Below are positions 1-64,000 of a stretch of DNA of 64,000 nucleotides, in pieces. Each line of letters starts with the position of its first letter. Within the stretch, counting starts at the first letter, position 1. Origin of the DNA: Chrysomallon squamiferum (lineage: Eukaryota > Mollusca > Gastropoda > Neomphalida > Peltospiridae); the NCBI GenBank assembly GCA_012295275.1, contig CM022679.1, positions 14,729,342 to 14,793,341 of the forward strand, read 5' to 3'. A program made the translations under genes and the position numbers. Below the pieces are notes generated by a model, which had not been told where the DNA came from, did no database searches, and saw only the letters and a program-made list of their open reading frames with translations.

Positions 1-331
1 TATTTTTATATATACTTCAAGTATTCCTATAAAAAAAACTCCTAAAAAAAACCTAATTTTTTTATGAAAAAAAAAAAAAATTTAAAAAAATAAAATAAAC
101 AAGAAGGAATTATTGTGTCTATCTATAAAAATCCAGTGTTTCAATGACTTCATACAAGTTTAACCCAGAAACTGTATACAGTGTATGCAGTGTTTCAATG
201 ACTTCATACAAGTTTAACCGAGAAACTATATAGGGCAACAGTGTCTGTCTGAGAGATCCGTTTCCTCTAGTTATTACCTGTCCTCTGTGTTGAAGGTAAA
301 CAGAACACAGACTAAGTAACTTTGATCTTAC

Positions 332-1958
<1,627 letters not shown>

Positions 1959-1969
<11 letters not shown>

Positions 1970-2147
1970 ATCGTAACACGTTTGTCAACAGTCGACTGTC
2001 AAATCGAATCTCCTGCCACGTTTCTGGCAGGTGCTTTATAGGCGAATTAGCGCGGCCTTGACCTCCGAAACTTCCGGCTTCTACCAATGAGGTAAGATAG
2101 TCCAGTTCCTTGTAGATATTATTATGCTTATTATTTCGTACTGACAT
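1959..2147 (-). other. GFPT 5' leader with a start-overlapping upstream ORF
   Basis: The minus-strand sequence upstream of the GFPT start is an open frame of 62 codons starting at 2145-2147. It runs out of frame across the GFPT ATG (1967-1969). In the spliced mRNA it would continue a few codons into GFPT exon 2 and stop there. Its product resembles nothing I know. If transcription starts upstream of 2147, this is an overlapping upstream ORF that could reduce GFPT translation. If transcription starts inside it, it is only leader. I regard it as leader, not a separate gene. Confidence 0.45.
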
Positions 2148-2377
2148 GAAATTGTCGTGCTTTGCTGACAGGTCTGAATCCGATAACCTTAATTTTATAT
2201 TTAATGTAAAGAATAATAATGTACTGGAGATATTCTAAAAACGGAAGTGCTATTGCTTTCTGGGAATGAATTAAACAAATGAAAACAAATGCTATTACAT
2301 TTTTCTTTTGTATTTGATATCTTTACCAATAGAGATCTTAAATCTCAGCTATTTTCGAAGAAGACTGACACGATAAA
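2148..2377. promoter_or_regulatory. Probable bidirectional GFPT/POLB promoter
   Basis: Only about 230 bp separate the GFPT leader ORF on the minus strand from the POLB start codon on the plus strand, and the two genes are divergent. There is no clear TATA box at a fixed distance from either start, which is common for housekeeping genes. A shared promoter is inferred from the geometry. Confidence 0.5.
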
Positions 2378-4149
2378 ATGAGCAAGCGAAAAGGCCCCGA
2401 TTCAGAAAATTTAAATGCCGAATTTAGTGACTTTTTGATGGGTAATTTACTAGTTAATTCAGTTATTTATCATTTTTTTATGAAAATTAAAATGAAATAA
2501 TGACTTTAAAAATTAAATGTTAATGAATTACAAAATTAATTATTCTATTTTTGAATATAACTTGATTCATTGATTTAAAATCATATATCTGCGTCAATGT
2601 CAGTTATATAAATTTTCTTTTATTGCACAAATTAATTCTAGCAAATTACCACATTAATACTGATACAACTTACATTATAATTAAATTTAGAAATCATTTT
2701 ACAATAGACACATTAGTGAAAAATACTGATTACAATGATCCAAGCATTTACTGCAAAAATTACATCAGATCTAGTTCAAATAATTATTAATACTGTTGAC
2801 CCTCAATTTCACAGACTTCATCAAGAAACAAATCACAAAATTTGAACTTATTGCCATTACCCACTTGAAACCTTACCTGTAGGTACTGCTAAGATATTCT
2901 GAGTCACACTATATGAACACTTTCAATCATGCTATATTTCACAGTTGCAGCTGTAACTATTCAAACAAACTTCACTCCACCTAGCCAACATTTTTCTACT
3001 GTACATTTTTTTTTTTACCTATACAGTATACTCATTTGTTTACATTGTTTTTATGTCAAAATATTGTTCTTACATTATTATGTTATATATTATATAGCTG
3101 TTATGTGTACCAAAGTTTAATCTTTTGGTAATTTTACAATTAATGTTTACTTTCAGAATCTCCCAGACTAAGACTTTTGCATTTTTCAAACCAGTGATCT
3201 CCCCTATTAGTCTGTGAAATTGAGGGTTAACAGCACTTTTGAATGAGTATTAATCATGAACTATAGTCAGAACTATAAACACAGAGTCAGAAATAGTTAA
3301 ACAAACATAGTTATATTATCATGTCATTTTTTTTATTAAAATAAATTTAATAAATTATATTTATATTATTTCTTCTATAATTAAATATATATATATATAT
3401 ATATATATCTAAATTTCAGAACTTGCTAATTATGAAAAGAATGTTAACAGAGCTCTGCATAAATACAATGCATACAGAAAGGCAGCTGGTGCCCTGGCTA
3501 AACACCCCACCAAAATTAAGAGTGGGGAGGAGGCAAAGAAACTTGTAAGTGGAAAGATATGAGTATTAATGATTACAAAAAATAGTATTGTTCTTTCTCA
3601 TTCCATTTTCTTAATTACATTTCTTTTAATATTTTGATTAAAAATTTAAAATTTCCCAATGTGCAGATGATGTATTTTGCAAATACTTTTTATTTTTTGT
3701 TTATTTTAATGCCACTCTAAAAAACCCAGAAATATAATATATATTAAAGGGAATTAAATTTACTTGATTATTTTTTAAAATTCAGTTAAATAAACATCCA
3801 TTATTGTCTGCTACTTTGGAAACAAAAATCTGGACTCTGTATATGCACTAATAATTTGGACAATCACATTTCCAAAAAACATTATTATTTAATTTTTGAT
3901 ATCCAGATTTTTCCAGAAAAAAAAAAAAAATCTTTACCATTAATGGTATTACTCAGGTTGTTTGGGTTTTTGTTTTAAAACAAACAACATATATTTTGTT
4001 TAAGAAACTGATGATTTTTATAAAATATAAATAACAGAAAATAAACTACTTTTTCATTTTATATTTTTAGGATGGAGTTGGAGCCAAAATAGCATTAAAA
4101 ATAGATGAATTTATTAAGACAGGAAAACTGTCAAAACTGGAGAAAGTGA

Positions 4150-4190
<41 letters not shown>

Positions 4191-7100
4191 CAGTTGTTGA
4201 TTATTAACATACTGGTATTATGAACTATTTGGGATAATTATTTTTGTCATCAGTAAATTGAAATAACAAGATGCTAAACCATTTATGTTAACATATGGTC
4301 ATACAACAAGCAGAGATAATATTTAATTTTGACTAAAAACTATTTGGGATAAGTGATGTTTTTGTCTGTTTGTATAATGCTGTATAGAATACATCTTCTA
4401 TTTTATAAAATTTAGTTTTTGACTAAATTATTGTTATTCTTTCAGTTTAGATATTACAGAATTCAATATTTTCATACATTTTATTTAGTTATTTTTATCA
4501 TTTCAGTGTTATGTTTAGGGGTTTTGATTTCTGGGTTATTTAACATAAATTATTATTTATTACTATTACTCTGTATTAGGGTTTAACATTTGCTAAGTTC
4601 TATTGTGTTTTTGTTGCCTCACATTGCAGAAATATATATTTTTTGGAAAACAGTTAATGAGTTTACAGTATTCAAAATCTGCCATATATATCTACAAATC
4701 AATACCTGCTTTGAGCAGTGTATAGCAAGACAGTTCAGGCAGATCTGAATTATTTATTATTGGTCTTTTAATTAACTGACTGTATCTCATTAACACTGAC
4801 ATACAGGGAAAAATGCATGAATAAATTATAGTAAAATAGGCCCTAAACTAATGGAGTAGGGTAAAAACAATTTAGGGGACCTCTTCTTTATCTTCACCCC
4901 CTAAGAAGAAAAACAGAGGAAAATATGAATCATGCATAAAAAAAATAATATCTAACATGATTTGATTTCAATAATTTGTATAACTACTCTTTTGTAGCCA
5001 TACTAAAAATTTTCATTGAATAATTTTCATAAAAATTATAGTACTTGTTAATTACATTTTTATTTATTTATATTATTATTATTATTATTATTACTTTTAT
5101 GTCATGATTTTTTCTTTTTTCTTCTTTTGTAAATTTCTTCTCAACCAAAATGTAAAGAGTAAATACATTTGTATTCGTGTTAATATGTCTGATCATGTTT
5201 CTATTGATGTGCTTGTTTTTTTTTACTATTATTATTTGTAACAACAGATTCTGTCACGTGTATTTCACATATCTGGGTTATCATTTGCTATTTTCTTCAT
5301 GCTGCTAAAAATAGATTGTTCTTTGTCATGAATTTTTTTTAGCTGAATCATATTTGAAGTTCTATAACTACATGGATATTTTTTTTTGTTATTTCTTTAT
5401 TTATATAGTTATTTATTTTATATAATGGCATATCTAGACATTTATAAAATGGGTAATTTATTCAAATGGACTCCTTGAAATGTCTATCTCTACTATGTCA
5501 TAAAAGATAGCCTTAAAAATGCAGTTTTATATCATAAAAAATAAATTGTAGATTTTATGTGATTGCTGTCAAGAAACTTTAAAAATTTATTTTTTATGGA
5601 TAATTTACTACTATAACCTTGTGGGCCCTTTAAAAGAGTAAAACAAAGAGAAAAAGAAATCTTTTTAAATTACACACAGTTAAGATTAATATATTAATAA
5701 AAAGAATATCATCTGTCACTGATAGGTCACTTTTGTTTGATCTCAATTTATCATTGTACTCTGGTGAATCATGAAATTAATAAGCTGATTTTGTTTTGTT
5801 GTTTTGTTCCCAGAAATATATTTTCTGTGGGTTAATAAATCAGAATTTCTAAGAATTGCTTTATCAGTTTTCTTCAAATGAAAAAAAATTCTTTGCAAAG
5901 ATCAGCAAATGTTTATAATTTAATTATTTAATAAACATATTTAATTAAAAACAAAATTTTTCTCCTGTTTTCTCAAACTTTCTTAATATGCTTTTGAGAA
6001 GTAAATGATATCTTACTACTTCAGTTATTTTTCAGTGGAAAGAAAATCTGTTTTGTGTGGGAGGTGTCAAAATGTCTTGGATTGTTTTTATACTAACTTC
6101 AAAGTGTTTTTTAAAATAACTGAACAATGAATATTTCAGAGACCTTTTTCTTTTAAAAATTTTGATTAGTGATAATAAATCAAGTTAAATTCTGTTAAAC
6201 AAATGGATAGCAAATTTATACGATGCAGTTTAAAAACTGTATTGTCATTTCTAAATCCTCTGACATTCAGTACTGAACAAAATGTATATATTCATTTATA
6301 AAGCAAATTTTATCTTCAAAACACCGTTAAAAACTAACACTGAACAGCATCCGTATCAAAACCACCCCAGCCAGTCACAGTACATAAACTGGATGATCAC
6401 ATGGGGATCTTTAAAAGTAGATGTGCCAGAAAAATATTAATATATACTAATAATTATTATTGCTAAATTTTATTTATTCATTTTTATATCAGTGGTTGAA
6501 TATAGTTAAATTTTATCTGTTCATATCTTGCTAAAGATGAGATAACTGCAGGATAATGATGTTGTTATCAAACAGGATAAAAAAATACACACATCCCTTC
6601 CTTTCCAAAACAGATAAACATTTCCTTAAAGGGAGATGCTCATTTAACATCTGTATGCTATATAGTGAGATACCAGTGATAATTTATTTTACTCCTACAC
6701 ATTTCAACAAACATACTCCCACACAGAGTGTATTAACCTTTGAGTCTGTAGATTTTACCAGTACTTACCTTTAGACCAGTTTAGCTGTACGTGTGTGTGT
6801 TGGGTGGTTGCACAAAAATTCACAGCTTTTTAAAATGATATTTGTAGATAGTTTTATACAACCACATATCTCCCACTTTGTTTCACTGTCTTTCACCATG
6901 TTTGAGACAGCTTCACGATTCTGTCCTCCCAGAACTTGGCATCTTTCTGGCTGATCAGCTGATCTAAATGCTTCAAAAGTCCTTGTGTGTGTGTGTGTGT
7001 GTGTGTTAATTTTTTTTTTTCCACTGTACATTGTGTGTTAAATTTTGATAGGTATATAATTAATGTATTGCATCAATGTATGTGTTATAAAAAGATGTAC

Positions 7101-10100
7101 ACAGTCACAATACATGTTGATTATTAAAACATACTCTGAAGTTGAAAAGAGAAATACATGTATGTGATTTCTTGTTACAGGTATTAATTTCATTACTGTT
7201 GTTGTGATGTTGTTCTTTTTTTAATTTAAAACTTTATAACGATTTTACTTGTAAGATCATAACATCAGCTTGATTTAAAAAAAAAAAAAATGTATAAACA
7301 AAATCTGACAAACTGAAAATAGATAAAATGGATTTAATACATTACTTTGGCTGCAGATTATTAGATAATATAAATAAAAAAAAAAAAAAAAAAAAAAATA
7401 AAAAAAATTTACATTTCTTTTCTCCTTAAAAACCCCCAGGAAAAAAGAAAGAAATAATAATAATAATTAAATTGGTTGTACAGTTTTTACACTCCATTTA
7501 GGCATGCATACATTCACATATGCACGTAACCAAGACTGTCTATAACATTATAAGTTTATTTATTTTGTAGATACGAGCTGATGATACCAACATGGCTATC
7601 AATGAATTAACAAAAATATCAGGAATTGGGTGAGTCATGACTTGAACTAAGTATAATGAGAAAATAATAATAGTATTTTGTGACAGTTCAGTCATATCAG
7701 AGAGTCTTTAAATCCAGCAATAAAAACAGATCAATGGATTTGTATTCTTACACATTGATATGTTTTATAAGATTACTGGCTTTAAAAGTAAAAGAACAAG
7801 TACAGATAAAAAAAATGTCAAAGTTACTGAAAATATTTAAATTAATGTTTGCATATTAGTTATAACCATACTGGACAGGGTTTCTTGATCCTGTTAGTTT
7901 CTTTTTACATTCTTATAAATTGCTATTTAATTTCTTATAAGTATATTTCATTGTTTATAGTAATAGAAATTAAAACTGAGAAATATTTTAGTAACATATA
8001 ATTATTATGAAAATCATATTATACTAGTAGTGACTTTGTGTTGACACTAAGAAAGGCCAGTGTAAGAAGCAGGGGCCTGTCAACAATAGTTTGAGAATTG
8101 CTTATGAAGAATATTCTAATGTGATAAAATAAATCTGAAACAGTCTGAAACAATGTTCCATCTCATCTCATTTCAACACAATAAGCCTTAGAAATTATTA
8201 CTTTAAAGATAATTATTGTTATTATTTATCTTCTTTTTACAATATTTTTGACAAAATGCTTAGTATCTTTCTTTTTTTTTTCCTGCAGTCCTGCTGCAGC
8301 TCAGAAATTAGTCTCTGAAGGAATAATGAGTATAGAAGGTTAGTTCTGAATTATGTTGTGTCACATAGAGGTTTTCAAACTTTTTTCTATCTGTACCCGT
8401 TGGAGAAAATATTTGGTTGATGCATATACTTTTTCAAATATAGCATAGTAGCTTCAATATGATTAATTATTTCATGATTAAAATGGTCACAGGTTTAATG
8501 GGTTTAAATTTTAATGCGAAATTATAATTGCTGAAAATAAAAAACATTAAATTAGTTCAGGCCTATTTTTGAATGGCCTTCTGTACAAACACTGTTTTTA
8601 CTTCTTGCACCTTCGTTTACTGAATTTTTAGTAGCATACACCCAGGGGTAAGGGTGAAAAACCTCTGATACAAGGCTGTATCATGTATGAATATCTCTTA
8701 TTATGCATCATCCACTACAAACCCTAGAGCACATTGTCTTAGTCTGGCTGTAGTTTATCCAGTATGTAGTCTTTACTTTTGCTTGATTAACTGCTTCTCA
8801 GTTATCAATGATAGGAAAAGCATATACCACATACCATGAAAGCCAGTGTTTTATATCTGTAATCTTACTCTTTTTCATTAGAAATTCTGTTTATAGAAAC
8901 TGAGTAGTCAGAAATGGTACCATTTCTTTCTTTCTTTTTAATGTTTTTTCAATGTATTAAAGCAGTGAATAATTAAAACTATTTTTACAACTTTGAGGCA
9001 GTATTTTAAAATGTAGTTCTATTGTTTTTACAGATGCAAATCAATTAAATTAAATACTTTAGAAATTAGAGCTATCATTTTTAAACAAGTGTTTCATTAT
9101 CATTAAACGGTAGATGTAGTATTTTGTTCTTATTCTTATTATTATTAATATTATTATTATTCATTTGTTGGTTACTTATTCTTTTCCATTTTTCTAGATT
9201 TAAGAAAACATACTGACAAGTTAACCAAGGGACAGATTATTGGGCTGAAGTAAGTAAGGTTTAATATTTCAGTTAATATTCTCATAGCAAAATAGATTTT
9301 AATCAGCATTTGGCTTGATATGAATGTTTTAAAGTCCTCTAATTACCAAAAGGATTTATGACCCTTAACTAAATCCATTCTGCTGTAAATTATAAAAGAT
9401 CATAAAACACCTGTTGGAACTGGATAACAAACAAAAACCTAAAGGTATTAATTCATTAGTGTTTTGTACATTTAAGGCTAATTTTAGTTTTAATAATTAA
9501 AATATTGATTATAATGTTAAATTTTTGTTATTTCTATTTTTTTTTAATTATAACTATTAATTAAATAGGCATTATGAAGACTTTGAGAAGCGTATTCCTA
9601 GAGAAGAAATGATAAAACTACGGGTAAAGATACAGTATAAACTTGTTATGTTTAAATACAGGAACAAGGTTGTTTGTTTGTTTAGTTATTTTCTTTCTTT
9701 CTTTATTTATTTATTTTTCTTTCTTTCTTTCTTTTTAAGTATTATTTGTAATGTTTTATTTTATTTTATTATTTATCTATTTTATTTTTTTATGCGTGTG
9801 TAGCAATCTATTACTGAGTTTTAAAAAATAAATTATGAAACAGCAAACTATGTAAATATTTGGTTTTTCTTTTGTGATAAATGAAGAAAACCCATAGTAC
9901 TATAGTGTTAGTATTTTTAAAAGCAGCTGTCATGAAAATTTATTCATGACAACTGCTTTTAAAAATAGTAACACTCTATAGTATTATTAGAATTTTTTAT
10001 AATATGTTTGTTTTGAGATTACATGACCATAAATAAAACCCAACCTACATGGGCATTGAATCCATAACCCATGAAACTGATCGTGTGGTGAATTCTTTGG

Positions 10101-11187
10101 AAGTACACACTAGTACGTTTGTTGTTAAAAATCAGTCAGTCACGAAATAAAAAGAAACATGAGTAAGGAAGTCTAGCATTCTCAGTAAAGTCGGCTTGTT
10201 TTGTTAGGATTCTTCCTTCATGCTGCTATTGGTGGTAGTTCAACCATGTCATTGTGGACTGTCATTTACAGCCACAGTGGGATGGTCTGGATCCTGTAAT
10301 AGCTTGAACTGAGAAGTCGTGTTGTCCTTTACCTATTTCACAACACACAGCCTTGTTGCTTTGTTCAAAAATGTCAGCTGAAATCTGGTTTTCAATCTTT
10401 GTGTTTCTGAGGGTATGAGTTACGTATCAGCACACGTTGTTGTTTTTTTGTTGTTGTTGTTGTTCAAGGAACTGACAGCTTAACATAAGTGGAGAATAAA
10501 ATCACTTCATCACATATTTTTTTTTTTTTTTTTTTTTAAATAACACAAAAGATGGGAGCATACTCCTGTATTAATGTAACTTTTAGTTTTTGCCCTAGAA
10601 TTTATTTTTTTTGTGGTAAATTTCAGGCTTTCATGATAATTATCAGATCTCTGACTTAACATGGAAAATAATAAGACAAAATCTGCAACAACAAATCACT
10701 GGGAAAACATTGGTTAATAATAGAGTCCCGATGTCCCTCCTCATATTTTTGTTAACTGTGTTTCAAGGAAAACATAATTATGTTGATCATAATTATGGTA
10801 AAATAAACAACAACTAAAGGTAGATGAATCATTCATTTGTCTGGTTTTTCTTATAACCAGTCAGAGCTATTAAAGCTGTATTCTGGTTGGGAAACCCAAA
10901 ACAAATAAATGTAAAAGAAACAATCATGTAACAGCTTGATTGTGAAGTCAGTCCTTCAGTATTCATATGTTTCATTGTAATCATCAATCAGTAACATTTG
11001 CCACATCTTTATCTTATCAAGAACAAGGATTAACAAGCCACTACAGTTACAGATTCAAAAGATGTGTTGTTTGAAAACAGTATGAATTCTTAAATATTTT
11101 TATTTCATTCAACACCATATAAAACTCAGTTTAACACATGAAATTTTGATACTATCACAGATACATATTCACATTATTGCACCCAGT

Positions 11188-11248
<61 letters not shown>

Positions 11249-13393
11249 TATATAAACATATTATATAAATAAACGTGTGTTTGTTTAATTAAAAAATAAT
11301 TGGTTTATATTATAGGATACTGCAATAGGAGCTATAAAACAACTGGATAGTCAGTATGATGCAGAAGTGTGCGGAAGTTTTCGAAGAGGTATTATTTAAG
11401 TATAATGCAGTATATTCAGTTATATATTTTATTTATATTTTTTATTTCATTAGTTTTTTTTTTTTTATATATATATATATAATTCATTCTGTTTCCATGA
11501 AATTCGTTTTTACTGAATGATCAAGTTTTAAATATTGTTTTTATAGGATCAGTTTGTTAATGGTTTTCTCATTGTTCGAATCAGAAATATATACTATTGC
11601 ATACACAAGATAACAAAATTATTATACTTCTGATATATATTTAAAGACTAAGTCTTTACTGACATCTTGCAGTAATAGTTTAAACTGTTCATATACTGAT
11701 TTATATAAAATAATTATGTTGCTTTAATTAATTGCATCTTTGAGACTGGGTTTCTGATATTGTGATTCATGATTTATCATGATTTATTTTGAATTATTTG
11801 ACGGTCTGTTTAATTATTTGTGTACAGGTGCTTCCAATAGTGGTGATATTGATATCTTACTGACTCACCCCAAATTTGTGTCAGGAGGAAAGAAAATGGT
11901 CAGTAATTTGTGTTGTTATAAGTATTTTGTTGTCAGTATTAACAATAAAGTATTGATTGATTTAGAAATATTAAATATAATGGAACTTAGAATGATTGTC
12001 TTTTATTTTTATTGTTATTATTATTTTTTAATTTAGTAAAATAATTTAATCTTATTTCAGTGCACCTACTTTTTTCTTCATCTAATTTTTTGTTTTATGT
12101 TATTAATTTCTTAAATTTTTATAAACTTCCAATTTTAGCTGATAATTCATAATTGTTTTATTATTATTATTATTTACTTCTTTTTCTTCTTTTTTCTATA
12201 TTATCATTATTAAAGCATAAACAAAATATTTAATTTTTTATTTTTCATATCTATGTGGGACATTTTCAGTGGATCTTTTAGAGAAAATTGAATATAGTAA
12301 ATATTTAATTTCATTCATTTTTCAGCCAGAATATTTGCACAAAGTTGTGAAAAAACTGGAAGAAATCAACTTTATAACAGACACAATATCTCTGGGTGAT
12401 TGTAAATTCATGGTATGTTTTAGGTCTACCACACAGTTTTTGTTAATAATATCATTCTTAATGTTTTTGTTAATGACATCATTTTGGACATGATCATGAG
12501 CTTTTCATTTTTTAATTTTCATTTCTTTTAGGCTTTTTTGTACACACAGAAGTGATGTTAATATCTAATAATAGGATTATTTGTTTTGTTTTTAGACATT
12601 TTGTTGTAATATTAAAAGTAAAAACAGATATGATCAAAAATGTTATGTGCAGTTAAGATCTTGAGTGTGTGTGTGTGTGTGTGTGTTTCTGTATATATCT
12701 AGATATAGATATATTGATAGAGATATATAGATATATATATATATAACAACCATGTGAGTAAAATTGTGCTCTATCCAGCCTACTGAAATTATATCTGTTG
12801 AAATAAAATTTCAGTTTTTGGTGTTTGAAGAACATATGTTTTTTATACATGTATGAATCTGTTTCCCATGTTATTTCTTATATTACAGCACAGTCAGTTT
12901 TTAAAAATAGCCTGTGTCTATGTAAAAATGATTTTGTTTTATTGTGTTACTCTCTGACTGGGAAGTACATGTTGTTTGTTTATTTCACAGGGGGTTTGCA
13001 GACTTAAAAAAGAAGACGATGGAACAGAATATCGATTCAGAAGAATAGATATACGGTATTTCCTAATTAGTAAATTATTCAGTAGAATAAGATATCTGAA
13101 ATGTTCTAACTTGTAAATATTATATTCGGGAAAACAGATATTCGGTATGTTCTTACTAGTAAAAATATTGAATTCACAAAATGGATATCTGTTATGTTCT
13201 TATGAGTGAAAAACTATTGTAACTGAAAATAGGTATCTTGTATGCTGTTATTAGTAAAGGATTATATTCAGTGGAATAGATAACTAGTGTGTTTTTATAA
13301 GTCAAAAATAAATCACACAAACACATTATAGTTTCATAAAGAATAGGATATATCATGAATCATGTTGTACATGAGAAAAATGCCTTTAACAAA

Positions 13394-13426
<33 letters not shown>

Positions 13427-15024
13427 AAGAATTGCTAATAATAAATAAAAATATTTTCAAAGAATATAAATGTTGGTGCTGTAATTTTTCAACTTAATAT
13501 ATTATATAGAGGAAGAATTGTTAATTATAAAAACTTTCTTCATATAACATTTTGAAACTGTTCTTAGCAAATCAGTATCTTTTTACATGTTAATATAAAT
13601 ATGTGGTGAAGTCAGGTAAAGAATTATTGTTTTTGTTTCCAGTTTGATGCCATATGATCAGTATTTTTGTGCTTTGCTGTATTTCACTGGCTCTGATGTT
13701 TTCAACAAAACAATGAGAACACATGCCCAGGAACAGGGGTTTATGCTTAACGAGTATTGTATCAGACCAGTTGGAGCCACTGGTAATTTACTATAATTAT
13801 TATTTTTATTATTATTGATAGTAGAAGTAATAGTAGTAGTCGTAGTAGTCATAGTAGTATCATTATTATTATTATTATTAATAGTAGTAGTAGTAGTAGT
13901 AATAGTAGTATCATTATTATTATTATTATTACTAGTAGTAGTAGTAGTAGTAGTAGTAGTATCATTATTAGTAACAGTAGTATAGTCATAGTAGTAGTAT
14001 TATTAGTAGTAATAGTAATAGTATTATTATTATTATTATTATTACTAGTAGTAGTAGTAGTAGTATCATTATTAATAACAGTAGTAGTAGTAGTTGTAGT
14101 AGTCGTTGTAGTATCATTATTATTAGTAGTAATAGTAGTAGTAGTAGTAGTAATAATAGTAGTAGTAGTAGTATCATTATTAATAATAGCAGTAGTAGTA
14201 GTAGTAATAGTATCATTATTATCATTGTTGTTGTTATTATTATTATCATTATCATCAGTACTCTAATACTACTGCTTCTGCTACTATTACTGTTATTGTT
14301 AATTTTAGTATTATAACCAACATTTTTACATGCTCATGTTTAGATGATGACATAATATCATTTTACTAAGGCATTTCATAGATAGAAATGAGTATCACAA
14401 GATATAAAGACCAAATAACATCTGTGCAAAATTTCAAGACTTAGGGATTTGAAAAATAATATTTTTGTGTATATTTTTAATATAAAAGAGAAAATATCGG
14501 CCTCCATGTTTATTTTGTTGTCATAGTTTGTTATTAGTAGTAATTACTGGCATGTTGTTGTTGTTACCATTATTATCAACATTATTTTATATTTTTTTAT
14601 TTAATTATTTTAACTTTAGAAAAAAATTGCAGTATTATATTTTCATTTTCATTTTATTTTATTTTTAATGATTAGAGAAATCAATGATTCTTGATATGTA
14701 TTTTTAACACATTTGGGCAGAGAAATAGCTCAGTCAAATATCAATACTTGTGTATTAATATCATACATGACATGTTTATGTCTGGCTACAGTAATGTAAT
14801 ATTTCAGTCGAAAATGTTTTTCTTTGGTGAAACAAGATAATCTGATCATTATCATCTGACATTGAATACAAAAGGTTTATATTAATTTTTATCAATATGT
14901 TTTTTTTTGTTTTTTTATTATTTTATTGTTTTGTTTTTTATTGTCTGAATTGGTTTTTATACTGATGTCAGATTACAGAAATTTGAATAATGTTATCAAC
15001 CAGTTTTCTCAGTGGTATTATTAC

Positions 15025-15061
<37 letters not shown>

Positions 15062-15091
15062 TAAATTATTATTATTATTATTATTATTTAA

Positions 15092-15142
<51 letters not shown>

Positions 15143-16068
15143 TTAAATAGAAATTAAAAAAGAACAAAATTATAGTAATTTGATGAAACCAGTAACTATT
15201 AAAACAAAGATTTACCTTGGGCAAAATAAAATATTTATGGTGCCATTGATTATGCTTTTTTTAAATTTCACATTGTTATAAACTGCCTTATTGATTCTCT
15301 AGTGTCCAGTACTTTTAATTTAAAGATTACCTATTTTCTTACCAAACTATTCAAGCATTTTGTGGTTTCTAGCACATAGCTTGCCACTTAGAAAAACAAA
15401 GTGTTATTTTATATGTTATCAAATATATGTCACTACAAAACTGTAATTTGGTAGGAACATTATTTTCTTTTACTATAACTTCAGATATGTCAATGTAATA
15501 TATTTAATATTTTTTTAATTAAAATTGTTGTTGAAAAAAATATATTGAATATTTAATCAATATAATATACATCTGTTACCAAATAGGATAATTTATCTTA
15601 CAAATTTGATTTTCTTTATGTGTTTGTGTGTATGTAAACATACATGTATAAATTTAAATTTCTTTTGCCTTATTTACATATTTTTTTTTATCTCTGCAAA
15701 TTTGATTTAATAAAAGAAAGAGTAACTAAATGTAAAATTGTTTGGCTTGGTTTGGTGGAAATTTTGCCAAACAGTGTTTCACTTTAATGTCTAAATATAA
15801 TATGTGTTTGTTTAATTAAAAACAACTAGTTTATATTACAGGATGCTGTAATAGGAACTATAAAACACTGCCATGTTGTATTTTCACTTGATAAAACTTT
15901 TGGCAGTTTTATTAGTTATTCAATCATTAGAGAACACCAAACAATAAATGGTTTACCTCAGTAGAGAAACCGCTGTAAACCAAATACATAAAAAAATTGT
16001 ATTACTACTGCTGCTGTTGCTACTAATAATTTTACCATTATTCCTATTACTACTACCATCTTTAATAC

Positions 16069-16129
<61 letters not shown>

Positions 16130-16235
16130 TTCTCATTCAGGTGTGCCTGGTGAACCTTTACCTGTAACGAGTGAAGAAGATATTTTTGACTACATAGACT
16201 ATGAGTACAAAAAACCCAGTGAAAGAAGCATGTGA
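2378..16235 (+). CDS. POLB: DNA polymerase beta, complete 13-exon gene
   Basis: This nuclear family X polymerase fills short gaps and removes the 5'-deoxyribose phosphate in base excision repair. Exons: 2378-2441, 3420-3544, 4071-4145, 7571-7629, 8289-8338, 9198-9249, 9569-9623, 11316-11388, 11828-11898, 12326-12412, 12991-13055, 13643-13782, 16141-16235. All introns are GT-AG. The exons sum to 1011 nt, giving 336 aa against 335 in human. It starts [12 protein letters not shown]. The 8-kDa lyase domain keeps the Schiff-base lysine (K73, human K72). The helix-hairpin-helix SGIGPAAA is present. The palm has GDID with catalytic D191 and D193, and RRIDIR with D257. The nucleotide-selecting YFTGSD motif is intact, and the protein ends in the usual [11 protein letters not shown] tail. 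Nothing is broken, so it should be an active enzyme. An AATAAA lies 15 bp after the stop. Confidence 0.97.
2793..3233. mobile_element. MITE-like element with 25-bp terminal inverted repeats, POLB intron 1
   Basis: The left end (2793-2817) and the reverse complement of the right end (3209-3233) match at 24 of 25 positions, both reading CTGTTRACCCTCAATTTCAC then AGACT. The 441-bp body is AT-rich and has no ORF of note. The size, long inverted ends and lack of coding capacity fit a non-autonomous DNA transposon, perhaps pogo/Tc1-like. I cannot see a clear target-site duplication. Confidence 0.7.
4149..4190. repeat. (ATT)n microsatellite
   Basis: It begins a few bases after the donor of POLB exon 3. 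The rest of intron 3 (to about 7570) is AT-rich with short homopolymers and a GT run near 6980-7006. I see no exon in it. Confidence 0.95.
9897..9983. repeat. 87-bp foldback hairpin in POLB intron 7
   Basis: Two arms of about 40 bp (about 9897-9936 and 9944-9983) are inverted copies of each other with a few mismatches. Both include TATTTTTAAAAGCAG and TCATGAA, and the loop is only a few bases. The structure would extrude as a cruciform or fold in pre-mRNA. It could be a tiny foldback or MITE remnant. Confidence 0.7.
11191..11244. repeat. (CT)n microsatellite
   Basis: A pure CT run upstream of POLB exon 8. The remainder of intron 7 (10000-10900) is less AT-rich and may hold an old repeat, but I recognise none. 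Confidence 0.95.
13795..14262. repeat. Compound TTA/TAG triplet satellite in the last POLB intron
   Basis: About 470 bp of alternating (ATT)n and (AGT)n blocks punctuated by ATCATTATT. The block order recurs several times (TCATTATT, then TTA or TAATA, then AGTAGTAGT), so it is a higher-order minisatellite, not a simple run. The long Leu/Ile frames in it are artefacts. Confidence 0.9.
15016..15142. repeat. (ATT)n microsatellite, interrupted
   Basis: Triplet run with two TTTAAA interruptions, in the last POLB intron. Confidence 0.95.
15785..15873 (+). pseudogene. Decayed partial copy of POLB exon 8 with its acceptor
   Basis: This stretch in the last POLB intron closely matches the end of intron 7 and the first ~30 bases of exon 8 (compare 11276-11345). 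It has the same GTTTGTTTAATTAAAAA, TTTATATTA and AG acceptor, then GATGCTGTAATAGGAACTAT against GATACTGCAATAGGAGCTAT in the real exon. The match stops after AAAACA, so no donor is retained. It is a partial internal duplication, not a usable exon. Confidence 0.85.
16065..16128. repeat. (ATT)n microsatellite at the acceptor of POLB exon 13
   Basis: The run ends 12 bases before exon 13 and displaces most of a normal polypyrimidine tract. Only TTTTCTCATTCAG remains. Confidence 0.95.
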
Positions 16236-16249
16236 TCAAAATCATCTTT

Positions 16250-16255
16250 AATAAA
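16250..16255 (+). terminator. Candidate POLB poly(A) signal AATAAA
   Basis: This hexamer starts 15 bases after the POLB stop codon, which would give a very short 3' UTR. Other AATAAA hexamers occur downstream (for example near 17283), so a longer 3' UTR is possible. Confidence 0.45.
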
Positions 16256-16299
16256 AGAACTTTTATTTCCTCTGTCAAAGCTAGGTGTGAATACAGCAA

Positions 16300-17630
16300 A
16301 AATTAAATTAAATTAATACATGGCTAATAATGCACTTTTGGGAAATCAGACCAAAATAAATTATGAGTAGCCTCCCTTTCAGATTAAACTCCTTACAGAA
16401 TTAAAAATGCTGCTCATTTTCTTCATATTACCCAGTACATGCAAAAGAAATGTTAGAAATAAGAGTAGATAGTTCTGTGAATAACATGACTCACATTTTG
16501 TGCATTAATATTATAACTGTATTTCATATTTTACAAATGTCATCTTTATCCATTACATTTTTCTAATATCAATGAAACAATTTCTATTTTTTATATTTTT
16601 TTATTTTTTATATTTTATACATTATTAGCTTGAGAAATTATTATATTTCCATTTAATTTAGTAGAATATTTTTGAATTTTTAAATATTAATAGAATGATT
16701 TTTATATTTTAACATTTTGTGAAATTAATTCTCTTCAAGCCATTAAATCAATTAAACGTTTAAGACTTTTCTAATAACAGTAGAATGAATTTTCGAATTT
16801 TTACAAGTATTTTATCAGTGATATTAATGATTTGATCCAATTAAATTAACTGAACATTTAGAACATTTCTAATGTTAATTTAATGATACTGCATAATAAT
16901 TATTTTTAACCATCTGCAAATTTTTAAATACTAATAGTTTCATAATGTATATTATGATTTTTGTGAAGTTAAACATTTATATATATACTGTATAATTTTT
17001 AAACATTAATCACCTTGATATCTGTTAAATAAATAATATTACCAGCTATCTTTTTAATGTAAGTCAAAATGTCTATGTTTAGTTAAGAAGGTATATAATT
17101 ACAAGTATTATAGATTTTTTTGTTAAATTGCAAATGCATTAAAAAGTTAGACAACAGCTTGTCAACAAAGAGGATTGATTAGTTGTACAAGTTCAGACAT
17201 ACAAAATTTCATGTGTTACTGTTTTATTTTAAATCTTTTTTTTCTTTTGTTTTTCATTTAATATTTATTTATTTGTATTGTAAATAAATGAAATGTATCA
17301 TTTTGTTAAGTATTTTCAGCATAACTTTACCAGAGCGTTTACACATTTTGTTTTAAACATAATTTACAAATAGTTTATCAGTTTTTGAAACATTTTTCTC
17401 AGGTGGAAATATTTACTTTGAAGTCCGAAATAAACCATTTTTATTTTATTTTTTTCAAATGTGTTTTTGTTTTGTTTTGCTGTGAAACAAATGAAAATAC
17501 GTCTGTCGGTGTTTCGTTGTGATGACGTTTACCAGTTACGTGGAATTAATGAGAGCTTTAAAACCAGATCACAAGTGTTTAATATAGCACATGCTTAGTA
17601 AACCAGTTTTGTAATAACAACAACATTATA
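16300..17630. other. Intergenic, no gene seen
   Basis: AT-rich sequence after POLB with stop codons in all frames. It may include POLB 3' UTR. Confidence 0.6.
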
Positions 17631-17634
17631 AGGG

Positions 17635-18228
17635 TTCTTGCACATCACATGTGAACGTTTCGTCGCTGAAGTTGCCTCTGTGTCGCGGTTGCGTCAATGG
17701 TTGCACAACGGACGCGATTTTCGTTGCGGTTTTCAGTGCGATTTCACGGAAACGTACTCACGTTAAAATTAGGCGTTACAAAAATGAATATTAATAGATT
17801 ATGGCGTTAATGGGCATAATTAATATTTACAGAATAGTCAGAATTATTATTCTCGTACTTAGTGCAGACAAGGTACAGCTTTACATTTTTCAGCTACCTT
17901 CAATGGTAAGGCTTTCTGGTACAGTATTGGGGGGGGGTTGTACATGAATAATAATGCCTTTTTTTTTACAAGACGAAATCCAGATCGATAGAAATAACCT
18001 CACCATTGAATTTTTTATATATATAGCAGCTATGTTTAATAACGGAAAATATTATCAGTTTCTTTTTGCAAAAATCCTTGCATAAATCAAGGCGTCAGTC
18101 GCTTTTGGCGTGCAAGCTTCAGCGTGAAGGTCTTTGTTCCATATCGCGGCGAAAACCGCAGTAAAATGCCCATAATTAACACGTAGCACATACTGAATAT
18201 TATTTTCAAAAATCATCGTGTGCAAGAA
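17635..18228. mobile_element. Possible non-autonomous DNA element with TTCTTGCACA inverted ends
   Basis: A 594-bp stretch starts with TTCTTGCACA (17635-17644) and ends with the exact complement TGTGCAAGAA (18219-18228). Inside, both flanks are CpG-rich, unlike the surroundings, and share inverted motifs such as GCGGTTTTC/GAAAACCGC and GGGCATAATTA/TAATTATGGGC-like sequences. This fits a MITE. The short termini and the lack of a clear target-site duplication keep confidence low. Confidence 0.4.
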
Positions 18229-18362
18229 ATTGTTTTTATTGTTGCGATAATAGTAATAAATGTAATAATAACTGTCTGAAATGTTGATAAATTAAATCAC
18301 TGTAAAATAAAAAAAAACATCAGTCATCTTGAGATGCTTATATTAAATCTTACACTTTATTA

Positions 18363-18690
18363 TTAGCAAACACTGTTGTTGTGGTTTATTCGGAAAATAT
18401 GAACACGTACTCTTTTTTTGTTGTTATTCTCGTCTGACAGCAAGAAATCTTTTATATAACCCTTTCCATAAACAGAAAAGTCCTTACTACGATTTTTGAT
18501 TAACATGTCCATGGTCTTAAATGGACTCTTTTTGAAATGAGGCAAAAACACTTTTAAAATTTTGGCGAGCGGTCTGTTCGATAAACCTGTTTGATGTCTG
18601 ATGTCAGTTATGTCTTTCATCGCAGTGATGTCGGTAGACTTCAAACGGTAACCGTAGACATTAACAAATTCATTCGGAATAGAGATTTAT
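18363..18690 (-). repeat. Repeated coding-like fragment at the left edge of the segmental duplication
   Basis: A minus-strand open frame of 93 codons from 18644 continues upstream without an ATG and looks coding-like (LKSTDITAMKDI, then HFKKSPFKTMDM). The same sequence recurs at 48800-49020, where a small deletion shifts the frame to a stop. A partial inverted copy lies at 19525-19610 and a shorter piece near 39083. Recurrence in both orientations suggests a dispersed repeat or gene fragment, not a functioning gene. I do not recognise the protein. Confidence 0.45.
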
Positions 18691-20189
18691 ATTTTATAAT
18701 AAAATACTTTAATAATAATAATAATAATAATAAAAATCGTCAATTTTGGTAAGAGCATTTGCCTCATTTGCCTCAGTATAGTTACGGCTATGGAATCGCA
18801 AGGCACTAACGTAACGAGAAACAATAGTGTGAGCGCATTGAAGAAATTTTACTTCTTAGACGAATTCCTTCAGTTATTTTTAATCAATCATTTTATATAC
18901 ATATATTTCTGCATTACATCTTCACAGATGTGTATTGGCAACATGAGGACATAATTTGCGTCCCCTGTTGTTGAACGAATTATCGTAAGTACTCTCTTCA
19001 GTGAATACATTTCTAGTTCCCAGTGGTGAGAGATCGTTAACTTCTTAAACTGTTAACACGTCCCAGCTGTTACTCACACCAACTCAAAGCACAGAAATTC
19101 TAATTCATTTAATTCAAGCTGAAAGAATATTTACAGTATTAATATTTCCTGACTGCTACACATAATTAATAATTTGGTCAGTGTATCAACTGGATGGAGC
19201 TTAATTAATTTCCAGACGTATATAGTTTAATTAAGACTGTGTGAATTCGTGCTGTGAGTAGAGACTTAACAAAAAGGTTAAATTTAACTAATATGCTGTG
19301 GTTTTTTATTTTTATTTTTGTAATTTTTTTTAATTAAAATACTTTTTCGATACGCCTGTGAGCGTTAATTTTGTAATTATACTAGTTTTAATAATATAAC
19401 TTGTGTTTATTATTATTATTATTTTTATTTATTTATTTTTTATTTTTTAATGTTTTTATTTATTTTATTATTATTATTATTTTATTTTTTTTGTTGAAAG
19501 TATTATATGTATTTGTATTGCATCAGGCATCAAACAGGTTTATCGAACAGACCGCTCGCCCACATTTCTTAAAGTGTTTTTGACTCATTTCAAAAAGAGT
19601 TTAGTTACGGCCAAGAACAAGCTCATATTTTGTCGAAGAATCTGAATCACCATCCTTGAAACAAATAGTTTTGGTGAAATGTATATTTCTTACATTCTTT
19701 CAGAACATTTAAAAAAAACTAGATATGTTAAATTTATGCTTCTGCTTTATCAGATCGGAACAGAAACAGTAAACGAGACCGCAGTCGTAAGAAAGGCAAT
19801 CTGACAAAACAAATAACAGCTGTTCATTTTCTATTTATTTATTTACTTCTTACTTTTTTTAATTTTTTAATTTTAATTTTATTATTTGATTTTTTTTAGG
19901 GGACTCAATTCTGAAATGGAATACAAAGCGTACGGAATCTCAGTCTAGTGTCAACGATAACCACATTAAACTCCCTCCCTTCTTTTATTTTATTTTATTT
20001 TATTTCAAATATAGTAAGAGGCAGTGAAATAATTTGTTTCTTTATATTTGTGTCTGTTCGTCCGATAATCTGTGTACACTAATAAACTTGGCCACCCATC
20101 CGACAGTATTGAAATGAGAAAAAGCCAGAGGAAAAAAATATCTGTTTAAACTGCTACGAAATAACTAATTCATTATAATAGATGTTATA

Positions 20190-23100
20190 ATGGTTCATCA
20201 CAAACATATCTGGATACTTATAATTTTGCTTTGTTTGTCCGGAATTATGCAGTTTGTCATTTATACAGCCTTCAGCACCGTTAAAACTACGCAAAAACAA
20301 CGTACGCTGCAGGCAATCAAGGAAAATCGTTGGGAATTCTTCGATATGGTCTGTTCAAAAGTAATAGAGAACAAATCAGATTCCGCATACTGGATATCCA
20401 AATACTTGGAATTTCAAAAGGAATTTGGTAATAACGTGGATGAATATACTAATAAATTTGCAATGCCAGTGGACTGTTCAAACTTCATCAGTCGTTACGG
20501 ATTCGCAACCGAAGTTACCAAGCAAGAGCTGGAATTTCCGATTGCCTTCGGTATTGTCACTTTCAAAGACCCAGAACAATCAGTGAGATTATTGCGCGCC
20601 ATCTGGCGGCCTCAGAATATCTACTGCATACATATGGACACCAAATCGAGCAGCAGTTTCAAAAGATATATTGAATCCCATGTGAAGTGTTTGGATAATG
20701 TGATTTTCGCTCCAAGAACTGTGGACGTTAGATGGGGCGAATATTCCGTTCTCGAAGCTGATCTGATATGCATGGAGGCACTTTTCAACCACAGAACAAA
20801 GTGGAAATATTTCATAAATTTAACAGGACAGGAATTTCCGCTGAAAACTAATTACGAACTTGTTAAAATTCTAACATTTTACGCCGGTGGGAACGACATA
20901 TATGGACAGTTTCACAGGTAAGTGTGCATAAAATAAATTTAAATGTTCTTCTTCTTCACTTCTCTTTCCCTTTTCTCTATTAAGAGAATTTAAGCTTGAC
21001 CTCTAGATGGACATACATAATAAACCAAATCCACTAGGACAGACGTTCTAACACTCACGTACGTACGCTGAATAACGAAATTATGGACAAACACATTTTA
21101 TCATTGAATCAATGAAACAAATTTGAAAGCAAATTATGGACAAACACATTGTATCATTGAATCAATGAAACAAATTCGAAAGCAAATTATGGTCAAACAC
21201 ATTGTATCATTGAATCAATGAAACAAATTTGAAAGCAAATTTATTTTTCAACAGGATGAACAAAGGTCGCTTGCCAACAGGTATACCGCCACCACATGGA
21301 ATCAGACCAGCCAAGGGACCTGTTCACATAGCAGCAAGTAGAGGCTTTGTAGACTACGTGTTCAATAATCAAACAGCCAAGGATTTTCTTACCTGGACGA
21401 AACTAATGAAAGTTCCAGACGAAACATTTTTCCCATCTCTTAATACGAACCCTCATCTCAAAGTCCCAGGATCATTAAAAAGTAAGAGAAAACACTTTAG
21501 GTGGAAACCGAATAATTTGGAATTATATTTTATTTGAGAAAATTAAATAAACCAGTAAATTTAATTGTTGGGATGTTGATGCAAGGATTTGGTTGTAAGC
21601 AAATTAAAAAATATAAAAGTAATACTACGTAGGGAATCGCACACAGAAAAAAAAAAAAAAAAAAAAAAAAAAATATGTTTACATATATAATAAGAATAAA
21701 GCAAAAAATAAAAAATATAATAAAAAATAAATAAAACCGTGACTGATGTTGCAGAAATGGAAGGATAGTCTGAAGCAGAATGTCATCAATGTAATGCCGA
21801 GCTTTCAGATTTCTGTTAACCAGTGATGTTCTCTCCTGCCCACAAATCCCTCGCCACATCATGACACGTCCTCCTCGTTAAGGCTGTAAAGGCACTATCT
21901 TCCCTTAACTCTGAACAAACAGAACCGGCTTTAATCAGTGAAAACTACGCTCTGCCAAAGTCACAGTCAACCCCATATCAACCTCAGATGATTTAGAACT
22001 ACCAATATGTCATCTATATGATATGTAAGATTTTATTTCATGAGCCCCCAGTCTTTTGTCAGCTAACTGTAATATGACCCAAAGCATCTGTTGTTGATGT
22101 CTTGGGCTAACTGGATACGACCTTTCTGTCTGTAACTTTGCGTCAAGTTGGTTGCAGCAGCTCGGTTCTTGAATTCATAACTCGAGTGTCATTCGTGGCA
22201 TTCCTATTGTGATTTATTTTACACATTCCGTCTGGTTGCACGTGCAGTTTCGCTTGTTCACGATGCACGTGCTATTCGCGTTTTCGCTTATAATCTATTG
22301 CCCCAAAACCTGCCTTGGAGGGGGATCATTTTCTGCATTACAATAGTGTTGCGTTTCGGTCTATGTTTTTAAACTGATCAAGTTTCACCTAGTTTTTAAG
22401 TTTTTCTGAAATTTCATTAATAAAGTTTCTATATATGTAGTACTGGCCATTGTTTGGCAGTCAGCAATTTCTCTTCAAATATTTATTTACTAAATTTATG
22501 CACATAAAATGCTGAAAAATTACATCTTAAAACTTTAATCGAGAACAAGAGAAATAATTTAATTTTAAAATGTTAACGAGCATTCCTAGCTTAGATAATT
22601 AACTTTATAGTTGTTTTAAAGATATGTATCGATATATTTTTAAATAGCATCCGATACAAAAAGATGTTTATTTATTTACGTGCTTTTAATGTTATATCGA
22701 CAAAATGTTTATATACATAATTTTCATGCGAGTCATAATTAATTTCACATGTATTTATTTGTTTCAAGGTTGTATAGACAGAAGTTTTAATTTATTTACA
22801 TTACCTATAAGTTATAATTAACCGTGTATTTTATTTGTTTTCAAATTTATATCCAGACTGTTATTAACTTACATTAGTAAGTTCAAACGTATTTTTTGTT
22901 TTCAAGTTCATATCGACAGAAGACGTTCGACTGATTATTTCTACCGATCGATGGTTCGGTTCAAAATCTTTTCTTATCGAGAAAACGATCCGAAATGCAC
23001 CACGAAGAAAGTCCATGCCGTCTGCATATTTGGAATTAGTGATCTCCACCGGCTAACCAGAGCACCACACCTGTTTGTGAATAAATTCCACCAATCGTAC

Positions 23101-23235
23101 GAACCGCTCGCCTACGACTGTCTCGAACGTTGGATTTTCAAGAAACTTATTTCAGAGAATCAAGGCAACCGAAACTTTGACCTATCGCCTTATAAACATT
23201 TGGATTTCGTAAACAACTGTTATTGTTCTGATTAA
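20190..23235 (+). CDS. GT14 core-2/I-branching beta-1,6-GlcNAc-transferase-like enzyme, copy 1
   Basis: A Golgi type II membrane glycosyltransferase, expected to add beta-1,6-GlcNAc (or xylose, in relatives) to O-glycans or polylactosamine. Exons are 20190-20917, 21255-21481 and 22907-23235, total 1284 nt, 427 aa, close to human GCNT1 (428 aa). Residues 1-6 are cytosolic and 7-27 form the membrane anchor. The family blocks are in order: FPIAFGIVTFKDPEQSVRLL, WRPQNIYCIHMD, NVIFAPRTVDVRWGEYSVLE, INLTGQEFPLKTNYE, PPPHGIRPAKGPVHIAASRG, VPDETFFPSL and APHLFVNKF. E299 in PDE aligns with the catalytic glutamate of C2GnT1. Luminal cysteines, including the C-terminal NNCYC, are kept. The exon 3 acceptor at 22905-22906 was chosen because it is the only one nearby that keeps frame and aligns gap-free with copy 3. 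Acceptor specificity cannot be read from sequence. Confidence 0.92.
21076..21240. repeat. Three-copy ~54-bp tandem repeat before GT14 copy 1 exon 2
   Basis: Three near-identical units containing ATTGAATCAATGAAACAAAT, ending at the acceptor region. Copy 2 of the gene has two full units and a truncated first one (51733-51880). Confidence 0.9.
21530..22270 (-). mobile_element. Tc1/mariner-like transposase relic in GT14 copy 1 intron 2
   Basis: Minus-strand translation contains a typical Tc1-family core stretch (VMMWRGICGQERTSLV, then ARHYIDDILLQTILPFL). Upstream is a broken VVFTD/SRFCLF-like segment, and further upstream (about 22080-22160) a QKGRIQLAQDINNR helix-turn-helix-like piece. Stops and frameshifts separate the pieces, so it is dead. 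It is inserted antisense to the host gene. The duplicated gene has the same relic with its middle deleted, so insertion predates duplication. Confidence 0.75.
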
Positions 23236-23419
23236 GGGCGTATCCAGGATTTTAAGTCAATTTTCGTTAACAGTTCCTGTTTGTTCATCACTGTTTTTTA
23301 ATAAATGGAAATAATGTTTCTATCTTGACATTATTCATAAATATTTTAATTGTAAATCGTTTATTGCATCTAGTTGAAAACATCTGGAGATGATAAAAAT
23401 AAATCGTAACTGTTTTTGT

Positions 23420-23451
23420 GTATGTGTATGTGTGTGTGTGTGTGTGTGTGT
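23420..23451. repeat. (GT)n microsatellite
   Basis: A short GT run downstream of GT14 copy 1. The second copy has a shorter interrupted version at 54355-54380. Confidence 0.9.
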
Positions 23452-23672
23452 GCTAAAACTGATTTGGGAGTGATTCAGTTCAGTCACTATGTTACGTCTG
23501 TTTTGACATGAAGAAACGAAAAAAAAAAAAAAAAAAATAAAAAATAAAACAACACAGCTGTGTCTGGATTTCTCAATGACTGAATAAAAACTTACTAAGA
23601 ATCCATGTCACACACGTGTTGATTTCAGCTAAAATTACTACACTTGCCTGCAGCTGTCAGATGAGAAATCTT

Positions 23673-25929
23673 ACCGCTATTATTATTTTATTTATTTATT
23701 TATTTTATTTATTTTATTTATTTATTTTTATTTTTATTTTTTTGGCTTAGTCGAATCGCAGTTCCACATACAAATACATAAATTACATGATCCTATTCTA
23801 AAACAGTACACATGTAAGTGCGTTGTCTTTCTAAATAGTTATTTTTATTTTCTCGCTGTCTACTTAGTTTAATTTTCTTGATATCTAGTTACTTCGATTT
23901 TCTGGCCGCAAAGTGTAACTTTACCCCCCCCTCCAAAAAACCCCCTCTTTATTAACTGATCGTACCCAATGTTGAATTTTCAAAGTGGTTTTTTTAATTT
24001 TTTTTATTATTATTATTACCATTATATATATTGCATTCTTTCTATATATTTAATATTATTATCCTTTTTTAATACTATTTTTTTAATTTTTTTTATGTAA
24101 CACACGCAAGTTAATTTGTATAAAAAACTAAACTTTTCTTCTTATTTTTTAAATGTCTCATTTATTTATTTATTTATCTAACTGTTTATTTATTTCTTTG
24201 TATGTTTCTTAGTTTATTTATTTATTATAGAGCTTAACTTATCAGTTTCACTGATTACAAACATTAACTTTGCATTTTTCATCAAAACCAGATTTTTTTT
24301 AGTCTGCTCATGCAATTTCCCCTCACTTCTTATATCGGATAAAAACATGTTTTCTTACCAGTGAAGAGGTTATCCACTGAAGTCTTCCAAGTTTGTTCTG
24401 CATTATTCTATTGCAGTATGTTTTTCCTTTAATAATACATGAAATATACTTTATCTAATAATGAAAACAAAAGTATATGGCATTTATAAAACGTATTTAT
24501 TATATTAACTGTCAATGTAATAATAATAATTAGCATTATAATATAATGCTATAAAAGTCGATGACATTAATGACACAGCAAACTCTACTGTAATTTAATT
24601 CAATTAAAAAAAAAGGTCAGATTTAGTACTAACTCATTTAACAATGTTATACTGGTCACACCCCCCCCCACATGCACACACTCATACATTAATAATGGTT
24701 ATTATCAGTCTCATTTAGTATTCAGAATAATGAAATTACTTTTATTATTTTAAAAGATTATTTTAAAACTTTAGAAATGTAATGGACATTTACTCTTATG
24801 GGTATCATCCCAGTTGTTACACATCCATTTGTCACACACCTTATAAAAACACTGTTATTCAAATGTCTTCTATCAAGTATACAATAATGGATTCATAATC
24901 CCAGTTGTTACACAGTCAGCTTAGGGAATAATTAAGGAATTGATCTCTATTAAGATTTGTCAGAAGTCAAAACAAAAAACAAACAAAGCAAGAAAAAAAA
25001 GCAGTTTGATTTCTGATGATTCTGGAAATTTAATTAATTTTCTGATTCACTGAGCCCAGCAAAAACAACAGCTCACGACAACCGCTCTATCATGTGACTT
25101 GCAGAACCAATCAGACCAAGCATTTTGTTCATCTGATTTCCTGCATCTGTGACAATCGTATATAAACTTATTGTGGTACATAAAGTATACGTGCATAAAG
25201 TATGTATACACACTGAGTAAACGTTAATCACTTCATAAAGCACATAAAGTATGTACACATCTCAACTATATAAAAATTAGGATATTATTTCTTTCTTTCC
25301 CTTTTCGTCCATTAATTAAAGACCCAATTAGTTACAAAACTATATGTTGAAGTTTGATCTAAAACGTCTTGATACACAAAATAAATGAGGTAAATGAAAC
25401 AAGATAAAAACAATCCAAAAAAATCAATGTAATTAAAAATACACACACACAGTATATTTGAATGGATTAAATACATAAAAGTAAAAAGAAAAATAACAAA
25501 ATAAATAGTAATAATAATAATGAATAAATTAACTGAATAGATTCCCAATAATAATTAAAAAAAATAATAAGAAGAAGAACATTAATAATAATAAATAATA
25601 GTAATAGTAATAATCATAGTAGTATTAATAATGCAGACATAAAAAAATTAATACTTTCTCTTCTTAATCAGTGAATATCAATAAAATAAAGGTATGAAAA
25701 GTATTAATTGTATATAATTGTGAAGTATTACAATAAATATATTTAAAAAATATTTATATCAGTGTATTAGAAAATATACATTGTTTATATAACAGTGACA
25801 TAACCTGCAAAGGTTAACACATTACACAAACTTATTGCCTATTTTTTTCTGTTTTCCCTAATTGAAAAGCAAACACAGGTAAATTAAAAGTAAATCACTG
25901 ATAAAGATGTTTTCATTCATTAATACTCA

Positions 25930-25990
<61 letters not shown>

Positions 25991-26400
25991 TAACAACAAT
26001 AAACATTATTCACAAAAAAACACAATTTGATGTATGTTATTTACAAATAAAATAAAGGTAGTGTTAAAATTTCATCACACAAATTAAATCAATTCAACTT
26101 CACACTCATAGCTCAGTGTCAAACAGTTAAATGTAAACACTATTAAATAGAAAAATATTCCTAATTTAAAATTACATTAACTTTATTAATTACTCACTCA
26201 TTTACAATTATTAAATAGATAAATGTAAACACTATTAAATATAAATATTCCTAAAATAATCTTAAATAATTATTCACTAGTTTACAATTCTTGAATAGAA
26301 AAATGTAAACATTATTAACTAAAAAATCATTATAATTTCCTCTTAAATTTAATTTATTAATTATTCACAATTTTATAATTATTAAAGTCAAATTAGTCAT
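23673..26400. other. Intergenic, no gene seen
   Basis: AT-rich with TTTA/TTTAT runs near 23690-23740, a C run at 24661-24670 and an (AAT)n run at 25931-25986. I see no exon with usable splice sites. Confidence 0.6.
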
Positions 26401-26440
26401 TAGTAAATAAAAATATTCCTAATACACTATCATTTATTAT

Positions 26441-26478
26441 TTATTTATCAGAATCAGATGCTTCTGCTGGAAGGTCTC
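26441..26478 (-). other. Terminal mini-exon with stop and poly(A) signals
   Basis: Minus strand: TTCCCTTGCAG acceptor, then two bases completing a codon, then [11 protein letters not shown] and TAA at 26441-26443. It is a diverged copy of A1 ([12 protein letters not shown]) in which a stop has arisen. AATAAA hexamers overlap and follow the stop (minus strand, 26443-26448 and 26433-26438). Confidence 0.65.
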
Positions 26479-29400
26479 CTGCAAGGGAACAGAGTAGATA
26501 CTTTTTTATATAAATCAAAACTTCAATGCATAATTTCTGAAACTATTTTTATCTCCAAGTTATGAGAATTAGATATAATCATTATATTTTATTTCTAAAC
26601 CAAGGTTTTATGAGAATTAGATATAATTATTATATATAGTAGCAATTTTCAAAAGGTTACCATACATACACTGTGTCTCAGTCTGAATATATTTCTGTGT
26701 ATGTCTATGTAATACATGTGTGCATTTATATGTGTCCTGTGTATGTGCTAACTGTAGGTACTGATATGTATCTGCACTGTCTATGTATCTATGTTTATAT
26801 GTACTGTGTGTATGTAATTACGTGCATGTTTCTACATTGCCCAGGTCACAGTTTCTGACAGAAAATTACTACTGACTACTATGCATTCAGACATCTAATA
26901 TACATATAGAGAAGAGAAGACTTTCAGTTTTTAACTTACCAGATACATAGTTATCTCTATATTTAGGTACAGATACGTATGTACTTTGTCTATCTATTTA
27001 TTTTTATGTTTCTATGTTGTTCAGGTCAGAGTGCTTGACAGAAAAATATTAATGACTGCTGTGTAGTCTGTTATCTTTTAAACATGTAGAGAAGAGAAAA
27101 CTTTCAGTTTTTAACTTACAAAATAAATAATTATCTCCTATCTGAGCAGATCCAGAATGAGATGCTTTTGCTGGAAGGCCTCCTGCAGTGGAACAGAGTA
27201 GATTCTTTTTTTATATAAATCAAAACTTCAATGCATAATTTGTGAAAATATTTTTATCTCCAAGTTATGAGAATTAGAAATAATCATTATATATAGTAGC
27301 AATTTCTTAAACAGCAGCCTAGGTTTTATGCATATATAGAGATATGCAGCATTCGGGTTGCCATACATACACTGTGTCTCAGTCTGAATATATTTGTGTG
27401 TACATCTGTGTAATGCATGTGTGCATTTATATGTGTTCTGTGTATGTCCTAACTGTAGGTACTCATATCTATCTACTCTGTCTATGTATGGATATGATGT
27501 TTCTATCATGTTCAGGTCACACTGTGTGACAGAAAAATATTGATGACTATTGTGTATTCTGTTTTCTATTAAACAAGCAGAGAAGAGAAGACTTTCAATG
27601 TTCAACTTACCATAGTTATCTCCTATTTGTCTAGAACCAGAATGAGATTTGGGCCCTCGCCTATGTCTTGCTGTGAATCAGAGCAACATACATTTCTATA
27701 ATTCACAACTTCAGAGCATAATTTCAGAAAGTGTTTTTAACTGCAAAATTCTGAGCTTTAGATGCAGCAGAAGTTTTTGAAAAACAAAAACGTTTTTTTC
27801 ATCTAAATGCAGACATATGACAGCATACATTTTAACATACATTGTGTCTCTGAAATACTTGTGTCTATGTCTGTGTATTACATGATGACGTGTAGATATG
27901 TGTCCAAGTATGTGTTCTCTGTATAGACTAAGTGTACCTACAGGTATCTATGTTTATATGTACTGTTTGTTTATGTGCACGTTTCTACGTTGCTCAGGTG
28001 ACGGTGTCTGACAGAAAATTACTACTGACTATTAATATGCATAGACACAAGAGAAGACTTTCAGTTTTTAACTTACCAGATACATCGTTATCTATATATT
28101 TAGGTACAGATACGTATGTACTTTGTCTATTTATTTATTTGCACGTTTCTATGTTGTTCAGGTCAGAGTGCTTGACAGAAAAATACTAATGACTACTGTG
28201 TAGTCTGTTATCTTTTAAACATGTAGAGAAGAGAAAACTTTCAGTTTTTAACTTACAAGATAAATAATTATCTCCTATCTGAGCAGATCCAGAATGAGAA
28301 GCTTTTGCTGGAAGGCCTCCTGCAGTGGAACAGAGTAGATTCTTTTTTATATAAATGAAAACATCAATGCATAATTTGTGAAAATATTTTTACCTCCACC
28401 TTATGAGAATTAGATATAATCATTATATATAGTAGGAATTTTTTAAACACACACCCCTAGGTTTTATGCATATATAGAGATATGCAGCATTTAGGTTGCC
28501 ATACATACACTGTGTCTCAGTCTGAATATATTTGTGTGTACATCTGTGTAATGCATGTGTGCGTTTATATGTGTTCTGTGTATGTCCTAACTGTAGGTAC
28601 TCATATCTATCTACTCTGTCTATGTATGGATATGATGTTTCTATCATGTTCAGGTCACGCTGTGTGACAGAAAAATCTTGATGACTACTGTGTATTCTGT
28701 TTTCTATTAAACAAGCAGAGAAGAGAAGACTTTCAATGTTCAACTTACCATAGTTATCTCCTATTTGTCTAGAACCAGAATGAGATTTGGGCCCTGGCTG
28801 TTGTCCTGCTGTAAATCAGAGCAAAATGCATTTCTATAATTCACAGCTTCAGAGCATAATTTCTGAAAATGTTTCTACGTGCAAAATTCTGAGCACTGGA
28901 TGCAGCAGAAGTTTTTGAAACACAAAAAAATTTTTTTCATCTACATGCAGAGATATGACAGCATACATTTTAACATACATTGTGTCTCTGAATATACTTG
29001 TTTCTATGTCTGTGTATTGCATGATGACGAGTAGATCTGTCCAAGTATGTGTTCTCTGTATAGACTAAGTGTACCTACAGGTATCTATGTTTATATGTAC
29101 TGTGTGTATGTATTTATGTGCACGTTTCTACGTTGCTCAGGTGACACTGTCTGACAGAAAATTACTACTGACTACTATTAATTCAGACATCTAATATACA
29201 TAAAGAGAAGAGAAGACTTTCAGTCTTGAACTTACCAGATACATAGTTATCTCTATATTTAGTTACAGATACGTATGTACTTTGTCTATTTATTTATTTG
29301 CACGTTTCTATGTTGTTCAGGTCAGAGTGCTTGACAGAAAAATACTAATGACTACTGTGTATTCTGTTATCTTTTAAACATGTAGAGAAGAGAAAACTTT

Positions 29401-32400
29401 CAGTTTTAACTTACAAGATAAATAATTATCTCCTATCTGAGCAGATCCAGAACGAGAAGCTTTTGCTGGAAGGCCTCCTGCAGTGGAACAGAGTAGATTC
29501 TTTTTATATAAATCAAAACTTCAATGCATAATTTGTGAAAATATTTTTACCTCCAACTTATGAGAATTAGATATAATCATTATATATAGTAGCAATTTTT
29601 TAAACAGCCCCCTAGGTTTTATGCATATATAGAGATATGCAGCATTCTGGTTGCCATACATACACTGTGTCTCAGTCTGAATATATTTGTGTGTACATCT
29701 GTGTAATGCATGTGTGCATTTATATGTGTTCTGTGTATGTCCTAACTGTAGGTACTCATCTATCTACTCTGTCTATGTATGGATATGATGTTTCTGTCAT
29801 GTTCAGATCACACAGTGTGACAGAAAAATATCGATGACTACTGTGTATTTTGTTTTCTATTAAACAAGCAGAGAAGAGAAGACTTTCAATGTTCAACTTA
29901 CCATAGTTATCTCCTATTTGTCTAGAACCAGAATGAGATTTGGGCCCTCGCCTATGTCTTGCTGTGAATCAGAGCAACATACATTTTTATAATTCACAAC
30001 TTCAGAGCATAATTTCTGAAAGTCTTTTTATGTGCAAAATTCTGAGCTTTAGATGCAGCAGAAGTTTTTGAAAAACAAAAAACCTTTTTTCATCTACATG
30101 CAGAGATATGACAGCATACATTTTAACATACATTGTGTCTCTGAATATACTTGTTTCTATGTCTGTGTATTGCATGATGACGAGTAGATCTGTCCAAGTA
30201 TGTGTTCTCTGTATAGACTAAGTGTACCTACAGGTATCTATGTTTATATGTACTGTGTGTATGTATTTATGTGCACGTTTCTACGTTGCTCAGGTGACAC
30301 TGTCTGACAGAAAATTACTACTGACTACTATTAATTCAGACATCTAATATACATAAAGAGAAGAGAAGACTTTCAGTCTTGAACTTACCAGATACATAGT
30401 TATCTCTATATTTAGTTACAGATACGTATGTACTTTGTCTATTTATTTATTTGCACGATTCTATGTTGTTCAGGTCAGAGTGCTTGACAGAAAAATACTA
30501 ATGACTACTGTGTATTCTGTTATCTTTTAAACATGTAGAGAAGAGAAAACTTTCAGTTTTTAACTTACAAGATAAATAATTATCTCCTATCTGAGCAGAT
30601 CCAGAACGAGAAGCTTTTGCTGGAAGGCCTCCTGCAGTGGAACAGAGTAGATTCTTTTTTATATAAATCAAAACTTCAATGCATAATTTGTGAAAATATT
30701 TTTACCTCCAACTTATGAGAATTAGATATAATCATTATATATAGTAGCAATTTTTTAAACAGCCCCCTAGGTTTTATGCATATATAGAGATATGCAGCAT
30801 TCTGGTTGCCATACATACACTGTGTCTCAGTCTGAATATATTTGTGTGTACATCTGTGTAATGCATGTGTGCATTTATATGTGTTCTGTGTATGTCCTAA
30901 CTGTAGGTACTCATCTATCTACTCTGTCTATGTATGGATATGATGTTTCTGTCATGTTCAGATCACACAGTGTGACAGAAAAATATCGATGACTACTGTG
31001 TATTTTGTTTTCTATTAAACAAGCAGAGAAGAGAAGACTTTCAATGTTCAACTTACCATAGTTATCTCCTATTTGTCTAGAACCAGAATGAGATTTGGGC
31101 CCTCGCCTATGTCTTGCTGTGAATCAGAGCAACATACATTTTATAATTCACAACTTCAGAGCATAATTTCTGAAAGTCTTTTTATGTGCAAAATTCTGAG
31201 CTTTAGATGCAGCAGAAGTTTTTGAAAAACAAAAAACCTTTTTTCATCTACATGCAGACATATGACAGCATACATTTTAACATACATTGTGTCTCTGAAT
31301 ATACTTGTTTCTATGTCTGTGTATTGCATGATGACGAGTAGATCTGTCCAAGTATGTGTTCTCTGTATAGACTAAGTGTACCTACAGGTATCTATGTTTA
31401 TATGTACTGTGTGTATGTATTTATGTGCACGTTTCTACGTTGCTCAGGTGACACTGTCTGACAGAAAATTACTACTGACTACTATTAATTCAGACATCTA
31501 ATATAAATAAAGAGAAGAGAAGACTTTCAGTCTTGAACTTACCAGATACATAGTTATCTCTATATTTAGTTACAGATACGTATGTACTTTGTCTATTTAT
31601 TTATTTGCACGATTCTATGTTGTTCAGGTCAGAGTGCTTGACAGAAAAATACTAATGACTACTGTGTATTCTGTTATCTTTTAAACATGTAGAGAAGAGA
31701 AAACTTTCAGTTTTTAACTTACAAGATAAATAATTATCTCCTATCTGAGCAGATCCAGAACGAGAAGCTTTTGCTGGAAGGCCTCCTGCAGTGGAACAGA
31801 GTAGATTCTTTTTTATATAAATCAAAACTTCAATGCATAATTTGTGAAAATATTTTTACCTCCAACATATGAGAATTAGATATAATCATTATATATAGTA
31901 GCAATTTTTTAAACAGCCCCCTAGGTTTTATGCATATATAGAGATATGCAGCATTCAGGTTGCCATACATACACTGTGTCTCAGTCTGAATATATTTGTG
32001 TGTACATCTGTGTAATGCATGTGTGCATTTATATGTGTTCTGTGTATGTCCTAACTGTAGGTACTCATATCTATCTACTCTGTCTATGTATGGATATGAT
32101 GTTTCTATCATGTTCAGGTCACACTGTGTGACAGAAAAATATTGATGACTATTGTGTATTCTGTTTTCTATTAAACAAGCAGAGAAGAGAAGACTTTCAA
32201 TGTTCAACTTACCATAGTTATCTCCTATTTGTCTAGAACCAGAATGAGATTTGGGCCCTCGCCTATGTCTTGCTGTGAATCAGAGCAACATACATTTCTA
32301 TAATTCACAACTTCAGAGCATAATTTCTGAAAGTCTTTTTATGTGCAAAATTCTGAGCTTTAGATGCAGCAGAAGTTTTTGAAAAACAAAAAACTTTTTT

Positions 32401-35400
32401 TCATCTACATGCAGACATATGACAGCATACATTTTAACATACATTGTGTCTCTGAATATACTAGTGTCTATGTCTGTGTATTTCATGATGACGAGTAGAT
32501 CTGTGTCCAAGTATGTGTTCTTTGTATAGACTAAGTGTACCTTCAGGTATCTATGTTTATATGTACTGTGTGTATATATTTATGTGCACGTTTCTACGTT
32601 GCTCAGGTGACGGTGTCTGACAGAAAATTACTACTGACTACTATGACTATTCTGACATCTAATATATATAGAGAGAAGAGAAGACATTTTACGTGCAAAA
32701 TTCTGAGAATTAGATGGAGCAGAAGTTTTTGAAACACAAGAAACTTTCTTTCATCTACTGTGTATTCTATTATCTAGTAAACATGTAAAGAAGAGAAATC
32801 TTTCAGTTTTTAACTTACCGGATTCGCAGTTATCTTCTGTTTCACTAGAATCCAAATCAGGTACATATACTGCCAGTTGTTCTGCAGTGAAAAAGCGTAA
32901 ATACATTCTTTATAATTCACAACTTCAATGCATTATTTCTGAAAGTGTTTATACCTCCAAATTCTGAGAATTAGATATAATTATTTAATGTAGTAGCAGT
33001 TTTTGAAACAGAAGAAACTGGTTTTTTTTTCGATGTGTAAAGATATGACAGTATGCAGTTTAAGATACATACACTGTGTCTCTGAATATATTTGTCTGTT
33101 TGTCTGTTGTGCATGTCTGCATATATGTGCATGTGTATATGTGGGTGCTGGTTACATACAAGTAAGTATGCTGATATGCGTTGTGTCTATGTATGTTTAT
33201 ATGTACTGTGTCTATGTATTTATGTCCTCGTTTCTGTGTAATCCATGTCTACTGTATGTATGTGCTGTGTGTATGTGCTAAGTGTAGATACAGGTATGTA
33301 TTTATATGCACTGTGTCTATATATTTATGTGCGTGTCTCTATTTTGTTCAGGTCACAATGTGTGACAGAAATGAACTAATGACTACAATCTATTCTGTTA
33401 CCTATTAAATATACAGAGAAAAGAAAACTAAGTTTTTAACTCACTGCATTCAGTATTATCGTCTGTTTCAGAAGAATGAGAATCTTCTACATCTTCTGTC
33501 TTTTCTCCTGTGAAACAGAGTGAATACATTTTTATAATTCACAACTTCAATGCATAATTTCTGAAAATGTTTTTACCTTCAAAATTCTGAGAATTAGATA
33601 TAATTATTAAAGGTAGTAGCATTTCTTAAAACAGAAAAAGTCTTTTTCAGCTATGGAGCATGGAGTTTTACAACATTTAAATAAGTAATGGCCAATATAA
33701 GAATAATTATCATGGTCATGAGGAAGTAATAATTAGTGTGTGTTTTGTGTTTTGCTATTTTCATCTGTCAGAAATTACCTCTACCTCTTTAAATTGTTTA
33801 TTTATTATCAAAATAAATAAAATAGTGTGAATTTACAAAAGACAAAAAGTAAACATTATAATGTGCAGACATATGACAGCATACATTTTAACATACATTG
33901 TGTCTCTGAATATACTAGTGTCTATGTCTGTGTATTTCATGATGACGAGTAGATCTGTGTCCAAGTATGTGTTCTTTGTATAGACTAAGTGTACCTTCAG
34001 GTATCTATGTTTATATGTACTGTGTGTATATATTTATGTGCACGTTTCTACGTTGCTCAGGTGACGGTGTCTGACAGAAAATTACTACTGACTACTATGA
34101 CTATTCTGACATCTAATATATATAGAGAGAAGAGAAGACATTTTACGTGCAAAATTCTGAGATTAGATGGAGCAGAAGTTTTTGAAACACAAGAAACTTT
34201 CTTTCATCTACTGTGTATTCTATTATCTAGTAAACATGTAAAGAAGAGAAATCTTTCAGTTTTTAACTTACCGGATTCGCAGTTATCTTCTGTTTCACTA
34301 GAATCCAAATCAGGTACATATACTGCCAGTTGTTCTGCAGTGAAAAAGCGTAAATACATTCTTTATAATTCACAACTTCAATGCATTATTTCTGAAAGTG
34401 TTTATACCTCCAAATTCTGAGAATTAGATATAATTATTTAATGTAGTAGCAGTTTTTGAAACAGAAGAAACTGTTTTTTTTTCGATGTGTAAAGATATGA
34501 CAGTATGCAGTTTAAGATACATACACTGTGTCTCTGAATATATTTGTCTGTTTGTCTGTTGTGCATGTCTGCATATATGTGCATGTGTATATGTGGGTGC
34601 TGGTTACATACAAGTAAGTATGCTGATATGCGTTGTGTCTATGTATGTTTATATGTACTGTGTCTATGTATTTATGTCCTCGTTTCTGTGTAATCCATGT
34701 CTACTGTATGTATGTGCTGTGTGTATGTGCTAAGTGTAGATACAGGTATGTATTTATATGCACTGTGTCTATATATTTATGTGCGTGTCTCTATTTTGTT
34801 CAGGTCACAATGTGTGACAGAAATGAACTAATGACTACAATCTATTCTGTTACCTATTAAATATACACAGAAAAGAAAACTAAGTTTTTAACTCACTGCA
34901 TTCAGTATTATCGTCTGTTTCAGAAGAATGAGAATCTTCTACATCTTCTGTCTTTTCTCCTGTGAAACAGAGTGAATACATTTTTATAATTCACAACTTC
35001 AATGCATAATTTCTGAAAATATTTTTACCTTCAAAATTCTGAGAATTAGATATAATTATTAAAGGTAGTAGCATTTCTTAAAACAGAAAAAGTCTTTTTC
35101 AGCTATGGAGCATGGAGTTTTACAACATTTAAATAAGTAATGGCCAATATAAGAATAATTATCATGGTCATGGGGAAGTAATAATTAGTGTGTATTTTGT
35201 GTTTTGCTATTTTCATCTGTCAGAAATTACCTCTACCTCTTTAAATTGTTTATTTATTATCAAAATAAATAAAATAGTGTGAATTTACAAAAGACAAAAA
35301 GTAAACATTATAATGTGCAGACATATGACAGCATACATTTTAACATACATTGTGTCTCTGAATATACTAGTGTCTATGTCTGTGTATTTCATGATGACGA

Positions 35401-37911
35401 GTAGATCTGTGTCCAAGTATGTGTTCTTTGTATAGACTAAGTGTACCTTCAGGTATCTATGTTTATATGTACTGTGTGTATATATTTATGTGCACGTTTC
35501 TACGTTGCTCAGGTGACGGTGTCTGACAGAAAATTACTACTGACTACTATGACTATTCTGACATCTAATATATATAGAGAGAAGAGAAGACATTTTACGT
35601 GCAAAATTCTGAGAATTAGATGGAGCAGAAGTTTTTGAAACACAAGAAACTTTCTTTCATCTACTGTGTATTCTATTATCTAGTAAACATGTAAAGAAGA
35701 GAAATCTTTCAGTTTTTAACTTACCGGATTCGCAGTTATCTTCTGTTTCAGGTACATATACTGCCAGTTGTTCTGCAGTGAAAAAGCGTAAATACATTCT
35801 TTATAATTCACAACTTCAATGCATTATTTCTGAAAGTGTTTATACCTCCAAATTCTGAGAATTAGATATAATTATTTAATGTAGTAGCAGTTTTTGAAAC
35901 AGAAGAAACTGTTTTTTTTTTCGATGTGTAAAGATATGACAGTATGCTGTTTAAGATACATACACTGTGTCTCTGAATATATTTGTCTGTTTGTCTGTTG
36001 TGCATGTCTGCATATATGTGCATGTGTATATGTGGGTGCTGGTTACATACAAGTAAGTATGCTGATATGCGTTGTGTCTATGTATGTTTATATGTACTGT
36101 GTCTATGTATTTATGTCCTCGTTTCTGTGTAATCCATGTCTACTGTATGTATGTGCTGTGTGTATGTGCTAAGTGTAGATACAGGTATGTATTTATATGC
36201 ACTGTGTCTATATATTTATGTGCGTGTCTCTATTTTGTTCAGGTCACAATGTGTGACAGAAATGAACTAATGACTACAATCTATTCTGTTACCTATTAAA
36301 TATACAGAGAAAAGAAAACTAAGTTTTTAACTCACTGCATTCAGTATTATCGTCTGTTTCAGAAGAATGAGAATCTTCTACATCTTCTGTCTTTTCTCCT
36401 GTGAAACAGAGCGAATACATTTTTATAATTCACAACTTCAATGCATAATTTCTGAAAATGTTTTTACCTTCAAAATTCTGAGAATTAGATATAATTATTA
36501 AAGGTAGTAGCATTTCTTAAAACAGAAAAAGTCTTTTTCAGCTATGGAGCATGGAGTTTTACAACATTTAAATAAGTAATGGCCAATATAAGAATAATTA
36601 TCATGGTCATGGGGAAGTAATAATTAGTGTGTATTTTGTGTTTTGCTATTTTCATCTGTCAGAAATTACCTCTACCTCTTTAAATTGTTTATTTATTATC
36701 AAAATAAATAAAATAGTGTGAATTTACAAAAGACAAAAAGTAAACATTATAATGATGTACACTGCATTCATAAAGATATAAACAATTTTGTCATACTTCC
36801 TAGCAGATAATATCCGAGGTTCAAAACAAGTTCCATAGCGGCTGACCTATAAAAGTGTAAACATTAACACAAAGCCTTTAAAGTATGTTTTCTGAACTGG
36901 ACTAGTAAATTATGTAAATCTAATAACTACAAAAACAGTTTCACTTGGTTATATTCTCTTAATTTAGAGATGTGTACTAAATATAATTAACAGAATAGTT
37001 ACGAAGCTATTTTCTTTATTTTGTCAACCTTAATATCAAACTATGCTATGTAAACAATGTAAATGCAGATATCATAAGAATAGTTTGACTAAATTAAGTA
37101 AAGTAAAAATATAGTAATAGTTTCAATAATTTATATTTATAGAATTTTTAATACTAATACTAAATTAAGTTATATAAACAATGAAAATATACAAAATATC
37201 AGAATACCTACAGCAACATATATTCTTAATTTTCTAAATATCAACACTAATTTGTAATACAAACAATGGAAATATATAGATAATATCAGAATAATATTAG
37301 TAAGTTATATGCTCAGGTTTCTCAATACCGATACTAAATTAGTTACATAAAAACTATCAATGAAAACTTACAAAAATGCACCCATGTTTGTTTTTTCAAA
37401 ACTGCAGAATGTTCGTGCTGCAGATGTTTAACTCCACTGTATTGTACAGTTCAGTCAATTCACACTAAATATGACAGGAAGAACGTCAGAAGAACAAAGA
37501 CGTCAGATAAAAGAAATGCATACAAAAGTGATGTCCAGCAAATTGAGAATCCCAGCAAATCTGAAAATATTTGTAAAATAATGAAAACAAAAAAATACAC
37601 TTCATATTTTTAAAAAGAAACGAAACAATCAAAAAAAAAAAAAAACTTTCATAATACTTACTAATTATTCTTTCCTCTTATTTTTTTTTCTTATTTTTAG
37701 CTTCCGTTAAGTAATTTGTTTTGATATTTTTTCTTTGTTTTTATCTTGTTTTATATAATTATTTAGTTCCAGTAAATAAGATCGTTAATAAAGCTAGCCA
37801 CTGAATGTCAGTTAGTTTAAATTTACCATGCTATGTCATGTAAATATTATGTGTGAATATTATGACTTGGCAAAGAGCATTACCTTAATAATATCTTTCT
37901 TTGTGTATAAC

Positions 37912-37950
<39 letters not shown>

Positions 37951-38344
37951 TATTCATGTTACAGCATATTATAATTTCAGCAAGACACGCAGACATTGTT
38001 TATTTAGTTGGTTAATTTCTTTTCACGACTCACATTACATTTAAGATACATTTCCACTTTTAACTACGTTACGGGATAAACACATTAATTATCCTAAACA
38101 CAATTTTATTTGAAAAGCAAATTCATTTCTTTCCACTTTTTTATTTTATTTTATTTTATTTTATGTTATTGTACATGTTTTATTTTTTTAAATCTTTTTT
38201 ATGACCTGTTTCAATTTGTTTCCCTGTAATCTCAATGAGTCATATGATTAACCGGCAGATTTAAATTTCTAGTCTATGCACTTTTAAGTGCAGTCGTTCT
38301 AGGTCACCGGTTTATTTCTTTATACAAATTAGAATACAGACACG

Positions 38345-38387
<43 letters not shown>

Positions 38388-38463
38388 ACACACACAACAC
38401 ACAATCGAAAGTGGGAGGCGTAGAAGACATACAGAAAGAGGAAAAATAAGAGACCTAACTCAA

Positions 38464-38508
<45 letters not shown>

Positions 38509-39029
38509 TTCTTTTTTCGCACAATAATAGTCAAGCCCCACCGAATTTATGCTCACAGTAGTGCAACCTGTTTTATAATTAAAAACATAAAAAAAAAAAA
38601 ATAAGAACAGCTTGCTTTCTTTGTTAAACACTATATACAAAGTAAACCACATACTGTCAAACACTGAAATAATGATAATTAGAAAAGACATGATCTGAAA
38701 CTTTCCACAACGGAATTATTTATATTTACTTTTGCTGTTGACAATTTCAATTAATAAACAAAAAATTTGTTAATTTCTTCATCAAGGCTAATAACGATAT
38801 TTTCTATGATTGCTATGGCTTCGTCTTTGATAGTTTTGACGTATTTTGTTGTTGTGTAAATGTTGATGATCATTTTAATGTACCTGTGACTTGGCGAGTA
38901 TTTAATGTATTTTCTTTGAGTATGTGTTGGTAATTAAAGTGTGTTATTGTGTTAAGGTGTAGAAAGGGTCAGATGTGGAGTATGTTACATACATGCATAT
39001 ATTACTACTACTACTACTACTACTACTAC

Positions 39030-39069
<40 letters not shown>

Positions 39070-39375
39070 GCCTGATTTTGCCTCATTTCAAAAAGAGTCT
39101 AGTTACGGCCAATGGTTTATCATAATTAGACTACGTTTTGCAACTTCCCGAATAGCAACTTCACATCACCATCAATATTTGACGACACAAGTTAATTTCA
39201 ATATTATATTTTCAAATAATCAGTTATTTCGTAGACATTTTACTCCTCAATCGAGTATTTCATAAGATAACTGAAAAAGAAGTGTATATTATTATGTTGA
39301 CAACCTGCTCGTTCATCAACAGTGGTTATACTTAGACGCGCTTTCATTACAGGTGCTGCTTTATTATTATTATTA

Positions 39376-39431
<56 letters not shown>

Positions 39432-39716
39432 GTTGTTGTTGTTGTTGTTTGTGGTGGTGTTGGTAGTGTTGTTGATGTTGGTGATGGTGTTGTTATACAT
39501 ACAACGATATAACTCGATTTAATAACAACAACAACAATACTAATAACAACAACAAAAACAACGGAAATAATTAAGTGTAGTTTGACATTAAACTTTGACC
39601 TGTTGACACACGAAACTAGATAGATAGATAGATAGTTCATGTTCATGTATTAGTACGTAACACTGAAGTAGAATTGCTAATAATTAAAAGTCGAATTTAT
39701 TATTAAAAAATATATC

Positions 39717-39773
<57 letters not shown>

Positions 39774-40715
39774 CATATTCGGAAACCCATACCGACAGTA
39801 CGATATCATTTTTTAAATATCTGAATACGACAATGAAATTCACAGATAATTTTTATTTATTTATTTATTTTTTATTTATTTATTTTTATAGAAACAAAAA
39901 ACGAAAAATGGAGAAAGACACAATCGCACTTAATAAAAAAACCTCTCCATTAAATCATTTATTTTAAAATATGGCGAAATAAAAATAATAAAGACTTGTA
40001 AAACATTAAAGTCTGTTATTTTCTAATTGGTTTCTACGTGACAAAACTGATGTTAAGAACATGTCTAGATCAAGTGAAGATGTTTTATGTCATCCGTTTA
40101 TCTGGATGCAGTATATGACTGTAACTTGGTGACAGTTATGACAGCATGTACTTAATACCTGTGGATCGACATCAAAGTAAATTTCGAATCTTGTCAACTA
40201 GCGAATTGTCACAAATTCTACCTCGTCTGCTTAGACACATCAGGTTTTTCCACGTAATATGTTATTCTGATTGCTTACTGACTATAACAATCAGTTCTAA
40301 GTATAGCACATTTGTCAAAGTGGTTTATATGAGCATTATACAGGGACGAGCTATATATCATTTTTTTCGGTCCCCTCTTCTGAACGTAACTGACAACGAC
40401 AAACAATAAAAGCCAGGAAGAAAAAATAAAATAAAATAACTAATAACAAAAGTAAAATAAAATAAAATAAAGGAAAAAATTAAAACAGAAAGAAAGAAAA
40501 GTAATAAATTTCGTATCACAGATCTGTCCTGAATATGAAACTATTTCCAGTGGCTTATCATAATTATTCTGCACTTTTTGTAACTTCCTAAACAGACTAA
40601 TTTACATCAGCATTAATATTAAATAATTTTTAATTTTCCTTAGATCAGTATTCCTCTATCGACTGCTTTACGAGATAACTGAACAACATATTATATTTAT
40701 TTATTTATTATTATT

Positions 40716-40748
<33 letters not shown>

Positions 40749-42080
40749 ATTATTATAGATGTTGTGTTTAAACAACATACATTATTATTCAATGAAAAAG
40801 GATATAGTAAAAGTTAATAAAATAAGTAAATCATTATTTATAATGTAATTTTATTACTTCATAATTGTTGATGTATTATTTAAAAATGAAAATTCAAACG
40901 TGAGCCGAGTTTCGAATATTAGAATCCGGATTCTCCGTAAAAATAATAAAATAAAATAAATAATTTTATATCGAGGAATAAATAAACAATCAACAGTCAC
41001 TGCTAACAGCAGTGTAGTAAAATGTTTTGCCTACCTGTGGATCGATATCAAAGTAAAATTCGAATCTTGTCAACTAGCGAATTGTCACAAATTCTACGAC
41101 GTCTGCTTAGACACATCAGGTTTTTCCACGTAATATGTTATTCTGATTGCTTACTGACTATGACGATCAGTTCTAAGTATAGCTCTTTTGTCAAAGTGGT
41201 TTATATGAGCAGTATACAGGGGGAGCTATATATCATTTTTTTCGGTCCCCCCCTTCTGAACGTCACTGACAACAACAACAAACAATAAAAGCCAGGAAGA
41301 AAAAATTAAATAAAACAAAACAAAATAAAATAAAATAAAATGAAATAACTAATAACAAAAGTAAAATAAAATAAAATAAAGGAAAAAATAAAAACAGAAA
41401 GAAAGAAAAGTAATAAAGTTCAGTCCTGAATATGAAACTATTTCCAGTGGCTTATCATAATTATTCTACACTTTATATATATAGTTCTTATGTTGTTCAA
41501 TTAAATTATTTAGTGTCAGTAAATAAGATCATTATTAAAGTTAGCCACTGAATGTCAGTTAGTGTGAATATTATGACTTGGCAAAGAGCATTACCTTAAT
41601 AATATCTGTCCCTGTGTGTACGGACACGCACGCATGCACACACACACACACAGACACACATATTATTCGTGTTACAGCATGTTCTACATTCAGCCAAACA
41701 CGGCTGATATTGTTTATTTAGATGTTTAATTTGTTTTCAGACCTCACATTACGTTTAATATTCATTTCCAGTCTTAACTACTCGTAATGCACAAACATAT
41801 TAATTATCCTAAACACAGTTTTATTTCTTTTTTAAAATTCATTTCTTTCCATATTTTTATTTTATTTTATTTTATGTTATAGTACATGTTTTATTTTTAA
41901 GTCTTTTTTTTTTATATACCGTGTTTCAATTTTTTTCCATATAATCTTAATAAGAGTCCTATGATTAACAGCATATTTTAATGCAGTCTATATAAGTGTA
42001 GTTCTAAGTGTAGTTCGTTCTAGGATACCGTTGTTGTTTTTTTCGTTTGTTTTCTTTCTATAAAGAAATTATAATACAAA

Positions 42081-42138
<58 letters not shown>

Positions 42139-43787
42139 TCACAGACACACACACACAGACACACACACACACAGAGACACACATACACACACACACACAT
42201 ACACAACACACACGCCAAAGTGGGAGGGAAAAGTAGACAAACAGAAAGAGGAAAAATAAGAGAAATAACTTGATGTTAATAATAATAATAATAATAATAA
42301 TAAAAACATTTTTTTTTTTTTTTTTTTTTTTTTGTACAATAAGAGCGAAGCCCAACTGAATTTGTGTAAACAGTATTGCTACCAGTTATAAAAATTTTTT
42401 AAAATAAATTCATAAATGTTTTCTTTGTAACACACTATAGAGCACATAAACCACATTCTCTCAAACACTGAAAGAATGAAAATTAGAAAAAACATGACAT
42501 GAATCTTTCCACAATGGAATTATTTATATTTCCTTTTGCTGTTGACAATTTCAGTTAATAAACAGGAATTTTTTAATTTTTTCATCAAGACTAAAGAAAA
42601 TTTTCTCCACGATTGCTTTGGCTACGCCAGTCATAATTTTAATATATAGTAAATGTTAGAGAGTATTGGAAAAAAACACCAGATGTGTTGTATACGTTGC
42701 TACATAAATGCATAATTTAAGAAAGAAAAAACAAACTCTTGCTGTCTTTGTAATGAACTATACAGTACATAAGCAATACACTCTCAAACAACTGAAAAAT
42801 GATAATTACAAGGGACATAACAGAAATCTTTCCACAACGGAATCATTCATATTTCCTTTTGCTGCCGATAGTTTTAGTTAATAAACAGGAATTTTTGTTA
42901 ATTTCTTCTTCAGTGGTAATGAAGATATTTTCCACTGTTGGCTGCTTTGGCTATGCCTGACACCAGACCCGGATTTCCCATACAGACTTTCTAGGCTAAT
43001 GCCCAGGGAGGCAGGATGATAGGGGCGGCAGTTTATATTACATAAATTCGTATTTTTTACCATGTTTTGCTTTCAATTAGATCATAAGTTATAACCATTC
43101 AAATTATATAAACTAAGTGGGAAGGGTGAGGGGGACTTGAGCCTTGAGGAGGGGGCGGTTAAATTTCTTTAGACTATGGGCGGCAAGCGCATTAACTCCA
43201 ACCCTGCCTGTGACAGCTTTAAGGGAGAACTTTTGATTATTATGTGAATATGTTACTAAGATGCGAATAATAATAATAATAATAGTAGTAGTAGTAGTAG
43301 TAGTAGTAGTAGCAATAGTAATAGTAGTAGTAATGGCAGTAGTAGTAGTAGTAGTGATAATAATAAATGTTTTTATGTAACAACACATGCTCCACATCTG
43401 ATACTGTCTACATCTATTTTAACACATTTTATACTAACAACATGTGACAAGTAATTACAAATTCGTGATGATTAACAACAGAATGATTTTTTATGTTTCT
43501 GAATGATAGGTATAACTGATTTCACTGTGAGAGGCCAGTGTATCATGTCTCCATGTTCTCAATCTGCAGTATATCATTTTCTTCTTCTTAAAGCAGAGGT
43601 GTTATTTTATTAATTTTTAAAAATACTCATGAAAACACAATTTTCACAATATTGTTACTTTAAAAACTTAATTCTAATTAATTACTCTTACCTCGTGTTA
43701 AATTTGTTCTTTCTCTTCTGTTTAAAGCTGATGATGGGCTGACTGGGCCAGGTTCTGGCTCCGAGTTGCTGAGTAGACATAGTCAAG
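26441..43787 (-). CDS. Unrecognised minus-strand gene made of tandemly amplified phase 1-1 mini-exons
   Basis: I do not recognise the product. Exons in transcript order: 43692-43768 or 43692-43787; pairs D/C 36336-36398, 35725-35772, 34897-34959, 34272-34334, 33445-33507, 32819-32881; pairs A2/A1 32213-32272, 31723-31785, 31057-31116, 30569-30631, 29902-29961, 29415-29477, 28749-28808, 28257-28319, 27611-27670, 27120-27182; terminal 26441-26478. Each has a CAG acceptor after a pyrimidine tract and a GTAAGT or GTGAGT donor, with phase 1 at both ends, so any exon can be skipped without shifting frame. Encoded motifs are acidic and Ser-rich: D has [15 protein letters not shown] has [16 protein letters not shown]2 has [14 protein letters not shown]1 has [13 protein letters not shown]. 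The terminal exon ends ASDSDK and stop. The start codon is not identified. No domain, membrane segment or signal peptide is visible. Probably a flexible, variable repeat region; expression is unproven. Confidence 0.6.
26461..32310. repeat. ~1.15-kb tandem array (five units) carrying A2 and A1 mini-exons
   Basis: Corresponding points recur at 27344, 28482, 29637, 30792 and 31946, spacings 1138, 1155, 1155 and 1154 bp. Units 3 and 4 are almost identical, so amplification or gene conversion is recent. Each unit holds an A2 exon (60 nt), an A1 exon (63 nt) and a B remnant. The three subunits share intron motifs such as AGAGAAGAGAAGACTTTCA next to the donor, so each unit is itself an older triplication. 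A first incomplete unit lacks A2. Confidence 0.95.
26940..31557 (-). pseudogene. Five B-type exon remnants or 15-nt micro-exons
   Basis: At 26940-26954, 28077-28091, 29236-29250, 30389-30403 and 31543-31557 a good GTAAGT donor follows the codons for NYVS (NDVS in one copy). The 5' half of the exon and its pyrimidine tract have been deleted into the neighbouring intron. An AG just upstream would leave a phase 1-1 micro-exon of 15 nt. Its weak acceptor makes simple decay the likelier reading. Confidence 0.45.
32311..36750. repeat. ~1.45-kb tandem array (three units) carrying C and D mini-exons
   Basis: Corresponding points lie at 32535, 33989 and 35441, spacings 1454 and 1452 bp. Units are almost identical over introns and exons. 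Each contains exon C, exon D and a roughly 240-bp spacer (for example 33630-33865) that is absent from the 1.15-kb array. In the third unit exon C lacks 15 nt. Confidence 0.95.
36990..37370. repeat. Degenerate A-rich tandem repeat
   Basis: About five loose copies of an AAATTA-GTTATATAAACAATG-like unit, 60-110 bp apart. The same family recurs at 44370-44690. Confidence 0.7.
37914..37949. repeat. (AC)n microsatellite
   Basis: An AC run. A second long one at 42081-42134 occupies the matching duplicated block. Confidence 0.95.
38347..38508. repeat. (AC)n and (AAT)n microsatellites
   Basis: AC run at 38347-38385 and AAT run at 38464-38508, in the segment that matches 42081-42303. Confidence 0.95.
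39001..39069. repeat. (ACT)n(ATT)n microsatellite
   Basis: Compound triplet run. Similar runs follow at 39360-39449 (ATT then GTT) and 39719-39770. Confidence 0.95.
40159..40360 (-). promoter_or_regulatory. Candidate first exon and TATA promoter, copy P1
   Basis: Minus strand: a TATATAG element (40352-40359) is followed 20-30 bases on by CCCTGTATAATGCTCATATA and then about 165 bases ending CCACAG before a GTATTAAG donor at 40158. It is about 90% like P2. No start codon opens into the downstream coding frame, so it would be leader only. A role as first exon of the mini-exon gene is inferred from orientation and position. Confidence 0.4.
41035..41234 (-). promoter_or_regulatory. Candidate first exon and TATA promoter, copy P2
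   Basis: Same layout as P1: ATATATAG at 41226-41233, CCCCCTGTATACTGCTCATA, then a leader ending CCACAG before a GTAGGC donor at 41034. The sequence upstream of the TATA element is also conserved with P1. Confidence 0.4.
43260..43366. repeat. (AAT)n(AGT)n triplet repeat
   Basis: Compound triplet run with a few interruptions, downstream (minus sense) of the 43.7-kb exon. Confidence 0.95.
43692..43787 (-). other. Upstream coding exon of the mini-exon gene
   Basis: Minus strand: a TGTGTTTCAG acceptor (exon top 43787) or a TCTACTCAG acceptor (top 43768), and a GTAAGAG donor below 43692. In the frame that fits phase 1 of the mini-exons it reads [19 protein letters not shown] and then TNLTRG. That frame meets a TGA just after the first acceptor, so the internal one (top 43768) is favoured. 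An ATG-initiated frame is also open but hits a stop in exon D. Confidence 0.5.
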
Positions 43788-44369
43788 CTGAAACACACAG
43801 TGATTTACTAGAGTTGTTCCAAATTGTTCTAAACATTACAAATATACATGATAAAAATAAAGGAAACAGAAATCACTAGAAATGAACTAAACCTGTGCAA
43901 TGTGAAATAAAAGTCCGTGAAAATTACTGAACTGACATTATTTTAGGTTTGGTGACATCAACTTTCCATTCAATGCATTTTTCCTATTCAAAACACACGT
44001 TGATCAGTCTGGATACACAAAGAAAAGTTAGAATCAAATTCTAAACACTTAACAGCAATAACACTGGTAAAAACATGTCAACAGAATTCACTTAAATAAA
44101 TGACACTATTTCATCTTATTTAAAGTGGATATACACTTTCATGTTTCATTTTCAAACCCCAAGTCATATTATTTCTTGAAAAAAAAAAAAAAAAAAAAAA
44201 AAACATTCTTTCTTGAAAAATAACACAGTTTTAAATAATAATCTTAACAACATGTACAACAATCACAGTTTGGTCAGATGAGATAGCTCAGGTTTCAGAT
44301 TCATGTGCAGAATCATATATATCTTATTAGAATCAATTCCATTCTTAGTCTTGTCAATCCTGTTATTAA

Positions 44370-44690
44370 ATTATGTTATGTAAACAATGCAAATACATTG
44401 TCTGAATAGTTTTACTAGGTTATATAGTTATTGTTGTCCATTTTGCTAAATTATGTTATATAAACAATACAAATATAAATATAACATTTTAACAGTTTTA
44501 CTAAGTTATATTCTTAGTACTAAATTATCTTTAATAAACAATGGAAATATAAATATAATATTTGAATAGTTATAGGAAGTTATATTCTTAGTTTTATGCA
44601 TTGGCACTAAATTATGTTATATAAACACTACAAATATAAATATAATATATGAATTGTTTTAAAAAGTTATATTCATTGTTTTGTGGACTT
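44370..44690. repeat. Four-copy ~75-bp A-rich tandem repeat
   Basis: Units contain ATGTTATATAAACAATACAA followed by ATATAAATATAATAT and GTTATATTCTTAG. Related to 36990-37370. Confidence 0.8.
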
Positions 44691-45260
44691 AATAAATGCT
44701 CATTTTTAATCAATGTCTACACTTTTAGAAAGTTTTCGAATTGACTGATTTACATCAGCGTAAGTATATAACGAAAACATAATTTCAATTTTGTATTTTT
44801 AAATAATCAGTTATTCCGTGGACATTTTATTCCTCTGTCGAGATAACTGAACCTTTATTGGTGCCATCTTCTTTCGTTTCTAAAACTACAGCCAGATAAT
44901 ACAACGCAAAGACAGCGACTGACGTGCAAGGCAGAAAATATCGGTCAGTGTTTGGAAACGAAACTAGTTCGCCCTACTTCCGGCATATCCACATTAAATA
45001 TACCGGGCGATAATTCCATTATTGCGTAAGTTTATTGTTTTCCTATAATATCAATTAACAGTTATGAACAAATAATACAAAAATAAGTTACATAAATAGA
45101 AATATTGTAACTTTATAAGTTCACAATTATGTTTTAAACGAAAACTGAAATGAAAGCCGAGTTTAGGATGTCAGAGTCCGAGATCGCCACAGAAAATTTT
45201 AAATTTTAAATAAGCAATCAAAGTCACTACTAACCACAGTATAGTTTAATTTTTGTCTAT

Positions 45261-45540
45261 CTGTAGTAGAGATCGAAACAAAACCCGAATCTTGTCAACT
45301 AACAAATTGTCACAAATTCGCTCTCTGAATTGTCCTCCTAGAACATCACGTCATATTTTTGTAAGAAGTTGCTAAGTTTTGCATATTTTTGTAAGGTGTG
45401 CTCGCAGTGTATTACCCTGTTTTGTTTGTGACACTGCCCACAGCTTTACAAATCTGTTCTAAATATAAAACGCCTGTCAGCCTAGTTTGAGTTCTTGCTC
45501 AGACAGATATGCGCAGTATACAAGGGGATGTAATATATAC
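45261..45540 (-). promoter_or_regulatory. Candidate first exon, copy P3, donor lost
   Basis: Minus strand: TATATATTAC near 45530-45540, CCCCTTGTATACTGCGCATA, then a leader ending CTACTACAG. The donor GT found in P1, P2 and P4 is AT here (ATAGAC), so this copy should not splice normally. Confidence 0.35.
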
Positions 45541-45559
45541 TTTTCTTACAGTAAATAGT

Positions 45560-46142
45560 GACTGGATGTTTACTATTTTAAATTTACTACGTTATGTCAC
45601 GGCTAATAGACTTATAACACACATACAAACACGCACACTCAATTATTATTATTGATATTAAGATTCATGTTGTACATTCAGCAAGGAAGACTACACTGTT
45701 TTTGTGATTGGGAAGTCAGGGCAGACATTTTTAATTTAATTATTTGATTTTATTTCTCACTTACTCTGCATTTAACTTTCATTCAGTATACACCAACTCG
45801 TAAATATAATTTTATTTTATAGCCTTTCATTCAAATATACGTTTCACATTTATTTATTTATTTATTTATTAATGTCTCGTTATAATTTTCTATATAAAAA
45901 TCAGAATAAATGTCACCTCACAAAATGAAGATATCTCATGTTAATTTTCAAAGTTAGTAAACAAAGAAACAAAAATTTAATATTCTTGTTATCTTATCTG
46001 TTAGTGACAGGTAAATTCATGTTGTTACTTTCTTTTTATTTTTTCCCCTTCTTTCTTTTCCTTTCCTCTATTAAAATTTTCTATAAATAATTTTAATTAA
46101 CTTGAATAATGCTCAAATTTCTGGTGATCATGGGTGGGTCGT

Positions 46143-46188
<46 letters not shown>

Positions 46189-46596
46189 GACAGACACACA
46201 CACATGCACAATGTTTACGGTTACGTCTTCAATATTTAGCTTCTGTTTAGGTCCTTAAAGATCGTTTTGAACTCTAACAATAAGTGTAAGTACATGCGTT
46301 TCAAATTCTCATTGTTAACAACTGAACTATGAACACGATTAACGTACGGTCTGGTTAAGTGTCTATGCATGTTCTATACAGAATAATAATGAATTGTATT
46401 TATTTAATAATTACTTTGTTTTGATTAATACCAACAAACATTTTCAAATTTTTTGATATTTAGGATTGCACATAAAAAGACATAACTGGCTACTATCTTA
46501 ACATGTCAGCTTTATCTTTGACAGGTAGAATATCGAATGCTTCAATGCAGTTCAGAATTTGTATCTTCGGAGGCAGTAACCAGCTGTTATTCCCCG

Positions 46597-46652
<56 letters not shown>

Positions 46653-47040
46653 TCGTCACTACAATTTTATAAAGTGACAATTTTTTAATTTTTTAAGTTA
46701 CTACTTGACTGATTATGTGAGGTCGTGGTACGACTGAAATATCTGGTGTAATAAACTTATTTGTATCAGCCATACACAGACCTTGCATTACTCTGATTGC
46801 TAGATACTATATACACATTACGTATAGAATGCAGAAAGAGGGAAGAAGGACTTAAAGAAACAAAAGACTATAAGGGAAATAACTCAAAAGTAATAATTAA
46901 AATAGGTGTATTTTCTTTAAAGAATAGCGTGCATTCTTTGTAACATATCACATAAACATTAGCTGAAGAAAACCAAACAATACTGAAAACTAAATGTAAG
47001 TCGAGTTTTGGGTGTTGGTGTCCTAGGTCACCAAAGACAA
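45560..47040. other. Intergenic with AC and GT microsatellites
   Basis: Holds (AC)n at 46147-46185 and (GT)n at 46599-46649. No gene seen. Confidence 0.6.
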
Positions 47041-47080
47041 TTAATAACCAGGTTTATAGTATAGTATAAATGCTGCTTAC

Positions 47081-47230
47081 CTGTAGCAGAAAAGAAAGTA
47101 AAACTCCAATCTTGTAGACTAACAAATTCACAAAAAAATATATGTCGTCTGCTCGTTCTGTCAGTCATGCGCTTGGCTACAATCGAATGATCTTTTACAA
47201 GGCGACGTCACACATTTGGGACGTCCTATT
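47081..47230 (-). promoter_or_regulatory. Candidate first exon, copy P4, most diverged
   Basis: Minus strand: shares AGTCTACAAGATT and ends CTGCTACAG before a strong GTAAGC donor at 47080. There is no TATA element at the position seen in P1-P3. An ATG at 47167-47169 opens a frame to the donor in phase 1, but joined to the 43.7-kb exon at its outer acceptor it meets a stop at once. Confidence 0.35.
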
Positions 47231-47239
47231 ATCTCTATA

Positions 47240-48740
47240 ACAAAGGGGGTTTGCTTGTTGTTACTGTTGTTGATGTTTTGTTGTTGTTGTTGTTGTTTGG
47301 GGGTTTTGTTTGTGTTTTTCTTTTCTTTTTTAATGTTTTTTTAGACTAGTGATAGACGAACCCAAATATGCAAACTGATCAAAATATATATTTATTTATT
47401 TATTTCTACAGACAGGACGAATAACAGTTATACGACTAATATGCAGATCTCTCTTCAAAGTACAGTTCGTTCTGTAACCATGTCGCTTGTTTTCATTGAT
47501 TTTAATGTGCATTGTGTACATAGTCATCCACACCAGACCTCTCACTATGGACACTGACGACTGACAAAACGACTGGACAGCTCTATTTAACTCTTTTAAT
47601 ACTGCCACTCATGTGACACTACGGGCACAGGCGACATAGCGCGATTTCTTTTCTACGTGACGTCAGATTTTGAAAAAAAAACACTTCCCAAATTTGTCTT
47701 TATCTTTGAGGTAAAAACTGGTTTGGATTTACAAATTTGTTAAAACTGGTTTGGATGCAGGGTCAGAAAGATACGGAAAGCTACATGGAATGTACCAACC
47801 ACGCACAGTAAACAATAGTTCCTCAGAATATGGAATTACTTACTTAAATTTACTTACTTTTCTCATGTTTGAGAACTGAGTTAGTAATTAAGTAAGTATT
47901 GAGGAATTCGATCATTTAATACCCAGTAAATTCCTCTGCACATATATATGAATAGACACGCAGAGATAGAGATATAGGTATTTTGCAGCTACGATGATTT
48001 CAGCATTAATTTATCCATATAAAACACGACACTGCAAACATACAGATAAATTTTATTTTAATATCATTTATATTAACATTCATTTCTTTATAATTTTCAT
48101 CTTCTTTTTTCTCATTCTTTTCTCAGATTACAATTAAGTATAAATAACTTTAAATCAACGGCAAATATCGCATTTCGGATACTATTTTCGCTGTCTTGAT
48201 TCAATAAATTCAGGAGCATCCACGGAGGCCTAACATCTCGCATAACTTCGACCTTCATTTTTTGAAATATTATTATTATTTTTTAAATAGTTTATTTTAT
48301 GTGTGTATCTGTGTTATATTTATCAGTCATGCAGAATGCAGGCTGCAAATACGTTTATTTTCAAATAATACTTTGTTTCTTAAGCTGATGTTTATGTGAT
48401 GTCTTACAGAGAATGTACACTATTCTTTATCATCAAACAAATATCAATAATGATTGGAAAACTTTAGTGGGGCTTACCTCTTAGTGCGGAAAGTTAAGAA
48501 ATTAATTAGTTAACTGTTAAAGAAAATACAACAACTTTAATTATTATTTTTGAGTTCTTTCTCTTATATTTTGTTGTTTCTGTAAGTCGATATTCCCTGT
48601 CTCTGCATTCTGTATAGTGACATATACATCCAGTAAGCATGATAAAGTAATGCAAGGTCTGTGCATGTCTGACAGAAATAATTTTATTATACCAGTCATT
48701 TCAGTTGTACTACGACTACACTTAGTCAGTCACAGTATCC
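47240..48740. other. Intergenic, no supported gene
   Basis: A 70-codon minus-strand frame at 47396-47608 looks somewhat coding-like but has no recognisable relative or splice context. The stretch ends in the TA run at 48.74 kb. Confidence 0.5.

Positions 48741-48801
<61 letters not shown>
48741..48801. repeat. (TA)n microsatellite at the left edge of duplication copy 2
   Basis: About 30 TA units immediately before homology with 18453 begins. Confidence 0.95.
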
Positions 48802-48802
<1 letters not shown>

Positions 48803-49079
48803 CCCTTCCCATAAACAGAAAAGTCCTTATACGATTTTTGATTAACATGTCCATGGTCTTAAATGGACTCTTTTTGAAATGAGGCAAAAACACTTTTAAA
48901 ATTTTGGCGAGCTTGATAAACCTGTTTGATGTCTGATGTCCTTGAAGTCAGTTATGTCTTTCATTGCAACGATGTCGGTAGACTTCAAACGGTAACCCTA
49001 AACATTAACAAATTCATTCAGTGGATACTGTCTCGATCGTAATAGAGATTTACATTTTATATTTTTTAAATAAAATCTC

Positions 49080-49112
<33 letters not shown>

Positions 49113-49821
49113 AATCTTCATTTTCGGTATGAGGCATTTGCATCATTTGTCTCATTATTTTAATCAATCATTATAAAATATATATATATATATATATATT
49201 TGCATTACATCTTCACAGATGTGTATTAGCAACATGAGGACATAATTTGCGTCCCCTGTTGCTGAACGAATTATCTTAAGTACTCTCTTCAGTGAATACA
49301 TTTCTAGTTCCCAGTGGTGAGAGATCATTAATTTCTTAAACTAACACATCCCAGCTGTTACTCACACCAACTCAAAGCACAGAAATGCTAATTCAGTTAA
49401 TTCAGGCTGTAAGAACACATGTTTAGTTATGTTTTTGTTACGTATATGCATATGACTTAATGCTGTAAGTATATTAATTTAATTATCATGTATTTTTGTT
49501 ACATCTGACTGAATTTATGTGGCACGTATACTAGTTTAAATTAAAATACTATTTTGTTAGAATTAATTTTATATACATATACATATACTAAATTAATTAA
49601 TTTTATTTTATTTTAAATATTTTTACGTCACGGTGAATTCATTTTAGAAGTATACTAGTTTAGTAAAATACATTTTGTAAGGCAGTATAATTTATCTAGC
49701 TTAGTTATAATGTGCTTTTATTAACATCTATATGAACTGACTTTATATTTAGTTATACTAATTTAATTTTTCAAATTGGAGTAAAATTAACTATGGCACT
49801 GGCGCTAGTCTGAACTGATTA

Positions 49822-50028
49822 TCACAAACGTTTTATGGCTGTCATGCTCGAACAAGGTCCAGAGTGTTTAATATCTGCTTTAACTCTCACCGACCTGGAT
49901 GACTCTTCCATACGTTTTCTCGTGCCATGGACCAGATGTTGGATCTGACATTGTGGAACATCTCGGCATTCCTGTTGAAATGCTGCTGTCAGTTTTGGAC
50001 TGGAAGATGTCTTTGACGTACACTTCAA
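49822..50028 (-). mobile_element. Tc1/mariner transposase C-terminal fragment
   Basis: Minus-strand frame contains LTAAFQQECRDVPQCQIQHL then VHGTRKRMEE, the usual C-terminal end of Tc1-like transposases (AW...IPQ...I..L..SM..R...). The rest of the element is not intact around it. It lies only in duplication copy 2, upstream of the GT14 gene. Confidence 0.65.
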
Positions 50029-50878
50029 AACAGAATATCTAACAAGTTGGATTGATTACGTTCTATAGGTTCTATAAACATCTATAAACAACTGAGGGAC
50101 GGTTACAAGTTATTCCTCTCACAATCTTGACCCATTCTGAACTTAAAATAATGATAAACGTGCTGGTTTAAAGGGGATGCTTGATAGACCCTCGTGGTTC
50201 AGTATCCTGCGGTATAGCCATTTCCTAACGGTCTTCGCTGACATGCTCTGTTAGGAATACATTTCTCTGGAAAAAGAGAAAATTCGAATAAATGTTAACA
50301 ATACCTTGTCTTATCGTGGAGATTTTCTGGAAGTTGACCAGGACAATTCCTGTCCTTGAAGCGATTGATTTGTTGGTGTTTACGAGTCGACTAACTACAG
50401 CGTGATTCAGACACATCATGAGCTTCATTACAATTCCCGCATTATTCATTGCGATAATCTGCCAGCTGATGTCAATAGACAATTTTCGGCGGACTGGTAG
50501 ACGCTTATAAACCACAAAAGGAAAACTATTCTCCGAAAACAAGTTTAATTTTCATTTTTCTTTTTAGGGGACACAATTCTGAAATGGAATACAAAGTGTT
50601 AGGAATCTCAGTCTATCGTCAACGATAACCACAGTAAACTCCCTCCCAACATTGTATTTTTTATTTTTTATTTTTATTATTATTATTTTTTTTTTCAGTT
50701 GTAGTAAGAGGCAGTGAAAGAATTAATTTCTTTATATTTGTGTCTGTTCGTCCGATAATCTGCGTACACTAATAAACTTGGCCACCCATCCGACAGTATT
50801 GAAATGAGAAAAAGCCAGAGGAAAAAATATCTGTTTAAACTGCTACGAAATAACTAATTCATTATAATAGATGTTATA

Positions 50879-53459
50879 ATGGTTCATCACAAACATATCT
50901 GGATACTTATAATTTTTCTTTGTTTGTCCGGAATTATGCAGTTTGTTATTTATACAGTCTTCAGCACCGTTAATACTACGCAAAAACAATGTACCATGCT
51001 GGCAATCAAGGAAAATCGTTGGGAATTCTTCGATATGGTCTGTTCAAAAGTAATAGAGAACAAATCAGATTCTGCATACTGGATATCCTTATACTTGGAA
51101 TTTCAAAAGGAATTTGGTAATAACGTGGATGAATTTACTAATAAATTTGCAATGCCAGTGGACTGTTCAAACTTCATCAGTCGTTACGGATTCGCAACCG
51201 AAGTTACCAAGCAAGAGCTGGAATTTCCAATTGCCTTCAGTATTGTCACTTTCAAAGACCCAGAACAATCAGTGAGATTATTGCGCGCCATCTGGCGGCC
51301 TCAGAATATTTACTGCATACATATGGACACCAAATCGAGCAGCAGTTTCAAAAGATATATTGAATCCCATGTGAAGTGTTTGGATAATGTGATTTTCGCT
51401 CCACGAACTGTGGACGTTAAATGGAGCGAATATTCCGTTCTCGAAGCTGATCTGATATGCATGGAGGCACTTTTCAATCACAGAGCAAAGTGGAAATATT
51501 TTATAAATTTAACAGGACAGGAATTTCCGCTGAAAACTAATTACGAACTTGTTAAAATTCTAACATTTTACGCCGGTGGGAACGACATATTTGGACAGTT
51601 TCACGGGTAAGTGTGCATAACATAAATTTAAATGTTCTTCATCTTCATCTCTCTTTCCCTTTTCTCTATTAAGAGAATTTAAGCTTGACCTCTAGATGGA
51701 CATACATAATAAACGTACGCTGAATAACGCATTTTATAATTGAATCAATGAAACAAATTTGAAAGCAAATTATGGACAAACACATTGTATCATTGAATCA
51801 ATGAAACAAATTCGAAAGCAAATTATGGTCAAACACATTGTATCATTGAATCAATGAAACAAATTTGAAAGCAAATTTATTTTTCAACAGGATGAACAAA
51901 GGTCGCTTGCCAACAGGTGTACCGCCACCACATGGAATCAGACCAGCCAAGGGACCTGTTCACATAGCAGCAAGTAGAGGCTTTGTAGACTACGTGTTCA
52001 ATAATCAAACAGCTAAGGATTTTCTTACCTGGACGAAACTAATGAAAGTTCCAGACGAAACATTTTTCCCGTCTCTTAATACGAACCCTCACCTCAAAGT
52101 CCCAGGATCATTAAAAAGTAAGAGAAAACACTTTAGGCAGAAACCGAATAATTTTGAAACACATTCTTATCCGTCATTGAATCAGCTCGTATCATTAATT
52201 ATTTGAGAAAACTAAATAAACCAGTAAATTTAATTACTGAGATAATGATGCAAGGATTTGCTTGAAAACAAATTAAAAAATATAATAATAACAGTATGTA
52301 AGGAATTGCATAGAGAAAAGGGGAAGAAAAAAAAAAACAACATATATGATAAAAAAAAATAAAGTCCAATGAAACTTGATTTTGAAATTACCTGCCCAGT
52401 CTATTTATTTAGTCTTTCTTAACTCTGAACAACCAGAACCGGCTTTAATCAATGAAAACTACCCTCTGTTTCTCATCTCGCTGCCAAAGTCATAGTCAGC
52501 CTCATCTCAACCTCAGATGATTTACCAATAAGTGTCATCTATATGATATGTAAGACTTTATTTCATGAGCCCTCAGTCTTTTGTCAGCTAACTGTAATAT
52601 GACCCAAAGCATCTGTTGTTGATGTCTTGGGCTAACTGGATACGACCTTTCTGTCTGTAACTTTGCGTCAAGTTGGTTGCAGCAGCTCGGTTCTTCAATT
52701 CATAACTCGAGTGTCATTCGTGTCATTCCTATTGTGATTTATTTTACAAATTCCGTCTGGTTGCACGTGCAGTTTCGCTTGTTCACGATGCACGTGCTAT
52801 TCGCGTTTTCGCTTATAATCTATTGCCCCAAAACCTGATCATTTTCTGCATTGCAATATGCTGCGTTTTGGACTGTTTTTAAACTGATCAAGTTTCACCT
52901 AGTTTTTAAGTTTTTCTGAAATTTATTTAATGAAGATTCTATATATGTATTACTGGCCATAATTAATTACACATGTATTTATTTGTTTCAAGGGTATATA
53001 GACAGAAGTTTTAATTTATTTACATTACCTATAAGTTATAATTAACTATGCATTTATTTGTTTTCAAATTTATATCCACACTGTTATTAACTTACATTAG
53101 TAAGTTCAAACGTATTTGTTTGTTTTCAAGTTCATATCGGCAGAAGACGTTCGACTGATTATTTCTACCGATCGATGGTTCGGTTCAAAATCTTTTCTTA
53201 TCGAGAAAACGATCCGAAATGCACCACGAAGAAAGTCCATGCCGTCTGCATATTTGGAATTAGTGATCTCCACCGGCTAACCAGAGCACCACACCTGTTT
53301 GTGAATAAATTCCACCAATCGTACGAACCGCTCGCCTACGACTGTCTCGAACGTTGGATTTTCAAGAAACTTATTTCAGAGAATCAAGGCAACCGAAACT
53401 TTGACCTATCGCCTTATAAACATTTGGATTTCGTAAACAACTGCTATTGTTCTGATTAA
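50879..53459 (+). CDS. GT14 core-2/I-branching beta-1,6-GlcNAc-transferase-like enzyme, copy 2
   Basis: Recent duplicate of the gene at 20190. Exons 50879-51606, 51891-52117 and 53131-53459 have the same lengths and phases (728, 227 and 329 nt; 427 aa). All family blocks, the PDE glutamate, the sequons NLT and NQT, and the cysteines are intact. Against copy 1, I count 14 amino-acid changes in exon 1 (for example L16F, A27V, DVRWGEY to DVKWSEY, NDIYG to NDIFG, FHR to FHG), one in exon 2 (GIPP to GVPP) and one in exon 3 (HID to HIG). Exon 3 is almost base-identical. Both copies look functional. Golgi location and reaction as for copy 1 are inferred from family. Confidence 0.92.
52390..52780 (-). 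mobile_element. Tc1-like relic in GT14 copy 2 intron 2, internally deleted
   Basis: Shares with 21890-22270 the segments AACTCTGAACAA, CTTGGGCTAACTGGATACGA and GGTTGCAGCAGCTCGG, but lacks the stretch coding for the GICGQERTSLV core. Confidence 0.65.
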
Positions 53460-53516
53460 GGGCGTATCCAGGATCTTAAGTCAATTTTCATTAACAGTTC
53501 CTGTTTGTTCATCACT

Positions 53517-53915
53517 GTCAGTGCAATAAAACTGCAACATAGAAGGAGCTATAGCCCCCGCCCCATATAAATATGCAAATCATTAGTTCGACCAACATCT
53601 TTTCAGATAAATATTACATTTATTTTAGCACTGAAAACCATTAGCCCTGGAGAATAAATGAGGTATGGTAGGAAATAGCCAGTCTAATACTTTTATTTTC
53701 TAGAAATACAGAAATACAGGAAAAAAAAAATTAAATACAATTGAAAAATAATAATAAAAATTAAATATTAATACTAATAAGAAGAAAAACAAGGAAATAA
53801 AAATACATATTCCCTATAACCTCCATACAAACATAAACACATATACAAACATACATACATACATACATACATACACACACATATATACCTATACACACAC
53901 AAATACCTACATACA

Positions 53916-53988
<73 letters not shown>

Positions 53989-54211
53989 GTAATACATACA
54001 TAGGTTATTGAGCAAGCTTTCTAAGGCTGTCTTGATGACATACATATATTGTCCCATCTGAACCCGAACCCAAAATAATTCTGCAGTTTACTTTTACGAT
54101 CCTACCTTTCACCTCTGTCAAGCAGCTAACTTCGGACATGGGATAAATACTACAAACTGACCTCTTCTTACAAAACGATACTTTCAACAACTGCGTTTTT
54201 GATTCGTTTTG
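53517..54211. other. ~690-bp insertion specific to duplication copy 2
   Basis: Breaks homology between CATCACTGT and AATAAATGGAAATAATG, which are joined directly in copy 1 (about 23298). Contains a (CATA)n/(TA)n run at 53840-53987 and an unrecognised 61-codon minus-strand frame at 54005-54190. It could be a non-autonomous retroelement with an expanded microsatellite, but no family is recognised. Confidence 0.55.
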
Positions 54212-54638
54212 TAATAAATGGAAATAATGTTTCTATCTGGTTAATTATTCATATATATTTTAATTGTAATTTGTTTATTACATCTAGTTGAAAACATTTG
54301 GAGATGATAAAAAATAAATCTTTATCCTTTGAAAACAGCTAATTGTTCGAACTGTGTGTGTGTATGTGTGTGTGTGTGTCTGCTAAAACTGATTTGTGAG
54401 TGATTCCGTTCGGTTTCGCTGTTAAGACAGTTTTGACATGAAAAAGCGAAAAAATAAATAAATAAATAATAATATATATGCATGAATTTGTAATTCCATA
54501 ATAAAACTACGCAGCTGTGTGTTTCGATTTCTCATTGACTGCATATTAACTTACTAAGAATCCATGTCACAGATGTGTTGATTTAAGCCAAAAATGACTC
54601 CACTTGAGCGCAGCTGTCACACGAGAAATCTTACCGCC

Positions 54639-54682
54639 ATGTCGAGACGCCATAGTTCACCAGCAAGAAAGACAGATTATTT
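54639..54682 (+). CDS. Possible first coding exon of an unidentified gene
   Basis: ACCGCCATGTCG is a strong start context and is followed by an Arg/Ser-rich start, MSRRHSSPARKTDY, then a perfect GTAAGT donor at 54683. It would end in phase 2. I find no convincing next exon in the window, so the gene could extend off the right edge or the match could be chance. It sits exactly at the end of the segmental duplication; copy 1 lost the ATG to a TTTAT repeat. Confidence 0.3.
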
Positions 54683-55060
54683 GTAAGTACGTAGAAGGTT
54701 TATTTTATTCTTTGTATGCAATCATTAGAACTGCTTATCATAAATTCAGTTAAAAATCGGAAGCTGATGTTTTGCCGTAGGTGCAAATATTTAATCCTGT
54801 GTTATATATGTTTCTTTCTGTGTGACCTTCTCAGTCACTGTTGTAATGCATCTATTTCTCTTTCTCAGTCTAATAATATTTGCTTTACACAGGATGTGGT
54901 CTTTAGAGGATAGCATTTTAGACCACAGAGTTACGTCCCTTGACTTACAAAATATTAACTTTGTTTTATCCTGATTAAAACTGATTAGGCTGGTCTTAAC
55001 CGCGAATTCTTTGTAGCATCCTGAATACGAATTAAAAGAATCGGAAAACAATAATACTGC

Positions 55061-55133
55061 AGCAGCAACAACAACAACAACAACAACAACAATAATAATA
55101 ATAAGAACAACAACAACAACAACAACGATATTG

Positions 55134-55178
<45 letters not shown>
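55061..55178. repeat. (CAA)n and (AAT)n triplet runs
   Basis: CAA-rich run to about 55128, then AAT. Confidence 0.95.
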
Positions 55179-55179
<1 letters not shown>

Positions 55180-55435
55180 TACGGTATTGTAGCTAGTTCA
55201 ACAGAATATCATGTCGTCCTGGGTACTGAATAATGCAAATTGTATTTTTCTTAAATCGAAAAATAATTAATTTATATGACACAGTTTGTTCAGGTTTATT
55301 AATGAAAGATTATGGAACGAAAAATGTATTATTAATTTTTAAAATTTTGATTTTTAATTTTTTAATTTTTAATTTATTTATTTATTTTTATTTATTTTTA
55401 TTATTATTATTTTTTAGATTTTATTGTATTGAATT

Positions 55436-55466
<31 letters not shown>

Positions 55467-55539
55467 TTTTAGACAAATATTAGCTAATAACAACAAAACA
55501 GTACAAATGGCCTTTGATGATGTCATTCTTTTGTAACCG

Positions 55540-55625
55540 TGACGTCATGAATACGGGTGAGACAGATATAAATGGACATATGACGTCAAACTGGTTAGTA
55601 CAGACAGTTCTGCCGTGGATATACT
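55540..55625 (+). promoter_or_regulatory. TATA/CRE promoter and 5' exon of GT14 copy 3
   Basis: Two perfect CRE palindromes TGACGTCA (55540-55547 and 55581-55588) flank a TATAAA box (55567-55572). Transcription would start near 55597-55605. A GTAAGG donor at 55626 and a polypyrimidine-AG acceptor ending at 55765 define a short leader intron, joining to the exon that carries the start codon at 56310. CREB/ATF control is inferred from the motifs. Confidence 0.55.
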
Positions 55626-55765
55626 GTAAGGGGTATTAACCGAACAATACAGTTTTATATAATAATAATAATAATAATAAAAGTAATATTGTCTATTTAT
55701 ATATACGTCTGATTAAACAAGAAAAGATTGTGAAAATTGGACTAACCATTATTTTTTTTTTTCAG

Positions 55766-56052
55766 ATACTATTTATATACCAAACAATAATAACTGGAAA
55801 CCAAGAGCTACGACATCCTTGGGTCTGTGTAAATGTTTGAAAATAATCAGAACGTTTCCAAAAGAAAACAAGAATATATAAGTTCTTTGAAAATAGTCTG
55901 AATTACATCAGAAGAACTGCGATAACTTGGAGTAAATAGTGAAAATAATTTGAGTAAGAAGCCGAAGAATTGGATCATATGGAGGTAGATGTTTGGAAAT
56001 AGTTTAATAACGTCGTCAGACTCTTAGAAAAAAAAAAAAAATAAATAAATAA

Positions 56053-56088
<36 letters not shown>

Positions 56089-56309
56089 AAAAAAAAAAAA
56101 AAAAAAAACGTGTATATCAATCGACAGTGTTGGACTTCATTTTAAACAATTAGTGAATAGAAAATGATTTGTAGATAACGTTTTAAACAGCAAAAGAGCA
56201 AAGGAACAAAATTTTAATGAGAGAAACCTTCAAATAGTTGTTACTGGAAAAAAAAAATATACAATGTTTTGTTTAGTGCACTAATAATGATAAAACTTCT
56301 TGAAACGAA
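55766..56309 (+). other. Probable 5' UTR of GT14 copy 3
   Basis: About 540 bp between the inferred acceptor and the start codon, with an AAAT/A-rich run at 56031-56108. No long frame is in it, but several short upstream ATGs are. Confidence 0.45.
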
Positions 56310-58558
56310 ATGGAGAAGATTTTAAAAATACAAATGTTAATGTTTATAATTTTAGCTCTAGTGTTAATCCATTGGTACATAATAATTGTGATGCATCCTG
56401 AGTTCCAAAACACCCAACGTAGTTTGTTTGTGAATGTCAAAAATAATGAAATTAAAACTCAGCGTCTTAAGAATTATTTGAATAAAAGCAGAGAACTCTT
56501 TGATTCAGTATGTTCTCTAGCTATTTCTGGGGGTCCTAATGTCAGTTTTGCTGTGGCTAATTACTTGATGTATCCCGGTAAAATGTTCTATAACCCATTG
56601 CCAAAAGACTGCTTCGACTTCGTCCGCCATCTTCAACCCTTGATGAAAGTGACGAATCTAGAACGCAGTTTTCCCATAGCCTTCAGCATCCTTGTTTACC
56701 GAGACCCACAGCAAACCATACGACTTCTACGCGCCATCTGGAGGCCTCAGAACTACTACTGCATTCATGTGGATACTAGTTCGTCTTTCGATGTTTTGAT
56801 TTACTTAATGAATCGTGTGAAGTGTCTGAGCAATGTAATATTTGCACCCCGAATGGTTGATGTTGTATGGGGACGATTTTCGGTTCTGGAAGCCGATCTT
56901 ATATGTATGGAAGCTCTGTACAATCATTCGAAAAAATGGAAATACTTCATTAACTTAACAGGACAAGAATTTCCGCTTAGGACTAACTATGAACTAGTAA
57001 GAATTTTACAACTCTATGCGGGAGGAAACGATATATATGGACAACGTTACGGGTAAGAATGCCTCTATTATTTATTTATTTATTTATTTTTGTAGTATTA
57101 GTATTTAAAATATGTTTTGTCATTGTTGTTGTTCTTATTAATTGGTTAATTAATCTTTTAACGTCATAAGCAATTTTTGTTGTAATTGTTATTATTGTTG
57201 TTGTTGTTGTTGTTTTTGTTATTGCTGTTGTTGTTACTGTTATTATTTGTATTATTGTTGTTGTTGTTATTGTTATTATTATTATTTATCTTTCACTGAC
57301 TATTCTGTCTCAAACTATTTACTGCTCTTTCTATCCATTCATCCATGCACCCATCCGTCATTTTTGTCTGTCTGTCTGCCTGTATCTTTGCTTGTCTCTC
57401 TGCCTGTTTGTTTGTTTTCGGTCTATAGGTTTAAATGCATATATCTACTGACGTTTGTGTTTCTAAGTATTCATTAATATATTTATCAGACTGGATACAA
57501 AACGGCTGAAGAAAATAGGGCCACCACCTCACGGTATCATACCAACAAAGGGACCAGTTCATATGGTTGCTTCTAGCGGATTTGTAGATTACATCTTTCG
57601 TAATCAGACAGCTAAAGATTTCTTAGAATGGGTAAAAAATATGACGATTCCTGACGAAACCTACTTCACCTCTCTAAACAATAACCCACATCTTCAAATA
57701 CCGGGATCGTTTAAAGGTATGTCACGAAAACATTAGCGTATCAAGCGAAAAGATCTTGTTTTTATAACTTCTTCCTCTCCTTCTTCTTCTTCTTCTTCTT
57801 CTTCTTATTATTATTATTATTATTATTACTATTATTATTATTATTAACGCTTCTGTCGTTTGTATGTAATTTGGATTTTTCAGATCGTTCAAGACGTTAG
57901 AACGTTTCTGTATATAGCACGCGTAAATGGACCAATAAAAAAACATAGAACATAGACACGTGACCAATCCATACCTGTTTTCCCTAACCGGACGAGACAT
58001 AACCGGTCAGCTCGACCCAGTGAAATAGCACTTATTGTCTAATTTATAGTCTATGTATACAAGTCCTAAACACGCTATTCTCTCTGTCAGTGACTCAAGA
58101 AATAATAAAATAAAATAATAAAATTTTATCTCAGAAGAAAGAGAACTTTTATAATTAAATATTAATATGACATTATTATCATGATTTATTTATTTATTTA
58201 TTTATTTGTTTGTTTTTAAGGTAAGCACGACAAAAGACACGTTCACAACTTTTACCTGGATTCAAGAGTGCGGTACAAACTTTTCACCTACAATAAACAG
58301 CTTCCGAAATGCAACGGAATGAAACGACACTCTGTTTGTATCTTCGGTGTTGAAGATCTACCCCGACTGACGAAAGCACCACATTTATTCGCCAACAAAT
58401 TCTCTTACTCGTATCAGACATTTGCCTATGACTGTCTGGAATCGTGGATCTTCGGAAAAATCGAGGCGGAGAAGAAAGGTCATTTGAATTTTGATGTTTC
58501 ACCTTACAAAAACATTTATTTTCTAAATAACTGCTACTGCAAAAAACAAAAAATATAA
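56310..58558 (+). CDS. GT14 core-2/I-branching beta-1,6-GlcNAc-transferase-like enzyme, copy 3
   Basis: Older paralogue of the two genes to its left. Exons 56310-57052, 57490-57716 and 58221-58558 total 1308 nt, 435 aa, with intron positions and phases identical to copies 1 and 2. A type II anchor (about residues 8-27, LMFIILALVLIHWYIIIV) follows a short cytosolic tail. Conserved blocks: FPIAFSILVYRDPQQTIRLL, WRPQNYYCIHVD, NVIFAPRMVDVVWGRFSVLE, INLTGQEFPLRTNYE, PPPHGIIPTKGPVHM, IPDETYFTSL, APHLFANKF and NNCYC. The PDE glutamate is present. The exon 3 start (GKHDKRHVHNFYL) fixed the acceptor choice in the other copies. Its body differs throughout from copies 1 and 2, so it separated well before the segmental duplication. 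Substrate cannot be named. Confidence 0.93.
57776..57845. repeat. (TTC)n(ATT)n run in GT14 copy 3 intron 2
   Basis: Compound triplet microsatellite about 60 bp after exon 2. Confidence 0.95.
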
Positions 58559-58729
58559 CAGTTCATTTTTTTTTTTTTTTTTTTGATCGTACTTTTTATT
58601 ATTTCTCAGGTATACTTCTATATAATGTAGTTGTAACTTATTTCTAGTTTTGTGAATAAATGTTATAAGTCACTCAGATTCAATAAAAATAAGAAACAAT
58701 TAATGAAAGAATGTTTAAGAATACCTTAA

Positions 58730-58735
<6 letters not shown>

Positions 58736-58782
<47 letters not shown>

Positions 58783-58920
58783 TTAATTTGATTTAATTTA
58801 ATATCCAAGAGTTCCTTTGATAATATTAAGAAATATTCTACATATATTCTTAGAGTTCCAAGATTAAATGTTGTTTATTTGTTCGCAGCCATCTTTTAAG
58901 TAATAACAAATTATATCACA

Positions 58921-58964
<44 letters not shown>
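58736..58964. repeat. (AAT)n and (AC)n microsatellites
   Basis: AAT run at 58736-58784 and AC run at 58922-58964, downstream of GT14 copy 3. Confidence 0.95.
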
Positions 58965-58965
<1 letters not shown>

Positions 58966-59065
58966 TACATGTCGCCGCCATTTTTAACGTAGTAATGACG
59001 TTATCGGATACAGTACTGACCGATAACGGGTCATTCAGTCATGTAACTCGGTGACATCTGTAAAC

Positions 59066-59252
59066 AGATTCTCCTAAATATTACACGATAATTGAGTTTG
59101 AGTGATTCTCATAAATATCGCACGACAATACAGTTTCGGTTCTCAAGAATATCGCACGATAATACAGTTTGAATGCGTTATAACAAATTTCACCCGATAT
59201 GTATATAAAGCAGTTTCTCGCAAACATTAAACGATAATATAATTGAATTAGT
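59066..59252. repeat. Degenerate ~36-bp tandem repeat
   Basis: Five loose units containing TCTCATAAATATCGCACGA and AATACAGTTTG. It lies in a less AT-rich stretch with no ORF. Confidence 0.7.
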
Positions 59253-59604
59253 ACTGACGAGTACGCTACTGTATTTAGTTATACATTACCCCACCATTCT
59301 GTGGATGAAGGCAGTTCAATACACGTATTAACGGTTATTGACTAAAATTCCAGATATTACACTCACCATTTTACATGATACACAGTCAGTCACGCTGCTG
59401 AAAACTGAGTTAACTTTGTGTATCTTTACGTAGATGATCGAGTCAGTAATTTAGTACCCATGAGAGATATTGTTGTTGTTGTTGTAATTTATTATTGTTG
59501 TTATTGTTTTACTGATAATAGTTATGATAGTATCTTATTTTTTATTGTGTTTGCGTTTAACATAAGACAGACAGACAAACGGACAGGTAAACAGTGTAAG
59601 GTTG

Positions 59605-59625
59605 GTGAATAATAATAATAATAAC

Positions 59626-59663
<38 letters not shown>

Positions 59664-59718
59664 TAATAATAGCAATAATAACAGCAACAATAATAATAAC
59701 AACAACAACAATAATAAC

Positions 59719-59765
<47 letters not shown>

Positions 59766-59780
59766 CAGTAATGATGATGA
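59605..59780. repeat. (AAT)n/(AAC)n triplet repeat
   Basis: About 175 bp of AAT with scattered AAC and AGC. Long Asn, Tyr and Leu frames in it are artefacts. Confidence 0.95.
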
Positions 59781-61616
59781 TAACGAAACAACACGATATG
59801 TGCTTGTTTCATTGCTGACATTTTGTGTAAAAAAATTGTAGTCAGTAAACAATAACGATCAGCACGCTGTATTGATCTGATCTCTCGACTGAGTATAATC
59901 ATTGTACATTTGTTTGAAAACAGCTGTTACACTAGTGTAAATATCATGCTCATTGATATTTCTCCATTATAATTCTTACATTTTATTTTAAATTAATACC
60001 AATGCAGAATTTTAATTAAATGATTCGACAACTACCAAGAATTTAACAGTTTATTTAATTACTTATTTATTTATTTATTTATATACACTTTTATTATTAT
60101 CATTATTATCTTGTGCCGTCCAGTATTACTTAATAATGAAGAGTAACAATAAAAGACTGCAGTTTCACAAAAACTGGGCGCCGCCATTTTGATGTAGTCC
60201 TGACGTCATTGTACATAGGGAAAACTGGTTTGCTCAGAAGTTTCTCTTTAAAAAACAAAAATAATAATTATAATAAATGGTTAAATAAACAGCTGTGAGT
60301 CACGTGGTAGAGAAGGGGGGACTGTCATATTTTGTTACTAACGAAGATGTGTCGCTTGAAACAAACAATTGCTTTGAAGTGTATTCCGCATTCGAACCGT
60401 ACACATTAAATTATTTTCTTTGAGAATTTCTAAACGAGAAGGTGTGCATAATTTGTAGATTCAAATTACAAAATTAGAAAGTAACAACATGTTTGTGTGC
60501 ACGGTGAAAGAACAAAGGCAGATTTCATGATTTCTAAAAGTGGTTGGGACGGGTCCTGCTTTATAGTGGATATAAGTTTCAAGATGAAAAAGAAGAACAA
60601 ATAATAAATTATTTCTAAAAATAAATAATAATATTAAAAATTAAAACGTTAATAAATACAATCTGGGATCGAAGCACATCTAGAAAAACACACTAAGTAT
60701 TCAGAATACAACCATTACATGTCCATTTATCAGTTTAAGAAAAAATAATAAATAATAAAAATTTGTTAAGTTCATTTCAAATTGTTTTTTTTTGTTGTTT
60801 TTTCTTGGTTATAATTATTCTTTGCTATGGTGGCATACAGTATCATCCACAAGCTTTGTCATTTTGATTGCCAAAACGCTTCAGCACTTACAATGAACAA
60901 ACAGTTTCAGAATTGATAAAGTCTCGTTTTGTACTAAGCATTCGACATGAAATCAATTTTTTTTTTTTTTACCTTTTCACTTCCTTTATGTTTATAGTAT
61001 CCTTTGCTAGAAGAGAAATGATTCAGAGAATATATATGTATATATTTAGTAAAAAATATTTTATATGTTTATTTATGTTTGAAACTTAATAATACTTTAC
61101 TGCCATTGCATTTAGATGTAATGTTTGAATTTTTTCTTCCTTTTTTTTTTTTTTTTTTTTTTTGACTTTTTTATTTATTTATTTATTTATTACTTATCTT
61201 TTAACTGATATATATATATATATATATTCTGTATTGGTAACTAGTAAACTCGCTGATGTAGATTTAGACTCTGACTAAATTACTATTTCTCAAAACTGTT
61301 GTACGATTTGTTATTTCCTTGCTAGTGTAGAATACGTTATAAAAATCATAAAACGAATGAGAATGTCTGTTTCAGTTTGCAAATTTTTTTCTTTTCGGGT
61401 CTGACTTCTACCTCACGTGTCGTGCTGTTGTTGTGACTTACTTCCTTGCGAAAAAAAGAAAAAAGGATTATTAAGAAAAGAAAACTGCGGCTTTAATCAT
61501 AGATCGAGATAAAAAGAAGGCGTGGTTTATTTGAAAAGGTAAAAATGGCCTCTGGCAATTTACATAATGTCTTTATTCTTTCAGTAAAAATACTAAAAAT
61601 ACTAAATACAACTACT

Positions 61617-61619
<3 letters not shown>
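59781..61619. other. Intergenic, no gene seen
   Basis: Contains a GCCGCCATTTT box (60180-60190) 11 bp before a TGACGTCA palindrome (60201-60208), T runs at 60958-60971 and 61141-61163, and a TA run at 61209-61226. No exons are supported. Confidence 0.55.

Positions 61620-61696
<77 letters not shown>
61620..61696. repeat. (CT)n microsatellite
   Basis: Almost pure CT run of 77 bp. Confidence 0.98.
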
Positions 61697-61702
<6 letters not shown>

Positions 61703-62156
61703 ATCTTTTTCTTTATTTCTTTCATTTATTTTTTATCCAGTATAGTTTCTTAATCCAACATTTTTGTTTTTCTCTACCTCATTATCTTTTTATACATTTT
61801 TTTCTGAAATTAAATGAAAGTGTTTGCCAAACGAAAAACTTTATTAATTAATTCATTTATTTCATTTTATTTCCTTTTTATTTTTATCCTTATGTTTTTA
61901 TTTGGTTTTGTTTTTTGTTTTCTCTCTCTCTAACGCATTTTTCATATATTCGAGCTCGCACGCACAAACGTACACACACACACACACATGGAGAGACACA
62001 AACACAGAAGAAAAAAAAACAAGTAACAAGTTACTGAATTAATGAATCGTCAGCTCTAATATGAAACTTTTTACTATATGATATAACAGTTAAATCCTTT
62101 TACTCTGAGATCTAAAACACACACAGTGCCTCCTAGATGAGATTACAACATAAAAT

Positions 62157-62636
62157 TCATTCCAGCCATTTCAGCTTCGGCATTGCTGCCGAAGCCGACT
62201 TATCATTGTGAATCAGACTGTTCAGGGATCGAATCGAGAAATCGTAATTCCTCGGATCAGACTGCTGCGACTTCTTATCTTTCCAAGACTCGTTTTTTAT
62301 AAAAGTTAGTTTCGGCACTGCTGCAGAATATTGACTTTTGTGATGATGGCTTGGAATGGAATTCACAGACTTTGCTCTTCTTCGCAAGGAGATGCTCGGG
62401 AAAATACATTTAGTTTCTTTTAGCGGCAAGAAGTCGTCAAAGTACGTGGAAAGTATGTCCTGCTGTATTCTGTTCACGTTTCTCTGGTACTCCGCTTCCA
62501 GACTCTCTATCTTGCCCTTCAGGAGGCGAGTGTAGACGGCGTTTCTTTGGTGAACCTTCAACAAGTGTTCGCCACGTGATCTCTGGTCAAGATGGCGGGC
62601 GGCTGGGAACATTCTGCACTGAACAAAGTCTGACAT
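62157..62636 (-). CDS. Uncharacterised 159-aa protein with a coiled-coil-like N-terminal half
   Basis: A single open frame on the minus strand, richer in GC and CpG than its surroundings and free of low-complexity runs, so probably coding. I do not recognise it. Residues ~22-75 are charged and helical-looking (HLLKVHQRNAVYTRLLKGKI, then LEAEYQRNVNRIQQDIL), then comes a short FDDFLPLKE stretch. The C-terminal half is basic and Ser-rich and carries a short repeated motif, SAAVPKLTF and SAAMPKLKWLE, the second ending the protein. No signal peptide or membrane segment is seen. A TTTCAG acceptor about 16 bp upstream of the ATG (exon top near 62653) suggests a spliced leader exon, perhaps the one ending at a GTAAAA donor near 63262. 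It could also be the last exon of a longer gene. Confidence 0.55.
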   Translation of the reverse strand: MSDFVQCRMFPAARHLDQRSRGEHLLKVHQRNAVYTRLLKGKIESLEAEYQRNVNRIQQDILSTYFDDFLPLKETKCIFPSISLRRRAKSVNSIPSHHHKSQYSAAVPKLTFIKNESWKDKKSQQSDPRNYDFSIRSLNSLIHNDKSASAAMPKLKWLE

Positions 62637-62869
62637 TTGTGTTGTCTCTCAAAGCTGAAATGTTTTGCACTCGGTGATTTTGATTAGAACTCGCAGTTAC
62701 GTAATCGTCAACCTTTGTAGCGGAATAGATAAAAACAAGATTTAGATGTAGAAAGGAGAACAATAAAATCAAAGGAATAAGTCGTAAATAAATAGCAGAT
62801 AATTGAGTTAATATGTAAGAAGATAATCTGGACGTAAGTAAATGAATTAAGAGTAATAATAACAACTAT

Positions 62870-64000
62870 AACATTAACAATACATATGCATTATTTAAAT
62901 ATAGACAGAGAAATTTACATGCATATATAATGTTATGAACACATTCTTACATAAAAAATACATATATACATTTGTACATGCATACATACATACACAAATA
63001 CATTCATACATTTGCAAACATACATATATTTACACATACACAATCATTTACAAATATACGTAAGGTACTGACATACACACATACATACATACACAGACAT
63101 ACACATGCATAAACACAACATTATAAATAACATTACAAATAGTTTCAAAGACTGTTATTAAAAATTAAAAAGTGGAAAATAATATTTAACCTTCTACTTT
63201 CATAAAATAAATCACAAGATACATGATGTTAAAGCGTTAGTTATGTGAATAAATATTTTTACCTTCGGAATCAAAGCGAGAGCTCCGTGTGTTCCAACGT
63301 CCGGAGTATTTCTTTCCGTTTTGTTCCCATGATGTTAAATGTATTCAGTTTACCCTTTACGTGAGATATAAAACTGTTATTGTTAACAACACTTCGTAGA
63401 AACGATTCGTTTATCACAGGTGTTATGTGATAGACCCGAACAGCAAACAAGTCCTGTTTGTCGTGCATTTCAGAGTGTGATAAACCTCTCTTTCACTGTT
63501 TTTGTCTTCAGTACATACTTCTATTGTATATCCACGTTGTTCGATAAAACAAGCTTATTACATCGATGTTAGTAATAATAAAAAAGACATTCTAAACTGT
63601 TATAAATACAGGGGTTATTTTTATGCGACAACGTAAATTTCAATAATGCCACCAATAAAATAGGTAAATATATAACAGCAACTACAGGATTCAAGGGACA
63701 AAAGGAAAACAAACAAAACATTCTTATAGTGATAATTTCGAGACAATAGATTACTCAAAAATAAGAATATTCGGCATATCAAATCACTGACACTAAACTG
63801 GCTTTGACACTTCATTTCACTCAGTTCATAATATCCACAGCATCAGTTGAAATAATAAGGAAGTTTAAAATAATTTTTGGAAAAGCTAACTAAATATTCC
63901 GATTATATAAATAAATAAATAAAAATAAAAACCATCTAATTGTTTATGTGAGAAGAAAATCTGAAAGTAAATGATTAATTGTTCTTTCTAATTTTCTTAG
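62870..64000. other. Right-end region, possible leader exon, otherwise nothing supported
   Basis: A CATA/CACA-rich stretch (62940-63120) is followed by less biased sequence. A 65-codon minus-strand frame at 63271-63468 ends just before a GTAAAA donor (about 63262) and may be leader for the 159-aa gene. No further coding signal is convincing. Confidence 0.4.

Follow-up and report, generated by a model that had tools for sequence, protein, structure and literature searches.

Amyloid signalling motifs are known on NLR-type receptors of fungi and bacteria, and to our knowledge animal RHIMs occur as one or a few motifs on a small number of proteins. Short symmetric exons in series are a feature of the schistosome micro-exon genes (MEGs), which are also highly variable; their micro-exons are shorter than the 48–66 nt mini-exons reported here. 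In the fungal NWD2/HET-S system, a short amyloid motif is carried by an NLR-type receptor and repeats of the motif by its partners, and HET-s has two 21-residue pseudo-repeats (PMC7889193). For molluscs, the literature searched, covered as titles, abstracts and passages (PMC12119088, PMC12881547, PMC7889193, PMC12261475, PMC7142155), gives no description of RHIM arrays or RHIM-STAND proteins. The wording 'tandem RHIM' occurs once in PMC7322524.

Here we describe a gene on the minus strand of a 64,000-nt stretch of the Chrysomallon squamiferum genome (contig CM022679.1, positions 14,729,342 to 14,793,341; hereafter the window). Its mini-exon units look, by sequence, related to, though diverged from, the RHIM amyloid motif of cell-death signalling; other loci place such arrays before nSTAND3-ankyrin (NLR-like) exons; the statement in the preliminary description of this DNA that no described family has these sequences therefore needs correction. 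We put the probability at roughly 55% that these are RHIM-derived signalling arrays of NLR-like receptors and that the window copy has lost its STAND-ankyrin exon and become a stand-alone adaptor or decoy.

With the RHIM (PF12721) of RIPK1 and RIPK3 the mini-exons share a motif of ~20 residues with the order N, S-G, Q-[IV]-G-D, N-Y, and the RHIM model itself picks out exons of the same module on chromosome 10. Compared by eye with RIPK3, however, the mini-exons are longer by one residue from SG to Q and shorter by one from GD to Y, their first core residue is usually not Val or Ile, and they come in tens of copies in series. The fungal NWD2/HET-S and related amyloid NLR systems likewise pair an NLR-type receptor bearing a short amyloid motif with partners built from repeats of that motif, whereas the snail has up to 30 or more repeats before the receptor NTPase, one per exon, in an animal. 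Mollusc nSTAND3-ankyrin proteins (best match Gigantopelta aegis, 43% identity) have the same NTPase and ankyrin layout, but two Gigantopelta proteins, as annotated, contain no [VITL][QVH][ILVMC]G[NDAHT] stretch, and the window copy is without the NTPase and ankyrin parts.

The window gene

All 16 minus-strand mini-exons proposed earlier between 36398 and 27120 are found at their places, and measure 60 or 63 nt, with one of 48 nt. Each has an AG acceptor and a GTAAGT or GTGAGT donor, and both of its ends are in phase 1. All 16 are open in the phase-1 frame, while stops occur in 13 of 16 in frame 0 and in all 16 in frame +1. The repeat units measure ~1.45 kb in array 1 (3 pairs) and ~1.15 kb in array 2 (5 pairs), and the reading of the gene as tandemly amplified symmetric mini-exons is upheld. 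In the list below, mini-exons 1–6 were placed by splice sites and frame, mini-exons 7–16 by splice sites, frame and profile, the leader exons by paralogue alignment, the relic by the DNA model, and the terminal exon by comparison with the related locus L034.

37372..37385, minus, leader exon 1, coding part (ATGGGTGCATTTTT followed by gtaagt), MGAF plus phase 2; 5'UTR upstream
36797..36846, minus, leader exon 2, 50 nt, begins in phase 2 and ends in phase 1
36336..36398, minus, mini-exon 1, array 1 type A
35725..35772, minus, mini-exon 2, array 1 type B, 48 nt
34897..34959, minus, mini-exon 3, array 1 A
34272..34334, minus, mini-exon 4, array 1 B
33445..33507, minus, mini-exon 5, array 1 A
32819..32881, minus, mini-exon 6, array 1 B
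32213..32272, minus, mini-exon 7, array 2 type A
31723..31785, minus, mini-exon 8, array 2 type B
31518..31560, minus, relic half-exon, donor present, without matched acceptor half
31057..31116, minus, mini-exon 9, array 2 A
30569..30631, minus, mini-exon 10, array 2 B
29902..29961, minus, mini-exon 11, array 2 A
29415..29477, minus, mini-exon 12, array 2 B
28749..28808, minus, mini-exon 13, array 2 A variant
28257..28319, minus, mini-exon 14, array 2 B
27611..27670, minus, mini-exon 15, array 2 A
27120..27182, minus, mini-exon 16, array 2 B, ends in T
26441..26478, minus, terminal exon, consists of a B-type mini-exon that is truncated and joined at ~26448 to other sequence
24399..26448, minus, 3' block common in pieces to L034 (84% over 542 nt at block start)

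Two properties ascribed to the units hold in part. Acidic units are confined to array 1, and the A exons of array 2 are basic. Skipping a B exon of array 2 would be harmless to the frame, but skipping an A exon would create a TGA, because each B exon has GA as its first letters and T as its last; judged from these predicted junctions, free exon skipping is wrong for half of the array-2 exons. The copies are nearly identical, array-2 units differing by only 0.2–5% outside the exons, and the 16 mini-exons therefore amount to ~4 independent exon types; the strength of the case comes from other loci. Each array-2 unit also holds one relic half-exon, the others lying near 30406-30364, 29253-29211, 28093-28052 and 26958-26915. 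An Rfam search of the window returned no families, and a search of the assembly for COX1 gave no match.

The gene start had been placed at 43787. The block 43787-43692 has no match in L009–L016, but the block 37544–36557 matches several of these loci, and the gene most likely starts with the leader whose predicted ATG lies at 37385 (MGAFLS...) and which is common to 13 other loci. The exon-1 block of the leader is present at 14 loci, 10 of which start with Met-Gly, usually as MG[AGV]xxS, a start that looks N-myristoylation-like. The leader exon 2 donor, gtatga, recurs in the aligned relatives. By eye, the leaders are hydrophilic in L012 and L022 and mildly hydrophobic in the window, and reading them in this way revealed no consistent signal peptide.

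The family across the genome

A profile search gave 216 matches, 111 of them with consistent splice sites; removing four (all <9 bits, in L014, L015, L017 and the window) and adding the six array-1 exons of the window left 113 intact mini-exons from 16 sources, with the consensus GQQSANISHSGSTQIGDNYVS. Their length is a multiple of 3 by search design. They measure 48–66 nt, form runs of symmetric short exons, carry the donor GTAAGT in 104 of 113 cases, and number from 1 to at least 34 per related locus. A frame-blind DNA model (exon plus 25 nt on each side) found 167 matches, 113 of which overlap this set; the remainder, 54 in number, comprise exons that are partial or broken, receptor exons with a single motif, and open exons missed by the protein filter. 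All 22 matches of this model in the window at E 1 fall inside the array. Broken exons and broken leaders were found across the family. Among predicted proteins, 0 of 7990 candidates were array homologues at E <= 1, and a second array search gave one of 7988 (E 0.097), a protein with another domain.

Likeness to RHIM and other amyloid motifs

We compared 50 of the 88 distinct mini-exon peptides, all from other loci, with 24,736 Pfam families at E <= 10. The only families matched were HET-S (4 members, best E 0.006), HET-s_218-289 (1, E 0.08) and RHIM (1, E 0.098), all of them amyloid-signalling motifs and all below cut-off; no single mini-exon peptide passed the Pfam cut-off, and the six distinct peptides of the window matched no Pfam family, RHIM included. 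As controls, column-permuted peptides matched no Pfam family and reversed peptides one unrelated family, MELT. With phmmer, a 10-exon array searched against the PDB gave RIPK3 RHIM entries as the three best of 8 matches (E 0.37–0.43), while a profile of the 50 peptides found two antibody chains and no RHIM there. Alignment of the mini-exon profile with three RHIMs by hhalign gave a probability of 56.6%. The full core [VI]Q[VILCM]G occurs in only 4 of the 88 distinct peptides and xQ[VILCMTK]G in 48 more; in the window, QIG is present in all ten array-2 exons and in none of the six of array 1.

Searching the genome with the Pfam RHIM model gave five places on chromosome 10, one of them above cut-off (20.7 vs 20, with neighbours). 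Four of the five exons match the mini-exon DNA model end to end, at 42 to 24 bits (E 3.5e-13 to 1.4e-7, 8.4 kb searched), and have the same TTTCACAG acceptor and GTAAGTTGAAAA donor as the mini-exons. These matches point to common descent of the mini-exons with the chromosome-10 exons found by the RHIM model. Applied to exons of contig 10 and L017, the RHIM model gave E 0.0006 and 0.09. The genome places reaching the RHIM cut-off are one on contig 10 (E 0.44) and one on contig 1 (E 0.37); RHIM matches in the genome are weak, with E 0.37 and up.

The same likeness might have arisen by convergence on S-G-x-x-I-G-D turns, with the repeats making up a beta-solenoid scaffold, or a stalk that binds ligand, in a receptor or adhesive protein instead of an amyloid-signalling motif. 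Consistent with this, joined arrays match gerPA best (E 0.0017 and 0.0004, below cut-off) and better than HET-S, SnoaL_5 is also seen, the core tetrad is mostly incomplete, and some groups show stronger selection in the linker half. We nevertheless regard such a scaffold as unlikely: the exons that the RHIM model finds on chromosome 10 are homologous at the DNA level and share the intron borders, and at some loci nSTAND3 is preceded by a single such exon, an arrangement that a scaffold would not require.

Receptor context

In L034 (with ankyrin) and L021, an array is followed by nSTAND3 in matching phase (E 7.3e-25 and 4.6e-25, respectively), and in L026, L029, L030 and L032 a single related exon precedes nSTAND3, again in matching phase. 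Ankyrin repeats are found by Pfam in L029, L030 and L034. The single receptor exons of L026 and L029 match no Pfam family and are tied to the mini-exons by the common donor and following intron. One chromosome-10 RHIM exon has an nSTAND3 domain 2.4 kb downstream of it, both being on the same strand. As in RING/Deltex E3 ligases, a RING and Deltex C-terminal exon is present 1.4 kb behind the contig-11 array, to which we infer that it is spliced. A RHIM-like pattern was found in 0 of 9 proteins (seven homologous STAND proteins and two of this genome).

This context bears on whether the window gene is a mollusc counterpart of the MEGs, encoding a secreted variable protein from symmetric exons. 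Symmetric short exons, tandem expansion and diversifying selection in part of the family would fit. The snail gene differs, however, in being molluscan, in its cytosolic-looking leader and RHIM-like repeats, and in the amplification of the intron with the exon; moreover, the module stands in phase before STAND-ankyrin exons and near RING/Deltex exons, which encode cytosolic domains. With no consistent hydrophobic signal peptide by eye, we consider this reading very improbable. A role as secreted effector or matrix protein is unsupported, and was rejected on the leader type and the cytosolic domains behind related arrays.

The 3' end of the window gene

The frame had been proposed to run to a stop in a terminal exon. 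It is indeed open across the 16 mini-exons, but it is closed by a TGA at the 27120/26478 junction, because the last letter of 27182-27120 is T and the first two of 26478-26441 are GA. The predicted product has 347 residues and ends ...GDNYLF. The sequence fused at ~26448 sits, in L034, ~2 kb past the STAND-ankyrin frame, and neither an nSTAND3 NTPase domain nor ankyrin repeats were matched in the window. The 3' block shows a less close likeness to L009, L010, L011 and L013, which have the leader, an array and parts of this block, with no STAND or ankyrin match within 2.3 to 5 kb past the last exon. Such loci suggest a stand-alone class, with a farther STAND exon possible, least excluded in L010.

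The missing STAND-ankyrin part and the TGA at the terminal junction would also be expected if the window copy were a decaying remnant of a receptor gene, whose array expanded as a tandem repeat after the deletion and makes no useful protein, its open exons having been copied recently from a few that once coded. The lack of a QIG core in array 1, the absence of Pfam matches for the window peptides, the small differences between array-2 units and the broken exons and leaders of the family are in line with this. On the other hand, all 16 exons, the ATG and both leader exons are intact in splice sites and frame though alignable non-exon DNA is ~20–30% diverged from paralogues, and the four loci above suggest that stand-alone arrays form a class. 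We treat decay as a real possibility, if one we doubt.

Proposed mechanism

In the RHIM-derived receptor-array reading, the mini-exons would be copies of one phase-1 module encoding a diverged RHIM-type amyloid-signalling motif of ~21 residues. Behind a short N-myristoylation-like leader, this module would form the N-terminal arm of nSTAND3-ankyrin receptors, with one such exon in some loci and arrays of 30 or more in others. The arm may act as a membrane-tethered seed: upon receptor oligomerisation the aligned motifs would nucleate a cross-beta assembly and recruit proteins with matching motifs, by analogy with the R0 motif of fungal NWD2 acting on HET-S. In the window copy, the last mini-exon would have been cut and joined to downstream sequence upon STAND-ankyrin loss, leaving the array alone as a putative adaptor, amplifier or decoy for receptor arrays. 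The exon module, the leader, the gene layout, homology to the RHIM exons and diversifying selection in some paralogues are supported by the comparisons made here. Inferences are the splicing pattern drawn, that the gene is expressed, that the leader is myristoylated, that the motifs form amyloid and seed at the membrane, and what the window copy does.

More speculatively, and with considerable doubt on our part, this could be an animal immune repertoire written in amyloid addresses, with RHIM-derived arrays on STAND-ankyrin receptors, on an E3 ligase and on stand-alone adaptors. Unequal exchange would change array length, and diversifying selection would keep the addresses private, so that a receptor seeds its own partners only, perhaps to keep microbes, the gland endosymbionts included, in check. 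The window gene and other stand-alone arrays would then work in trans, as amplifiers or decoys. An animal apparently uses RHIM-derived motifs before STAND receptors, multiplied per exon and partly under diversifying selection. If true, this would link animal, fungal and bacterial amyloid signalling, provide a natural experiment on the number of motifs needed for a seed, and account for an unusual gene structure, which would stem from the shuffling of one symmetric exon of phase 1.

Selection and coding

Six intron-aligned exon pairs, each exon used once, were compared. Differences amount to 30/246 (12%) at positions 1+2, 5/123 (4%) at position 3 and 98/2255 (4%) in the flanking intron, an excess at positions 1+2 with p 4e-6 against intron and 0.013 against position 3. 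This supports diversifying selection, as judged from substitution patterns, in part of the mini-exon family. The chromosome-14 array shows no excess of positions 1+2 over position 3 (14/88 vs 8/44; pN/pS 0.72), and pooled pairs of the whole set give pN/pS 1.0. The test covers relatives of the window gene, whose own copies are too alike for it.

That introns amplify together with the exons, and that third positions are the least variable in pooled exons, would suit a non-coding satellite-like repeat with an accidentally open frame. Between intron-aligned paralogues, however, position 3 changes at the intron rate and positions 1+2 ~3x faster, which speaks for translation in that frame. On these position-specific rates we rejected the satellite, a hardly credible reading that is strongly contradicted for the family and, in a less direct way, for the window copy. 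That the 650 residues of the joined exons contain no stop adds little, because each exon was chosen open. At the junctions of neighbouring mini-exons, 0 stops were observed in 97, where ~2.5 would be expected.

Structure of the window gene

The 16 mini-exons of the preliminary description lie at 36398 to 27120 on the window's minus strand; each is bordered by an acceptor and a donor and is in phase 1 on both sides. They represent four exon types in two arrays, with three exon pairs in array 1 (unit ~1.45 kb) and five in array 2 (unit ~1.15 kb). The frame had been expected to run through all exons to the stop of a terminal exon. Indeed, the joined frame is open over 347 codons, but a TGA arises at the last junction itself (27120 to 26478), so that with every exon included the frame ends before the TAA that the terminal exon carries. 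In this terminal exon, a mini-exon breaks off after ATTCTG and is joined there to DNA found ~2 kb behind the STAND-ankyrin frame of L034, a stretch of contig 14. Harmless exon skipping held in part: all exons are frame-neutral, yet some are not skip-neutral, since array-2 B exons begin with GA and end in T, so that skipping an array-2 A exon would result in a TGA. Array 1, which is acidic and lacks QIG, may serve as a spacer or may have degenerated already. Besides its two full mini-exons, each array-2 unit holds half of a third one, a relic that has a good donor:

near 31560-31518, minus strand, half mini-exon
near 30406-30364, minus strand, half mini-exon
near 29253-29211, minus strand, half mini-exon
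near 28093-28052, minus strand, half mini-exon
near 26958-26915, minus strand, half mini-exon

Upstream of the array, a block (37544-36557) is conserved at other loci. Leader exon 1 reads ATGGGTGCATTTTT with donor gtaagt, leader exon 2 ends in phase 1, and together they encode 21 residues. Genome-wide, the exon-1 block has 15 matches at 14 loci (two at one locus). The leader starts with Met-Gly in 10 of the 14 (the window and stretches L009-L013, L019, L065, L066 and L067), and Met-Gly is absent from L014, L020, L021 and L022. Among nine loci compared for leader exon 1, six combine Met-Gly with Ser at position 6, which is reached by exon 2; this combination is the usual N-myristoylation pattern. 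The L022 leader has the Ser and not the Gly, and in L019 no exon 2 is open over its full length. The mini-exon array first described is real, and both ends of the gene are corrected.

The mini-exon family in the genome

A DNA search with a 701-base query against 404.6 Mb in 22 contigs (15 large, 7 <40 kb; that of the window measures 31.7 Mb) gave at least 166 matching pieces and, among the matches listed, most were on contigs 14 and 11. Reading 28 fetched stretches plus the window, we identified 113 intact mini-exons, which come from 16 sources; the consensus of the 63 that are 66 nt long is GQQSANISHSGSTQIGDNYVS. A frame-blind DNA model gave 167 hits, and the 54 outside the intact set are partial, frame-shifted, splice-site-less, single receptor exons, or open exons missed by the protein filter, four of them in L017.

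On contig 14, a leader near 1,002 kb is accompanied on the same strand by 30 intact mini-exons in the 967-987 kb read (16 in L033, 14 in L015); on contig 11, a leader at 14.027 Mb is accompanied by 34 in 14.035-14.055 Mb (20 in L023, 14 in L016). Within the 1.2 kb read of the leader-to-array gaps (L064) there was no mini-exon. The 30 contig-14 exons join without a stop, but each had been selected for being open, so only the junctions test this; stop-making junctions numbered 0 of 97 neighbouring pairs, with ~2.5 expected by chance. Inside the contig-11 array, L016:2494-3324 (minus strand) is a 277-aa open frame, transposase-like by eye and without a Pfam match at E 0.001. In L014, four mini-exon copies (1719-5504, plus strand) share the altered donor CTGATAAG, and thus one unit type was seemingly lost before the array was copied.

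Relation to RHIM exons

Of the 88 distinct mini-exon peptides, 50 from loci outside the window were scanned one by one. Three of 24,736 Pfam families matched at E ≤ 10, and each of them is an amyloid-signalling motif: HET-S (four peptides), HET-s_218-289 (one) and RHIM (one). Column-permuted controls matched no family and reversed ones matched MELT once. The six distinct window peptides that we scanned matched no Pfam family. The RHIM of RIPK3 itself matched RHIM, HET-S and EAD10; joined arrays matched HET-S or EAD10 weakly and gerPA best.

A genome search with Pfam RHIM, blind to mini-exons, gave 11 places at E ≤ 10 (best E 0.37); contig 10 has five of them and contig 3 has three. Four of the contig-10 exons match the mini-exon DNA model over its whole length (E 3.5e-13, 1.1e-10, 2.6e-8 and 1.4e-7 for 8.4 kb), and the fifth matches on its donor side only. 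These four share acceptor TTTCACAG and donor GTAAGTTGAAAA with the mini-exons, and one, at 17,234,970, has an nSTAND3 domain 2.4 kb downstream on the same strand. Because these four contig-10 exons match its DNA model and borders, the mini-exon module very likely descends from, or together with, RHIM exons. Counting against this descent, no single mini-exon passes the Pfam cut-off, and a PDB profile search with mini-exons found antibodies. In most mini-exons the strict RHIM core is gone.

On contig 3 (1.60-1.63 Mb), L055 and L061 hold RHIM-like stretches TIQIGNNNEMYT and NTQIGNNNLMIV (Pfam RHIM E 0.004, below cut-off), followed by a basic segment and without mini-exon borders; this is another RHIM-like family.

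Domains behind the arrays

Immediately 3' of the contig-14 array, L034 has a phase-1-acceptor exon encoding nSTAND3 and ankyrin (E 7e-25), whose 855-aa open frame ends after a few ankyrin repeats. A phase-1-acceptor exon with nSTAND3 (E 5e-25) also follows the array in L021, 2.5 kb beyond the last mini-exon, its frame open to the stretch end. In each of seven further stretches (L026-L032) there is one related exon, linked to the mini-exons through its donor and the intron after it; its peptide (...VSNSRNVVFGDQVVEI) is RHIM-like by eye and matches no Pfam family. A phase-1 acceptor and nSTAND3 frame follow this exon in L026, L029, L030, L031 (interrupted) and L032, and L027 is likewise interrupted. 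STAND and ankyrin pieces are spread over several frames in L022, and L017 and L035 combine mini-exons with ankyrin repeats. Behind the contig-11 array, 1.4 kb on, lies a different exon, and the pair is possibly a RHIM-array E3 ligase:

L024:737-1204 (contig 11, 14.0556 Mb), plus strand, RING + Deltex C-terminal exon

Of 163 first-look candidates for Pfam nSTAND3 in the genome, 22 were scored, giving at least 22 matches. For one such STAND protein, the top two homologues come from Gigantopelta aegis, which belongs to the same family as Chrysomallon squamiferum. Neither STAND nor ankyrin was detected in L009-L013, L019 and L020, each covered over 7-9 kb and to 2.3 to 5 kb beyond the last exon, a reach to be set against the 2.5 kb at which the L021 STAND exon lies. 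All 64 kb of the window showed none either (best tblastn E 0.18).

The variable effector or matrix gene of no known family in the preliminary reading gives way to a RHIM-derived, STAND-receptor-linked exon family, and our interpretation of the window gene shifts to a stand-alone branch of it. We draw a parallel to fungal NWD2/HET-S, where the single motif (R0) of an NLR templates the 21-residue repeats of its partner (PMC7889193). In the snail, STAND receptors would oligomerise and gather membrane-anchored RHIM-derived arrays, thereby seeding assembly, with seeding strength set by array length and specificity by sequence divergence. The window's stand-alone protein could be an amplifier or a blocker of such assemblies; expression, amyloid formation and partners are part of this proposal.

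Selection on codon positions

Paralogous loci were aligned by their introns, with every exon used once and the window copies, which are too alike, excluded; the sets are small and have loci in common. Six exon pairs differed at 30/246 of codon positions 1+2, 5/123 of position 3 and 98/2255 of flanking introns, positions 1+2 exceeding introns (p 4e-6) and position 3 (p 0.013), and position 3 equalling introns. In a second set of four pairs (24/170, 6/85 and 54/1528), the excess over introns was repeated (p 1.5e-7) and that over position 3 was non-significant (p 0.15). Agreement is weak for the contig-11 array (33/176, 12/88, introns 168/1524; p 0.004 vs introns, 0.39 vs position 3) and absent for the contig-14 array (14/88, 8/44, introns 64/693; p 0.06). 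Pooled over all exon pairs, pN/pS is 1.0, with 1.7 in the linker half and 0.67 in the core half. This points to translation of the mini-exons in the phase-1 frame and suggests that some members of the family are under diversifying selection.

Surroundings of the window gene

Three core-2/I-branching glycosyltransferase (PF02485) frames flank the array, two of them followed by a 53-bp tandem repeat of ~3 copies (21078-21241, 51726-51877):

20169-20918, plus strand, PF02485 frame
50858-51607, plus strand, PF02485 frame
56304-57053, plus strand, PF02485 frame

Lastly, four similar stretches, seen by eye upstream of the window gene, resemble 5' exons that were duplicated, or copies of a promoter; gtaagc, gtaggc or gtatta comes next in three of them:

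47.1 kb, minus strand, GACAAGATT...ACAG
45.3 kb, minus strand, GACAAGATT...ACAG
41.1 kb, minus strand, GACAAGATT...ACAG
40.2 kb, minus strand, GACAAGATT...ACAG
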